DNA from: Hippasteria phrygiana
Lineage: Eukaryota > Echinodermata > Asteroidea > Valvatida > Goniasteridae
Direction: 5' to 3'
Assembly (NCBI GenBank): GCA_037893225.1
Contig: JAZGUH010000370.1
Span: 744,001-808,000 of the forward strand
DNA: 64,000 bases
The position numbers and the translations under genes are program-made. Every line of letters begins with the position of its first letter. The stretch's first letter is position 1. This document shows, piece by piece, positions 1 to 64,000 of the stretch. Under the pieces are notes generated by a model, which worked only from the letters and a program-made list of their open reading frames with translations, was not told where the DNA came from and ran no database searches.

Positions 1-175
1 CACCTTGTGAATAAGTGTATTTTGTGAGTATAGACCTTGCAGAGAAGTCATAAACCCATAATTCTGTGTAGCCAGGGATCACACCCAATTTTACGATACA
101 ACCTTCATCTTAAGATTGACCTCTGACTGGCGTTCCTTAAACAAAGATACTGACCATTTCGGAGACGGCCAACAT

Positions 176-272
176 AGGGCAAGATAGCTCGGTTGGTAGA
201 GCGCCGGTACGGTATTCCAGGGGTCGCAGGTTCGAATCTCACTCCTGCCATTTTTTTTGTTCACTTTGAAAA
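176..272 (+). repeat. tRNA-derived SINE, family A
   Basis: tRNA-like body with A-box (TAGCTCGGTTGGTAGAGCG) and B-box (GGTTCGAATC), followed by the family tail TTTGTTCACTTTGAAAATG. The same body occurs at nine more places here. The anticodon loop lacks the universal U33, so it is not a working tRNA. Confidence 0.85.
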
Positions 273-503
273 TGAATTCAAATTACCTTGTTGCTTGCCC
301 TTGTTGACAAATTTGTGTAGATCTGGGTTCACACAGCTCAGTGGAGAATGCATCAAACGAAAATCACACATTTTCCGTTTCTGCACAGCGTTTTGACCAC
401 TGTTCAAGGGGCCGGCATTTTGCCGTCTGTTCATGAAAAGTTATCATTGACATTAACTACAATCAGTTTAACTAAAACAAGCCGCTGACAGTTTAAGAGA
501 CTG

Positions 504-612
504 CCAACATAGCGCAAGATAGCTCAGTTGGTCGAGTGCCGGTACGGTATTCCGGAGGTAGCAGGTTCGAATCCTGCTCCTGCCAGTTTTCTTTGTTCAC
601 TTTGAGAACTCA
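504..612 (+). repeat. tRNA-derived SINE, family A
   Basis: Second copy, 330 bp after the first, in the same orientation. Intact B-box GGTTCGAATCC and tail TTTTCTTTGTTCACTTTGA. Confidence 0.85.
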
Positions 613-1224
613 AATTAAATTTTGCTTATGGAAGCAAGCCAGAATGTTTAAGGACAATGTTATAAAGCAAGAATGAAAAAACTAACAAGAAAATAGTGGG
701 CCAGTTGTAGATTCCACTTCCCCCCCCCCCCCCCCCCTGCACCCCCGCACCCCCATGGAAGTAATATTTTGACTGCATTAATGTAAACGCAGTGGCTATT
801 GTTACGGCAGCCATCGTTACGGAACTGCCTTGTTCCCCAACTTAATGGTATTCAACGTCACGATATTTGCTGTTGGAACCAGACTATCAAGCAAATGGTT
901 CTCGGACTTTATTTCCCTTTAAAAAACCACTTAAATCAAAGGGAAGAAAATTTAATCTAAAAAAAAAAAAATATTCGATTTTTTTTTTCTTTTTAAATGG
1001 GACAGCGTGGAATGATTCGATCTAGGGACCCCCCAGCTATCATGGCAGGATGGGCAGTTGTAAAGCTGATATACGATAGCATTTGAAAGTCGCGTTACGG
1101 CTGCCGTAAAAATAGCCACTGCGTAATGGAAAAGCAAAAATAGTGATTGCTACACTTGGTTGGACAAAATGTGAATGTGTGCTCCGGCGTCTGATTAACA
1201 AATTTATTTTGTGCTTATGTCCAG

Positions 1225-1464
1225 ATACCCAGCCACCGAGGATTGTCAATTGTTCAGACAACATTGTGACAGTCACTGATCCCAATTCGAACGGGGCGCT
1301 GGTCATGTTGGATTCGCCTGAAGTCATTGAGAATGACGTGTACACCCTCTCGCAAGAGCCCTACCCAGGTCATTTGTACGTCATAGGAAATACAAGTGTC
1401 ACTTTCACAGCTATGGACCGCAGTGGCCTCGAGGACACCTGTGAGGTCATTGTCACAGTCATTG
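1225..1464 (+). CDS. HYR domain 1 exon
   Basis: 80-codon phase 1-1 exon between a CAG acceptor and a gtaagt donor. It starts D-T-Q-P-P and ends DTCEVIVTVIG. It is divergent: the usual W..P...DN core reads VMLDSPEVIENDV, lacking the tryptophan, and the first cysteine motif is CS instead of CP. The two cysteines are kept. Confidence 0.85.
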
Positions 1465-4400
1465 GTAAGTGTCGGTCACTGGTAAAGAGCTTTTGTGCTT
1501 AAAGCTAAACCAATGGTTTTATTTTACCTCTCGTTCCGTATCTTTGCGTGTGCATGTTTCCATCGTGCGATTTGTTTCTGCTTCAAGAGAAATCACAATT
1601 CCTAGTTCTGCATATTTGATTCTTTGTCTTTGTTATATGCCTAGCAAGATATGGGACCAAGGGGTTCCCCCTCCCCCCCCCCCCCCCTCCCCCTCTTGTC
1701 CCTTACCCCATACATACTCGACTATTGTTACCAGACACATCATCCCGGACGTTTCATTTACACATATTTTATTACTTGACCCATTGCTTCTGCAAATCAG
1801 ATATTATTTTGACTGTCCCAAAAAATGTCCCCTTTCCCCCCAAAAAATGTTCAAATAGGCGATTGAATGGAAATGCGAACACCGAACATGGTTTAATGTG
1901 CCCCGATCCTATCACTTTATCCAGAGAGCATTCCTGTTGAAGAAACACATTTGTGACGAGCCATGTGACGGGTTCTTAACTCATCGGATCTCACAATTTT
2001 GATACCACGATTTGAAGTGTTTGTCGTATTTTTCTCCCAGACAACCAGCCTCCGTCTTTCGGTTGGTGCCCCATGGATATGGACGTAGCGACAGATATGG
2101 GTGTGGCCAATGCTACGGTGTTCTGGATGGAACCGGTGGCCGAGGACAATGTGGGCGTCGTCAACGTAGCCAACAGTTCCGCCCCCGGGGAAGTTGTTGC
2201 TCTCGGCGATACGCTTGAGGTTGTTTACATGGCATATGACGCGGAGGGCTTCAATGCAACTTGCTCGTTCCAGATTACTGTTGTGGGTGAGTACATCGGA
2301 CAATACCTGCATGCTCGGATGATAATCTATTCAGTCAACTGATGTTATGTAATGAATTAATCTAATGAGTCTAGTTGGTCAGTGCCGTCCGGTCAAATCT
2401 GACCCAAGCTGTTTATCATTCCCAGATGAAGAAGACCCCATGATCTTGAGTTGCCCCATGCACATCACTGTCAATACATCGATGAACGCCTCCACGGCTG
2501 AAGTGACCTGGACCGAACCAACGGCCACGGACAACTCTGGGAAAGTGACGCTTACGGTCGGCAAGAGACCCGGCAGCGTGTTTGACATAGGATCGTTGAC
2601 CAACACCTACATAGCCTTGGATCCGGCCGGTAACACGGACACATGTACATTCGACGTCACCGTTGAAGGTGAGTATTCAGATCTAGGCCCACATTCAGAT
2701 CTAGGCCCACATTCAGATCTAGGCCCACATTCATAACGCTGGATTTTTGTGCTAGTGACCTGCATATTTTTTTGCTAAGCGAGCCGGCAAAGATTCTGTG
2801 CTACAAATTGCGACAAGTGGACCAGTGGTTGAGTGATAAATGGCTGTGGATAATTCCCACATGGTTCACAAAATAGGCATTTGCATTGTTTGCGCCAAAT
2901 TTCAACAAAGGACGGTTTCATTACAGGAATTAGGGTGGAGTGGTTAATCTGTGGTTGGGCTAGGCCGTTGAAAAGCCTGGCCCAAGCCCCTGGAAAGCCC
3001 AGGCCTTTGGGCTTCTATAATCCCCCTGATTATACACAATAAACTGCCCATTAATTCTGGAGTCCAGCCGGCTCCCATTGTTCACCCAGACGTGACTGAC
3101 AGCTGAGGCATCTTTTGATCCTGCCGTGAATGGGTACAGATTAGTGTGGGAGGGGCTACAACCAGGCCTGGCCTGGCAGAGGCCGGGCTTTATTGATTAG
3201 TTGATGCTCTATTGTTAGGTGATTCGTGGCTCACAATAGCAAGAGTAAAAGCCTGAAGGCCCGGGCATGGCTGGGCTTTTCAAAGGCCTGGCCCGACCAC
3301 AGATTAACCACTCCTCCCTTAGTCTTTTTGTTGTTGGTTAAAGGAAATAATTGAATTTAATTATTTTTGATTTCGCACAGATGTTGAGGATCCCAGGCTG
3401 ATGATGTGCCCCACGGACATGGAATTCTTCACGCCTCCAGGCACCAACATATCCGTCACGTGGACCCTGCCCACCGCCGCAGACAACTCCGGGGACGTGA
3501 CCCTCTCGTCCAATTATAGCCCGGGGGAGGAGTTTGTGAACGGGACGTACACCGTGACCTACACGGCGACTGACCCGTCTGGCAATTCCCTTAACTGTTC
3601 CTTCAACGTTCGTGTGAACTGTAAGTTAAACTTTGCTGTAGATTTGTATCCGACTGCTGAAGGCCATTGGGTTTAGGAAGAATTCATATTGTCCAGATGC
3701 GCTATTGATTGCGGTACTGCTGTTTTGCTTTGGGGCGTGGCATTCCGAGGGTTCCCACCGCATTCTGGAAATCGGGGAAAACCTGGAAATGAGTTTCGCT
3801 TTTTTCCTGTTGGAGAATTTGATAAAAATGCCTCGAGGGAAAACGCACAGGTTTTTTTTATTTTATTTTTTATTTAAAAAATTTAATTTAATTTAATTCC
3901 CCCCCCCCCCCCTGTGTGTGGGGTATTAGTATAAACAATCTCTGTGGTAGGACGGCCTTGTAGAGGTGCTGGTCACGTGTTCCTCCTTTGCCACTCACTG
4001 GCTTGGTATTTTTTATAATTTTCTTTATAAAATGTATATTTAATTTCTCTATTTGTATTTTATTTGTGTATATTGTAATTGTTTAAGCCAGTGTAATAAG
4101 TGTATCAAAATCAAAAGTCAGGGAATTTGATTGGCCCAAAAGAGAAAGTGGTCAGTCTGTTATATTTTGTCTCGTGGCCAAACAGCGTATCCACTGGATG
4201 ATTGGCTACGGTGGCTTTCTAGTGTGGAAATCCCTCTTTATCTCTCTTTCAACAACATTGAAGACGTGTCAAACTGGATATAGGTCGAAATAATTATCCT
4301 GGAATTTTGAAAATTCATCGGGAAAAAACTTAGGGAAACTTAGGGAATTTTGTTTGCATGAAATGGTGGGAAGCCTGATTCCTTACTTCAAGCCGTCCCC

Positions 4401-7400
4401 TCCCCCAAAAATATTGTCCCCGTCTCCCGGGATTCCCGCCCATGCCGTTAACGCTAAACACGCTTTCCATAAAACCCTGTGTAAATTGGATCCGGAAATC
4501 ATTGATACTTTGGAAGATGATAGACCCGACTCAAAAATCCCCCGCAGTTCAATGAATTGGTTTTTTTTTCAAAAATCTTTTCTGTGTATTGCAGCCACGG
4601 ATACCCAACCTCCGATGATAATGTGCCCGTTGGATATAACACTGCCGGCTGACAATGGGAGCGATTCTACGGTCGTGACGTGGCCCCCGCCCCCTTACTC
4701 GGACAACCACCGGGTGGTGTCCGTCAACATCTCGCGAGAGAACGGCAGCCTGTTCTACATCGGATCCGAAACCGTCGTATACACGGCTTACGACGTGGTC
4801 GACAACAATGACACCTGTAACTTCACGGTCACGGTTACAGGTAAAAAAAATAAAATTTCAGGAAATCTGCAAAATGTATCTAAGTAAAAAATTATTTTGA
4901 GATTGTTACGCAAGTGCTGAAGCCTTGGGTAAGAAATAATTTTTCACTGAAGTGAATTTTGAGATTTTAACAACTGTATATTTAAAAAACATTGTCATAT
5001 CCCGAAGTTTTTAAACAATCTATTCTTGAAAAAAAAAAATTTGGGGTGGTGGGATTTCGTTTTTGAACTCGGGTTAAAGTGTGCACAGATCACAAACTTT
5101 GAGCTTCATTTTCTCAATACAAGGGGTCAAGACTCCAGAGTTGGAGTCGAGTCCCTGCAAGTCCTTTCACAAGTCCTTTCCCAAGTCCAGTCAGAAGTCC
5201 TTTCATAAAGCCCGTCACAAGTAACTGAATGAACAATGACAAAGGAATGCCTTTGTCAAAGCTCATTTGAATAGCTTGGGATTGGGATTAGGACTGGAGG
5301 GCTTGTGATGGACTCGACTACATCTCTGCAAGACTCTGACAACTCCAAAAGGTTGTATCGGGGGCTAGGAATGAGGTATCACAACACACAATATATCAAA
5401 TGAAAGCTTTTAACCTGTACTATCAGGAAATACTATGATCTTGATTTTCAAATGTTCCGACTTATTTTGTGGGAGCAGGTCACAAATTTGTAAGCGCGGA
5501 TGAACTTCTACACATTTTTACAATCAATCTTTACAGACTTGCAAGACCCTGTCGTAGAGAACTGCACAGCCAACATCAACGCGACGACAGATCCCGGTCA
5601 GCCTTACGCCACAGTCTCGTGGGACGAGCCGGTCTTCTCCGATAACTCCGGGTCGGTCAACGTTAACCTTTCCCATGCCCTAGCGTCCCCCTTTCCAATT
5701 GGGACGACTGAAGTGACGTACCTCGTGACGGACAATTCGTCCAACTGGGTCAGCTGCGTCTTCAATGTGACAGTGACAGGTATGTGTTTGCTAAAACTTT
5801 TTTTTTAATAATGCTTTCGTCGTTAACCCTTTTCTTACCGATGTCGAGTAAACTCGACAAGCCACAGCACCCCTGTTGCTTACCAATGTCGAGTTTACTC
5901 GACAAGGAAACTACACACCAGAGTATCCAAACAAATAATTCTATTCACCATGTTTCAACATTAGCGCTTGTGTTTTTCCATACATGATCTGTATACCAAC
6001 AGAAAGAGCTTGTTCGGATTTTTCCAATGGTGCCAAGTGTCGCCAATATTTTGAGAACTGCAGTTTGTGGGGTGAAAAACCAAAGAATGGAGTTGATATC
6101 GTTAAAGTATAAGTTCAAAATGTGTTCAGAATAAATATTAAAAAATTTGAGAAAATAAGATTTTTTTTTTATTTATTTATTTATTTTTTTTTATTTAATT
6201 GCAGAAGATTACCTTAAATACGACTCCAATCGGTTTGGATTGTCTGAGAAACATGACTTGAATCAAGTTTTCAAATATTCAAGATTACCTTGGCATGCCA
6301 GAGAATACGTTCCAAGGGTGCTGATGGAATGACGATTTTTCTTGACTTGATTTACTTCAGATGAAGAGAGCCCGATGTTCGCTTGCCCGATGAACCTCAC
6401 CAACGGCACGTTGCCCGGCCGGATGGTGGGCATTTTTTCCACGCCGACAATGCTGACCGATAACGTCAATGTGACCTTTTCCAACGCGTCTCACCGGCCC
6501 GGTCAGGAGCTTCCCGTCGGCCCAACGTCGGTTCGTTTAATCGCCGAGGATGCAGCCGGCAATGCGGCCGTCTGTCGGTTCACGGTTACCATCCAAGGTA
6601 CGATTCCGGTAGCATAAATCTGTGTCGAAAAAAGGATCAAGAATTTTGTTTTTTTAAATGTGAAAAAAAAACTGGCAGGAGTGGGATTCGCACCTGCAAA
6701 CTCCGGAATACCGTACCGGTGCTCTACCAACCGAGCTCTTGCCCTATGTTGGCGGTCTCCCAAATTGTCATTGTCACAGGAAGATCATCTGTAAATTTCC
6801 TTGGAGTATCCTATTGGAACAGACTACCTAATAACATAAAAGCAACAAACGATTCTAGAACTTTTTAAAAATTACTGAAGAAATTCCTCTAATTTATTGA
6901 GCCCGTTATTGTATCTATCATCTTTTCTATTTATACCCCTCCTCATTACAGCATTGTCGGATATGCACCAGTGTTATTTTATGTATTGTTTAATGTTTGT
7001 GTAATAATTTTGCTTTTCTTATTAATGATTAATTAATGTAGTTTAATTTATACTGACCTCTGACCTCCCAAGGAGACCGGCTTTGATAGCAATTATTTGC
7101 TCACCGATATCCTACCAATTGTATTGTTTGCCATGATAGTTATTTATTTTTTGATTATATTTGTACGTACTTTACAATGTGGTGAAATATATTCATTCAT
7201 TCATTCATTGTAAATCATCACCTTGTAGAAATTTCTGCCTGAATATTGTTTAAGAAAAAAACGGGGAGTTGAATTATCTGGAGATTGGGGTGCTGTTCGG
7301 GACAGGAAGCTACAATTAAATGTGAACAGCTTTTGCAATAGTAATGATCATTTAATTCAATTTTTAATCATAATTTCATTGTGAAAAATTTCAAAATTCA

Positions 7401-10400
7401 TTGTATTGGAAATTCTGTAGGGGGTGGTCTTCAGATTATATAACCCCACTGAAAATAAACGTTGGCTAACTACACAATTTTCCATACGATGTGCAAAACA
7501 AATTTGGCGAACGTTCGCGTTGCCCGCTGGAGTGGAACACGTCCCTGGTGTCGTCCAGTTTCCGGCAGTTTTTGTTTAAATTTTCTGCAAACCGGTCAAA
7601 AACACTGGATACAAAACCCCCAGAAACTGCCCGCGATTAGACAGAAATCTCTTTACAAAGTTTGTTTGTTCATACGAGTCTACCACAGGTCAGTTGAAAA
7701 TTCGCTGTGCACAGCAGAAGGGCGTATGGGTGCTTTACGCCAATATGCCCTTCTGCCGTGCACCCAACAAATTGAGAGTGCCTTTTTTTTTCTACTAAAT
7801 TTCCAGACGAAGAGGACCCCCAGATCATGAATTGTCCCTCCGACATATACGCCAATACCAGCCTAGGCTCGCCCTTGGCACTCGTGACCTGGGCCGAACC
7901 AACGGCTGTGGATAATTCCGGTATGGTGACGCTAACCGACAACAAAGATGCCAACGACATGTACCCGATCGGCCCGACCGAGGTCACCTACAACGCACTG
8001 GATCCGTCCAGCAATTTCGCAACCTGCAGGTTCACCGTTTACGTCAGTGGTAAGTTGATGTGGTGACTCACAACGCAGGGCGCCATCAAGAGAAGGCATT
8101 TTCAAACTTTGCGCGGTGGTCGTTTTGTCCTTTCTAACTTCAAAAGTTTCATTTTGATTTTAAACATCATTTTGTCTTTCCATTATAAAATAAATCCCTC
8201 CTATGCAAACATACATTCTGAGCCATGTTGTTGTATGGGTCAAAATCAGTCAAGGTGATTGTTTTTGACCCTCCTGCCATAGTACAAAACCACATGTAAT
8301 CCGATCATGTCTGTGTAAAAGTATAGCAGGGGGAGGTGGAAGGAAATTTTTACTGATTTTGACCTTTTAAATAGTAGGAGGGTTAATTGTTCCCTAATTG
8401 GTTTTTATTTCTCTTCCCTTATGAAAAAGTACCATGGTGAAACCATCGTAAATGGTGCGAAATCCATGGTAAATTGGCCAGTGATCCAAAGCATTTGCCA
8501 TGCATTTGCCATGCATTTGCCATAACTACAGTAATATGGTAACAGTACCAAGGTAAATGCCATGGTAGTACCATGGCCATGGGTTTGCCATGGGTTTGCC
8601 ATGGGTTTGCCATGGGTTTGCCATGGGTTTGCCATGGGTTTGCCATGGGTTTGCCATGGGTTTGCCATGGGTTTGCCATGGGTTTGCCATGGGTTTGCCA
8701 TGGGTTTGCCATGGTGACAACCATATGTCAATGATTATTCAAAAAAATACTGTAGTACTTTTTCATAAGGGTTCATAACTTTGCAAGTATTTGAGTTTGT
8801 TTTGGGGTTTTGAGGTGATTTTTATTTTTATTTATTTATTTATTTTTTTGCTCTATAGATGTGGAAGATCCGATGGTTACGTGCCCGAGGATTGTTGAAG
8901 GTTTTGCCGACGTCAATGGCACAAATGCGTCCCTCAGCTGGAGGGCGCCGATGGCCTACGACAATTCTGGCTCCTTCGCCATCAGTTACTCCCATCCGCC
9001 GAACTCCAGTTTCCCCGTCGGCACGACGGAGGTCACGGTCACGGTCACCGACCCGTCCGACAATTATGCCAACTGCACCTTCAGCGTAACCGTCTATCGT
9101 AAGTTTGTCGGTTTGCTTAGCAATATTTCCCATGAATCCTGGCAATGCAGAACTAGATAAGTTTTAATTACAAAATTGAAGCATATGACATTCATATCAT
9201 CTTTGTTTTTCTTAAAATAAAGTTTTCCTTATAATTTTCATAGTGAACAAAGAAAACTGACGGGAGTGGGTTTCGAACCTGCGACCTCCGCAACACCATA
9301 CCAGCACTCGACCAACTATGTTGGCGGTCTACCAAATTGTCAGTCTTTGTTCGGGAGTCGCAAGTCAGAAGTCATTTGTAGTTTGTTTGGCAAATTATAA
9401 TTTTTTTTTAATCAGTTAATTAAAAAAAACAGCAGTACCGATTAATTCCCTGGTTTATACGGATGCCCTCTAAGTTTCTTACAAAAAATATTTTCGGCTG
9501 TTTCCAATCATAGCGTCGGACACCGAGGTGCCGATAATAATCTGCCCACTTGACGTCATCGAGAGCACTGACCTAGGATCAAATTCGACCAACGCGACGT
9601 GGCTGCCGGCTGAGTACCGAGACAATCAGGAAGTGGTGGTCGTCAACGCAAGTCACCAGAACGGCAGTCTGTTCTACCTGGGGGAGACTGAGGTTACCAT
9701 CTTCATCGCCGACCGCGCCGGAAACAACGCCTCTTGCAGCTTCGTGGTCACGGTCATAGGTAAAGAACTCCTTCACAAATTAATTAGCAAAAGAGTTCAA
9801 CTTGTGATCAATTTTCAGAGGAAGCAACAAGTGTTCTGTTAATGTCAAATAAATTTTGGGATTCTCTCATTCTCTCTTCATTCTCTCTTCATTTAGATGA
9901 GGAAGGACCAAACTTCCTGACTTGTCCGCCCGATGCCGTCATCCGGAACAATGAATCCCGCGCCCTGAACTGGACCCAGCCGACAGTCTCGGACAACTCC
10001 GGAGGAAAGGTTTCGATCGCCAGTAACTACCCGTCCGGAACCATTTTAACGTTGGGTGATACGATCGTCGTCCTCACGGCCACGGACGAAAGCATCAACA
10101 GTGGGACTTGCAATTTCACAGTCACCGTGGAAGGTAATGCTAACTGTTTAAATTTATTTCATAGATACCTACGACAGTTTTATTGGTCGAGAGCCCATCA
10201 CGTGGGTGGTTTTAAACGGCCGATAAAACACCAATTGGTATTAAAGAGTTTTTCCGGTGTAAATTTCAATTTCAAAATACAAATTGACACTTATTTTTTT
10301 AATTTTATTTTTATTTTTTTTTATAATCCTTTCTGGTAATGAAATTATGGATTCCTCAAAAGCTCATATCGCACTGATCTCGTTGTCTGATGGACTATTA

Positions 10401-13400
10401 TAGCTGTGAAGCATTTGAGACATTTATGTTAAGAGTTATGTACACTGTTTTTTGTCGTGTATTTTCAGACGCGGAGCCCCCAGTATTATCAAACTGTCCC
10501 AGTTCCATTGAGCTGTACCTCTACAACGAAAGCAGCAATGCCACGGCCAACTGGACTCCGCCGACGGTCTCCGATAATTCGGGCAACTTCACTCTGGACC
10601 AGAAGTTCTACTCCGGCGACGTGTTTCCGTTTGGCGTCACCGAAGTCGTGATCAACGCCACCGATCAGGCCCGCAACGCGATGGCCTGTGTATTCAACGT
10701 CACAGTTATCGGTAAGTTTGAGTAAGCTTTTGTGATGGGCAACGTTAAAATAGATGTAGCAAAATTTTAAGCATTCAGATTGTGTGTCATGAAAGTACAG
10801 GTTAAACATTATTAATTGAATGTATCATGTTGCTGCGGTTCATTTGTAACTCGTGCTACAATCCAGTGTTGCCCAATATTGCCCAACAGTGACCCATTTG
10901 GTATTCCTTCAAATATCATTTGGTTTTCCTACACTTTCCTAATATTTTACTGATTTTCCTTAAAAAAAATTCTTAATTCTTGAAATTCCTTTTTTCTACT
11001 TTTTTGTCCCACAACTGCAAACAAAATGTTGGTTAATATTTTTTTCCCATAAGTGTTTTAACACTTTCATATGAAAATCACACAATGAAGGGCTTGGGTG
11101 CAGGAGGTACCGCAACTTTACTTTCAAGAGCTTAGTTGAGGATGGAGCACGTGTGTTGTGAGTACAGAACATGCCAAATGAGGCTTGTGATGCTGTGGAC
11201 ATAGGTGGATTTCAACGAAAACTACTCCTGAAAGCCAGCAAAAGTCCTACTTTTATCCTAATTTAGTCCTCGGCCCTACATTTGTCCATTTTTTTTTAAA
11301 ATGTTGACAATCCTACTCTTCCAAAGCCCGTGGAGTAATAAATTTCAGAGATCAAAAAAGACAGATTATTCTCCAATAAAGTTACTGATTTTCTTCCGAT
11401 TACAAAATAATCTAAATCCAAAAATAGCATTCTGATTTGTTCTTAGGGAGTCGGGGTTAGTGAATATCTTGAAGTTTTAATATTTTCTCAATTCTCTCCC
11501 ATTCAGATCTCTCCTTCCCAGTCATACTCAGTTGTCCGGGCAACGCGAATGCAACCACTGACTCCGGCGAGCCAACGGCTAATGTTTCGTGGCCGCATGT
11601 GCTCGGGGCGGACAATATCGGAGTAGCCTCCGTGATCCCGTCCCAGGATCCAGGGACCCCGTTTCCGGTCGGCGTCACGTACGTCAGCTACACTGCCACT
11701 GATACGTCCGGCAACACTGACGTAGATAACTGCACCTTCTTTGTTGAAGTGACAGGTGAGGGGGCATGTCGTCGTGACAGTTACAAACGGGTTGTCACAA
11801 GACATCCCAAGTCAACTACAAGTCAGAAGTGTTGTCATACAAGTTTTCGGTCTAGGGGTGTGCATTTGCATGTAGTACGGGAATCGGGTACCCGATTGGA
11901 AAAAAAAAACAAAAAAAGAAAACATGAGTACCCGTTAAAGAAAGCAAATCTCGGAAATGGCTATTCATATTGTTTGTAAAGGTCTGCACGTTAAAGACGA
12001 TGTTGATTGCTGAGAGAAGTCTGCGTCATTTTGTAGTTTTATGTAGATTGCGTATTGTAAAATAGAACAGCCAATTATTTCTGCCATGAAATAACAAAAA
12101 AAAGGGAATTTTGAGAGCTATTTTTTATCTATTTTATTATCGGTTCGACAGATGATGAGGCTCCAGATTTTCTGGATTGTCCATCGGACATGACGTTCAC
12201 TAATGACCCAGGCGTCGGCGGCGCGTCCATCAACTGGACTGTCCCGACTGCCGTGGACAACGTCAACGTGACGGTCTTCGAAGCCTCGCACCAACCCCTC
12301 GACAATTTCACTGTAGGAGCGACGGAGGTGATGTACTTCATATCGGATGACGCCGGCAACAATAACACCTGTTCCTTTATGATTACGGTCACAGGTAAGA
12401 TTTTTCCACTTTCCGGGGCAAGATTTCTACTAATTTTTCTTGATTTTTGGTGTGACGTCTTTCAGATTTCTGGGCGATTTTTATTGGTCCTTAAATTTGT
12501 TATCATTCCAAAATTATCTCTGCAACCTGAAACGGTCTTGTCATTATAATGACCCTATTTTCTTTCTCCAAAATTTTGACCATATCCTTTGGAAGAAAAT
12601 GTATGTATTTTTCTGCAACGTCATACAAATTAAACGTCTCCGAACGTTTCGTGGATTTTTCATTTTCATCCAATCTTACCGCTGTACTTTTCCGACTGGA
12701 TTACACAACCTTCCCCATTCCTGCATTCAACGTCGAGCCCTCTGAATTTGGGTAATATTTTGCATCGTAAAGCTCAAAGATTTCACCAACTAGGACAGAT
12801 CATGCAAGACGGGGCTCTATAAGCGCGTAGCGTTCTTCTTCTTGCGCCAAATTCGTTAGTCACGTGACAGTTTTCCTTGACAGAAGTCTCACACACTTTA
12901 AAGCTTATAAAATGGCCTTTCCAGCTATATATAAAACACTATTTTCAAATTTTGCAACATAAGTGCCCTTTTTGCAGAGCGGGTCACAAATGTTAATCGC
13001 CCACGATCGACTATTCGGTGAAAACATTGTTTCTGCTGAACTCGGAAAGCCAAAGTGTGACTTTGTGCCCGTTTTGTGCTGCTGGGTAACATATTAACTG
13101 GGTAACAAACAAAGGACTGCGTGGGTTTTCTTTTGTTAGATGTTCATAGTGTAAGCATTACCAAAGACTCCTTGGTAAATTTCAATTTTTTTTTTTTTTT
13201 TTTGCAATATCAATTAGGATTTGGAAACTTCCTCTCCTAATTTAATATTAAATGCTAGTTTTATTAGTTTATGAAACTTACCAGAAACGAGTAATGTGTC
13301 TCTGAATTATGCAGAACGTGAATTTCTTCGTTTTCAGATGACGAGGGTCCAGTTTTCTTGAACTGCCCGGATAACATCACGGCTGAAACGGACCCGGGTA

Positions 13401-16400
13401 GCATCGTGGCATTGGTTAGCTGGGATCCTCTGCTGGCTGTCGACAACAGTGGGGAGCCCATCATGCCGACGAGCAACAGTCGCTCGGGCGACCCCTTCGG
13501 CATCGGTTCGACGCCCGTGACGTACATTGCGCTTGATCTGGACAATAATCCGTCGCAGTGCATGTTTGACGTGATAGTTGTTGGTGAGTATTGCAACTTT
13601 GCTTGCGGTGGATGGTAGACATCTGTTGATTACATGACCGGATCTTACGAAATGAGTCTTAAGGTCATTTTTTTTGACTTGTTAGTTTTTGTACTTGCAT
13701 TGGATAGAGCATACTTGGCTCTTCATTCTGATATATTACTCAGTTTGACATCCTGATGAATATGGGCATTATGTGGGTGAAAACATTGAGAGTTCCTATT
13801 GATTTTCACAGTATAAAGTCACGTTTAAGGGACTGTAACTCAAAAGTAACTCGGGCGACTTGTGACTCATTTTGTTGGGTTATTATTATTCATTCTTTCT
13901 GGTAAATGAAACCAAGGATTCTTCAAAAGTGCCCTAGGCACTGTAGCTCGGAAGCCTGAAGAAACCTGTAAAGAGAAGACAATGAGAAGAAGTTACAGTT
14001 TTAGAGGTGGGAGGAAAACCCCAGAAGAATATTCTGGGGAAAACCCACGGAATCAGGTAGGGACTGAAAACCCAATCCACATGTGGACCAGGGCAGGAAT
14101 CGAACCCGGGCCATGGCAGTGAAAGGCGGGGACAGTAACCACTGCGCCAACCTGGTTGGGTCACATTGTCAAACAAACAAGGGAAATTGACCAGGTAATT
14201 TTAAATGAATTTGTCAAAGTGAACAAAGAAAACTGGCAGGAGCGGGATTTGAACCCGCCACCTCTGGAATACCGTACCGGTAGTCTACCAACTGAGCTAT
14301 CTTGCCCCTATGTTGGCGGTCTCCCAAATTGTCAGTGTCTTTGTTCAGGAGGCGCTTATCAGAAGTCATAAACCCAATTTGCCGTATAGCCAGGGATCAC
14401 GCCCCCAACTTTATGATACAACCTGGGAAGCGACATTGCAGGGACCACTCACTGAGGAAAGGACTTTTTAGCTTTACATCGTCAAAAAGTTTTTTATTCT
14501 AGTACTGGAACCATGGATGTCTACAAAGCAAAAATGCTTACCGCACTTAGCTCAGAAACCTAAATGTTTACCTTTGTTTACCAACAGACAAAGAAGTCCC
14601 AGTCTTCGCGAACTGCCCGTCTGATGTGGAAGCGATCGATGCGGACGGTGACAACATGACATTTGTCAACTGGACGGAACCGACGGCCTCCGACAACACC
14701 GGAATGGTCAACGCCTCTGCTCCATCCCAGATGCCTGGCCTGTTCCGAGTCGGGACGACTCCCGTCGTGTACTTGGCCACTGATCCCTACGGAAACGTGG
14801 GCAACTGCTCTTTCAACATCATTGTCTTTTGTGAGTATACATCCTTGAGGGGTCTGTGGTCAATTTTTAAAAATCTTTTCTTTATCCCTTTTTGATCTCT
14901 TTTTGATCCTTTTCTATCCCCTTTTGATCCTTGTTTGATCTTTTTTGTTCTTTTTTTGATGCCCTTTTTTTTAATCCTTTTTTATCCCTTTTTCATCCCG
15001 GTACAGCCGTGAATATGCTTATGATAGCCTGTCCGGCAGATTTCAGCCTTCCGACCGACCCCGGTTCAAACGGCACGACGGTCTCGTGGCCGCCCCCAAC
15101 GTACAACAGCACCTTGATGGCGTCCCTCGCGTCCACCCGAGCCAACAACAGCCGATTTGGGGTCGGCCCGACGGTGGTCGAGTACGCCATCACTGGCACG
15201 GATGGAAGAAACGCCAGCTGTGTCTTCTACGTCACGATTACAGGTGAGTTGTATCATTTATTTCTGGTACCGAAACGAAGGATTCTTGAAGAGTTTATCG
15301 CACTGTAGTTCCGAATCCAGAAGAAACCTTTAAAGAGAAGACGAAGACGTTTTCAGTTGTAGAGGTGGCGGAAAACTCAAGAATTACCTGGAGGAAAACT
15401 CGGAATTGGGCAGGGAATCAAAAAAACCAATCCACATGTTCGAGGTCGGATTCGAACCCGGGTCAAATCGGTGGAAGGCGAGGGTAGTACCACCAGGCCA
15501 ACCCATATATTTTATTTATGTGCTGTCTAAAAGCCATTTCATAGATACTGCCATCTTTGCTTGATACCATCTTTTGGGGAGCGGTGGGTTAGGGACAAGC
15601 AGCATGACGATGTATGCTCTCCAGCGAGATTAGTGGCATGCACGTGCAACGCGTTTGATGGCACGTCTCCATGCAGATCATGCATTGTCATGGCACATAC
15701 CCCCAAAAAGAAAAAGATAGTGGTATCGAGCTAAGATGGCGGCGTCCGCAAAACAGCTTCTGGCTTTCTTAGTTGGGTGGCGTAGTTGCAAGCCTTTATT
15801 TTGGACCAGTCATTTCAGTAATAGATGGTTTGTCGGAACAAGGTTTGAAATCTCCAACGACTTGCAACAAGGGAGTAGTGAATAGAGGAATTTTGCACTC
15901 TTTTGTTTTCGTCTTTGTAAAACGTCGAAAGCTCTAACCAGAAATGAGATGTTACAACAATCTGCGTAATACTTTGGAAAATGTTGAGCAAGAAATCCAA
16001 TACTCTTGTTTATATCCGGAACACGTGTGCGGCAAAAAGTGCATACTTGTACTCGGCTTTACGTCGGTTAAAAGCTTGGCCCAATAGAGGAATTTCACAT
16101 TAAGCCCCTTCTGTGCACTTCCGGGTTGAAAGCGAGAATGTCAGTGGCAAATAGAACGCTTTTCAGCACATTCATTCATGCATGAATTAAAGGCAGTCTA
16201 CATGATTGGTCATTGTTGCAACTTTCAGGAATGGACGGAATTGGGGGTTAGTATTTTATAGGAAATATCGTTCTACTGACCTGTTCAAATTTTCCTGCTA
16301 TAGTTAGTACAACTTTTCTGCTTACCATTATTAAGCAGCACTATGAAATTGGGCCCTTGACCAGTTCTTAAAGGCATGCGACTTGAAAGTAGCAATTGGT

Positions 16401-19400
16401 TCTTGGGTATGAGAGAGATTTCTGATTGGTTGGAATTTTTGGTTTCTTTTCGTCTCCAGACGAGGAGCGCCCGGTCTTGGATTGCACACCGTTCTTCGAC
16501 GGGTACACAACTCCAGGGCTAGGCACCGCCACCATGTTTTGGACGGCGCCGACGGCCCGAGACAATGTCGGCATCACGAATTTGACATCTAACTACGAAC
16601 CAGCTGATCTGATACCAATCGGTGTTACAAATGTGACATACATAGCGGTTGACGCAGCAGGCAACATGGACACCTGCAAGATTTCCCTTCAAGTCATAGG
16701 TATTAAAAGTAAATTTTTAAACAAGGTTCATTGTTTTGTAACGAGATGGAAAAAAAGATAATCATTCTTTCAAATGTTATTTTACTTGTCTGGCCAATAT
16801 GAAACATAATTTCAAGAAAACTTATAGATCTATGTACTATTCATGCTGTTTTTGCATTACAAACGTTTCTATTTTATTATTTTTTTTTAACCAATTACTA
16901 TTTTGCTAGTAAAATAAGTTACGTTTGAATGAAGCATCAACCCAGATTTAGTTTTTAAATAATTACTTTACAAATGTCTAATCATTTGTGGCCTGGCAAT
17001 AATTCAGCAACCAAGAAAATAAGCATTTTCGGAGGGTTATATAGGTCCAAATATAGAAAAATAATAAAACATGCAGTTTGAAAATTTGTTTGAGAAAAAA
17101 AATAATCTGTTCTACTTTTAATGCTCCTTTTTTAGACGAAGTAATTTGAAGAATGCATTATGTACTACAATTGGATGCCTCAAAGGCAAAGTCCATTTGA
17201 TGTCCATTCGATGTTCATTTGATGTTCATTTGATGCATTCGATGTTCATTCGATGTTCATTCGATGTTCATTCGATGTTCATTCGATGTTCATTCGATGT
17301 GATCCAGTGTATTTACTATTTATGCCAGTGTATCTTTATCTCAAGCCTGTAATTGGTGGTTCTTCCGCTGTTGGCTGTGGTTAATAAATAAATATTATTT
17401 TGCTTTGCACGTAGATAACGAGGATCCCGTGTTTGCGTTCTGCCCGTCCAACATGGAGTTCATCACGGATGTGAATGGCAGTATCATCGTGCCGGGCATC
17501 GGCTTGCCAAACGCCACCGATAACGCTGGCCCTCCGACGGTCACGAGCGACTACAACTTGACTGCGCTGGAGGTGGGAGCCACGACACTTCTGACCTTCA
17601 CTGCAATCGATGACTCCGACCGAGTTGCCACGTGCACGTTGAATATAACGGTCACTGGTGAGTGTTCTAACTCTTCGTCAAAACCCACCTCAGTGGGAAA
17701 ACGGATTTATTTCTGGTGCCGAAATCGAGGATTCCTCAAAAGCGCACTGCAGCTCGCAAACCCGAAGAAACCTCGTTTAGAGCTTAATGTTCAGATCATT
17801 CCCAAAGGCGAACAGTTAAATAACTGTACTTTTTCAAAGTGAACAAAGAAAGTGGCAGGAGCGGGATTCGAACCTGCGACCTCCGGGTTACCGTACCGGC
17901 GCTCTACCAACTGACCGTTCATATCAGGAACCGGTTCCAGATTATGGAATCGAGTACCCGTACAACTTTACATTATCGCATTGTAACTTCCCAGACAATG
18001 AAAAAAAGAAAAGGTTTTGAATGTTGTTTGTTGGAAATTTTCAAAATTAAAACCCGACTACATGGGAAACCAGCACAGATTTCACGTTTATGACGCTCAC
18101 GAAAATTGACAATAGAGGGATTTACCGGTCGTGGTTTTTCTAGTCAAGGCATGGATAAGAGCCTCGACGGGACATAATAGACCTTTATCATGGTACAGCC
18201 ATTTTGTTTTTCTCCTATTAAAATCAATGTAACCAAACCGAGGCTGGAAGGACCAATAGTCTGGCACCTTCATTCATTATTTGGAATCACTATGCATAAT
18301 TGCTAATGCATACAGGGAACAAGACAAAGATGGTCACAGCATGATAAAGGTCTATAGCATGCCTCATCCACCATAAATACAACTGTATAAAGCTTCTGTA
18401 TAGCCATCTTTTGTGATATGCCGGCGCATGCACGAGCCGGCACACGCAAAGGCGGAGAAGTGATCATGTTTACTTAAACGGGCATGAGATTTTTCAGACT
18501 TTTGTCTGCACTAAGACTTTTTGGATTATTTGACGAAAAATAAATTTACAGTTAGACATTAATTTACTTAGTTATGTGAGCATTTGATTTTTAAATTTTG
18601 CAAAGACCCTCCTTACATCCGATAGGCATCGCAATTTATTACCAAACAAGCGAAAACCAGAGTAATTATCACGTCATACTCTACGACACGCACAACAATT
18701 TCTTAATCCTGGGATTAAAAACTCAAAGATATAAACCATCTCCGGTTCCCTCAATGATTCATATACTCAACACCCAATCCTCATAGTTAAGCTAATGCAT
18801 GTACCCACCTCCATTCATTTTTATGTTTATTTGTGGGGTTTTTGTAACTGTTTGGTGTCGTTTTTAAATTTCTTATCCAAGCATCTTTTTAGTAATAATA
18901 TTAAAATGTTGCAATTATTTCATGATTTTTTATATTTTTTTATATTCTACTTTTGTAAGTCAAGTTGTGTAAGTCTCTGACATTTTACTTGGTGTTTTTA
19001 TCTGAATAAACCAGAAATTGAATTAAATATAACCTGCACTTGCAGAAAATATTTCAATTTTCAAATGTCGTTACATTCCACCCGTTATGTGGACCTGGGT
19101 CTCGTATTACAGTGAAACTGAGTAACATTGGGCATCATTGAGAAAGGTTAACTTTCTTAGAGTTCAGGCATTCTCCTGAAGACGGTCAGAGCATACCGAC
19201 CGGAACGTCTAGTTTTATACCTCTGTTTCTTTTCAGAAGCATTCTCTTAATTGGGAAAATATTTCCACATGGTGTTTCTGCAAACCTTTCATTTAGTGGA
19301 GTGCTGTGGCTTAGTGTACTGAACTCGAGATCTGTGATACTGCAGATTGTAGGTTCGAGACCGGCTGGGGTCATGCTGCTTGTGTCCTTGAGCAAGGCAC

Positions 19401-22400
19401 TTTGTCACAAGTTGCTTCTCTCCACCCAGGAGTAAATGGGTACCTGTGAGGGCAGTGATGGTTATGTGTTTGATTAGCCCGTGTGCGCTTAACTTGCAGC
19501 CGGGGCTGTATACTCCTCAGGGAGTTGAGAAGGCTTCAGGAATGATTAATGGGCCCGATGAGCAGGGGTAATAATATTGTAAGCGCTGTGATATAGTTTA
19601 ATATGTTGAGCGTTCTTAAATGCCGGTTATTATTATTTATTAGTATCTCTGCCATGTAAAGCCTCAAATCGGACTCGTATTACAGTACTGACCGCCTTTT
19701 TTGTCCGCTATGACCAGATACTACTCCGCCGGTCATATCTGACTGCCCCGTGGACGTCGTCGTCCCCACTGACCAAGGTGTGTCCACTGCCCAGGTGAGC
19801 TGGACCGAGCCGACCGCAGTGGACAACGGTCAGCTCGGCAACTTCCAGCCGGACATTCCTCTAGGTAGCACATTTCAACTAGGCACAACGGAAGTCATCT
19901 ACACGGCTCTGGACGCGGCTGGGTTGACGGCCGAATGCCGGTTTAACGTCACCGTCGAAGGTGAGATCTTTGTGATGTGCTTCCTTGAAACAAGCAGATA
20001 AAGTCGCTCCGCAGCTGTCAAAGTTTGAAGCAGAAATAACCATTTTCGCACTGAAAAGTTGATTTTGGCAAAGTTGAACAGGCACCAATCTTTTCGTAGA
20101 CAACACAAACGTAATATTTACTGACAAATGTGGGGGGAAAAATAAAGGTAGTGTACACGATTGGTAATCCAATTATTTTTTTTACTGAATTATTACGAAA
20201 TAACTTACTAGACTGTAAGTTAATAGTAGTCTCATTCACTCCTGTGAAATGATGGCACCAGGTGTGCTGTCGTTGTCAAAAAAACTGGAAATTATGCTTG
20301 CATTCCGGGCACGTCACGCATCCAGGTAGCCACGCGCGCCTTGACTAAAGACTATCATCCAACAACGCAAAACTTTGAACAGGTCAGTGGAACGATATTT
20401 CCTATAAAATACTAACCCCCAAATCCACTCATTTCTTAAAATTGCAACAATGACCAATCATGTACACTACCTTTAACATCTGACAATTAGACTGGTGCCA
20501 CACACAGTACAGCCTGTATATGCAGCCAAACCGCTAAAGACCAAGGGTACCACTCTGAATTTTTCCAATTTCCCAATAGTCCAACTTTTCTGAACCAAAC
20601 TGGCGTCCCTGAAATGTCAATGATTCCCAGACAAAGCGGGCATTTTTATTGGATAATCGTGTCCATCATTTTCTAATGTCAAATGATCATTCCAATCATA
20701 GCAATTTTAGGAGCAATGTGTCCCTTAAACTCGACTTTTTTATCCCCACATACAGATCGAGAAAGCCCAGTCATTTCAAATTGTCCTACAAATGTCGTCG
20801 GTGGGAGTACCCCGGGAGCGAGTAACGGCAGCGTGTTCTGGCTGGCGCCGTCCGCGCGAGACAACGTCAACGTGGCAAGCTTCGACTCGAACTTTGCTCC
20901 TAACGACGTGCTGCCGCTGGGAGCGACGGAAGTGGTGTATATCGCTGCGGACCAAGCGGGCAACGAGGCTAATTGTACATTTGAGGCCATCGTTTCAGGT
21001 AAAGCATTCCTTTAAAGTTTCGTCTACAACTCTGTGCACTGAAATACGAATGCATGAACCCTGCACATTGAAGGTGTTAAAATATCGTGTCTTGTTTTGT
21101 GCTGTGCTGTGTGGTATAGACGAATTTCACATTAGCTCCGTCTGTGCACTTCCTGGTTGAAAGCGAGGCTCTCGGTACTAAGCAAACGGTGCTATTCAAC
21201 AAATCCATTCATGCAATTCATTCGGCAAATTCATTCTCGATCGACATGTTTAGCTATTTCACAGAACGGCGATTGTCAAAACTGCACTTTTTGGACGACT
21301 CGATCGGTGACATTTCAGAATTCAAGATTTTGCCATGTATAAATTGCTAACATAGTCTCGCTTTTAAGCCTGGAATTGCACAGACCGGTGCTATTTTCGT
21401 CTCTTTTGATCTGTGTGAAATTCATCTATGGTATGCATGGTTGACCCTAACCCCTTCAGTGCATGCAAAATTGGGGGATTTGGGACTGTCGGGGTGAAAA
21501 TTAAGTTTCATTTTCTCAACAAGGAATCCTTTTCTGATACCTGTAGACTCCGAGAGCCCCACGTTCACGTTCTGCCCCGCAAGTCTGGCGATTCCCACCG
21601 GTGTAAACGGCACCTATGTCACACCCTCTTGGGAAATGCCGAACGCAACGGACAACGCGGGACCGCCGATGGTAACCAGTGATTACTACGGACAACCGCT
21701 GATGGTGGGCACCGTCACAACGATAACGTACACCGCGTTGGATGGATTCAATAACATGGCGACATGCATGTTCAACGTGACGGTCACGGGTGAGTTAATC
21801 GTGAACATCAAGTACTTTCAATTAGTGACTCACTTTTTTAGTATTGCAGTCGAGGCTGGATCACAGTACAAAGCTGTCCAAACGTTTTTTGAAAAAAAAA
21901 TGTTGCTTCAGAAGACGATGATCTCTTTAAATTTGCTGGTACCCGCTATGCTTTTGCACGCATACGATGAAATGTTTCTCCCGAAAGAAAAATTGTCAAA
22001 TCTTGATGTGCACATGCGCAGTTGGAATACCGAACTGGCTTTTTGATACGCGAGTACATATGAAACACTGACCTCGTGGCCTAGTGTACCGGACTCAAGA
22101 TCTTGGTGATACTGCAGATTGTAGGTTCGAGACCGGCGGGGGGGTCATGGTGCTTGTGTCCTTGAGCAAGACACTTTGTCACAAGTTGCTTCTCTCCATC
22201 CAGGATTAAAATGGGCACCTGTGAGGGCAGTGATGGTTATGTGTTTGATTAGCCCATGTGCGCGTAACTTGCAGGATGATTGAGATTGCTATTAAATTAT
22301 TCTGGTTAGGTATTTTGTAATAATTCAGTAAAAAAAAATTGTTGGAGGATTACCAATCGTGTACACTACTTTTTTTAAGGGGGTTATTGACTAATAGTCA

Positions 22401-25400
22401 TTAAAGTACTATATGACTTTTCCGTATATTGTTGGGACTGTTATGTGTGGTGCTTTCCAATAACGTACAAGAAAACAATCGCATGCTTACTTAATCGGGA
22501 CTTGAACACACCTTAACCTTTCAATTTTGTGTGTTCCTGTAGACGGAACGGCTCCAGAGATTACGAACTGCCCGTCCAACGTGTCCGTCCCCACCGAACC
22601 CAGCTTGGCAGTGGGCCAAGCCAACTGGACCGAGCCGACGGCCACGGACAATGTCGGAGTGGTCAGTTTGGTCTCCAACTTCAACTCCAGTGACCTGTTT
22701 GATATCGGGACCACCGTGGTGACTTACGTCGCTACGGACGGTCAAGACTTGACCGCCGTCTGTCAGTTTAACGTCACCGTGAAAGGTGAGTTGAATAATT
22801 TAACTCTACCCACATGTATGTATTGCCATAAGTCAAATGTCACAAGACACATTCACCTTTTTCATGGTTTTTTTTTTTTTTTTTTTTTTTAGAACTGTTT
22901 AACAGTTGGTAATATTGACAATCACAGACTGTCATTGGATTGCTGCTTTAATAAGCTTTAATTTGATATATGTGATGCGATCAAGCAAAATCAGTCTGAA
23001 GTAGGCCCTGGTCAATTTTGGGATTTCTACATATTCATTTGTAGCGTACTTCGAGCTCCATATTAGTGAAAACCCCAGGTGAATACGACCTTAGGTTAAA
23101 AAGTTACAAATATTTGAACACTGAGAAATTCAAGTTTAAAGTTAGTTACTTTTACTTAAGTCATTTTTAGCATGTTTGTAATACGTGTCATATTTTCATG
23201 TGAAAGAAGAATGTTTTTCCCTTGTGATTTTTCCACTACGAATGTATTTTTGCCCATATCTCAAAACAAGGATTGCCGAGTTCTGACCGATTTTGCTTGA
23301 TCGCATTACATATCATTGGCCCATGGTAGGTGCTATGGTTGCCGAGCTACTTTAAAAACATTAAAAATTTCATTACGAGCTTGTAAATTAAATTTTCTAA
23401 TTAGCTGTATACCCAAATAAGGTTGTAAAGTGTTTTGCAAGTGATAAACAGTAAAAATATGATGAAAAATTGAAATACCCTAATTGTAGGAAAGTACCTT
23501 CTCCTTCCTCCTGATCCCTCGTAACTTCACCCCCTTGGTAACCCCCCACCCCACCCTCCTCAGATATTGAAGTCCCAGTCCTGACGGGCTGCCCAGGCAA
23601 CCTCTTTGGCTCGACTCAGACTGGCCGGCCAAACAGCACGGTGTTTTGGCCCTCTCCGTCGGCCAGCGATAACTCCATGGCCAGCGTGGCCTTCGGGTCG
23701 AACTACCAACCCAGTGACCCTTTCCCCATTGGGGGGACGACCGTCACCTACGTCGCAACGGACGACAGCGGGAACTCGGTCAACTGCTCGTTTGTGGTGA
23801 CCGTCACAGGTAAAAACACATTTGCGATGTGATCAGATGGTGAAATTTGTCATTCTTGTGTTATATTAACCCCTTGCGTACGGATGAAGCCATATGGCGT
23901 CAAAGAAGAAAGTGCCACCAGGCCGGATGACGCCATTGGCCGCCGTTTGTGCAGTTTCAATCCATTGTTGGATTATTGTTTGTCATGCTTGACTGCACAA
24001 ACACATTGTAGCGGTTTGATTTGGCTGCCAGAACCGCTGCAACACCCCGACGTCTCCCGTAAAATACCGTGCCCAAGGGGTTAATGAAGGCTCTGTTTTC
24101 AAAACTGTTTTATTCATGATTCTAGGATGTCTGTTACTTGAGTTATGCTGTCAGGAATTCAAGAAACCCAGCTGACTTCATTGTGAGAAATCATGCTTTA
24201 AACTTCTGCGTAACTCATTGAGTGTGGGAAAAAAGTGACCGGAAGATTGCAGATTGTTACATTTAAAATGATGGAATTTTTAGTTCATATTTTCAGGAAT
24301 GATAATTTTGATATTAATAATTTAATTGGTAGCGGAAGCTCAAATTGTCTTTAAAAAAAATCTAGGGGACTGTGGTGGCATTATCTACAATGCAGGTTCG
24401 GTGACATGTGAAGTGTTTCCCCCAGATTACATCATATTTTTTTAATTGAAATCCCCAATACAAGGCTAAAAAGCATAAAGGGTTAATACGATCAGAGGTG
24501 GTGGGGTTGGCGACAAATTGCCGTTCATATTTTTCGTGAAAATCCACATCGGTGCATCGATGCAGCAAGTGTGTACAGTGAGCTCTCTGAAGCTTTTTTG
24601 GTGTAAATTTCATTTTCGCAAGCGTCGTGTTTTATTTTTTCCATGTTGGTTTTGAAAATTTTGAAAATTCCCCGCAAATGACATTCAGAAACTTTCTTTT
24701 TCATTGTCTGAGAAATTACTAAGAAATATGTTAATTCGGTTTACGGGTACTCGCTTCCATAATCTGGAACCGGTTCCCGACATTAACGGTCGGGTCATCG
24801 GGTGCCCGGCTCGGATGCACAGCCCTACTCGGAGGTCATCAATTTGCACAGAACTACTTTAGCTGCAGGTGGTTGCCATGGTAACGGAATACTTTTTTCT
24901 TTTCTTTTTCGAAGACTTTGAGGTCCCTGTATTCACCGTCTGCCCGACCAATCTGATTCTGAACCTTGAGAACGTCGGCGACGTGTCCGTCGTTCCGTCA
25001 TGGGAAACCCCCGTTGCTACGGACAACTCGGGCGTCGTCAACATTACCACCAACTACACCGGCGGGGCGCTCAATGTGAACACGACCACTGTGGTGACCT
25101 ATACAGCGGTCGACCTCTCTGGTAACCCGGCGACCTGCATCTTCAGCGTTGCCATAGCGAGTAAGTATGGTACCATTTAACATGAATCTAGTGACATTTT
25201 AGAGAAGACTTGATACGTATTTCCCGCCATGCAAAATTGCGTTTCTGGAAAAAATTTGAGCTTTTATTACATTTCTTTACCTGGGGTTTGCCCAAACAGT
25301 TTAAAACTGGTTTCCATTGGGGCCCTCCATACATTTTAAATTAAAAATGAATACTTAATATACAAAAATGAATATTTATTCGTACAAAAATATTTACACA

Positions 25401-28400
25401 AATGCACCAATATTGACACAAATGAATCTATACATATATCTATTGTATACAGTTGAATGTTCAGCTTTCCAGTATATGGTTATCACTAATTTTACGGGAT
25501 GGGTGAAAAACTCACAAAAACAACTTTTTTTTGGGGGGGGGGGGGGACGAGGGGAAATTCCCATCCAGTTCCACATTACAAATTTTACGGGATGGGTGAA
25601 AAACTCACAAGAACAACTTTTTTTTGGGGGGGGGGACGAGGGGAAATTCCCATCCAGTTCCACATTACCGTGGCAACTAAATTATAAGTTTGTAGATCGG
25701 TGCAAATGACAGAAATATCACTTATGTATGGTTTTATGTAGCTCCGATTTAAATGTAGCTAAGGAGTTCATGGTTCTCAATTGTTCAGGCAGATTATTCC
25801 ATATACCGGCACGACTCGCAGCGAAACTTGTGGCGTAGCATTATTTTTCAACGAAAGGAACTTTCAGTGCCATGTGGATTGATTGCCTTTAATTAGCTCA
25901 ATCTTTTTTGAAACTCGTATTAACGTTCCTTTATTAATTGTGCAGGTGCTGTTGCCCCCAAAATCGCAATATGTCCGTCCAGTTTCACTATCAATGCTAC
26001 CCAAGGTCTGGACACGGGCGTGGCTAGCTGGACGGCACCCACGGCCTCCGACGACCAAGAGGTGGTCAGCTTTACGGCCAGTCTGACCTCCCCGGCAACG
26101 CTGACCGTCGGGGTGACGGTGGTCAACTACACGGCGGTGGATAACCAGGGTTTGGTGACGGTCTGCGAGTTCACCATCACTGTGGCAGGTTTGTGTTGCG
26201 TCATGGTTCAACTTCTGTTAGCGTTTTCGGGAACCTATTATAAAAAAAACTGAATCATAAATTTGGGCATTATCCCTGGCTGAATGGCAATATGGGTTTA
26301 TGACTCCGGTCTATCGCCACCGAACAAAGACACTGACAATTTGAGAGACCGCCAACATAGGGCAAGATAGCTCAGTTAGTAGAGCGCCGGTACGGTATTC
26401 AGGACAAGGGCGGATCAAGAACACAATTTTTTGGGGGGGCCAAAAAAATTTTAGGCCGTTTTTTTTTTTTTTTTTTTGGGGGGGGGGGCTCCATGGCCCC
26501 CTTTGGCCCCCCCCTGTATCCGCCCTTGACTCAGGAGGTCGCAGGTTTGAATCCTGCTCCTGCCAGTTTTCTTTGTTCATTCAAATTTACCTCGTCCTTT
26601 TCCCTTGTGATTTTTTATTTATTTATTTATTTATCATTTTTACATTTTTTTTTACTCCACATCTCGTATCTACAAGAAAGTCTCTCTAGTTGTACTGCTC
26701 ACCTGGCATCTAAAATGGTATTTTATTTCCCGCTTTTTGACGGAGCGAGGTTAAAAATAATGAAATAGAATTTGCCTCTTTCTTTGAATCCCATCCCACA
26801 CAGATGTGGAAGACCCAGTCATCACTAGGTGTCCAACTACCACGGTAGCGACCTTAACTCTGGGTGCCGGTGTTGCAAATCCATTCTGGATCGCCCCGAC
26901 GGCTTCGGACAACGTCGCCGTGGTCTCGTTCCTATCCACGGCCAATCCTCTGGACAACATGCCGGCTGGGACCAACCCGGTGACGTACACGGCCCTGGAT
27001 GCTGCTGGAAATATGGCGGTGTGCAGTTTTGACGTCGTCATTTTTGGTGAGAAGTTAGGCTTTATTTTTAAAAAAATAATAATTTTTTTATTTATACTGT
27101 ATGAGCGCCTTCGATTACCTTTCCCGAGCTTACTCGCGCTGGCGCGACACCGTTCGATTTATGTTTGACGTCATCATTCGTGCTTACTCGCGCCAGGCCC
27201 GAGTGAGCGACCCGCAGAGCCGGTTACTTCGGGAAGTATCCCACAGTGCACTGCAACATCTGCAGTAGCACAACGCACTCGGCGTTATTTTCAAAGCGTG
27301 GTACTTTTGCACACCGGACGGCGTCATAAAAAGACATCAACCTCAATGCACCGAAGTATAATCTCTGTAATCACGGTTACCTTCCATCAAAACTAGGTCA
27401 AGCATCGTCAGCTTTCTCCGTCTTTCTTCTAAAAAGATCCATGATTTCGCTCATTTCGCCCGTGAATAATTTAATTTTTGTACGTCGCAATGTGTCAAAG
27501 TTCACATAACTTCCCCAGAGTTTGCACGAAACCGTTCATTTATTTTGCTCTACTGCGCATGTCCGACATCGCACGCAGTGCAAGCGCGAGTAAGCTCGGG
27601 GAAGGTAATCGAACGCGCTATTTGTGGGTTACCAGCCAAAATGCTGTTGGTGGGTTACCAGCCAAGATACTGTTTGTGGGTTGTCCACTGTCAGATTTTG
27701 CTTAGAAAGTATTTAGAGTACCATAATTTGAGCACAAGTAGGCCTACCGACAGTTGAGTGCGAGTATCAAACTTTTAATACGAGTACCTAAATTTTGAGT
27801 GTGAATATCGTTTAGTACTGAACTGAGTTTGAGTATCAAAACATGTACTGAAATTTGTGTACAAATACCAACATTTGAGTCTGAGAACTTTGCGGTATGA
27901 GTACGAGTACCTTTTTAAGGGCGGCATTTATTTGCTTTGCTGTAATTTTCATAAATGAATGGATTTGGGGGTTAGTATTTTGTAGCCAAAAATGCTGTTC
28001 TTAAATAGTCTGGTTCCCTGACACTACTTCAGACAAAACGGAGCAATTTATAGATGTCGGGGGACAGTTTTTACCAAAAATAGTCGGCCGACCATCGCTG
28101 GAAATTGATAGAAAAATTCCACTTTTTTTAAATGACAGCACGCCAGGTGCCATTATTTCACAGGATGCTTGAGACTATTATTTACTATAAAGTTACGGTA
28201 TTTCATAACAATTCAGTAGTTTTGTTTTACGATGTTTCCAAATGTTGTATAATTATTACCTTTTAAATCAGTACTCGAGTAGTACTCGAGAACGAATACT
28301 ATAACACAGGTCTTTTCTATTCTCTCCGTATGTAGATAACGAGGCGCCGGTCTTCACTTTCTGTCCGTCAGCTCTGGACTTTGCCACGTCGTCCAACGGC

Positions 28401-31400
28401 TCCTATGCCATTCCCTCGTGGGAGAGCCCCAACGCCACGGACAACTCGGGTCAGGCCAACGTCACGTCGGATTACAGCGGTCAGCCTTTGGCCTTAGGGA
28501 GCACCACACTGGTCACGTACACGGCGACGGACGTAGCGTCCAACATTGACACCTGCAGCTTTAACGTCACCATTATCGGTAAGCATGTTAAGGGGAGGGT
28601 AACGTCCACGCAGGGCTCCAGAGGGAAAGTTTTGGGGTTCACAAACAATTTTACAAATCGTGGGGGGGGGGGGGGGGGGGGCAAACTGCCAGTATTTTAT
28701 TAAAGTTGTTTATAGGCATGTTTATAGTCAGCTTGATACAGATAAATATAGAGGGTAGCACTTGAAAGACTAAATAAAATAAAAATTATGGCATAAACTT
28801 GAAGGAATTGTAGCTATGAAAGCTTATGCCATAATTTTTTGTTTTTTTGTTTTTTTTTGGTTTTTGGGGGTTTTTTTTCGAGTGGTGTTTTTTTCTCTTA
28901 TTAGACCAGTCTAGTTGGTAACCATTTTTTGTATTTGTATTAGTACTTTTACGGGTTAAAACAAATTGTCCGGACTGATTTGTCTAGAAATAACCCCCGT
29001 CATGGCATTTACAGTCCAACTTTGTTTTACACTAAAGGGGAGGTGAGTTGGTCTCGCCGACGGTGGAAGTTACCCCGCCTGGGTCTTTTGGTCTGAAAAT
29101 TGGGATAATTTCTTTGATATCTATTGAAGATTTGTCCTCTATTTAGATCTGGACCCAGGAAAACCGTAAGGGTGGTAGGGCTGGCAACCTAAAATGTGGC
29201 CAACCCCACCACCTCTGTTGTAGCCCTTTACCTAGAGTGGCTTTTAGCCTTGTATTGGGCGACTTTCATAAAATAACTTTCCAAAAATACATCTCCGATA
29301 TTTAAAAGCGTATCCTTCAAAACGGCATTCAAAGTGATTTTTTTTTTTCCCCGCCACAAAAGTTTCCGCCAACAAGTGCCCTTCTGAAAACTGCAAAAGT
29401 TGCCCCCATGTTTTGTTTACCGCTGCCGCAAAGATTGTAGATTCAAGAGCTCTGATTTATTTGTCTATTTTTGAATAATTTGATTTTGCACCACAGATGG
29501 AACGCCTCCAGCCATCTCCAGTTGTCCCGAGAGTTTCATGGTATCCACTGACCCCAACCTCTCGACCGGTCAAGCTAACTGGACGGAGCCCAGTGCCGAG
29601 GACAATGTGGGAGTGGTCAGCTTCGTGGCCAGTCGGAACAGCAGCGACTTTTTCTCCCTGGGTACGACGGAAGTGAGTTACGCAGCCACAGATGCGTCTA
29701 GCTTGACAGCAACGTGCAGCTTTAATGTTACTGTTCAAGGTATGCGATATCAACCCGACGTTTCTATGTTCACTGATATTTAAAGGAATGACGGCCTATA
29801 AAAAGAAAATGATGTCCTATTTGAATGAGAGGAAATACCATTGTCAATTTTTAAAAATTTCTCATTTTCACCCATTCTGTGGTGTGGGGTGACATTATGA
29901 CCCTTTTAATTGATTAGGTCTTAAAACCAGTCATGCAGTCGAGACCATCACAAGACCCTGCAAGACCAACACAATACCATCACAAGACCTTCAGTCTTAA
30001 TTCAAGTCTCGAGCTATTCAAATGAACTGTAATAAAAGCATTCCTTTGTCATGGTTTATGCCTGTTACTTGTGCCTGTAATAAGATGGTCGTGTGGATGG
30101 TCGTGTGGATGGTCGTGACTACATCACTGCTTAAAACCTCTGTTTAAATCGCAGTTTAAATCATTTCTTTTAAAAAGGTTACTCTTAATCAATTATTCTG
30201 TTGTAGCTCCGATTTTGTTTTGATTTTTTTTATATATTATATATTTGTTTGTATTTTATTTTTTAATTTGTTTGCTTGTTTGTTGTTGTTTTTTTTATTT
30301 TTTTTTTTTATATTTTTTGAGGTTTTTAATGTAAAATGCTACATTAAGAATGAATTATAAATATTAATCTTGTACCCCACTAGATACAATTCGACCAGTT
30401 ATCACCGGTTGTCCTAGTGACATTGCGCTGAATGCTACAGACAGCGTACCCGTTGATTGGATACCTCCTGCCGCGACGGACAATGTGGGCGTGGTGAACA
30501 GTAACTCCACCCACATGCCCAACGACAGCTTCGCCTTAAGCAGCCAGACGACCGTTACCTACCAGTTTGAGGATGCCGCGGGCAACGCTGACAAATGCAT
30601 GTTTCGTATCTCCGTTTACAACGCAACTATTCCAGGTACGATTATTCTCGGTCTTGACAAAGTACCAGCCAATACAAGACTTTTTGTGACTCTGGTGGCA
30701 GCAGACATGCCAGTCCCTTTAATTAGTTCTGAGCATGTGCGCCTGGTTCTGAGCATGTGCGCCTGGTTCTGAGCATGTGCGCCTGGTTCTGAGCATGTGC
30801 GCCTGGTTCTGAGCATGTGCGCCTGGTTCTGAGCATGTGCGCCTGGTTCTGAGCATGCGCGCCTGGTTCTGAGCATGCTCGCCTGGTTCTGAGCATGCTC
30901 GCCTGGTTCTGAGCATGCTCGCCTGGTTCTGAGCATGCTCGCCTGGTTCTGAGCATGCTCGCCTGGTTTTGAGCATGCTCGCCTGGTTTTGAGCATGCTC
31001 GCCTGGTTCTGAGCACGCACGCCTAGTTCTGCATGATCATGCATTATTACATTTCCTTACCCAAGCCCCAGACACTTAAAAACTGGTTTCCATAGAGTAC
31101 CGAAGTCTGACGTCAGTTGGCACGTCAACTGGCTCCTAAACAAATGTAGATTTTGACTGTTCCTTTAACAGCCAGTCGTGCAAACACATTGACACAAAAT
31201 AACAAAAGTATATTGGCTCCAAACATTGCATTGACGTCATCACTTCAGTACTCTATTGGGGCCCTGCATACATTTGTTTATTAAAAATGAATATTTACAC
31301 GCGTACAAAAATAGTTACACACAAAAACAAGAATATTTACACAAATGAGTCTAAAATAAATTATGGATGTATCCATATAACAAACCCTAATAATAGCATG

Positions 31401-34400
31401 TACACCTTGAATGGGAAAAATCAGAAGGGAGGGTCCTTTTTTTTTTTTTTTCTTTTTTCTTTTTTACATTGATGAAAACAATACTTTAACACGGAAGTCT
31501 GGCGGAAAAAATGAAGCTTATTTAAAATTGCGATTCGTGGCGAAATAGCTGTATTATTTTAATAAAACCTGCTACCAGTCATTACTTTCAATCATAAAGG
31601 GGCCATTGTTTAATTACCTTCTACCGCTTCTATAGGTGGTCTACCTCCGATGTTCGTTTCCTGCCCCTTGGACCAGATAGTGCCGACCGAGCAAGGGCGT
31701 TATAACGCCTCTGTCACCTGGGTGGTTCCCACGGCAACTGACAGGGAGAGCACGCCTACGGTCAGCGGAACCAAAAACCCCGGCGATTATTTCGGTGTCG
31801 GCAATACGACGGTCACGTACACCGCCATCGACTCGTCCGGCCAGACCGATACTTGCGTGTTCTTCGTTGTAGTCCGAGGTATGAGATTTTCTTTTATACG
31901 TTGAGATTTAGCAGACGTTCGTTGTAGGAATTTGGGAAGATAAATTCCGGGTTTCTGTCGAGCAGTTGTGGAGGGCGTGGGGGATTAAAACATTGAACAC
32001 TCTTGGAATTGTTGTGAAAAAAATAGTGTTGCCTGAATTTAGTAGCATTGGCCTAAAGTACAGTGGTGTGCAAAATTATTCGAACACCTGACATATCTGA
32101 AGAAATTGATATTTAATGCCTAACAATGCCTGGTTTACATTTTTCACCTGTATTAAATAGAAAAGGTAATTGTGAGCATACATGTAGCTCACATTAGTAT
32201 CTGCCAGTCCTACCATCTTTTTTATCAAACTTTACTCTAATATTTAGTGTGTCCACCCTCGGCAGCAATCACTGCGGCACCTCTTTCGGGCATAGTGTCT
32301 AAATATTTCCTGAGAGTTTCTACACTAATGCTGTTACAAGTCTTATAAAGTTCATTCCAGAGGGTTTCATTTGAATGTACATTGGTATATTGATTGCCAT
32401 TTCATCACAAACAACTAAAAGTACCTAAAATATGCCAAGTGTTCGAATAATTTTGCACACCACTGTAGGTGATTCTGAGAATAATTTCTCGTGAGATGTT
32501 TTCCTGAGAATTAAATTGTCAGTTGGGATATTTACCACAAATGAAGAAGGTCAGAAAGACGAGGGATGTATAACGACCAGGTTTTTTTCTCTTTTTTTCC
32601 AAAATCTATGGCAATTATTTAAACACTAATATTATAGCAATTATTTCTAATGTATTCATTGTTTTTGAAGCCGATTGTTTTCAGGTTATCAGTTGGGGGG
32701 TCATGCTCGTTAACCTTGCCAAGCTATTTTGAATTAGGGCAACCAAACACGACCTTCAGGCAAACCTGTTATTCTGAATGTGATGCGATCAAGCAAAATC
32801 AGTCGGAACTCGGCAATCCTTGTTTTGAGATATGGGCCAAAATATGTTCGTAGTGGAAAAAGCAAAATGGACTTTTCCCACAAATACAGAAGGGAAAAAC
32901 TTTCTTCTTTCGCATGAAAGTATGACACGTATTATAAATGTGCTAAAAATGACTCCATAAAAAGTATTGTAACTTTAAACTTGATTTTCTCAGTTTCTTT
33001 CTTTTGAATGTGCCGGTGTTCAAATATTTTTATCTTTTTAACCAAAGGTCGTATTCACATGGGGTTTTCACTAATATGGAGCTTGAAGTACGCTACAAAT
33101 GAATATGTCAAAATCCCAAAATTTACCAGGGCCTACTTCAGACTGATTTTGCTTGATCGCGTCACAAATGACTAGTTGGTGCCAACAAATTTCCTGATGG
33201 CCTGAAAATATGTGAATCAACACATGTAGTAGCCCATGAATCTTCTCTTTTGATCCTTGAAACTGCGCAAAAAAAATCAAAAGTGAATTGTGGGGACCGT
33301 ACACGAGTTACTCCCCTCCCCCCCCCTCCCCCAAAGATCGGCAGGAAAAAATCACGCCTGTCCAGAGCTAGGTTTTTTAGAAAGAAAAATTGAGTGATTT
33401 GTTAAATATTTTTGATTGATGTATTTCAGATGAAGAGAGCCCTGTTCTCACGAACTGCCCGTCGAGATTTGACGTACTACTTCCTCCATCGGACTCCACC
33501 ATCAGCGTTATCTGGACAGAGCCGACCGTCACTGACAACTCCGGAGTGGTACGTTACGTCGGATGTATCTATATTGCATCCGTTTCATTTGTAATAGGAC
33601 ATATGTTCTCGCGAAATTGGACGGAACTGCAGAGGTCGAATGAGTTATTTGTGGATTTTGAAAGAGAAATACATTCTCTTTACAATACTGTTTGTGTTAT
33701 TGGAATTGGATGTGAAGTTGAGAATTTTTGTTTTGGGGATTTTGAGGTAATTGGGGGCGAACCCAGTTATTATTTTTATCGTACATTTTCACATGTGGTC
33801 ATTCCATAAATTTGGGGTCCAAAAATGAAATTTTTGGTGTCCCTGTTACATAGTGACATGTATAAGATTTTGCAATTCCAGACACATTCTTGAATGCCTT
33901 CTATCTCCAAGAGTGATTGTGTAAAGCAAAGTACCTGCCAAACAAGTAAAAAATAGTTTTAAGTCAATTTTAATGATACCTGATGGGAAATTACACAGGT
34001 CGGGTGTAACGGGGACACGCAGCTTTATGTTCCATACCAAAGTCTATATATGGTTAAGTTTTCGATTTAACCCTTTCAGTGTCATATTCTTTGTCGAGCG
34101 TGAACAGCTCAAGCAGAAAAACAACCAAAGATTTCACCCTCAAGAGTTGATTGAAAGGGGGAAATGTTGTGTGCAAAGTTTGTTCCATGAAAATTACTCT
34201 TCCATATGGTGAAAAAATGAAAGTCATAACTGCTAAAATATCAAAGTTACGGCTGTTTTCTCTTCTGGCCCACTTTACTAAACAGGAAACTTGTTTGTCA
34301 CACGAACAAATGGCACTCCATGCAAATGACTGTGGAAAAAAACTTCAGATAGAAGATGGAATGTTTTGCGTCGGGGGATGATGTAAATTAGAACAGATGT

Positions 34401-37400
34401 TTTCTCTTTTGCCCTGTCGCCAGGGACCCCGGCAAGCTCAGTGGTCGAGTGGTTAAGACGTCTGCACTAGTAAGCAGGAAGTCGTGGGTTCGAATCCCGT
34501 CCGAGTAAGCCTGTGAATTTGTTCACACAGGCTCTCAGAAAGCACTGAGTATACAGTGCTTCATATATTACGTCGGGACAGGGCAAAAGAGAAAACATCT
34601 CTGTTTTTATCTAAAACTTCAGATAGTTTTCTCTTTGCTCTGTGTGTGGTTTCCCTGTCGAGTTGAAACTCGACATTGGTATTAAGCAGCAGGGGTGCTG
34701 TGGCTTGTCGAGTAAACTTGACATTGGTAAGGAAATGGTTAATATGTTATACGCTTTAAGACTAGATGGGAAGTTTTAAGCAATTCCTGTCCAGAAAGGA
34801 TTGTGACCATCAATGGCACGGCAATCAAGGCTTAACCAGAAACTGTTACTGTGGGTTCACGGTGTAAAGTTCGGGGATTATTTTGACGGAAATAACGTGA
34901 TGGATTTTGACTTGATTTCAAGGTAACGCTATCGGCCAGCAGAGAATCCAGCTCGGCTTTCAGCCCCGGCGAAACCGTCGTCGTCTACACCGCTGTCGAC
35001 GAGGCTGGAAATATCGGCAGCTGTAATTTCACCGTCAACGTCTCGGGTAAACAATGGAAAAAGTTATTGTAAATATTCCTGTGCTTGTCTGAAGTCGGGT
35101 AAAAAATGTTCTGCCAATTGACTGATTTATTAAACGCCGCCCCTCGTATGTTGGGAAGTGGTCTCTTCTAGTTGACGTTAAATGCCATTCTCATCATTCT
35201 GGTATACCCCACCTTCAAGAAATGTTGCCGGAACTGGAGCGAAAGTCCGGGTTTGATATTGTGGAGCGCAGTGACCTCGTGGCTTAGTTTATTGGACTCG
35301 AGATCTCGGTGATACTGCAGGTTGTGGGTTCGAGACCAGCAGGGGGGGGGGTCATGGTGCTTGTGTCCTTGAGCAAGACACTTTGTCACAAGTTGCTTCT
35401 CTCCACCCAGAAGTAAATGGGTACCTGTGAGGGCAGTGATGGTTGTTTGTTTGATTAGCCCATGTGCGCTTAACTTGCAGCCGGGGCTGTATACTCCCCA
35501 GGGAGCTGAGGTTTCAGGAATGATTAATAGGCATGATGAGCAGGGGTAATATAGTGCCTTAAATACAGTGGATATGTGCGCTTTACATATGTCCATTATT
35601 TTTATCATAGAGCACATAAAAGCATTTGTAACTTCAATAACTACTGTGTAAAACTTCATTGATAAAATCCACAGGAGACGCGGCCCCCTACTTCACGACT
35701 TGTCCGTCGAATGTCGTCCTGAACACGTCGACGGGCGAGGCCTTCGCGGTGGTCTCGTGGGCCGTTCCGCAGGCGGCGGATGACGCCAGCACGCCCATCG
35801 TCATCGAACTGAACGGGTACAACCCCGGCAGGCAGTTCACCACTGGTATCTGGACGGTCCTGTACCAGGCCACCGACTCGAGCGGCCAGAAAGCTTCCTG
35901 CAGTTTCAACATCACTGTGCTAGGTATTTGCCTTTGAATCCCCCAGGAAAAATATAAACATGTATGGCAGATGTTTACTACATTTTAAATGTACAACTTT
36001 GTTATTTACTGTTACAAAATGCATTAACTTATAATTTTATTTAATTTCTTTTGCAGATCAAGAAGATCCAATAATCGCGGGCTGCCCTTCGGCCATAAAT
36101 GAGGTCACTCTGAACGACGCCCCCTTTACTGTCTCCTGGACTCCGCCCACCGCCACAGACAATTCGGGGGAGTTCACACTGACGGCCAATGACGACCACG
36201 CACCGGGCGAGAAGCTCGCCGTCGGAACGTACGAGGTCGTTTACACGGCGATTGATCCAAGCGGAAACGTGGACGTTTGCCGTTTTGACATCGCCATCGG
36301 GAGTGAGTGAAGGTTTTCTTTGTTGGGGTGGGGTGAAGATATGAAGAGCTGAATGTGTCACCGCGACCTGCAGATTGATCCCCGATATAATCGCCAGCAG
36401 TCTCCAACTTTAGTTTGCACAAGTTGGAGCATACAAAACATTTTAAACCACGATGCCGTTAAAAAAAAATTTAAAAAAGAAAAAACAAAAAAAAATCGTG
36501 CAGTTGGAAAATCGCAGTGGCTTATTATACATGCTTTATTTTTTTCAGACGATGCACCGCCGCAGTTTACTTCCTGCCCACCCAGTACCACGGTGTCCAC
36601 CGATCCGGGCCAGTCTTATGCCACGGTGGGCTTCTCCTTCCCAAGCCCCTCGGACGATCGCAGCAACCCGTCGCTGGTCGGTAGCCACGCCCCCAACACT
36701 CAGTTCCCCATCGGCGATACCAGGGTCACCTACACGGCCTACGATTCGGCTGGCCAGTCTGCAGAGTGCGTGTTTGTCATCACGGTTGAAGGTGAGAAGT
36801 TTGAGAAACTGGTACGACTTGGGAGTCAAGTCGGACTTGTCGCAATTTTCTCCATGACTTTACTAAGGGGTCCGGTGGGGGGGAGGGAGTAAGAGGGCAT
36901 CCCTCCCCCCCCAAAAAAAAAAAAATCATCAGAGGCGAGATTTTTCAGGATTTTTTTCAGATTTCAGGTTTTTTTGTAAGGATTTTCACTGATTTCAGAA
37001 ATTTTAAAGAAGCTCTTTTAAAATCTGGATTTCCTGCAGTATATTCTAAAAGGTTTTACATATATAATTGGATACAGACCAATAGAAACGGGTATTTAAA
37101 GGAGTGCCTTTAGGGAAATACAAACCATAGATCCTACGTTGCTCTGGGGTCCTCGGTGACCCCCCAAACTCTGCAGATTTCGTGGATTTTTCATTTTTGG
37201 CCTATTTCACCCTGAATCATTATTATAATCGGCAATGACAGAATCTTCTGCATAACCTGCCTTTATTTTCAGGCACTCGGCACGCAGCAGTTTTTTTTAC
37301 ATTTTTCGATGTAACTTGATTAATAAACTTTTGGCTGGGTCTATTTCACTGTTTGCAGTTTAGCAAAACAAAAATGGAAGTTAATGTGGTAATTCTACTC

Positions 37401-38912
37401 GTTCTGTAAATGGAGGTTAATTTGGTAATTCTACTCATTCTGTAGATCGAGGTGACCCGGTCATTACTGGATGCCCATCCGGCCAGACCGTCAACATCTT
37501 GTCCACGACCGATGTCGCCGCTGTGTACTGGACAACGCCAACGGCCAACGACACCAGCAACCTCACACTGACTTCGAACCACAATTCGGGCGACACCTTT
37601 GAGTCCGGTTCGACCCGAGTCACGTACACCGCGACGGACTCGTCCAGCAATTTGGACACTTGTACCTTCCTCATTGTGGTCCAAGAAACATCTCGTAAGT
37701 TTTACAATTTTGATCTTTTTGGCGGAACTCATTTTGAAAAATAAGGGGTCGCCCTTGTCAGAAAATATTGCCAGGTGTGACCCGAAAATAAAATTTAGAA
37801 ACGGTCCCTCCTTCCCTTTTTTCGAAAGACAGGACACTATTAACATGACACTAATTTATTCAAAATTACTAGTCGGTTGCCCTTGTTTGACGATACAGTT
37901 GAATCGTATCCTCATTGAGTGATCCCCACAATGTCGCTTCTCTGGTTGTATCGTAAAGTTGGGACCTGATCACTGGCTATATGGCATTCTGGGCTTGACT
38001 TCTGACTAGCGCCCACTCGAACAAAGACACTGACAATTTGGGAGACCGTCAACATAGGACAATTAGCTCAGTTGGTAGAGCGCCGGTACGGTATTCCGGA
38101 GGTCGTAGGTTCGAATCCCGCTCCTACCAGTTTTCTTTGTTCACTTTGAAAATGTATGTGTTTTATTTGTTCAATACTGTTTTCCCAGAATTTTGTGATA
38201 GAAACCTTTTGACAACAGGTGTAGGGTGATAGACTTCAAGAAACCTTTTTTGGACATTAAATTTTGTTACGAATTACCTCCGACTTGAATCGGTGTAACC
38301 CTGGAAACGATGGCTTTGGCTATTGCGAACTTTGACCCTGGTCATCTAGAAATAAACTGTTTTTATACTGGTCTTCATTACAGCAACTTACGAGACCGAT
38401 GGGACCTTGGAATTAGTCAGGATAGCATCTGTGGTTAGTCCATTTACTGCAAACGACATCCCGAGCAAACTGGCTGTGCTGAGAGATGACGTAAGTCGAG
38501 GACCGACATCCATGCATTGGATTTGTACTGTCCAATAACGTACACTTGACTAGATCCCCCCTCGGGCCTGTGAGTGACCACACGGGGGTCGTATTTTCCT
38601 GTGGCCAAAGAACGAGGGAAATATGACTCCTGACGGGGGGATAGACGTGCACTAGTGACCGAAGTATTTCAGTGAAACACATTTATGTTTTATAATACAT
38701 CACAGTCCAATATATTCCATGAGAAAATGAGATGTTTCACAGTTTTATAATTGATTGGTTTTCATTCAACAAATGGAGGTTTCTGAGCTGACGTTTTGGT
38801 GTATTTTGAGGTTATAAATATCAACCAAACATCCAAGAATGTTATGTTTTAGTTGCGCAGTAACAAACAATTTCACATGGACAGCAAGATTGGTTACAAC
38901 TCCTTCTGGATG

Positions 38913-38944
<32 letters not shown>

Positions 38945-41900
38945 AATACACTGTAAGGTAATTTTTTTCTGGTTTTAGTGAATTTTATTGGGTTTAAAAA
39001 AATGTTTTTACTGTTAAGTAGTCAATATCGTTTCGGTTTGCGGTAACACCATGTGTTTATCTCAACTAACGAGAGGTATGGGTTCTGAAAAGAACCTTAT
39101 CGCACAACTCGTATCTCAACCTTCGTTAAGTGAGAAGGGTTCAAGGGAGAACCAATTTCGTGCAACTCAATTTCGTGCAACGATATTGATATTCCACCAT
39201 GCAAAGCCTCAAAACTTATATGTTAAGTAGTCCTTAATGTATTTTAATATTTGTATATCCCATGATTTTTTTAATAATGGCCCATTGAAAATCATCCGAG
39301 AAGTGACATGGCTACCATCGGTAAATAATGTTATTATGCCGGATAGTGCGCTATGAGCTCCGTGCACAACTACCCCCTCAGCGGAAAGAAAAGGTGAGTT
39401 GGGGGTCAATATCGACGCCATCTTACCTGACTTCAATTTAAGTGTCTGGTTCCCGCTGTGATATTCTTATTGAAAAAGCAATTATCGAGAGTCGGCAAAC
39501 AGACAAAGCAATCCCAAGTATCAAATGAACGAGGAGCGCAGTGCGTAATACCAGCGACGTACTCCCCACGGAAGTGCGGTTGCTATGTGGACAGCGCCCT
39601 CTTTTGTTGGCGCACGGAGCCCATACTCCGTAAACTTCTTCGTGTGTGATGCTTGACATGCCTAGTTAACGCTGATGCAAATTTTATGCATAATTTCATT
39701 TTTATTGTCCAATAAAACATATGGAAAATTTACATTGATTTTAAGCTCCATAAACTACAACATAAAATATGTGACCGTTTTTAGCCAACCGGGATATAAA
39801 AAAAAACCAAGAGGTATATATTATAAAATAACCTTGTGATACAAACTGCTTCCCAATTAGAAGTAACTGGAATACATGATCAAATTTTAAACGTCAGATT
39901 TTTCATCCTTGGCAAAGCAGTTGTCAAAGGCTAAATGAGACGGAACAAACTGCCAAGTGGAGGAATATACTAGTATGGATGAAAACGGAGAATTGTCCTA
40001 AAATTGTCCTTTCCCCTAATTTCACTCAATTAAATCCTTTAAATTACTCTCAAGTTGTCCTCAATTATTCAAATTCCCTTCTTTCCTTCAGATGGACAAC
40101 CTTTTCCGCGGGAGTTCACTCAGCAGTGATTTTGTCGGGATCACCATGACCGGGAGCTCGATTGGAGGCAGCGGCCAAGCCATCATCGAGTTTGACATTT
40201 CCTTCACCGGCACGCCTGCCCCCGTCGACGCGCAGATATCCGAGGCATTCTACGCCGCCCTCGGACCACTGCCAAACGAGTTTGCCACCGGTAACGAGAT
40301 CAAAGCCGGCACGTTCATGCTCAGTAAGTTCCATGGGTATTTGTTTTGTTTTTATTTGACGATCTCCACCGATATTTAAGATGAAACAACGAACATCCAA
40401 ATTTCAATCAAATTTAAAGAAATCTAAAAATTAGCTGGCCTGACGTTTCGAACTTAAGCAAGTTCTATCTCAAAGGCAAATGGCAGAGTACAAGAAACAA
40501 ACATGTAGGGAACACACATGCATGAGGGGGTGGGTGGAGAAACACAAAAGAGGGACGCAAAGGAGCATTTTAAAGAAAGCACAAACTACAGAGGTGGTGG
40601 GGTTGGCCACATTTCAGGTTGCCAGCCCCTACCACCCTTACGGTTTTCCTGGGTCCAGATCTGAACGGAGGATAAATATGTATAACACGTGCAGTTATGC
40701 TGGAGTGCAGAAAAACTCGCTCGCTATTTCTGCTGAACTTGGGTCCCAGGAGCTGGCGATTGGACTGGCCTGTTGCCGAAGAGTCGCTCTTTCCAACAGT
40801 ATCGAGTTTTACCTCCATTCAATTAACGATCTTCCCAAAAAATGCCTTCTCTTGGAGCCAAGTTGTGTGGCTGGACCCCAAGCTAGTCTATATTTTAAAG
40901 CACGTGCAGGCGAGCAGAAAAACAGTTTGAAAACTTGCTCGCTAAACTCGGTCATAATTCTCTTGAACTTGGATCTCGGGAGGATAAATCTTCAATAGAT
41001 ACCAAAGAAATTATCCCAATTTTCAGGCCTATAGACAGGGTTCCCACCGCAACCTGGAAATCGGGGAAAACCTGGAAAATGAGTTTCGCTTTTTCCAGTC
41101 GGGGGAAAAGTCGGGGAATTTGAGAAAAATGCCTTAAATCGGGGAAAAGTCAGGGAATTTGATTGGCCCAAAAGAGAAATTGGTCAGTCTGTTATATTTT
41201 GTCTCATGGCCAAACAGCGTATCCACTGGATGATTGGCTATGGTGGCTTCTGAGTGTTGGAAATCCCTCTTTTTCTCTTTCAACAACATTGAAGACGTGT
41301 CAAACTGGATATAGGTTGAAATAATTATCCTGGAATTTTGAAAATTCATTGGGGAAACCTCAGAGGGGGGGAAAATCAGGGAATTTTGTTTTCATGAAAT
41401 GGTGGGAACCCTGATAGACCAGGCCTCCCTCCTAGATTCAAGCATGTCAGTGGTGAAAAGTGATTAAAGGAGATTCTCGCCAACATGGCTGTCCTTGACG
41501 TTTCCATCCCCGTGATCTTGATTCCAACAGGCGTGTCGAGTTGCCTGCTTACGCCGTGCCAGAACGGCGGAAGCTGCGTCCCTCTGGGTAACTCCTTCGT
41601 CTGCATGTGCACAGCATTCTGGATGGGAGACTACTGCCAGACCGGTATGTACACGTGAAACTTGAATTGAAGTTTAAATTTTTTTGTGCCATTTGACTTG
41701 ACTCGGATTTGGCGGGTAGCATTGCAGATTTTGTAAAAAACGTGACCCCCAATGTATTTTTTTATTTTAAAAAAAAAGGCCGGTTCATACTTAATGTGCA
41801 TCCACACTGCGTATGCAGCTAGCTGGTCCATTTTTAATGGTCCCCAGTGTGTAAAAGGACATGCAGTGCGTGCGCCTGAATTTGTTTAAAAGCGCAATTG

Positions 41901-44900
41901 AGTTCGTACTTTGTGGTAAAGTATGAACGCTCCATCCAGCAATCAAATGGCTGGATGTGCAAACACAGTCGCGAGTATGAACCGCAGTTATGATCTTTTT
42001 TTTTATTTTTTTTATTTGTGGTTTTTTTTCTGTTTTTTTCTTTTTTTAATTTATGTATTTTTTTTTTCTTTTTTTTTATTCAAGTCATTTTTTTTTTTAT
42101 CCAAAAGTCAAATTTTTTTGGCAAGTCAAGTCGCAGGAAAAAAAAAATTGCGACTTGAGTCACTCCCGTCCAAGTCACTGACTCTAGTCAATAAGTCGGA
42201 GTCATCAATGATCTTGGTGTATTTCCAAGGGACGATCGCGTACGTTATGTTATACATTTTCACCCTAACGGTCCCAAATTTTGGAACCAGAATACTTTTG
42301 TTATGGGTTTGCATGACTGGCTGTTAACAAAGGAACAGTCAAAATTTACATTTGTTTGGAACCAAACGTCAGACTTCGGTACTCTATATTGCTTTGCTTC
42401 CCGTTTTGGTTGCATACAAAAAAAATATGAAATGATTGTCATTTCATTTATTTATTTACCAAGTTTAAAATTATATGGCACCTGCAAGCAAAATCAGACA
42501 AGTCAGAAATTTTGGAGTGAGATTTCCATTCCATAATAAAATATATAATGTAATAAGCTTTGTAATGGTGAAAAAAATTACTGTTATACGATATTTCAGT
42601 TTTCGAATAGAGCTGCAAATTCAGCATTGATAATGGAAAATAATACCTAGTACGGAAATGCCTCAACACAAAAGCAAACCTGGTATTTTGCATGAAATGT
42701 TTTACAAAAACTGACAAACGGCAATCGTGATTCTTTTTAATAATTTTTTTTATTTTTATTTTTTATTTTTAATTATTTTATATTTTTTTTATTTTATATA
42801 TTTTTTTTTTTTTTTACGATTTTCGTGTAAATTGCAATTACTCAAAAATATGTCATGCGACTTGTGTCCGATTTCCCTTGCGGATGCCACATATGCCGAA
42901 ACGAGTATTGAACATACACACCAAAATTATTATCTATTAAAATTAATATTGTGAAATATAATTTGTTTCCAGACATCGACGAATGTACCGTGAATAATCC
43001 ATGTGCCGCTGACCGCGTCTGCACTAACATCATCGGCAGCTACCTGTGTGGATGTTTAGATGGCTTCTTCCTTGTAGGAGACAACTGCATACGTAAGCGA
43101 GATTTCATTAAATGAAATGCGTCCATTTGAAGGCAGTGTACATGATTGGTCATTGTTGCAATTTTCAGAAATGGGCGGATTTGGGGGTTAGTATTTTATA
43201 GGAAATATCGTTCCACTGACCTGTTCAAAGTTTTGCGTTGTTGGATTGCGAAAACATCGAGGAAAAAACGGTGCTCGTTTTCAACCGTTGGGCGGATGAT
43301 GGCCTTTAGTCAAGGCGCGCGTGGCTATCTGGGCGCGTGACGTGCCCTAAATATATGCCATGGCGCCATCATGTCTGGGGTGCCCTGTTCGTCCAGGTAG
43401 CCACACGCGCCATGACTAACGGCTACAGGGCAGTTTTCAAACGATTTCCAGCTGGAAATCGTTGGAAAACGATATATATTTCCACTTTTCTTGACAGCAC
43501 ACCTGGTGCCATCATTTCACAGGATTGAGACTACTATTAACTTAGTCTAGTAATGTATTTCGTAATAATTCAGTAAAACAAAAATGGAGGATTACCAATC
43601 GTGTACACTACCTTTTAAAGGCGCTCTTCGGAACGATTTGTTAAACACCACCTCTTTATACGTATTGACCAATCAAAGCCGTGACTTTGGTCCGACAAAA
43701 CTGACGGACGTCAAGAGGCGGGTCTGTTGGCCTATCACAATGTGTGAGTTGAGCACACCCTTTGACGAGCTGATTTTGTGGTCATTTTTGTTTCTCAGAT
43801 TTTGCAAGTTCAACGTTAAATTATAGTTGATGTAATTTGACAATATTTAACTGTTCGTGCGATTCTACGGCATAGGTGAATAGAACCTATCTTTTCGGAG
43901 ATGGTTCTATCTGTAAAAGAGGATTAAGATAGATTTTTTTTTTTTTTATATTGACCCTGCCACATAAAAAAAAGAACATGCTTAGGCCTGCATTGAGAGT
44001 TTCAGCTTTACGGTGAAAAAATAAAGTGGCAAAATGATCTTAAACTGGAGAAATAAATATTTAAAACTTGCTACTGGTCACAAGATGGAGATTTCAACCT
44101 CTTAGCACTCCCGGATCCACGCCTGCTTTCATTTGTCCAATGAGATATAATAATGCATTGAGGGGTCGTATAGTTTGAGTTCGTTTCTTTGCGTTCTAAA
44201 AAGCTCGATCATTTCCGATAATCCTTAGCATCGATCGCAATGAGCTGACTTGACAATTTCTTTAACTGACCGTTCTTTTGAAATTCTTTTGACGCCCTTT
44301 CAAATGATCTGCTTTTTTGCAAAAATCTTTGTGTTTTTTTTCTATTTGCATATTCAGCCACATCGGAGTTCAGTGGGTCGTTTGCCATCACGCGTATCGG
44401 CAACACGGAGGCAACATTCGGCCCGGATCTTGAAGACCCGACGTCGGAGAGATTCCGGAGGACGGCCGGGGATGTCACCACTGCGGTATGGCACTTTGAA
44501 AAGTTTCAAATTATGGAATCGAGTACCCGTACAACTTTACATTATCGCATAGTAACTTCCGAGACAATGAAAAAGGAAAGGTTCTAAATTTGTGGGGAAT
44601 TTTCAAAATTAAAACCCGACTACATGGGAAACCAGCACAGGTTTCACGAAAGTTGGATAAGATATGGATAAGAGCCTCGACAAGACATAATAGCATGCCT
44701 CATTTTAAATACAACTGTATAAAGCTTCTGGACAACTGTCTTTTGTGATATGCCGGCGCTTACATGTGTCGGCACACGTGATAATGTTAATACTGGACAG
44801 GCATAAGATTTTTTCAGACTTTTGTCTGAAATCAGACTTTTTGAATCTCGGAGAAAGACATTATTACAACTTCCGGGATTGGAAGTTTTGGGTTGGGTTT

Positions 44901-47900
44901 CTTTAACGGGGACTCGGTTCGTTTAATACACGTCCCTAACCCGAAATGACTCTTGCTCGTTCCCCATTTGTTCAATACCTGCAAGATTGTGATATAGTGA
45001 TGACGGCAGTGTTGTAGTACTTGTACTTTTTTCGTACTCGTACTCATACTCATGAAAATGTACTCGGACTAACGTGAAAAATATTTGGTGTGTCCACCCT
45101 TGGCAGCAATCACTGCGGCACATCTTTCGGGCACAGTGTCTATATATTTCCCGAGAGTTTCTACACTAATGCTGTTCCAAGTCTTCTGAAGTTCATTCCA
45201 GAGGGTTTCATTTGAATGTACATTGGTATATTGATTGCCATTTCATCACAAACAACTAAAAGTACCTAAAATATATGCCAAGTGTACAAATAATTTTGCA
45301 CACCACTGTACATGCCGACATTGATGTAGCACGTTTCAGGGTTAAAATCTACTGTAATAAACTGCGCCACGTCTCACCGCAAGGTTTTATAATCCCAAAA
45401 GCATCATGTTTGAGAGGTGTGCAATAAACCAAGCAAATGTCCAAAATTCTTCAATATATGAAAGCAACTCTTTCATTTCTCCGTCACAGCTGGACGGTAT
45501 CTTTGCGGACGAGAGCTCCTACATCACGTCCCAAGTCCTCGGTATGTCCAGTGGCAGTATCGTGGTCCGCTACGTTCTCGTCTTTGCGTCGGACACCGAC
45601 CTGACCGAGGACATGGTGACCAAGCAGATGAGCGCCAGCATCGGGGCAGACGGCGAGATCGCAAGCAGCGCCCTCTACATCAGGCCGTCGTCGCTGACTG
45701 TCGCAAGCGGTAAGTCATTTTTGGCCGGACTATTAAAAGTTAATGACTCAAAACCTTAAATGACTCGAACCTCGGATTATTTTTGTTGAAAGTTCACTAG
45801 TGCTGTCGCGTTGGTCTAGTTTGTTTAACCCATTGAATACAGATGACGGCTATTATAACACCTCATCCACAGATTCTTTGTGTTGATTGGCCGAGAGCGA
45901 GTCACATGGCATTTTCTATTTTTGCTATGTTCCTGTGCACGGCCAAAAGTACTATACCATTAGCAACCAAAGTTCTATACCCATGGTGCGGTATTTGTAT
46001 GCAGATGCATGCGGGGTTGAGCGTTGCCCGTAACGCATATTGTTCCAAAGTGCTACAGAGCTGGGTTCAAACATTTTGTTAAGGGGTGGTTTTGAAAAGA
46101 GAAGAACAATTTTTCCACTAATTTTGTATTGAAATAGAAGTCCATTTTAACTGTATTTAGATTTAAATAATTTTTAAATAAACATTTTTAAATCAAGCAG
46201 AATCTGTGGGTGAGGTGTTATAAAACAAATATTTACTGCTTTTATCTTGTGGTGTAGTAAAACTAGCCTCCCTCGGTGATCCATGGAGCATTCTATTTTC
46301 CCTCGGCTTCGCCTCGGGGGAAAATGGAATGCTCCATGGATCACCTCGAGAGGCTAGTTTTACTACACCACTTGAAGCAGTAAATATTTGTATAATAGTC
46401 CATGGGCCAGACAAAAAAATTGGTACAATCTTAGGGGCAAAACTTCAGTGGAACTAAAATGTTTGTAGGGTCAGTACAAGTAAATTCATTTAATCCTAAC
46501 AATTCTGAATCCTCCAATTTCAATACAATTTTTCACACCACCTAGGGAGTTAGGGTTAATATGTGATAACCTTGCCAAACGAGCAGCTTAAGCCATCTAT
46601 TTTGGATGTTAGCGTTTTCGCCTACAGGCACCTGTGCACAATTGACTGAAATTGTATAATTTGTTTATATTATACACATTATCAGTATATGTTGTATGAG
46701 TTTGAAGGCCAGCAAATAAACATGTTGGGATGCATTTTGTTCATTCAGTCTAGGTTTATTCTACATGCAGGGCACATGTTCACCAGGGGAGAAAATCCGA
46801 TTCCCTGGGAAGGTAGTAATGCTGTATTAGATGTCTGGACAAAGCGCTTTTTTAGGGTTTGTTTAGAGGGTCTGTCCATTCAAGGCATGGTAACCACTAA
46901 TAAGCTGCCACTCTGGAAGGGTCATCATATCAAAAACATAATCTAGGGATGTTAAACTGCATTCTGCACTTGGGCCTACAGCCTGTTATTCTGTGTTGAC
47001 CCCTTGAGTACGTTCTTTTACGGGAGACGTCGGGGTGCTGCGGCGGCTCTGGCAGCCAAGCGAACCGCTACAATGTGTTTGTGCAGTCAAGCGTAACCTA
47101 TACACAATAATCCAACAGTGGATTGAAACTGTGCACAAACGGCGGCCAATGGCGTCATCCGGCCTGGTGGCACTGTTTAATCCAACAATGGATTGAAACT
47201 GCACAAACAGCGGCCAATGGCGTCATCCGGCCTGGTGGCACTGTTGTTTTTGTGCCATGTGGCGTCATCCGTACGCAAGGGGTTAAATAAGCTAGCAAAG
47301 AAACTATGGTACAAAAACAGTTGCGCTTGCAGCCTTTCGGAATAATACCTAAATGTCTGTTTTGTCCGAACTTTTTTCCCCCTCACAGAAATTTGCCCGT
47401 CTGGTTTCTGTAAGAATGAAGGGACTTGTTCACCGGACCCGGTCACTTACAAAAGCACCTGCATGTAAGTCTGCGAGTTTTTTGTTTGTGTATCTGAGAA
47501 ATGTAGAAAAGATGAGTTTCCGGTGGGAAGTTTGGTTAGGGTGAGGTTAAGGTTTGTTGGGGGGAGTGTGAAGTTGTTTGTAGGTAATGGTACGTCAACG
47601 TTTGAGGATGTACTCTCTTGCCTACAATCCCGGCCAAAATGCTTGGGTCACGTGACAACAAACATACCCTCCCCCTTCCCCCGCTCCCCCACTCAATGTT
47701 GTAATCTCAAGCTGGAGTGCATACTGTGCAATGGGAGCCAACATTGACCGGGGCAGGAGGGCAAGGGCCCAACGAGATTTGGCTGAGATTGTAGCATGGT
47801 TGTCCAGTGAAAAATTACATGGGACAGTAAAATATCGATTGTGAGCTTGATTGGTTGAAATTGCTGTGCACGATGTTGTCATATACCATTCAGCAAATAG

Positions 47901-50900
47901 GAGAATTTGTTACATCCTGTTTGACAGTTATTGACCAGGCTGGCCTTGTGGTACTTTCCTCGCCTTCCACCACTGTGACCCGGGTTAGAATCCCACCAGA
48001 GGCGACATGTGGATTGGGTCTTCAGTCCCTGCCTGATTCCGTGGGTTTCCCCCCACTTCTAAAACTGAAAATTTCTTCGTCGTCTTCCTGCAGGTTTCTT
48101 CAGGCTTTCGAGCCAAGTACGTACGATATGCGCTGAGGAATCCTTGCTTGTATTACCAGAAAGATTTACAATCAAAGTCAAATATTGTATTTCTGTTTCA
48201 GAATTACAAGAAAGCTGACATGTTTGCGTTTAACGATTCGTATTCCTTCCAATGTAGTTGTGAGAGTCCATACTCGGGCACGCACTGCCAGATCGCAGAT
48301 GTCTGGTCGCCGCTGGTCACCGCCATGGTAACGGTTGCCGCGGTGCTCCTCCTAACGTTGATTGGTCTCTTCATCTCCTGCTGTTGCGTCCTCCGCAAGC
48401 GTCTCGCGGAGGAGCCCAAGTATCCGGGCATCTATGACGTGGAGCAACGCGACTCCATCAAGATGTCCCGGTTGGCACCCCAGCGTCCGCCGTCGGCCAT
48501 GGAGCCACCCAACAACCCCAGAGGCCGTAGCGTCTCCACGAGCTTCGCTGCCCACACCACTCGCGTCGACGCTGGTGCTGGAAACTACAGGCAGAACGGA
48601 GATGTCGTGAGTATAATAGACCTGATGCGTAGCGGCCATCTTCGAGATCAATTTTTTGTCATTCAAATTCTGTAACTTTAACGTAAGCACTGGTTTACCC
48701 ATGCCAGTCCAAGGGTAACGGACATTGGCCTCGAAGATGGCTGCTACGCGTAAAAGGTCTATGGCAGTGGTATCTGCAAATGTATTAAAGCTTTTTGCAA
48801 GAGGATCTCCAGATGCTATTACCCCTGATTGATGGGCTTATTAATTCTTGTACTTTACAAAGTGGTGAGAAAAAAGTGGGATGGCGCATAACTTTGTATT
48901 TGTCCTTTATAAAGGAGATATTTACTTGTTTTTATAAAAAGTCATTTATGAATGGCATAAATAATGTGATCACCTGATCTTTACTTGCTTAATAATGAGC
49001 TCCGCATGTTGCTGAATTTTTTTCATTAATTGCCGGTTTATATTGATTTGTGATACATGGTTTGCCATATAACCTAGAGTGAATTAAGTTTAGGAAACCT
49101 CAAACTGACACTTTTTGTTTTTCTCTTTTGAACAGAACTCGGACTTCGGCAATGTTTACTATGAGAATCGGGCGTTTGACATTCCGTACCTCGAGGTAAG
49201 GCTGGGCTAATAGATGTGGCTTGATGAAGTGATAGACTTGAGAATCTAGATTCTGAAATATCTGGTTATTTCTACTTTAAATTACAACTCTTATAATTGT
49301 TGTTTTAATGCAGGACGAGGATCCATCAACTCGGAATTATGACATTCCCGATCAACTGTCTCGGGTAAAAATTGCATAACAGTTTAGTGATATATTTTGA
49401 TTGCAGACAAACCATAGATAGGTCCGTGTTCTTATAATTCGGATTGATTTCGGGATATTTTGTTGATAAACTCGAACATGCTTGGTTGGAGCATTTTTCT
49501 TGAAAATTCCACTTTTCTTGTTTAACCGAAGCTAAACTTTTTACATGGGATGTGTGGTGCTTGAAAAAAGCTTGAGATTTAATGAGATTCAATTATAACC
49601 TTTATAATATGAATCGTTTTCAGTGGTGGAAGAATCCTTGTGAAGCTTTGCTTTAGAGGTAACATGAGTGGTATACGAAAATCCCGTGAAAGTATCTGGA
49701 AAAGCAATCCATTTTGGGGGGTTGGGTAGGATGTGAACCCATGGCCTTGTTCGAGATAAAAGAAAAATTCATGTGAACTATAAACATATATGCCAATGAT
49801 TCTTTTAATTTTACCTTTAGAATTCTATAAATGGTTGGAAAATGATTTTAAAATGGTCGTTGTAAACACCTTCATAAAAAGAACCTATTGTAATTTGTCT
49901 CTCCTCAGGACAATCTACGCGTACAGAGAGTGGGCTATTCTAATGACTTGGTAAGTGTGGATATATATTTTTCAGAATGAACTTTATAAACCGACCAAAC
50001 GCAGCGATTTGGTTTTTTTTTTTTTTGGGGGGGGGGCATAAACCAGGGTTTGACATGCCTAATTGCTTAAAAGCCATATACAGTATAACCCTGATAATAA
50101 GAGCACTTTTAATACAACATACTGCTTATAACAAGGACAAAAATAGGTCCCGAGTCTTTGTTTGTCTTTGTTTTCCATTACTGATAATACAAAGTACCTG
50201 TTATAACAAGGTAAATTGTAAAGTCCCAAGGACCTTGTTGTAAAGGTGTTGGACTGTATTTTCACTTCAGATTGTTCACACACCTTCAGATCCCACACCC
50301 GGGATATCCCAGGTTGTGCCACGCACCTTCAGATTCTGTACCCGGGATATCCCAGGTTGTGCCACGCACCTTCAGATTCTGTACCCGGGATATCCCAGGT
50401 TGCACCACGCACCTTCAGATTCTGTACCCGGGATATCCCAGGTTGCGCCACACACCTTCAGGTTCTGTACCCGGGATATCCAAGGTTGCGCCACACGCAC
50501 CTTCAGATTCTGTACCCGGGATATCCCAGGTTGTGCCACGCACCTTCAGATTCTGTACCCGGGATATCCCAGGTTGTGCCACACACCTTCAGATTCTGTA
50601 CCCGGGATATCCCAGGTTGTGCCACGCACCTTCAGATTCTGTACCCGGGATATCCCAGGATGTGCCACGCACCTTCAGATTTCTCTCTTCTTGCAACCAT
50701 ACGTCTCTTTTCGGAGTCTCTTACTTTACATGGTTTCTGTTTTTTTTTTTCCTCAGGCTCCTGATTACCCACAATCCACCACCTTTATGCGGCCTTACAT
50801 AGCAACAGGGCAAGAGGCCATGGTAAGTCCAAGCTGAATGTTAAAAAAAACGTGTAGATGAAGTCTGCACTTTGAACGTGCAGATGATGATGATGCAGGA

Positions 50901-51456
50901 TATTTTTTGCACATTTGTTTCATGCAAAGTTTGAAGTTATGGATTTTCCTTTTTTATCAAAGCTTTGCATGGTGGGTACGATACAAGAAAGACTGAGATT
51001 GCGGGCAACACCATGTGAAATGAATCTCTTCTGGGAAGACGTGTGGTTCTGAAAAGAGCCACACTCACCCCGGTTCTATTCAGAACCACACAGCTTCCCA
51101 GAAGAGATTATTTCCGTGACATGGTGTTACCCGCAATCTGTCTTTCTTGTATGATTTAAGGGTAATGGTGAAAAGGGGATGTTATCGCACTGGTAAGTCA
51201 CATAACCAATCAACCACCCCATTTTCATTTTTTTTAAATCGAATTCGCTCATTGTTTTTCCACAAGATCAGAAAAAAAAATTCTTGAAAAAGTCTTTAGA
51301 AATTCTGAAAGTAATGCGGCAAAATTGTTTAACAATGTCCCAGTTGAATAATTGGCTCTCGATAACTTAATCGTGGAATGTATATTTTGTTTCTATGTTC
51401 AGGAGTATTATTACGGTACCTATCAAGAAAGACAGCTGGATGCCGATTACTTCTAG
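1225..51456 (+). CDS. giant HYR/SEA/EGF transmembrane receptor-like gene, 3' part (50 exons seen)
   Basis: Multi-exon gene read from conserved protein modules and GT-AG junctions. The order is 36 HYR domains, SEA1, EGF, EGF-Ca, SEA2, EGF, transmembrane helix and tyrosine-rich cytoplasmic tail. HYR exons are phase 1-1, so one can be added or lost without a frameshift. Summed exon lengths keep one frame to the TAG at 51454 if the EGF3 exon ends at 47441. HYR is an immunoglobulin-like fold known from sea urchin hyalin and other adhesion proteins; SEA and EGF modules next to a membrane helix are typical of mucin-like surface proteins. Many N-x-S/T sites predict heavy glycosylation. The first exon here has a phase-1 acceptor, so start codon, signal peptide and probably more domains lie upstream. 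I do not recognise a named orthologue. A role in adhesion or extracellular matrix is inferred; signalling by the tail is more speculative. Confidence 0.9.
2041..2286 (+). CDS. HYR domain 2 exon
   Basis: 82-codon phase 1-1 exon with a gtgagt donor. Starts DNQPPS, first cysteine in WCPMDM, core VFWMEPVAEDNVGVV, end ATCSFQITVVG. Its DNVG core resembles domain 7, which would place it at the second position of a five-exon cassette. Confidence 0.9.
2426..2668 (+). CDS. HYR domain 3 exon
   Basis: 81-codon phase 1-1 exon, only 139 bp after domain 2. Starts DEEDPM, core VTWTEPTATDNSGKVTLT, end TDTCTFDVTVEG. Closest to domain 8 (DEEDPQ, VTWAEPTAVDNSGMVTLT). The donor gtgagt runs directly into three copies of an 18-bp direct repeat (2676-2733). 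Confidence 0.93.
2676..2733 (+). repeat. 18-bp direct repeat, three copies
   Basis: ATTCAGATCTAGGCCCAC three times in a row, starting 7 bp inside the intron after HYR 3. It reads open because 18 is a multiple of three, but it lies after a consensus donor. Confidence 0.8.
2935..3318. mobile_element. MITE with GGAGTGGTTAATCTGTGGT inverted ends
   Basis: Left end GGAGTGGTTAATCTGTGGT and right end ACCACAGATTAACCACTCC are exact complements; the inner GGGC..GGCCTGGCC tracts also pair. No coding capacity. Lies in the HYR 3-4 intron. Confidence 0.75.
3381..3620 (+). CDS. HYR domain 4 exon
   Basis: 80-codon phase 1-1 exon with a gtaagt donor. Starts DVEDPR, MMCPTDM, core VTWTLPTAADNSGDVTLSSNY, end LNCSFNVRVN. 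It ends without the usual terminal glycine; the split codon reads Ser across the junction. Domains 9 and 16 share this feature. Confidence 0.93.
3743..4382 (+). mobile_element. hAT-like non-autonomous element, with internal insertion
   Basis: Starts GAGGGTTCCCACC and ends AATGGTGGGAAGCCTGAT. Internal sequence matches the more complete copy at 41036-41414, but is interrupted at about 3850-4110 by T-rich, C-tract and unrelated sequence. Family assignment rests only on the terminal motif. Confidence 0.6.
4595..4840 (+). CDS. HYR domain 5 exon
   Basis: 82-codon phase 1-1 exon. Starts (S)TDTQPP, MCPLDI, proline-rich core WPPPPYSDNH, then NGSLFYIG and DTCNFTVTVTG. Very close to domain 10 (ICPLDV, NGSLFYLG), the matching position of the next cassette. 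Confidence 0.92.
5110..5340 (+). repeat. interspersed repeat with GACTCGA ends
   Basis: Shares GACAAAGGAATGCCTTTGTC and the AAGTCCTTTC tandem with 29925-30125 and, in opposite orientation, with 54648-54840. Ends carry complementary GAGTCGAGTCC / GGACTCGACTAC. Confidence 0.6.
5537..5779 (+). CDS. HYR domain 6 exon
   Basis: 81-codon phase 1-1 exon with a gtatgt donor. Starts DLQDPV; first cysteine is CT instead of CP; NATTDPGQPYATVSW, DNSGSV, end CVFNVTVTG. Domain 13 carries the near-identical NATTDSGEPTANVSW. Confidence 0.92.
5824..5912. repeat. TTAACCC-led short palindromic repeat
   Basis: Begins TTAACCCTTTTCTTACC and contains two hairpins, TGTCGAGTAAACTCGACA and TGTCGAGTTTACTCGACA. The reverse arrangement is at 34651-34741, so this looks like one end of a TTAA-type element. 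Confidence 0.55.
6361..6597 (+). CDS. HYR domain 7 exon
   Basis: 79-codon phase 1-1 exon with a gtacga donor. Starts DEESPM, ACPMNL, DNVNVTFSNASHRPG, VCRFTVTIQG. The core tryptophan is replaced (GIFSTPTM). The DNVNVT..ASH stretch recurs only in domain 14. Confidence 0.9.
6650..6768 (-). repeat. tRNA-derived SINE, family A
   Basis: Reverse-oriented copy with ATTCGCACCTGC (mutated B-box) and CCAACCGAGCTCTTGCC; the A-box has lost bases. Confidence 0.8.
7807..8049 (+). CDS. HYR domain 8 exon
   Basis: 81-codon phase 1-1 exon with a gtaagt donor. Starts DEEDPQ, NCPSDI, VTWAEPTAVDNSGMVTLT, end ATCRFTVYVSG. Paralogue of domain 3 at the same cassette position. Confidence 0.93.
8579..8710 (+). repeat. 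11-bp minisatellite, 12 perfect copies
   Basis: Unit ATGGGTTTGCC repeated 12 times without a mismatch, preceded by CATTTGCCATG-type degenerate copies from 8495. Each junction makes the palindrome CCATGG. Overlapping reading frames here (period MANPWQTHGKP) are artefacts. Confidence 0.95.
8859..9098 (+). CDS. HYR domain 9 exon
   Basis: 80-codon phase 1-1 exon. Starts DVEDPM, TCPRIV, LSWRAPMAYDNSG, end ANCTFSVTVY. The final codon is not glycine; it reads Pro across the junction. Cassette counterpart of domains 4 and 16. Confidence 0.92.
9239..9372 (-). repeat. tRNA-derived SINE, family A, A-box deleted
   Basis: Reverse copy with TTCGAACCTGCGACCTCC kept but the segment between ACCAACT and ATGTTGGCGG lost. 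Confidence 0.8.
9514..9759 (+). CDS. HYR domain 10 exon
   Basis: 82-codon phase 1-1 exon with a gtaaag donor. Starts SDTEVP, ICPLDV, WLPAEYRDNQ, NGSLFYLGETEV, end ASCSFVVTVIG. Strong paralogue of domain 5. Confidence 0.92.
9897..10133 (+). CDS. HYR domain 11 exon
   Basis: 79-codon phase 1-1 exon after a 137-bp intron. Starts DEEGPN, TCPPDA, LNWTQPTVSDNSGG, end GTCNFTVTVEG. With domain 12 it shares PTVSDNSG and sits between the five-exon cassettes. Confidence 0.92.
10469..10711 (+). CDS. HYR domain 12 exon
   Basis: 81-codon phase 1-1 exon with a gtaagt donor. Starts DAEPPV, NCPSSI, NWTPPTVSDNSGNFTL, end MACVFNVTVIG. Sister of domain 11 by the PTVSDNSG core. Confidence 0.92.
11507..11755 (+). 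CDS. HYR domain 13 exon
   Basis: 83-codon phase 1-1 exon with a gtgagg donor. Starts DLSFPV, SCPGNA, NATTDSGEPTANVSW, ADNIGVA. It has a two-residue insertion before the second cysteine (NTDVDNCTF). Paralogue of domain 6. Confidence 0.92.
12152..12394 (+). CDS. HYR domain 14 exon
   Basis: 81-codon phase 1-1 exon with a gtaaga donor. Starts DDEAPD, DCPSDM, INWTVPTAVDNVNVTV, ASHQP, end NTCSFMITVTG. Paralogue of domain 7. Confidence 0.92.
12395..13337. other. HYR 14-15 intron without recognised elements
   Basis: 943 bp. AT-rich, with a poly-T run at 13185-13203. I see no exon-like HYR motif and no repeat with detectable ends. Confidence 0.5.
13338..13583 (+). CDS. HYR domain 15 exon
   Basis: 82-codon phase 1-1 exon with a gtgagt donor. 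Starts DDEGPV, NCPDNI, VSWDPLLAVDNSGEP, end SQCMFDVIVVG. Occupies the position of domains 3 and 8 in the third five-exon cassette, but is more diverged. Confidence 0.92.
13895..14165 (-). repeat. tRNA-derived SINE, family C
   Basis: Reverse copy: GGAATCGAACCCGGGCC is a tRNA-type B-box complement, and CACTGCGCCAACCTGG lies at the promoter end. The body GAAGCCTGAAGAAACCTGTAA recurs at 15300, 17760 and (opposite strand) 48095. Confidence 0.75.
14208..14424 (-). repeat. tRNA-derived SINE, family A, with extended 5' part
   Basis: Reverse copy with a complete tRNA-like body and the upstream module GTCATAAACCCA..GTATAGCCAGGGATCACG, also seen at 28-100 and 55895. It directly abuts the family C copy. 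Confidence 0.8.
14588..14830 (+). CDS. HYR domain 16 exon
   Basis: 81-codon phase 1-1 exon with a gtgagt donor. Starts DKEVPV, NCPSDV, VNWTEPTASDNTGMV, end GNCSFNIIVF. It ends on a split Ser codon instead of glycine, like domains 4 and 9. Confidence 0.92.
15007..15243 (+). CDS. HYR domain 17 exon
   Basis: 79-codon phase 1-1 exon after a 176-bp T-rich intron. Starts (S)VNMLM, ACPADF, VSWPPPTYNSTL, end ASCVFYVTITG. The acidic DN motif of the core is missing. The WPPPTY core marks it as counterpart of domain 5 (WPPPPY). Confidence 0.88.
15260..15510 (-). repeat. tRNA-derived SINE, family C
   Basis: GGATTCGAACCCGGGTC plus AGTACCACCAGGCCAACCC. Starts 17 bp after the HYR 17 donor. Confidence 0.75.
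15511..16080. other. HYR 17-18 intron, unassigned stretch
   Basis: No exon-like sequence. A copy of TAGAGGAAT.. ends near 15868-15905 resembles the foldback family at 53188, but no full element could be delimited. Confidence 0.4.
16190..16300 (+). repeat. half copy of the GTACACGATTGG MITE
   Basis: AAAGGCAGTCTACATGATTGGTCATTG.. through GGAAATATCGTTCTACTGACCTG matches the left half of the element at 43131-43619; the right end is missing. Confidence 0.7.
16460..16699 (+). CDS. HYR domain 18 exon (three-exon unit 1, type A)
   Basis: 80-codon phase 1-1 exon with a weak donor (gtatta). Starts DEERPV, first cysteine in DCTPFF, MFWTAPTARDNVG, end DTCKISLQVIG. The FW.AP.A.DN core is the signature shared with domains 21, 24 and 27. 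Confidence 0.9.
17196..17301 (+). repeat. 11-bp minisatellite (CGATGTTCATT)
   Basis: About nine copies; the 5' ones are variant (TTTGATGTTCA, one copy shortened) and the last five are identical. Unrelated in sequence to the 11-bp array at 8579 despite the same period. Confidence 0.9.
17415..17657 (+). CDS. HYR domain 19 exon (unit 1, type B)
   Basis: 81-codon phase 1-1 exon with a gtgagt donor. Starts DNEDPV, FCPSNM, LPNATDNAGPPTVTSDY, end ATCTLNITVTG. Shares PNATDNAGPP and VTSDY with domain 22, and the type-B form with 25 and 28. Confidence 0.92.
17705..17775 (-). repeat. SINE family C fragment
   Basis: TTTATTTCTGGTGCCGAAATCGAGGATTC..GAAGAAACC: only the 3' end of family C, joined to a family A copy at 17835. 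Confidence 0.6.
17835..17915 (-). repeat. tRNA-derived SINE, family A, truncated
   Basis: CGAACCTGCGACCTCCGGGTTACCG..CTCTACCAACTGA then stops; the promoter end is replaced by the element starting near 17925. Confidence 0.8.
17925..18500. mobile_element. repeat element carrying a nested MITE
   Basis: GGAATCGAGTACCCGTACAACTTTAC through AAAACCCGACTACATGGGAAACC, GAGCCTCGACGGGACATAATA and ATATGCCGGCGC is collinear with 44505-44830, except for an extra segment at 18178-18354. Related start near 24745. Confidence 0.7.
18178..18354. mobile_element. MITE nested in the repeat at 17925 (empty site present at 44688)
   Basis: TAGACCTTTATCATG..CATGATAAAGGTCTA inverted ends, 177 bp. The sister repeat reads ACATAATAGCATGCC without it, which delimits the insertion directly. 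Confidence 0.85.
18560..19300. other. HYR 19-20 intron, unassigned AT-rich part
   Basis: No exon-like motif, no recognisable element. Long T runs at 18880-18960. Confidence 0.4.
19300..19620 (+). repeat. SINE family B (GTGTCCTTGAGCAAG type)
   Basis: tRNA-like head (GTGGCTTAGTGTACTGAACTC..GGTTCGAGACC) then TTGTGTCCTTGAGCAAGGCAC, TGCTTCTCTCCACCCAGG and GCCCGATGAGCAGGGGTAAT tail. Four larger copies are in the window. Confidence 0.85.
19718..19960 (+). CDS. HYR domain 20 exon (unit 1, type C)
   Basis: 81-codon phase 1-1 exon with a gtgaga donor. Starts DTTPPV, DCPVDV, VSWTEPTAVDNGQ, end GLTAECRFNVTVEG. The [GD]L[TV][AT].C form before the second cysteine, in place of the usual GN, marks type C (domains 20, 23, 26, 29). 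Confidence 0.92.
20143..20477. mobile_element. MITE with TAAAGGTAGTGTACACGATTGG ends
   Basis: Left TAAAGGTAGTGTACACGATTGG, right CCAATCATGTACACTACCTTTA. About 335 bp; inside, ATTTCCTATAAAATACTAACCCCC is shared (inverted) with 16250 and 43190. Confidence 0.85.
20756..20998 (+). CDS. HYR domain 21 exon (unit 2, type A)
   Basis: 81-codon phase 1-1 exon with a gtaaag donor. Starts DRESPV, NCPTNV, VFWLAPSARDNVNVA, end ANCTFEAIVSG. Type-A paralogue of domain 18. Confidence 0.92.
21117..21432. mobile_element. foldback element (TAGACGAATTTCACA ends)
   Basis: Left ATAGACGAATTTCACATTAGCTCC.., right ..TGTGAAATTCATCTAT. Related to 53188-53421 and the fragment at 16083 by the CACTTCCGGGTTGAAAGCGAG core. 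Confidence 0.7.
21547..21789 (+). CDS. HYR domain 22 exon (unit 2, type B)
   Basis: 81-codon phase 1-1 exon with a gtgagt donor. Starts DSESPT, FCPASL, PSWEMPNATDNAGPPMVTSDYYG, end ATCMFNVTVTG (motif 23 residues long is given in parts: PSWEMPNATDNAG, then PPMVTSDYYG). Type-B paralogue of domains 19 and 28. Confidence 0.92.
22072..22285 (+). repeat. SINE family B, 3'-truncated
   Basis: Same head and GAGCAAGACACTTTGTC core as 19300; ends at CGTAACTTGCAGGATG, where it is joined to a MITE right end. Confidence 0.85.
22286..22376. repeat. right-end fragment of the GTACACGATTGG MITE
   Basis: GAGGATTACCAATCGTGTACACTAC matches the right end at 43585-43612. Confidence 0.75.
22543..22785 (+). CDS. 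HYR domain 23 exon (unit 2, type C)
   Basis: 81-codon phase 1-1 exon with a gtgagt donor. Starts DGTAPE, NCPSNV, ANWTEPTATDNVGVVSLV, end DLTAVCQFNVTVKG. Very close to domain 29 (ANWTEPSAEDNVGVVSFV). Confidence 0.93.
22969..23306 (+). mobile_element. MITE with TGTGATGCGATCAAGCAAAATC ends
   Basis: Left ATGTGATGCGATCAAGCAAAATCAGTC, right GACCGATTTTGCTTGATCGCATTACAT. A second copy in the opposite orientation is at 32778-33171. Confidence 0.88.
23564..23809 (+). CDS. HYR domain 24 exon (unit 3, type A)
   Basis: 82-codon phase 1-1 exon with a gtaaaa donor. Starts DIEVPV, GCPGNL, VFWPSPSASDNSM, end VNCSFVVTVTG. Type-A member. Confidence 0.92.
23870..24080. mobile_element. piggyBac-like MITE in TTAA target
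   Basis: Flanked by TTAA on both sides (23866-23869 and 24081-24084); ends CCCCTTGCGTACGG and CCGTGCCCAAGGGG pair. TTAA duplication plus CCC ends is the piggyBac habit. Related copy at 47000-47282. Confidence 0.8.
24915..25160 (+). CDS. HYR domain 25 exon (unit 3, type B)
   Basis: 82-codon phase 1-1 exon; acceptor GAAG is pyrimidine-rich only upstream. Starts DFEVPV, VCPTNL, PSWETPVATDNSGVV, end ATCIFSVAIA. The terminal glycine is replaced by Ala plus a split Ser codon. Confidence 0.9.
25489..25666 (+). repeat. about 90-bp tandem duplication with poly-G
   Basis: TTTTACGGGATGGGTGAAAAACTCACA.. through ATTCCCATCCAGTTCCACATTA occurs twice in a row, differing mainly in the length of the poly-G run and one A/G change. 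Confidence 0.88.
25946..26188 (+). CDS. HYR domain 26 exon (unit 3, type C)
   Basis: 81-codon phase 1-1 exon with a weak gtttgt donor. Starts (S)AVAPK, ICPSSF, ASWTAPTASDDQEVV (DD in place of DN), end GLVTVCEFTITVAG. Type C by the GLVTVC form. Confidence 0.9.
26268..26590 (+). repeat. tRNA-derived SINE, family A, split by a MITE
   Basis: Head GCAAGATAGCTCAGTTAGTAGAGCGCC..GGTATTC, then a 127-bp insertion, then AGGAGGTCGCAGGTTTGAATCCTGCTCC and the family tail. Confidence 0.88.
26404..26530. mobile_element. MITE inside SINE, TSD TCAGG
   Basis: Ends (A)CAAGGGCGGAT and ATCCGCCCTTG(AC) pair; TCAGG at 26399-26403 and 26531-26535 is the likely target duplication. The interior is poly-T/poly-G. Confidence 0.8.
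26804..27046 (+). CDS. HYR domain 27 exon (unit 4, type A)
   Basis: 81-codon phase 1-1 exon with a gtgaga donor. Starts DVEDPV, RCPTTT, PFWIAPTASDNVAVV, end AVCSFDVVIFG. Type-A member. Confidence 0.92.
27103..27620. mobile_element. 518-bp element with AGCGC(C/G)TTCGATTACC ends
   Basis: Left AGCGCCTTCGATTACCTTTCCCGAGCTTACTCGCGC, right GCGCGAGTAAGCTCGGGGAAGGTAATCGAACGCGCT: about 35-bp imperfect inverted repeats (shown here in overlapping description only: AGCGCCTTCGATTACC and GGTAATCGAACGCGCT). GC-rich against its surroundings. Confidence 0.8.
27945..28215. repeat. decayed GTACACGATTGG MITE
   Basis: AATGGATTTGGGGGTTAGTATTTTGTAG and later CAGGATGCTTGAGACTATTATTTACT match the interior of 43131-43619; both termini are lost. 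Confidence 0.6.
28336..28578 (+). CDS. HYR domain 28 exon (unit 4, type B)
   Basis: 81-codon phase 1-1 exon with a gtaagc donor. Starts DNEAPV, FCPSAL, PSWESPNATDNSGQANVTSD, end DTCSFNVTIIG. Type-B member, closest to domain 22. Confidence 0.93.
28579..29496. other. HYR 28-29 intron without recognised elements
   Basis: Poly-G run at 28663-28681 and T/G-rich 28840-28895. AGGGCTGGCAACCTAAAATG at 29180 reappears inverted near 40610, so a dispersed repeat is present but not delimited. Confidence 0.4.
29497..29739 (+). CDS. HYR domain 29 exon (unit 4, type C)
   Basis: 81-codon phase 1-1 exon with a gtatgc donor. Starts DGTPPA, SCPESF, ANWTEPSAEDNVGVVSFV, end SLTATCSFNVTVQG. Type-C member and nearest relative of domain 23. 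Confidence 0.93.
29925..30125. repeat. interspersed repeat related to 5110-5340
   Basis: CAAGACC tandem blocks, AGCTATTCAAATGAACT and AAGCATTCCTTTGTCATGG link it to the copies at 5110 and 54648. Confidence 0.5.
30384..30635 (+). CDS. HYR domain 30 exon
   Basis: 84-codon phase 1-1 exon, the longest HYR exon here, with a gtacga donor. Starts DTIRPV, GCPSDI, VDWIPPAATDNVGVV, DKCMFRISVYNATIPG. The C-terminal extension (NATIP) is unique. It lies between the three-exon and two-exon blocks. Confidence 0.9.
30731..31030 (+). repeat. 20-bp minisatellite, 15 copies
   Basis: Unit GAGCATGTGCGCCTGGTTCT. Copies 1-6 have ATGTGCGCC, copy 7 ATGCGCGCC, later ones ATGCTCGCC, the last two are degenerate. Begins 95 bp after the HYR 30 donor. 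Confidence 0.95.
31636..31878 (+). CDS. HYR domain 31 exon (two-exon unit 1, first position)
   Basis: 81-codon phase 1-1 exon with a gtatga donor. Starts GGLPPM, SCPLDQ, VTWVVPTATDRESTP, SSGQTDTCVFFVVVRG. D-R-x-S replaces the DN motif and SGQ replaces the usual GN; domains 33 and 35 share both. Confidence 0.92.
32061..32465. mobile_element. Tc1/mariner-like non-autonomous element
   Basis: Ends CAGTGGTGTGCAAAATTATTCGAAC and GTTCGAATAATTTTGCACACCACTG pair and sit between TA dinucleotides. On the minus strand a remnant reads RGAAVIAAEGGHTKY-stop, the usual C-terminus of Tc1-type transposases. The rest of the transposase is gone. Confidence 0.85.
32778..33171 (-). mobile_element. MITE with TGTGATGCGATCAAGCAAAATC ends
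   Basis: Inverted copy of 22969-23306. The order of internal blocks (GGCAATCCTTGTTTTGAGAT first, GTAGCGTACTT last) shows the opposite orientation. Confidence 0.88.
33430..33548 (+). CDS. HYR domain 32 exon, N-terminal half
   Basis: 119 bp, acceptor CAG (phase 1), donor gtacgt in phase 0. Encodes DEESPV, NCPSRF, VIWTEPTVTDNSGV and stops in mid-domain. The rest of the domain is 1,374 bp downstream. Both halves together give 243 nt, exactly the standard HYR exon length. Confidence 0.88.
34068..34741. mobile_element. putative TTAA-flanked composite element
   Basis: Starts TTAACCCTTTCAGTG and ends TAAGGAAATGGTTAA; near the right end, TGTCGAGTTGAAACTCGACA hairpins match the short repeat at 5824. 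Contains the tRNA-like hairpin element. The outer limits rest on short ends and are tentative. Confidence 0.5.
34395..34600 (+). mobile_element. tRNA-like cassette between perfect 24-bp inverted repeats
   Basis: Arms at 34395-34418 and 34577-34600 are exact reverse complements. Between them GTGGTCGAGTGGTTAAGACG and GTCGTGGGTTCGAATCCCGT look like A- and B-boxes of a class II (Ser/Leu-like) tRNA. The acceptor ends do not pair well, so it is not called a tRNA gene. A 12-bp direct repeat AACTTCAGATAG flanks at 34333 and 34614. Confidence 0.75.
34923..35046 (+). CDS. HYR domain 32 exon, C-terminal half
   Basis: 124 bp, phase-0 acceptor CAAG, donor gtaaac in phase 1. Encodes VTLSASRESSSAF, VVVYTAVDEAGNIGSCNF, TVNVSG. 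It completes the strand pattern begun at 33430, including the second cysteine. Confidence 0.88.
35268..35595 (+). repeat. SINE family B
   Basis: Near-complete copy from GACCTCGTGGCTTAGT to GATGAGCAGGGGTAAT, with a poly-G run after GGTTCGAGACC. Confidence 0.87.
35675..35923 (+). CDS. HYR domain 33 exon (unit 2, first position)
   Basis: 83-codon phase 1-1 exon with a gtattt donor. Starts GDAAPY, TCPSNV, VSWAVPQAADDASTP, SSGQKASCSFNITVLG. Same variant motifs as domain 31. Confidence 0.92.
36057..36302 (+). CDS. HYR domain 34 exon (unit 2, second position)
   Basis: 82-codon phase 1-1 exon after a 133-bp intron. Starts DQEDPI, GCPSAI, VSWTPPTATDNSGEFTLT, DVCRFDIAIG. The split codon at the end reads Asn across the junction. 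Confidence 0.92.
36549..36791 (+). CDS. HYR domain 35 exon (unit 3, first position)
   Basis: 81-codon phase 1-1 exon with a gtgaga donor. Starts (N)DAPPQ, SCPPST, core VGFSFPSPSDDRSNP (no tryptophan), SAGQSAECVFVITVEG. Third member of the D[RD].S variant. Confidence 0.91.
37446..37694 (+). CDS. HYR domain 36 exon (last HYR)
   Basis: 83-codon phase 1-1 exon with a gtaagt donor. Starts DRGDPV, GCPSGQ, VYWTTPTANDTSNLTLT, LDTCTFLIVVQE. A short linker (TS) replaces the terminal glycine and leads to the SEA domain. Confidence 0.92.
37945..38152 (+). repeat. tRNA-derived SINE, family A, with extended 5' part
   Basis: Upstream module CTGGCTATATGGCATTC.. then AACAAAGACACTGACAATTTG, the tRNA-like body with intact GGTTCGAATCCC, and the TTTTCTTTGTTCACTTTG tail. 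Confidence 0.85.
38384..38490 (+). CDS. SEA domain 1, first exon
   Basis: 107 bp, phase 1 in and phase 0 out (donor gtaagt). Encodes YETDGTLELVRIASVVSPF and a helical SKLAVLRDD end, the first strand and helix of a SEA fold. The second half is at 40092. Confidence 0.75.
38491..40091 (+). other. phase-0 intron inside SEA1
   Basis: 1.6 kb. Contains a poly-T run (38911-38939) and, at 39040-39075, GGTAACACCATGTG..GGGTTCTGAAAAGAACC, related to the hairpin at 50984. No exon seen. Confidence 0.6.
40092..40323 (+). CDS. SEA domain 1, second exon
   Basis: 232 bp, phase 0 in, phase 1 out (gtaagt). MDNLFRGSSLSSDFVGITMTG and QAIIEFDISF match the SEA pattern of an LDxLF helix, FVGV strand and V-x-V-x-F-x-V/I-x-F strand. 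At the place of the self-cleavage motif GSxVV it reads GQAII, so cleavage is not expected. Confidence 0.85.
41036..41414. mobile_element. hAT-like non-autonomous element
   Basis: Ends CAGGGTTCCCACC and GGTGGGAACCCTG pair exactly; ATAGA lies directly outside each end. The terminal motif is of hAT type, but the expected 8-bp target duplication is not evident. Confidence 0.75.
41531..41644 (+). CDS. EGF domain 1 exon
   Basis: 114-bp phase 1-1 exon with a gtatgt donor. C-LLTP-C-QNGGS-C, then FVCMCTAFWMGDYC: six cysteines in classical EGF spacing. No calcium-binding DxxE lead-in. Confidence 0.93.
41645..42972 (+). other. intron between EGF1 and EGF2
   Basis: Homopolymer-T-rich (42000-42120 and 42735-42820). 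No exon, SINE or element ends recognised. Confidence 0.5.
42973..43092 (+). CDS. calcium-binding-type EGF domain 2 exon
   Basis: 120-bp phase 1-1 exon with a gtaagc donor. DIDECTVNNPC opens the EGF-Ca consensus; CTNIIGSYLCGC carries the hydroxylation-type N and aromatic residue. Six cysteines end at DNCI. Ca2+ binding probably stiffens the stalk between the SEA domains. Confidence 0.95.
43131..43619. mobile_element. MITE with GTACA(T/C)GATTGGT ends, most complete copy
   Basis: Left AAGGCAGTGTACATGATTGGT, right ACCAATCGTGTACACTACCTT. About 490 bp. Reference copy for the fragments at 16190, 22286 and 27945. Confidence 0.85.
44358..44485 (+). CDS. SEA domain 2, first exon
   Basis: 128 bp, phase 1 in, phase 0 out (gtatgg). 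EFSGSFAITRIGNTEATF, SERFRRTAGDVTTA. Same intron position and phases as SEA1, so the two-exon SEA module was probably duplicated as a whole. Confidence 0.8.
44505..44830 (+). repeat. repeat element sister to 17925-18500 (without nested MITE)
   Basis: AATTATGGAATCGAGTACCC to ATATGCCGGCGC, collinear with the other copy; ACATAATAGCATGCC at 44688 is the uninterrupted site. Confidence 0.8.
45078..45308 (-). mobile_element. 3' half of the Tc1/mariner-like element
   Basis: From TTTGGTGTGTCCACCC to GCACACCACTG, matching 32235-32465. The minus strand again encodes a transposase C-terminal remnant; the other inverted repeat is missing. Confidence 0.82.
45490..45709 (+). CDS. SEA domain 2, second exon, with GSIVV cleavage motif
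   Basis: 220 bp, phase 0 in, phase 1 out (gtaagt). LDGIFADESSYITSQVLG is followed by SSGSIVVRYVLVF. GSIVV fits the known SEA autoproteolysis motif (cleavage between G and S). A cleaved, non-covalently held heterodimer at the membrane is predicted by analogy with mucin SEA domains. Confidence 0.87.
45710..46214 (+). other. intron after SEA2, first part
   Basis: No recognised element or exon. Confidence 0.4.
46215..46395. mobile_element. long foldback element (about 80-bp arms)
   Basis: AAATATTTACTGCTT..GTGGTGTAGTAAAACTAGCC pairs with GGCTAGTTTTACTACACCAC..AAGCAGTAAATATTT; the arms continue through GATCCATGGAGCATTC / GAATGCTCCATGGATC to a short loop near 46307. Almost the whole element is one hairpin. 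Confidence 0.88.
47000..47282. mobile_element. piggyBac-like MITE with internal duplication
   Basis: Inverted relative of 23870-24080. Right TTAA at 47283-47286, left site mutated to TTGA. A block TCCAACAATGGATTGAAACTG..GGCCTGGTGGCACTG is present twice, lengthening it to 283 bp. Confidence 0.75.
47389..47441 (+). CDS. EGF domain 3, N-terminal exon (3' border uncertain)
   Basis: Starts phase 1 after CACAG: EICPSGFCKNEGTCSPDP. Ending at 47441 (donor gtcact, weak) gives phase 0 and joins the exon at 48202 in frame as a six-cysteine EGF. A much better donor (gtaagt) at 47465 would end in phase 2, add a seventh cysteine and break the downstream frame. An unseen small exon or a sequence error could reconcile this. 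Confidence 0.6.
47935..48160 (+). repeat. tRNA-derived SINE, family C
   Basis: GGCTGGCCTTGTGGTACTTTCC then GACCCGGGTTAGAATCCCACC and TGCAGGTTTCTTCAGGCTT. It lies in the intron of EGF3 and ends 40 bp before the transmembrane exon. Confidence 0.75.
48202..48606 (+). CDS. EGF3 end, transmembrane helix and proximal cytoplasmic tail exon
   Basis: 135-codon phase 0-0 exon after TTTCAG. Residues 16-29 (FQCSCESPYSGTHC) finish an EGF. Residues 38-64 are a hydrophobic helix ending ISCCCVL and followed by RKR, which sets type I topology; the CCC cluster is a palmitoylation candidate. The tail then has KYPGIYDVEQRDSIKMSR and a basic/Pro/Ser segment (RPPSAMEPPNNPRGRS). Donor gtgagt. Confidence 0.92.
48613..48763. 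mobile_element. MITE starting 7 bp into an intron
   Basis: ATAGACCTGATGCGTAGCGG..CATCTTCGAG pairs with CTCGAAGATGGCTGCTACGCG..AGGTCTAT. It directly follows the donor gtgagt at 48607. TAGACCT ends recall 18178. Confidence 0.85.
49136..49195 (+). CDS. cytoplasmic tail exon (YYENRAFDIPY)
   Basis: 20-codon phase 0 exon, acceptor ACAG, donor gtaagg. NVYYENRAFDIPYLE contains Y-E-N-R, which fits the Y-x-N binding pattern of Grb2-type SH2 domains. Binding is inferred. Confidence 0.85.
49314..49364 (+). CDS. cytoplasmic tail exon (NYDIP)
   Basis: 17-codon phase 0 exon, acceptor TGCAG, donor gtaaaa. DEDPSTRNYDIPDQLSR; Y-D-I-P fits the YxxP pattern of Crk/Nck-type SH2 ligands and echoes FDIPY of the exon before. 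Confidence 0.85.
49909..49950 (+). CDS. cytoplasmic tail microexon
   Basis: 14-codon phase 0 exon, acceptor CTCAG, donor gtaagt. DNLRVQRVGYSNDL; its single tyrosine again has N at +2 (Y-S-N). Confidence 0.8.
50279..50682 (+). repeat. 43-bp minisatellite, about nine copies
   Basis: Unit of the form CACCTTCAGATTCTGTACCC + GGGATATCCCAGGTTGTGCCACG. The period is not a multiple of three and lacks stops, so all three + frames stay open; none is a gene. Confidence 0.93.
50757..50822 (+). CDS. cytoplasmic tail exon
   Basis: 22-codon phase 0 exon, poly-T acceptor CCTCAG, donor gtaagt. Contains APDYPQSTTFMRPYIATG. It follows the intron with the 43-bp minisatellite. Confidence 0.83.
50984..51155. mobile_element. 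hairpin element (TTGCGGGCAACACCATGT)
   Basis: AGATTGCGGGCAACACCATGT..CTTCTGGGAAG..GTGTGGTTCTGAA pairs with TTCAGAACCACAC..CTTCCCAGAAG..ACATGGTGTTACCCGCAATCT. A decayed half copy is at 39040. Confidence 0.82.
51403..51456 (+). CDS. last coding exon with stop codon
   Basis: Acceptor TTCAG; EYYYGTYQERQLDADYF followed by TAG. Five of 17 residues are tyrosine. The acidic aromatic terminus (DADYF) is not a standard PDZ ligand. Confidence 0.85.
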   Translation, partial: EYYYGTYQERQLDADYF

Positions 51457-52850
51457 CGATTTCATTCTCCAAATGTTGTTTGCACAACTCGCACCGTACT
51501 TCCCACCGTGCCAAGACAACCGTGAAATCTCCCGGGAATTTTTTCCCAGGAGGGAATGTTTTAACTTCTCGCTGTAACAGCTCAACGATGTATGTAATTC
51601 GTGTTAGTACAAACTTTGCATACACATGTAAGAGACAATGAGAAATGAAGTAGATGTTGATTTGGCGTGTCTGACTTGATTAAAACGGCTAAAAAGCGTC
51701 TAAGTTGAAAAGCAGATACAGGGCTACGTTCCACTCATGCGAACAACGGGAACGTTTGCCAATACGCGAACATTTGTCCATTTGATGTGCACACAAATTT
51801 GCCAAACGTTGCCGAACGTTTGCATTGTTTGCATGAGTCGAATGCAGCCCTGTTCTGCATTTTGGAAAACTGCCGTACTCCAACAAATTTTGGATAAATA
51901 TCGTAAACATTCCAATTATCCTTGCAGCAGTCTGGTTCCCTGTATATGCTTTGAAGTTTTTTATTGAAACATCCATTCTGTAAGATTTAGTCGGGTCATC
52001 TTTCCTGAACGCTACCGGCCAGTCATTTTTCAAAGTCCCTCTCATATTGAAAGCCTTAAGTATTATTATCATATTTTACCATTTGTGTAACACTTTTTAA
52101 ACTTTTTGTATAACTTTTATATTTTTGTTTTCAAATATTTATATGTAGCATAAAACTACCAACAGCATGTATAGTTTTTAGTTGATGTCGGTTGTAATTT
52201 TGTGATTGTACACCGAAGGTGTTAGCTGAGTGTTAAATTTATTTGTTTTGCCCTACCTGGTTTTGTTTTGTTTTGTTTTTTGTTTGTTTATTTTTGTAGT
52301 TAGTGGAACAGATAGTTTCTAATTGGGCAGAAGTTGTACAATGTAACAATTTAGTGGCAATCTTTGCGATGTGCCATTTGGAAACTGAATTTTTTATAAA
52401 TTCAATTTTCTCCCAATTACATGTATTCTGTTTCCAGTTTCATTCCAAGATATTAAGGAAATTGAATTTTTATGTAATATTACGCCAACAAATTAAAACG
52501 TGTAAAAAAAAACCACATTTTTAAAACCTGCATACTTTAGGTAAAAATTGAGTTGAAAGTTGTACGAATGGCTGTTATACAGTACTAACCATTTGAAACG
52601 TTAAATGTAAATGTGTCTCAACCAAAGAATCGGGTATAAGATTAGATTTTGTAACGTAAATCACATGTCGTGTATATTTCTGAGGTATTTTTGTATGTGC
52701 AGTTAGACATGTTATCAGTGCTTAATATTTTTATCATTTTTGTTATATATGTATATATAAACCGTATTCCTGTTCAACTGACCTATTATTACTGACCACT
52801 TGCAGGGATAACATTTTCAGAAATAAATTTTTAACTTGGAAACCCAAACC
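51457..52850 (+). other. 3' UTR of the HYR/SEA/EGF gene
   Basis: AT-rich, no coding signal. ATTAAA at 52492 and AATAAA at 52822-52827 are candidate poly(A) signals. The end is estimated about 20 bp after the second; transcript data would be needed to choose. Confidence 0.5.
52822..52827 (+). promoter_or_regulatory. candidate polyadenylation signal AATAAA
   Basis: Canonical hexamer 1.37 kb after the stop codon, in an A/T-rich context. Confidence 0.5.
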
Positions 52851-53187
52851 GAATTGTTGAAATGTTGCCTTCGGATTTGGTCGTTTGTGGGTATTTCTTA
52901 AACCCTGGCTTGGGTTCGGGCTTCGGCTTCGCGTAATTTTATGTCCCCAGATTTGGCAAGATATTGTGTACCGTTTTTGCTACATGTACAATATGTATAT
53001 CAAAGTCTGATGTTTTAATCCCGAGTCTAATATAATTATCTATTCAAGGCTTCAGATTGGTAATGGGACTAGGGAACAGCTGGAGACGAAGCCCAGGTTT
53101 GAGAAACCCCCTGTGTTGCTCTTTCATCGTATTCGTAGATTCAACCGATTTCCCCCGTGTGCCATTTCTGTGGAGGTATAGCTCCAA
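52851..53187. other. intergenic sequence, nothing recognised
   Basis: After the 3' UTR. No coding or repeat signal seen. Confidence 0.4.
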
Positions 53188-53421
53188 TAGAGAAATTTCA
53201 CATTAGCCCATTCTGCGCACTTCCGGGTTGAAAGCGAGAATGTCGGTGGCAAACAAAACGACTCTTTTTAGCACATTCATGCATGTATGAATAAATAAGG
53301 CCATAAAAGCAGCGCAGCTAGGCGCACGATTAGCATAAAGTTGTGACATTTAGATTCTCGTTTTCAAACGCGGAAGTGCGCAGATCTGCGCTAAACTCGT
53401 CGTTGTGGGATTCCTCTATGA
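53188..53421. mobile_element. foldback element (ATAGAGAAATTTCACATTAGC ends)
   Basis: Left AATAGAGAAATTTCACATTAG..TGCGCACTTCCGGGTTGAAAGCGAGAATG and right ATTCTCGTTTTCAAACGCGGAAGTGCGCAG..GGATTCCTCTAT pair imperfectly. Same family as 21117 and 16083. Confidence 0.75.
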
Positions 53422-54091
53422 ATCGAATGTGGGGCAAAAAGTCTCTCGGATCGAATAGGAAAAATGTTATCGAAGACGGGTTGAGTTTGGTACAGTAGCC
53501 TGTGGATAACACAAGCGCAGACAAACTCCTTTCGGGTCGGGCTTGTAATTATTCAGTCTGGTTGGACTTGAAGTTGAATCGCGATTTGACTTGCTGACAT
53601 TTATAAAAATTGTGTTGAAATAAACACAAACTTTACTTTTTAAAAGCCACCCATTTAGTGCACCGTACCTGAAACACTCGGATAATCTCTGGGTGAATAG
53701 TGGCAATTTTTCGCCACCTTCGATTCCCATGGCAACGAGCATATATGCTACTAAATGTATTGCAAATGTTATCGAAGACGTGTAAGTTTGCAAAGCTGGA
53801 GACATTCAGCAGCCCACTCTGCAGAGAAATAATCGAAAGTATCGACGTATATTAAGGACGTTAGACCAGGCAAGCCACAAAAAGGGCAAAAACTATTTTT
53901 TTGAAAGAAAAGCAAAAAAAAAAATACAACAAAATGGCTGCGTTTATCCTATAAACCAACTCCGGATTATGAAATCCTTAGAGAATATTTTTCATATAAA
54001 TATACCAATCCATAAAGCATCGCCCCCTGCCTGACGTAACCTTTTTCACGAATCGTCATGGACCGCCTAGAATTAGCCTTTTTGGCGGACA
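53422..54091. other. intergenic sequence, nothing recognised
   Basis: No convincing gene; a minus-strand open stretch at 53467-53805 lacks any known motif. Confidence 0.4.
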
Positions 54092-54300
54092 CAATAGGAG
54101 GGTGCTATTTGATTTGGGTAAACATTTTGTGAAACTACAAATTTCAGTGAAAGTCAGAATCGGATATTGTTTCGAGTTAAAGTACAATCCATAGTACGTA
54201 CAATCCATAGATCATGCCTAATCTTCACCTTTGAAATTTCATGTGGTTTCACAAAAGGTATACCTAAATCAAATAGCGCCCTCTCCTATTGTGTCCGCCA
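54092..54300. mobile_element. MITE with GGCGGACACAATAGGAG ends
   Basis: GGCGGACACAATAGGAGGGTG..TATTTGATTTGGGTA..TTTTGTGAAAC pairs over about 50 bp with GTTTCACAAAAGG..TACCTAAATCAAATA..CTCCTATTGTGTCCGCC. Confidence 0.87.
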
Positions 54301-54647
54301 TACCCTAACTTATTTATGTTAACCAGTCAAGCGTGCAGCGTGTTTACACATGGGTAAATCCGCTCCATGCGGTCCACGGCGGTCCACGCGTGTCGGATTT
54401 GTTTACAGTTCACTTTATCTTGTCACGTGAGTAAAAAGGTCTATTGACTAATGTCAGCATTGTGGTCTTATCCACACCACGGCCAATCTGCTCGTTGAGA
54501 AATTGAACCTCTTTTATCGGTACATACTATGCATGGAAGGTGTACCATTGGCCTTTCATCATTAGTTCCCCCGTCTAAACTTTCAGGCGCTCTACTCGCC
54601 TGGCTGTCTGGTCACTATCCTTTCACTGTTGTTCCAAAAGCTAGTTG

Positions 54648-54840
54648 GGGCCAGAGATGTAGTCGAGTCCATCACAAGCACTCCAGTCCTAATCCCAACC
54701 ACAAGCTATTCAAATAAGCTTTGACAAAGGCATTCCTTTGTCATTGTTCATCCAGTTACTGTGACCGGCTTTATGAAAGGACTTCTGATTGGGCTTGCGA
54801 AAGTACTTGTGAAAGGACTTGCAGGGACTCGAGATACGTA
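54648..54840 (-). repeat. interspersed repeat related to 5110-5340
   Basis: Inverted copy: GTAGTCGAGTCCATCACAAG, TGACAAAGGCATTCCTTTGTC, GAAAGGACTTGCAGGGACTCGA. Confidence 0.7.
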
Positions 54841-55105
54841 CTCTTCATTCCCCCACTCCCCCCCCCCCCCCCCCCCCCTCGTTGGCCTAGCTACCTTTTT
54901 TTGAACTCCTCACCTATATTGCCTGCCCACCACCTATAAACTTTCACAATTCAAACGAAATGTGAATAGATACCTTATGTCCATGTGATTTCTGTCTTTT
55001 CTTGTCTTTTGTAGCCCACACCTTGAGTGGCCTTTTAGCTTTGTGTTGGGCGATACGCACTATAAACCACCCAACCCCAAACGTTTAACATCAGTGCAGT
55101 ATAGC

Positions 55106-55210
55106 GCTGTGGCCTGGTGTACCAGAGTCAAGATCTTGGTGACACTATACAGACTGTGGGTTCGAGCAGGGATTGTGGTGTATGTGTCCTTGACCTGGCT
55201 GGCTCGAACC
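55106..55210 (+). repeat. SINE family B fragment
   Basis: GCGCTGTGGCCTGGTGTACCAGAGTC..GTGGGTTCGAGCAGGG..TGTGTCCTTGA; breaks off before GCAAGACAC. Confidence 0.75.
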
Positions 55211-55496
55211 CAAAATCACTAAATTATCCACACAACCCTTGATTTCGAGCATTATAAGAAAACAAGTCTTCGTTTGTTTTGGCAACTTTTCCAGAATTTT
55301 CAAGATTTTGTTTTTTCCTTCTATTTTTCCTTTAAGTTCTCAAGATGGATCTTTAAAGGCTATCAAAAGATGCCCAATGCAAAATTAGAGCCCCAACCCT
55401 CCCCACTTTTCAAAATATTTTTCCAAAGCATTCTTCCAAGCCAAACAATAGCAGTTACTCTTTTAATCGCGGCAAGTGTCTCACAAAGGGACTCAA

Positions 55497-55504
55497 ATTT
55501 GCAT
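55497..55504 (+). promoter_or_regulatory. octamer ATTTGCAT upstream of U1 copy 1
   Basis: 129 bp before the U1 start; an octamer is the usual core of snRNA distal elements (Oct-1 binding). It sits in a block conserved before all four copies. CATGCGCAGTA-like boxes follow. Confidence 0.65.
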
Positions 55505-55625
55505 ATGAAATTGACGACGCGTGCGCAGTATTATGGCGAAAGACTAATTACGAAGCTCATCATAAACGCCATGATCAAAACGAAAACAGCTGAAGGACAT
55601 TACTAAAACATTCAACCAACAAATC

Positions 55626-55788
55626 ATACTTACCTGGCTCAGGAGATACCATGATCATTCAGGTGGTTCTCCCAAGGCGAGGCCCCACCATTGCACATCC
55701 GGTTAGGATGACCTTTGCGATTCCCTCAAATGTAGGGAACTCGGGAGTACAATTTCTGATAGTGGGGACTGCGTTCGCGCTCTCCCCG
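55626..55788 (+). ncRNA. U1: U1 snRNA copy 1
   Basis: Starts ATACTTACCTG, the 5' splice-site-pairing end of U1. Contains GAGATACCATGATCA (stem-loop I), ATTGCAC (U1A loop of stem-loop II), the Sm-type AATTTCTGA, and the terminal GACTGCGTTCGCGCTCTCCCC hairpin with UUCG loop. Length 163, as expected for U1. The stem-loop II region (CCCCACCATTGCACATCCGG) differs from copies 2 and 3. Confidence 0.96.
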
Positions 55789-55800
55789 TACAAATAATCA

Positions 55801-55809
55801 AAAGGTAGA
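55801..55809 (+). terminator. 3' box-like element of U1 copy 1
   Basis: AAAGGTAGA fits the AAARRNAGA core of the metazoan snRNA 3' box, 13 bp after the RNA end. Confidence 0.6.
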
Positions 55810-55894
55810 ATGAGACTTTAAAGGTATGTGTGCAACTAGCGTGCGGTTAATTCATGTTTCTTTGAAACAAGTATCTTAGTTCCATAAATCCCAT

Positions 55895-56118
55895 ATTAAT
55901 GCCGTATAGCCAGGGGGATCACGCCCAATTTTGCAATCAAAAAAGCGACATTCAGGGGATACGACTTTTTAACAGAAACTGACTCGATAAATTTGAATAA
56001 ATTTTCAAAGTGAACAAAAGAAAACTGGCAGGAGCGGGATTCGAACTTGCGCCCTCCGGAATACCGTACCGGCGCTCTACCAAATGAGCTATCTTGCGCT
56101 ATGTTGGCGGTCTCCCAG
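55895..56118 (-). repeat. tRNA-derived SINE, family A
   Basis: Reverse tRNA-like body (GATTCGAACTTGCGCCCTCCGG..GAGCTATCTTGC) plus the GTATAGCCAGGG module. Corresponds by position to the copy at 62840 in the second unit. Confidence 0.85.
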
Positions 56119-56337
56119 AATTACTTTTTTTGAACGGCTTTCTTACCAACGTGCTAGTGCATTTTAATAAACTGATGCTTCTTTGAGTTGCTTCAATTCT
56201 TCTAACAAAGTAACATGTTTTATCCAATATCATGAAACAAACCATGTCATGCTTAAACTCATTACTTGACTGAATTACTGACAGTATTTGCCAATTTTGT
56301 TGGATTGTCTTATTTTTGAACTCCCCACCCACCCCCA

Positions 56338-58008
56338 GCTATCTACTCTACTGCCGCGCTAGTCCTCTACTCCCGCCCCATCTACTCTACTGCCGCGCCT
56401 GTCCTCTACTACCGCCCCATCTACTCTACTGCCGCGCCTGTCCTGTACTACCGCTCCATCTACTCTACTGCCGCGCCTGTCCTCTACTGCCGCTCCGTCT
56501 ACTCTACTGCCGCGCCTGTCCTCTACTACCGCTCCATCTACTCTACTGCCGCGCCTGTCCTGTACTGCCGCTCCGTCTACTCTACTGCCGCGCCTGTCCT
56601 CTACTGCCGCTCCATCTACTCTACTGCCGCGCCTGTCCTGTACTGCCGCTCCGTCTACTCTACTGCCGCGCCTGTCCTCTACTGCCGCTCCATCTACTCT
56701 ACTGCGGCGCCTTTCCTCTACTGCCGCTCCCTCTACTCTACTGCCGCGCCTGTCCTGTACTGCCGCTCCATCTACTCTACTGCCGCGCCTTTCCTCAACT
56801 GCCGCTCCATCTACTCTACTGCCGCGCCTGTCCTGTACTGCCGCTCCATCTACTCTACTGCCGCGCCTTTCCTCTACTGCCGCTCCATCTACTCTACTGC
56901 CACGCCTGTCCTCTACTGCCGCTCCATCTACTCTACTGCCGCGCCTGTCCTCTACTGCCGCTCCATCTACTCTACTGCCGCGCCTGTCCTCTACTGCCGC
57001 TCCATCTACTCTACTGCCGCGCCTGTCCTCTACTGCCGCTCCATCTACTCTACTGCCGCGCCTGCCCTCTACTGCCGCTCCATCTACTCTACTGCCGCGC
57101 CTGTCCTCTACTGCCACTCCGTCTACTCTACTGCCGCGCCTGTCCTCTACTGCCGCTCCGTCTACTCTACTGCCGCGCCTGCCCTCTACTGCCGCTCCAT
57201 CTACTCTACTGCCACGCTTGTCCTCTACTACCGCTCCGTCTACTCTACTGCCGCGCCTGTCCTCTACTACCGCTCCATCTACTCTACTGCGGCGCCTGCC
57301 CTCTACTGCCGCTCCATCTACTCTACTGCCGCGCCTGTCCTCTACTACCGCTCCGTCTACTCTACTGCCGCGCCTGTCCTCTACTACCGCTCCATCTACT
57401 CTACTGCGGCGCCTGCCCTCTACTGCCGCTCCATCTACTCTACTGCCGCGCCTGTCCTCTACTACCGCTCCGTCTACTCTACTGCCGCGCCTGTCCTCTA
57501 CTACCGCTCCATCTACTCTACTGCCGCGCCTGTCCTCTACTACCGCTCCATCTACTCTACTGCCGCGCCTGTCCTCTACTACCGCTCCATCTACTCTACT
57601 GCGGCGCCTTTCCTCTACTGCCGCTCCATCTACTCTACTGCCGCGCCTGTCCTCTACTACCGCTCCATCTACTCTACTGCCGCGCCTGTCCTCTACTGCC
57701 GCTCCATCTACTCTACTGCCGCGCCTGTCCTCTACTACCGCTCCATCTACTCTACTGCCGCGCCTGTCCTCTACTGCCGCGCCTGTCCTCTACTGCCACT
57801 CCATCTACTCTACTGCGGCGCCTGCCCTCTACTGCCGCTCCGTCTACGCTACTGCCGCGCCTGTCCTCTACTACCGCTCCATCTACTCTACTGCCGCGCC
57901 TGTCCTCTACTGCCGCTCCGTCTACTCTACTGCCGCGCCTGTCCTCTACTGCCGCTCCATCTACTCTACTGCCGCGCCTGTCCTCTACTACCGCTCCATC
58001 TACTCGTA
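56338..58008 (+). repeat. 39-bp minisatellite, about 42 copies
   Basis: Unit CTCCATCTACTCTACTGCCG + CGCCTGTCCTCTACTGCCG with substitutions (CCA/CCG, TGCC/TACC, GCG/GGC). 39 bp is 13 codons, hence uninterrupted frames on both strands (e.g. 56316-58076, periodic LLYCRACPLLPLH). No domain, no splice context, and higher-order variants typical of unequal exchange. Confidence 0.95.
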
Positions 58009-58231
58009 GCTGTCAATCTTTACATACCTTCAAATGCCTTCTTAAAACATTCCTGTTTAACTCAACTTATAATTAGATTGCTGGTTTTGTTTCAAGTATA
58101 CATACATGTACATGTATATTTAACTATTTGTAGAGTTCTGGACAGTTTCTTTTCTTCAAGCGCCTCGGAATATGTCTACATAGATAGATGGCGCTTTACA
58201 AATGCTTGTATTATTATTATTATTATTATTA
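58009..58231 (+). mobile_element. retroposon 3' end inserted in the minisatellite
   Basis: Non-repeat sequence from TAGCTGTCAATCTTTACATACC to GATGGCGCTTTACAAATGC followed by (TTA)n. A GGCGCT..AAATGC end with a trinucleotide tail is typical of LINE-related 3' ends in marine invertebrates. The array resumes right after the tail. Confidence 0.65.
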
Positions 58232-58965
58232 CTGCCGCGCCTGTCCTCTACTGCCGCTCCGTCTACTCTACTGCCGCGCCTGTCCTCTACTGCCGCTCCA
58301 TCTACTCTACTGCGGCGCCTTTCCTCTACTGCCGCTCCATCTACTCTACTGCCGCGCCTGCCCTCTACTGCCGCTCCATCTACTCTACTGCCGCGCCTGT
58401 CCTCTACTGCTGCTCCATCTACTCTACTGCCACGCCTGTCCTCTACTGCCGCTCCATCTACTCTACTGCCGCGCCTGTCCTCTACTACCGCTCCATCTAC
58501 TCTACTGCCGCGCCTGTCCTGTACCGCCGCTCCATCTACTCTACTGCCGCGCCTTTCCTCTACCACCGCTCCATCTACTCTACTGCCGCGCCTTTCCTCT
58601 ACCACCGCTCCATCTACTCTACTGCCGCGCCTGTCCTCTACCACCGCTCCACCTACTCTACTGCCGCGCCTTTCCTCTACCACCGCTCCATCTACTCTAC
58701 TGCCGCGCCTTTCCTCTACTACCGCTCCATCTACTCTACTGCCGTGCCTGTCCTCTACTACCGCTCCATCTACTCTACTGCCGCGCCTTAATTCCTCTAC
58801 TACCGCTCCATCTACTAGCTCTACTGCCGCGCCTTTCCTCTACCACCGCTCCATCTACTCTACTGCCGCGCCTGTCCTTTACTGCCGCTCCGTCTACTCT
58901 ACTGCCGCGATGAGTGTCCTCCAGTTCCGCTCCATCTATATACTCTATACTGCCGCGCCTGTCCT
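58232..58965 (+). repeat. 39-bp minisatellite, second part, about 18 copies
   Basis: Same unit after the insertion; a CTCTACCACCG subtype dominates 58550-58700. Degenerates into GATGAGTGTCCTCCAGTTCCG, which is also the end of the short array at 63265. Confidence 0.94.
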
Positions 58966-59391
58966 CTCGGGCCCGTTGCCTGCCCCGAGACTTGGGGGGG
59001 GGGGGGGGGGCCTAAAACCCCAAAGTGGAACTTTTGGCATATGTGCAACACTGTGCACACATTAAAGAGTCGTACAAGTTGCATTTTACCGTATTAAAGT
59101 GGAACATTCAGTGATACGTGTACCTTTGAGGCAAAATGTGAAGTAGACTTGTAGTGACTTACCGATTTTGTTGTATTTGTTTAATTTCTGAGCGGAACTC
59201 GTCACCGAGCAGGGGAAGGGGTTCGTTTGAACCCCCGCGCCACTAAAGCCTAAGTGTATTTATCGAGCTAGCAGACCATGAAATAAGCACTACAAACAGT
59301 AGTCTGTTGAATTCTGTTATAAGAATACAACGCACAGAGCTTATAATTCAAAAGAGGATATGTCGCACAAAGTGTCTAAAAAAGGACTCAA

Positions 59392-59399
59392 ATTTGCAT
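59392..59399 (+). promoter_or_regulatory. octamer ATTTGCAT upstream of U1 copy 2
   Basis: 180 bp before the U1 start. In this copy a CATGCGCAGTACATA block is duplicated between octamer and gene, which lengthens the spacing compared with copy 1. Confidence 0.65.
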
Positions 59400-59571
59400 A
59401 TGAAATTGAATGACGCATGCGCAGTACATATGACGACAAACGTTCAAAATAACGCATGCGCAGTACATATAGCGAAGCGTTAATTACGGAGCTCGTCATA
59501 AACTATTTTTAACGCCATGATTAAAACGAAAACAGCTGAAGGGCATTACTAAAACAGTCAACCAACAAATC

Positions 59572-59738
59572 ATACTTACCTGGCTCAGGAGATACCACGA
59601 TCATTCGGGTGGTTCTCCCAAGGCGAGGCCTGACCATTGCACTATACGGTTAGGATGACCTTTGCGATTCCCTCAAATGTAGGGAACTCGGGAGTACAAT
59701 TTCTGATAGTGGGGACTGCGTTCGCGCTCTCCTCCCCG
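59572..59738 (+). ncRNA. U1: U1 snRNA copy 2
   Basis: Complete U1: ATACTTACCTGG, GAGATACCACGATCATTCGG, ATTGCACTATACGG in stem-loop II, AATTTCTGATAG Sm region. The last stem reads CGCGCTCTCCTCCCC, three bases longer than in copies 1 and 3, so a bulge or shifted pairing is expected. Confidence 0.95.
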
Positions 59739-59750
59739 TACAAATAATCA

Positions 59751-59759
59751 AAAAATAGA
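59751..59759 (+). terminator. 3' box-like element of U1 copy 2
   Basis: AAAAATAGA, 12 bp after the RNA end, in a block shared with copy 1. Confidence 0.5.
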
Positions 59760-59790
59760 ATGAGACTTTAAAGGCAGTGTGCATCTGCTA

Positions 59791-60164
59791 GTGCGGTTTC
59801 AATAAATTTATGTTTCTTTGAAATGCTTTCAATACTGGATTATACGAAATCCGTATTACACGCTCAGTCGGTATTAAAGTGCTAAATATGAATGACTTGT
59901 TTTAGCCCCTTGACCGAACATTACTGGAATATGAGAAATTCTAGCAAAGCCCTGACAAGCTGGCATCTTCCTAAGGACTGTGACTGAAATGTTTCCATTT
60001 GTATCCGTTTTCGGTGTTTTGGCTTTAATTTTGAATTTCAAGGGGCGGGGGTTATTTTAGAGATACAGCATTACTTTTTGGTGTCAAAATGCTTTTATTG
60101 ATAGTGGGAATCATTTCCCAAATGGACGTCTTTAAATTTGGACCTTGGAGTTTACCACCCCCTA
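59791..60164. other. spacer between duplicated units
   Basis: No gene or repeat recognised. Confidence 0.4.
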
Positions 60165-60387
60165 CTCTCGTAGGCCTACTGCCTTTCTTTGGAACTCCTC
60201 TCCCGTATTGCATGCCCACCACCTATAAACTTTCATCATTCAAAGAAATGTGAATAGATACCTTCTATCCATGTGATTTCTGTCTTTTCTTGTCTTGTAG
60301 CCCACACCTTGAGTGGCCTTTTAGCTTTGTGTTGGGCGATACGCACTATAAACCACCCAACCCAAACGTTTAACGTAAGTGCAGTAT

Positions 60388-60650
60388 ATCGCTGTGGCCT
60401 AGTGTACCAGAGTCAAGATCTTGGTGACACTACAGACTGTGGGTTCGAGCAGGGGTGGTGGTGCTTGTGTCCTTGAGCAAGACACTTTGTCGCAAGTTGC
60501 TTCTCTCCTCCCAGGAGTAAATGGATGCAGGGCAGTGATGGTTATGTGCTTGATTAGCCCATGTGCCGGGGCTGTATACTCCCCAAGGAGAATTCAGGAA
60601 TGATTGGTAGGCCTGATGAGCAGGGGTAATAATGTAGTGCTATCTTTGGG
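60388..60650 (+). repeat. SINE family B
   Basis: GCTGTGGCCTAGTGTACCAG to GATGAGCAGGGGTAATAATG; fuller than its counterpart at 55106. Confidence 0.85.
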
Positions 60651-60754
60651 TAAAAAAAGTCAGAAGTTGTCAGCTTCTCTATCTACGCCTCTGATTCATG
60701 CACAATTAAGATTGCCCTCACATGTGCCTATTTACTCCTGCGTGGAAATAAGCA

Positions 60755-60830
60755 ATTTGTGATAGAGTGTCTTGCTCAAGGACACAAGCACCATGACCCC
60801 CTGACTGGGCTCGAAACCAAAATCAGTGAA
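60755..60830 (-). repeat. SINE family B fragment, inverted
   Basis: AGAGTGTCTTGCTCAAGGACACAAGCACCATGACC is the core in reverse. Confidence 0.75.
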
Positions 60831-61034
60831 ATTATCCACCAAACCTTGATTTGGTTTTGCCAACCTTTCCAGAATTTTCAAGATTTCGCTCATTTTTCTA
60901 TTTTTCCTTTAAGTTCTCAAGATGGATCTTTAAAGGCTATCGAAAGATGCCCTACTGCAAAATTGGAGCCCCACCCCTCCCTACTTTTCAAAATATTTCG
61001 TAACATTCTTCCAAGCCAAACAATAGGGGTTACT

Positions 61035-62400
61035 CTTTTAACCCTCGGAGCAACTACGGCACTGCAGTCAGTGGAAGTATTTTTTTCGTAATTTTTATAT
61101 ATAACTAAAACATCTTTGGGCCAATATTGCTAACAAAAGTTTTAAACTCGAGTCGAAAGCCACAGTTTAATTGAGACTGCAATCAAATTTAACACAGAGG
61201 TCACACACCGGACATGCCTGGCAGCCCTGAGAAAGTAAGCCCTCTGGCATGTGTTTGGCTAAGCCCCATTCAAGCGTGTGTTATCTAATGCCTTATTAGT
61301 GGTCGGTATACACAAAGGGTTTCCGCCTGGGCAGACCGCCAGAGCAATCAATCATTCTGTCATTGCCCATGCTTCTGAATGGCAATAGGATGGTGTCTGA
61401 CCCAGAAATAGCATCAGGGTATTCCTGCTGGCCTTACCCGTAATACAATAATACTTCCGCTGCAGTGCCTTTGTGTCATCGTGTATATATTTTTTTAAAG
61501 TTGCTTCCAGGGTTCAGACAATTTTAACATTTGGTCCGAAAAATTTCTATAGGGGGCCTACGCATTGGTCTGGAAATGTTTTTATACGCATTCCCTTCCC
61601 ACCTAAAAAACAAATCATGCGTACCTTTAACTGATTATGCATGTAAGTCAAAGGTCGTTGAAAAATAATTATAATCATTAGTTTTATAGCCGAATCAAAT
61701 TATCGCAACTAAACCTAATTCAGCGATCTTGCATGCGAATGAATTTTACGGTTTGGCTGCGATTCTAGCTGATCTTGACCTGCATTGTTTTAAGCAAAAC
61801 CCCGCCAAAAAAATATTCTGTGGGAATTAACAAGGTGGAGTTGGAATAACCATGAAATGCCGGCTGTTTAATTAAATCTTCGCCATGTGTTTAAAGCTAT
61901 GCTGATTGTTGTAACGTGATTCGCATTTGAAGCAAAAGCAATTAAATATATTCGGAAGCATATAGCGAGCGTTTCGTACCGTTTTGTATTTTTTGGACCT
62001 TAAAAAGCAGCTGCTATATTGCTATATAGTGTGGTAATTTTACGAAATACTGGCAAGTCTGGGGCTTTGTTTTTTAATATTTCGTATTTTCTCAAAAATT
62101 GGAGAAAAAAAAATATTGCAATAGTTCTATGCTTAGATAACAGTCAAAATAGGTTTTTAAACACCTGCATGTCTCTACAATCAATATCGGGCAAATTTGA
62201 AAAACGCCATTTCTGGAACAAAATTGAAACAAAAAATGGCAAGGTGTAGTCTTGCAGGGTTTTTTTTGCTCGTAAAGATTGCAGAAAAGTACAGCATGGA
62301 ATGTAGAAATCAGCCACGTAATTTCACCTGTCTCGGCCGCACGACGTACAATCTGTTATATTGTCTGGCCTAGCCTCGCGCCACTCTACTGCCGGGCCTG
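61035..62400. other. unit-2-specific spacer
   Basis: Absent at the corresponding place of unit 1. No coding signal, no element ends recognised. CACTCTACTGCCGGGCCTGT at 62382 is a single stray minisatellite-like unit. Confidence 0.45.
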
Positions 62401-62457
62401 TTGTGGTTGTAAAACGTACGTGTGCAATCGCGCGAAGTGTTTCACAAAGGGACTATA

Positions 62458-62465
62458 ATTTGCAT
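62458..62465 (+). promoter_or_regulatory. octamer ATTTGCAT upstream of U1 copy 3
   Basis: 122 bp before the U1 start; context GGGACTATAATTTGCATATG. Confidence 0.65.
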
Positions 62466-62579
62466 ATGTAATTGCGACGCATGCGCAGTATTATGGCGAA
62501 AGGCTAATTACGAAGCTTATCATAAACTATTTTAAACGCCATGATCAAAACGAAAACAGCTGAAGGACATTACTAAAAC

Positions 62580-62743
62580 ATACTTACCTGGCTCAGGAGA
62601 TACCACGATCATTCAGGTGGTTCTCCCAAGGCGAGGCCTGACCATTGCACTATACAGTTAGGATGACCTTTGCGATTCCCTCAAATGTAGGGAACTCGGG
62701 AGTACAATTTCTGATAGTGGGGACTGCGTACGCGCTCTCCCCG
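62580..62743 (+). ncRNA. U1: U1 snRNA copy 3
   Basis: Complete U1 of 164 nt. The last loop is TACG instead of TTCG (still a UNCG-type tetraloop); stem-loop II has ATTGCACTATACAG. Just upstream, the CAACCAACAAATC stretch present in the other copies is missing, so the proximal element lies closer to the start. Confidence 0.94.
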
Positions 62744-62754
62744 TACAAATAACA

Positions 62755-62763
62755 AAAAGTAGA
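62755..62763 (+). terminator. 3' box-like element of U1 copy 3
   Basis: AAAAGTAGA, 11 bp after the RNA end. Confidence 0.55.
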
Positions 62764-62839
62764 ATTGAACTGTATGAGTATATATCTGTTGTATATTTCT
62801 ATTTCAATGTTATGAAACAACTGGATATTTAACGTGAAT

Positions 62840-62941
62840 AATGAAACTGGCAGGAGCGGGATTCCAACTTGCGACCTCCGGAATACCGTACCGGCGTTCT
62901 ACAAACTGAACTATCTTGCCCTATGTTGGCGGTCTCCCAGA
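62840..62941 (-). repeat. tRNA-derived SINE, family A
   Basis: Positional counterpart of 55895. The B-box is mutated (GATTCCAACTTGC), and ACAAACTGAACTATC shows A-box decay. Confidence 0.8.
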
Positions 62942-63211
62942 GTTACTTTCTTACTAATCTTCCTAACGTTCTAGTGCGTTTTAATAACTTATGTTTCTTT
63001 GAGTTCCTTTCTTCTAACAAAGTATCATGTTTTATTAAATATTATGAAACAAACCACAGGCTTTAAAATCATTACTTTACTGAATTACTGAGATATAGTT
63101 GCCGATTTTGTTGTATTTGTTTTATTTTTGTAATTTCTGAGCGGAACTCGTCACCGAGCAAGAGCGAACCCCCCCCCCCCCCCCCCCCACCCCCACCCCC
63201 AGCCTTTTGCC

Positions 63212-63330
63212 GCGTCATCTACTCTACTGTCGCGCCTGCCCTCTACTCCCGCCCCATCTACTCTACTGCTGCGCTGAGTGTCCCCTACTTCCGCTACATC
63301 TATATACTGTACTGCGGCGCCTGTCCTCTC
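63212..63330 (+). repeat. 39-bp minisatellite remnant, about three degenerate copies
   Basis: CATCTACTCTACTGTCGCGCC and CTACTGCTGCGCTGAGTGTCC: same unit as 56338-58965, unexpanded or contracted. Preceded by a poly-C run (63170-63188). Confidence 0.85.
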
Positions 63331-63766
63331 AGGCCCGTTGCCTTTCGCGAGACTGGGGGTGGGGGGGGGGGGGGGGGGTTTCGTAAAACCCCAAAGTGGA
63401 ACTTTTGGCATAATTATGTGCAACACTGTGCACACATTAAAGCGTCGTACGAGTTGCATTTTACCGTATTAAAGTGGAACATTCAGTGATACGTGTACTT
63501 TTAAGGCAAAATATGAAGTAGACTTGTAGTGACGTGCCGATTTTGTTGCATTTGTTTAATTTTCTGAGCGGATCTCGTCACCGAGCAGGGGAAGGGATTC
63601 GTTCGATCCCCCGCGCCACTAAAGCCTAAGTGTATTTATCGAGCTAGCAGACCATAAAAAAAGCACTGCAAACAGTTCTGTTGAATTCCGTTAATAAGAA
63701 TACAACGCACAGAGCTTATAATTCAAAAGAGGATATGTCGCACAATGTGTCTCAAAAAGGACTCAA

Positions 63767-63774
63767 ATTTGCAT
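63767..63774 (+). promoter_or_regulatory. octamer ATTTGCAT upstream of U1 copy 4
   Basis: 180 bp before the U1 start, with the same duplicated CATGCGCAGTAC block as copy 2. Confidence 0.65.
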
Positions 63775-63946
63775 ATGAAATTGAATGACGCATGCGCAGT
63801 ACATATGACGACAAACGTTCAAAATAACGCATGCGCAGTACTTATAGCGAAGCGTTAATTACGGAGCTCGTCATAAACTATTTTTAACGCCATGATTAAA
63901 ACGAAAACAGCCGAAGGGCATTACTAAAACAGTAAACCAACAAATC

Positions 63947-64000
63947 ATACTTACCTGGCTCAGGAGATACCACGATCATTCAGGTGGTTCTCCCAAGGCG
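63947..64000 (+). ncRNA. U1: U1 snRNA copy 4, cut by window end
   Basis: First 54 nt, from ATACTTACCTGG to TTCTCCCAAGGCG. The upstream 580 bp are almost identical to those of copy 2, marking a recent duplication. Confidence 0.9.

Follow-up and report, generated by a model that had tools for sequence, protein, structure and literature searches.

Twelve consecutive exons of a sea-star gene, encoding HYR domains 18-29 between positions 16460 and 29739 of the window (the whole 64-kb stretch of Hippasteria phrygiana DNA analysed here), are best read as a three-exon cassette, A-B-C, present four times in tandem and contributing to the outer stalk of a giant single-pass membrane protein, a reading to which we assign a probability of roughly 85%. 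The order and relatedness of the domains fit block copying. The fourfold A-B-C order described in an earlier note on this DNA is real, being confirmed by a period of three in the identities among the domains, and its interpretation as a three-exon block is supported.

The + strand of the window carries 36 HYR domains (37 profile rows, as domain 32 gives two), of which 35 are each encoded by a single exon and domain 32 is split by an intron (33430-33548 and 34923-35046; own profile, splice sites). The five exons or ORFs submitted to Pfam, 18, 22, 29, 30 and 36, all matched PF02494 at 44-68 bits (cut-off 21.7), and the remaining 31 domains were scored by our own profile alone. Candidate phase-1 borders can be read throughout the array, with a doubtful donor at domain 30 among the 36, and in 12 of 12 exons of the cassette region the candidate sites comprise a 5' AG and a 3' GT in phase 1. 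The earlier numbering and outer edges of this region are correct. Block 1 comprises exons 18 (type A, 16460-16699; own profile, Pfam, A motif), 19 (type B, 17415-17657; own profile, trees) and 20 (type C, 19718-19960; own profile, C motif), and block 2 exons 21 (A, 20756-20998; own profile, A motif), 22 (B, 21547-21789; own profile, Pfam) and 23 (C, 22543-22785; own profile, C motif). Block 3 has exon 24 in its A slot (23564-23809; A motif; place in the trees uncertain), followed by 25 (B, 24915-25160; own profile) and 26 (C, 25946-26188; own profile, C motif, tree), the last with a long branch and the donor GTTTGT. Block 4 consists of exons 27 (A, 26804-27046; own profile, A motif), 28 (B, 28336-28578; own profile; structure modelled) and 29 (C, 29497-29739; own profile, Pfam); splice sites are part of the evidence for each of the twelve. 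Measured between exon starts, the blocks are spaced by 4.3, 2.8 and 3.2 kb. Upstream lie exons 1-17 (1225-15243; own profile, splice sites), collinear in 17 of 17 with the Acanthaster and in 15 of 17 with the Patiria orthologue, and downstream exons 30-36 (30384-37694; own profile, splice sites, collinearity), the end of exon 30 being uncertain. Since each HYR domain is its own exon with phase 1 on both sides, crossing-over within introns can add or remove sets of exons in frame, and we infer that three consecutive exons were copied together in this way.

Within domains 18-29 the mean identity is 0.452, 0.478 and 0.490 at offsets 3, 6 and 9, as against 0.325-0.356 at other offsets, and it averages 0.467 (46.7%) within classes versus 0.342 (34.2%) between them. 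Shuffled orders matched this class difference in 16 of 100,000 cases by identity, the rate expected for the single best among 5,775 possible groupings (a calculated count), and in 10 of 100,000 by BLOSUM score. The offset-3 run scores 4.52, a value never reached when the full 36-domain array is shuffled 2000 times, and has a p of 0.0038 when shuffling is confined to domains 18-29. Runs at offsets 3 and 6 exceed shuffles, and the array is most similar to itself at a block size larger than a single domain; the offset-9 run alone is not significant, being reached by 210 of 2000 and, in a second analysis, 50 of 500 shuffles. The diagnostic motifs proposed in the earlier note hold for types A and C, which among the 36 domains occur in 18, 21, 24 and 27 and in 20, 23, 26 and 29, respectively, and nowhere else. 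That for type B as written, P..ATDN[AS]G, matches domain 34 only; shortened to a single free letter, P.ATDN[AS]G, it fits domains 19, 22, 25 and 28, together with 3 and 34, and PSW is found in 22, 25 and 28.

Such resemblance might also be expected if A, B and C were alike by convergence, each type being tied to one position of a structural repeat three domains long. This would accommodate the 15 type-specific alignment columns (shared by no fewer than 9 of the 12 in one type and by 3 or fewer of the 24 in the other two) that persist across four copies and three species, as well as a type order that is largely preserved in Asterias. However, the likeness extends over whole domains, with identities of up to 62% (23/29) and 59% (22/28), and the type B domains of the window join those of P0001, a hyalin-like protein of a second Patiria gene, in 937 of 1000 trees. 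Because of the whole-domain identity, convergence is unlikely in the extreme.

The phylogeny of the 36 domains, which the earlier note had proposed as its check, bears out B and C as firm clades and A reliably only for 18, 21 and 27. Each type falls on one side of a branch (support 100/96 for B, 90/88 for C and 45/82 for A), and of 500 bootstrap trees 496 kept B, 451 kept C and 215 kept A, the last number rising to 391 when domain 24 is left out of A. The joining of neighbouring exons, named in that note as the contrary outcome, is absent: the triples 18-20, 21-23, 24-26 and 27-29 occur in 0 of 500 bootstraps, and in AU tests all but 24-26, borderline at 0.057, are rejected (p 0.01, 1e-7 and 2e-4). 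These results bear on the rival that the twelve exons arose by single-exon duplication, every third one being made alike by gene conversion or positional selection. Single-domain growth does occur in the family: the first six HYR domains of P0242 are 88-96% identical and P0249 has an offset-1 run (0 of 500 shuffles each), and weaker single-domain tandem runs are seen in P0241 (17 of 500) and P0240 (82 of 500). Nevertheless, given the behaviour of the neighbour triples, and with runs of two, three and five neighbouring domains freshly copied in relatives, single-exon duplication is already disfavoured for domains 18-29 and appears very improbable. The contention that the array did not grow by single exons thus stands for these twelve, but does not extend beyond them, as relatives have single-domain tandem copies.

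The place of domain 24 varies between trees. In a careful 106-row tree with orthologues, A is recovered with domain 24 in 17 of 500 bootstraps and without it in 473, a single A clade including it not being rejected (p 0.24); C is kept there in 445 of 500, with an SH-aLRT of 91 in the group table versus 0 in the newick label. A quick 106-row tree keeps A including 24 (96) with a support of 0 for C, and a 58-row tree has A including 24 as one clade (95/89); of the 24 window domains outside 18-29, the latter includes 7 and the 106-row trees include all. Domain 24 goes together with domain 6 in 335 of 500 trees, and with 4, 9 and 12 in the careful tree at a support of only 24/4. With P0001 included, a single clade is obtained for A in 0 of 1000 trees and for the C domains of both genes in 56 of 1000. 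As a refinement compatible with block copying, the true cassette could be the B-C pair, the A slot having been filled later and, in block 3, separately from another HYR exon. P0001 alternates B and C without A, C following B in 7 of 7 cases, and domain 24 leaves A both in the tree with P0001 and in the careful 106-row tree; yet domain 24 has the A motif, the 36-row, 58-row and quick 106-row trees unite it with A, and the careful tree does not reject that union. We regard this refinement as rather unlikely. As to the order of copying, blocks 2 and 4 pair at 71/71, with 1+2 (p 0.23) and 1+4 (p 0.26) not rejected.

Outside the cassettes, a five-exon block joining domains 3-5 with 8-10 is likely. 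Its run has a p of 0.014 within domains 1-17, but its score is reached by 2000 of 2000 whole-array shuffles. For the corresponding run in relatives, 1 of 500 shuffles did as well in P0240, against 20 in P0241 and 287 in P0242 (500 each), and the careful 106-row tree pairs 3/8 in 199, 5/10 in 307 and 4/9 in 0 of 500 bootstraps.

When 13 introns were compared by blastn (E up to 1e-3), 18 matches were obtained, of which three link same-place introns of different blocks. One (19306-19499 with 22076-22274, direct, 91%), the only one of the three traced to further copies, is an element repeated at 35279-35501, 60391-60585 and, partly, 60713-60800; another (16187-16293 with 20370-20476) is inverted and therefore no block homology; the third is just 18 bases long. 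Thus, no intron homology in this comparison ties the blocks together and, as the introns of different blocks bear no usable trace, the original size of the copied segment cannot be read.

The relatives are annotated proteins, in which domain copies were read at the protein rather than the exon level. The orthologues, Patiria miniata LOC119724809 (P0240) and Acanthaster planci LOC110978223 (P0241), which the databases name uncharacterized or 'Hyalin', carry all four A-B-C cassettes one-to-one with the window. The collinear window domain is the best match for 34 of 34 collinear domains in P0240 and 34 of 36 in P0241, 35 of 36 orthologous sets form one clade (34 sets having three rows and two having two), and the period-three run is present again in both (0 of 500 shuffles each). 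By our own profile they have 51 and 52 HYR domains in total, respectively, the extra ones lying upstream; the 5' end of the window gene falls outside the window. Domains 18-32 are missing from a Patiria paralogue. In Asterias amurensis, members of probably three cassettes occur besides fresh multi-domain copies: a five-domain copy at 75-88% and a B-C copy at 95/92% in P0239 (0 of 500 shuffles each), and a three-domain copy at 96/94/86% in P0121 (32 of 500). A scrambling of the Asterias cassettes (an A1-B4-C2 block), hinted at by the 58-row tree, was set aside, as five constrained alternatives were not rejected (p 0.07-0.41). Moving the A1- and A2-type domains of Asterias into each other's set was not rejected (p 0.19 and 0.07). 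In Patiria, P0001 has a C-B-C copy at 85/91/89% (3 of 500 shuffles) and P0254 a period-three array with identities up to 96% (0 of 500). The shared cassettes together with these fresh copies indicate that the cassettes are old and that block copying is ongoing in the family.

On this reading, all four cassettes were complete before the split of the window species, Patiria and Acanthaster, three of them probably being distinct before Asterias split off, and the introns have lost nearly all resemblance after those splits. The B-C pair would be an older or wider unit, as suggested by its repetition without A in the separate Patiria gene. Among the 269 proteins listed from three protein searches (120 of 646, 120 of 139 and 32 of 32), 4 of 210 HYR proteins have a B-then-C string, all four from sea stars, two of them (P0240 and P0241) belonging to the training set of the profiles; bacterial HYR proteins, too, receive A and C profile calls at 5 bits, hence this string alone was used. 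More speculatively, the A-B-C order could be a working unit in which facing loops fit (B-C, A-B), whole cassettes having been gained and lost in register since before the main sea-star orders split; we hold this to be doubtful. If true, it would mean that arrays of exon-bounded domains can expand through mixed blocks, with selection acting on the block, contradicting the published possibility that exon-shuffling repeats expand one domain at a time.

Downstream of the array are a first SEA-like domain in two exons (38384-38490 and 40092-40323; sub-threshold in Pfam, E 0.17 for the second exon ORF, with the orthologue P0121 running through), an EGF-like exon (41531-41644; Pfam 2.6e-7), a calcium-binding EGF_CA exon (42973-43092; 3.7e-7), a SEA domain in two exons (44358-44485 and 45490-45709; 2.6e-15) and a third EGF, hydrophobic run and start of a cytoplasmic tail (two pieces with an uncertain join, 47389-47464 and about 48202-48606), all on the + strand. 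One SEA, one EGF and one EGF_CA thus exceed the Pfam cut-offs. Pfam gave no match for the third EGF exon; this domain, the first SEA and the membrane span were identified solely by likeness to P0121, with which the C-terminal region shares 57% identity over 99% of its length and which has the same hydrophobic run, read by eye. The orthologues likewise have SEA and EGF in their Pfam lists and 57-59% identity to the Asterias C-terminal query region. The gene is accordingly predicted to encode a sea-star membrane protein with at least 36 HYR domains, SEA-EGF-EGF-SEA-EGF and a hydrophobic span. The second SEA contains GSIVV at the usual position of self-cleavage, and the outer part may be held non-covalently following such cleavage. 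The HYR domain is expected to form an immunoglobulin-like beta sandwich; the predicted structure of exon 28 (pLDDT 95) has strands and no helix, and the PDB folds closest to it, all with E above 0.001 and the best at 4.5e-3, are those of S-layer, dystroglycan, Big_3, PKD and cadherin domains, and a sequence search with exon 29 against solved structures gave no match at E 0.01. Judged by its domain content, the protein probably serves as a long membrane-anchored rod with an adhesive or protective role.

Among related systems, P0001 shares tandem type B and C HYR domains with the window gene, but differs in having no A slot, a hydrophobic run (by eye) near its N-terminus and, in its Pfam list, PF12248, the FAMeT domain. 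By description rather than by sequence, the sea-star footprint proteins Sfp5 and Sfp7, which combine FAMeT with hyalin repeats (PMC9382459), are placed beside it. Sea urchin hyalin is likewise an echinoderm outer-surface protein with HYR (hyalin) repeats, but it is described as forming an extraembryonic matrix (PMC9382459), in contrast to a window protein with SEA, EGF and a hydrophobic span; this putative membrane span argues against a secreted component of the hyaline layer. Among the matches listed in open-licence PMC, no title concerned the copying of sea-star HYR exons in blocks. A 2006 survey of domain repeats, whose authors judged one of their samples too small, found multi-domain duplication to be the rule (PMC1553488), and the window array is a well-supported, clear new example of this known mode of growth. 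Like the seven-domain super-repeats of nebulin described there, it grew by duplication of a fixed multi-domain block; unlike chicken nebulin, in which exon borders lie inside domains (PMC1553488), it has one exon per domain with borders in the linkers. The array combines one phase-1 exon per domain with a three-domain block nonetheless and, as family members in other sea stars have recent two-, three- and five-domain blocks at the protein level, offers a clean case for testing the block growth of exon-bounded repeats and for dating block events against species splits.

A profile made from seed exons found 37 HYR stretches in the whole window, all on the plus strand between 1221 and 37684; because two of them are halves of a single domain, the window holds 36 HYR domains. 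PF02494 scored above cut-off in all five HYR exons or ORFs submitted to Pfam. Sequence matches place a candidate phase-1 AG upstream of each of the 36 domains and a candidate phase-1 GT near its end, with domain 32 additionally interrupted by a candidate internal phase-0 intron. The end of exon 30 (30384-30616) is uncertain, because its donor is doubtful, with no good one where expected, and the frame stays open for about 50 codons further. The span 16460-29739, which the earlier note had assigned to a three-exon cassette (A-B-C) repeated four times, runs exactly from the first base of exon 18 to the last base of exon 29.

The A-B-C order of domains 18-29 was borne out by pairwise identities, which peak at offsets 3, 6 and 9 (means of 45-49%, as against 32-36% at the remaining offsets). 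Grouping every third exon gave 46.7% identity within groups versus 34.2% between them, a difference equalled in 16 of 100,000 order shuffles of these domains, in agreement with the 1-in-5,775 probability that the single best grouping arises from an order drawn at random. Two runs each scored above 2000 of 2000 shuffles of the full 36-domain array, that at offset 3 (18-26 versus 21-29) and that at offset 6 (19-23 versus 25-29); in a repeat they were matched in 0/500 and 1/500 shuffles, respectively. The offset-9 run by itself was not significant, being matched in 210 of 2000. With shuffles restricted to 18-29, the corresponding p values were 0.0038, 0.032 and 0.60. The motifs proposed for types A (FW.[AS]P[ST]A.DN) and C ([GDS]L[TV][AT].C) proved exact and exclusive to their types among the 36 domains; that for B (P..ATDN[AS]G), as spelled, misses all four B exons; with one free letter it fits them along with domains 3 and 34.

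In a phylogeny of the 36 domains each type occupied one side of a branch, with supports of 45/82 (A), 100/96 (B) and 90/88 (C), and was retained in 215, 496 and 451 of 500 bootstrap trees, respectively. The predicted separate clades were recovered, firmly for B and C and less reliably for A. The opposite outcome, a grouping of neighboring exons, was absent: the triples 18-20, 21-23, 24-26 and 27-29 were retained in 0/500 bootstrap trees, and forcing them together cost 35-79 log units (AU test p of 0.01, 1e-7, 0.057 and 2e-4). A tree of 106 domains, from the window and its two closest orthologues, retained B in 500/500 and C in 445/500 trees; A was retained in 473/500 without domain 24 and in 17/500 with it, and constraint to one A clade was not rejected (p 0.24). 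A smaller, 58-row tree, in which seven of the remaining 24 window domains served as background, supported A at 95/89, B at 100/98 and C at 99/96.

Beyond the array, the 3' side encodes, in order, SEA-like, EGF, calcium-binding EGF, SEA (E 2.6e-15) and EGF domains, followed by a hydrophobic run and then a basic tail. By this domain content the protein would be an anchored adhesive or protective rod, whose SEA domain may cut itself at GSIVV. A search with the array end and C-terminal region recovered P0121 of Asterias amurensis (57% identical across 99% of the query region), and a second search with P0121 recovered P0239 (Asterias), P0240 and P0242 (Patiria miniata) and P0241 (Acanthaster planci). 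Patiria and Acanthaster belong to Valvatida, Asterias to Forcipulatida. By these relatives the window would come from a sea star and, with no near-identical protein among the matches listed, probably from a species other than these three, a further paralogue in one of them being a possible alternative. Domains of the two Valvatida orthologues, P0240 and P0241, are mostly 50-87% identical to their window counterparts by BLAST. P0240 has one collinear partner each for domains 1-10, 12-15 and 17-36, and P0241 for each of the 36, the best hit being collinear in 34/34 and 34/36 cases, respectively; of the 36 orthologous sets, 35 were recovered as clades. Both contain A-B-C four times and the same offset-3 run, and a tree built from concatenated cassettes pairs every window block with its counterpart in both other species (98/96, 89/92, 100/100 and 100/99). 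Asterias P0239 reads (x)BC ABC ABC ABC (y)C; in the 58-row tree its members were placed with A1, A2, A3, B3 and C3 (type and block number) at starred support, with C1 at 93/93 and with B4 at 90/87, and moving a single member from A1 to A2 or the reverse was not rejected (p 0.19 and 0.07). Therefore, block 3 was already distinct prior to the Valvatida-Forcipulatida split, and three cassettes probably existed by then.

Types B and C also recur as a pair. C follows B in 4/4 cases in the window and in 7/7 in P0001, a second Patiria gene that past its first domain reads BCBCBCCBCBCBCBC. When 16 P0001 domains were added to the tree, B of both genes formed a single clade in 937/1000 trees and C of both genes in 56/1000, and A stayed single in 0/1000. 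Among the 269 matches listed, B-then-C was called in four of 210 HYR-bearing proteins, all sea star, two of which belonged to the training set of the type profiles. The type-specific residues occupy 15 columns, several of which are predicted to fall in loops of the modelled domain.

Copying of several domains at once recurs in relatives, as read from annotated proteins. P0239 carries a copy of five consecutive domains (75-88%) and a copied B-C pair (95/92%), P0121 a copy of domains 33-34-35 as a set of three (96, 94 and 86%), P0001 a C-B-C copy (85, 91 and 89%) and Patiria P0254 a period-3 array with identity up to 96%. In the N-terminal half of P0121 a mixed-domain block has expanded very recently: the unit HYR, EGF-like, SEA-like, HYR is repeated there, with 92-100% identity among its HYR domains. 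An older five-exon block is hinted at in domains 3-5 and 8-10 (2426-9759), and what looks like a third copy lies upstream of domain 1 in the orthologues. In the paralogue P0242 (LOC119741140 isoform X2) domain 17 joins directly to 33, this annotated isoform being devoid of 15 consecutive domains (18-32), including all four cassettes. Single-domain tandem copies occur in the first six HYR domains of P0242 (88-96%) and in P0249 (Anneissia). Hence, the family grows both by blocks and by single domains, and 18-29 is a case of the former.

The analysis shows a period of three, orthology, recent multi-domain copying in other family members and, in the window, single-exon phase-1 domains. The putative mechanism is unequal crossing-over or segmental duplication by way of introns. 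Apart from a dispersed element and 18 shared bases, introns of different blocks gave no direct same-place match, so that no trace remains of how long the copied segment was or where it broke. The dispersed repeat (about 200 bases, 78-91% identity) lies at 19306-19499, 22076-22274, 35279-35501, 60391-60585 and, partial and inverted, 60713-60800; two of these copies, one in the B-C intron of block 1 and one in that of block 2, might be taken for block homology.

Elsewhere in the window, three plus-strand U1 spliceosomal RNA matches (55626-55789, 59572-59735 and 62580-62744; 130-136 bits) within about 7 kb possibly form a U1 cluster adjoining the HYR gene. Seven tRNA-like matches on both strands (178-250, 513-585, 14234-14306, 34435-34508, 38057-38125, 56026-56098 and 62848-62920) are perhaps tRNA-derived SINE copies. 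A 39-bp minisatellite of 67 units (56341-58967), strongly C-rich on the plus strand, leaves several reading frames open, and GC skew across 56001-60000 is -0.36.

That domain repeats grow several domains at once is the main result stated in PMC1553488, with nebulin as the example. The sea-star HYR array is a new, clean case of such growth, and adds an exon structure of a single phase-1 exon per domain, cassettes common to at least three species and a B-C unit present in a second gene.
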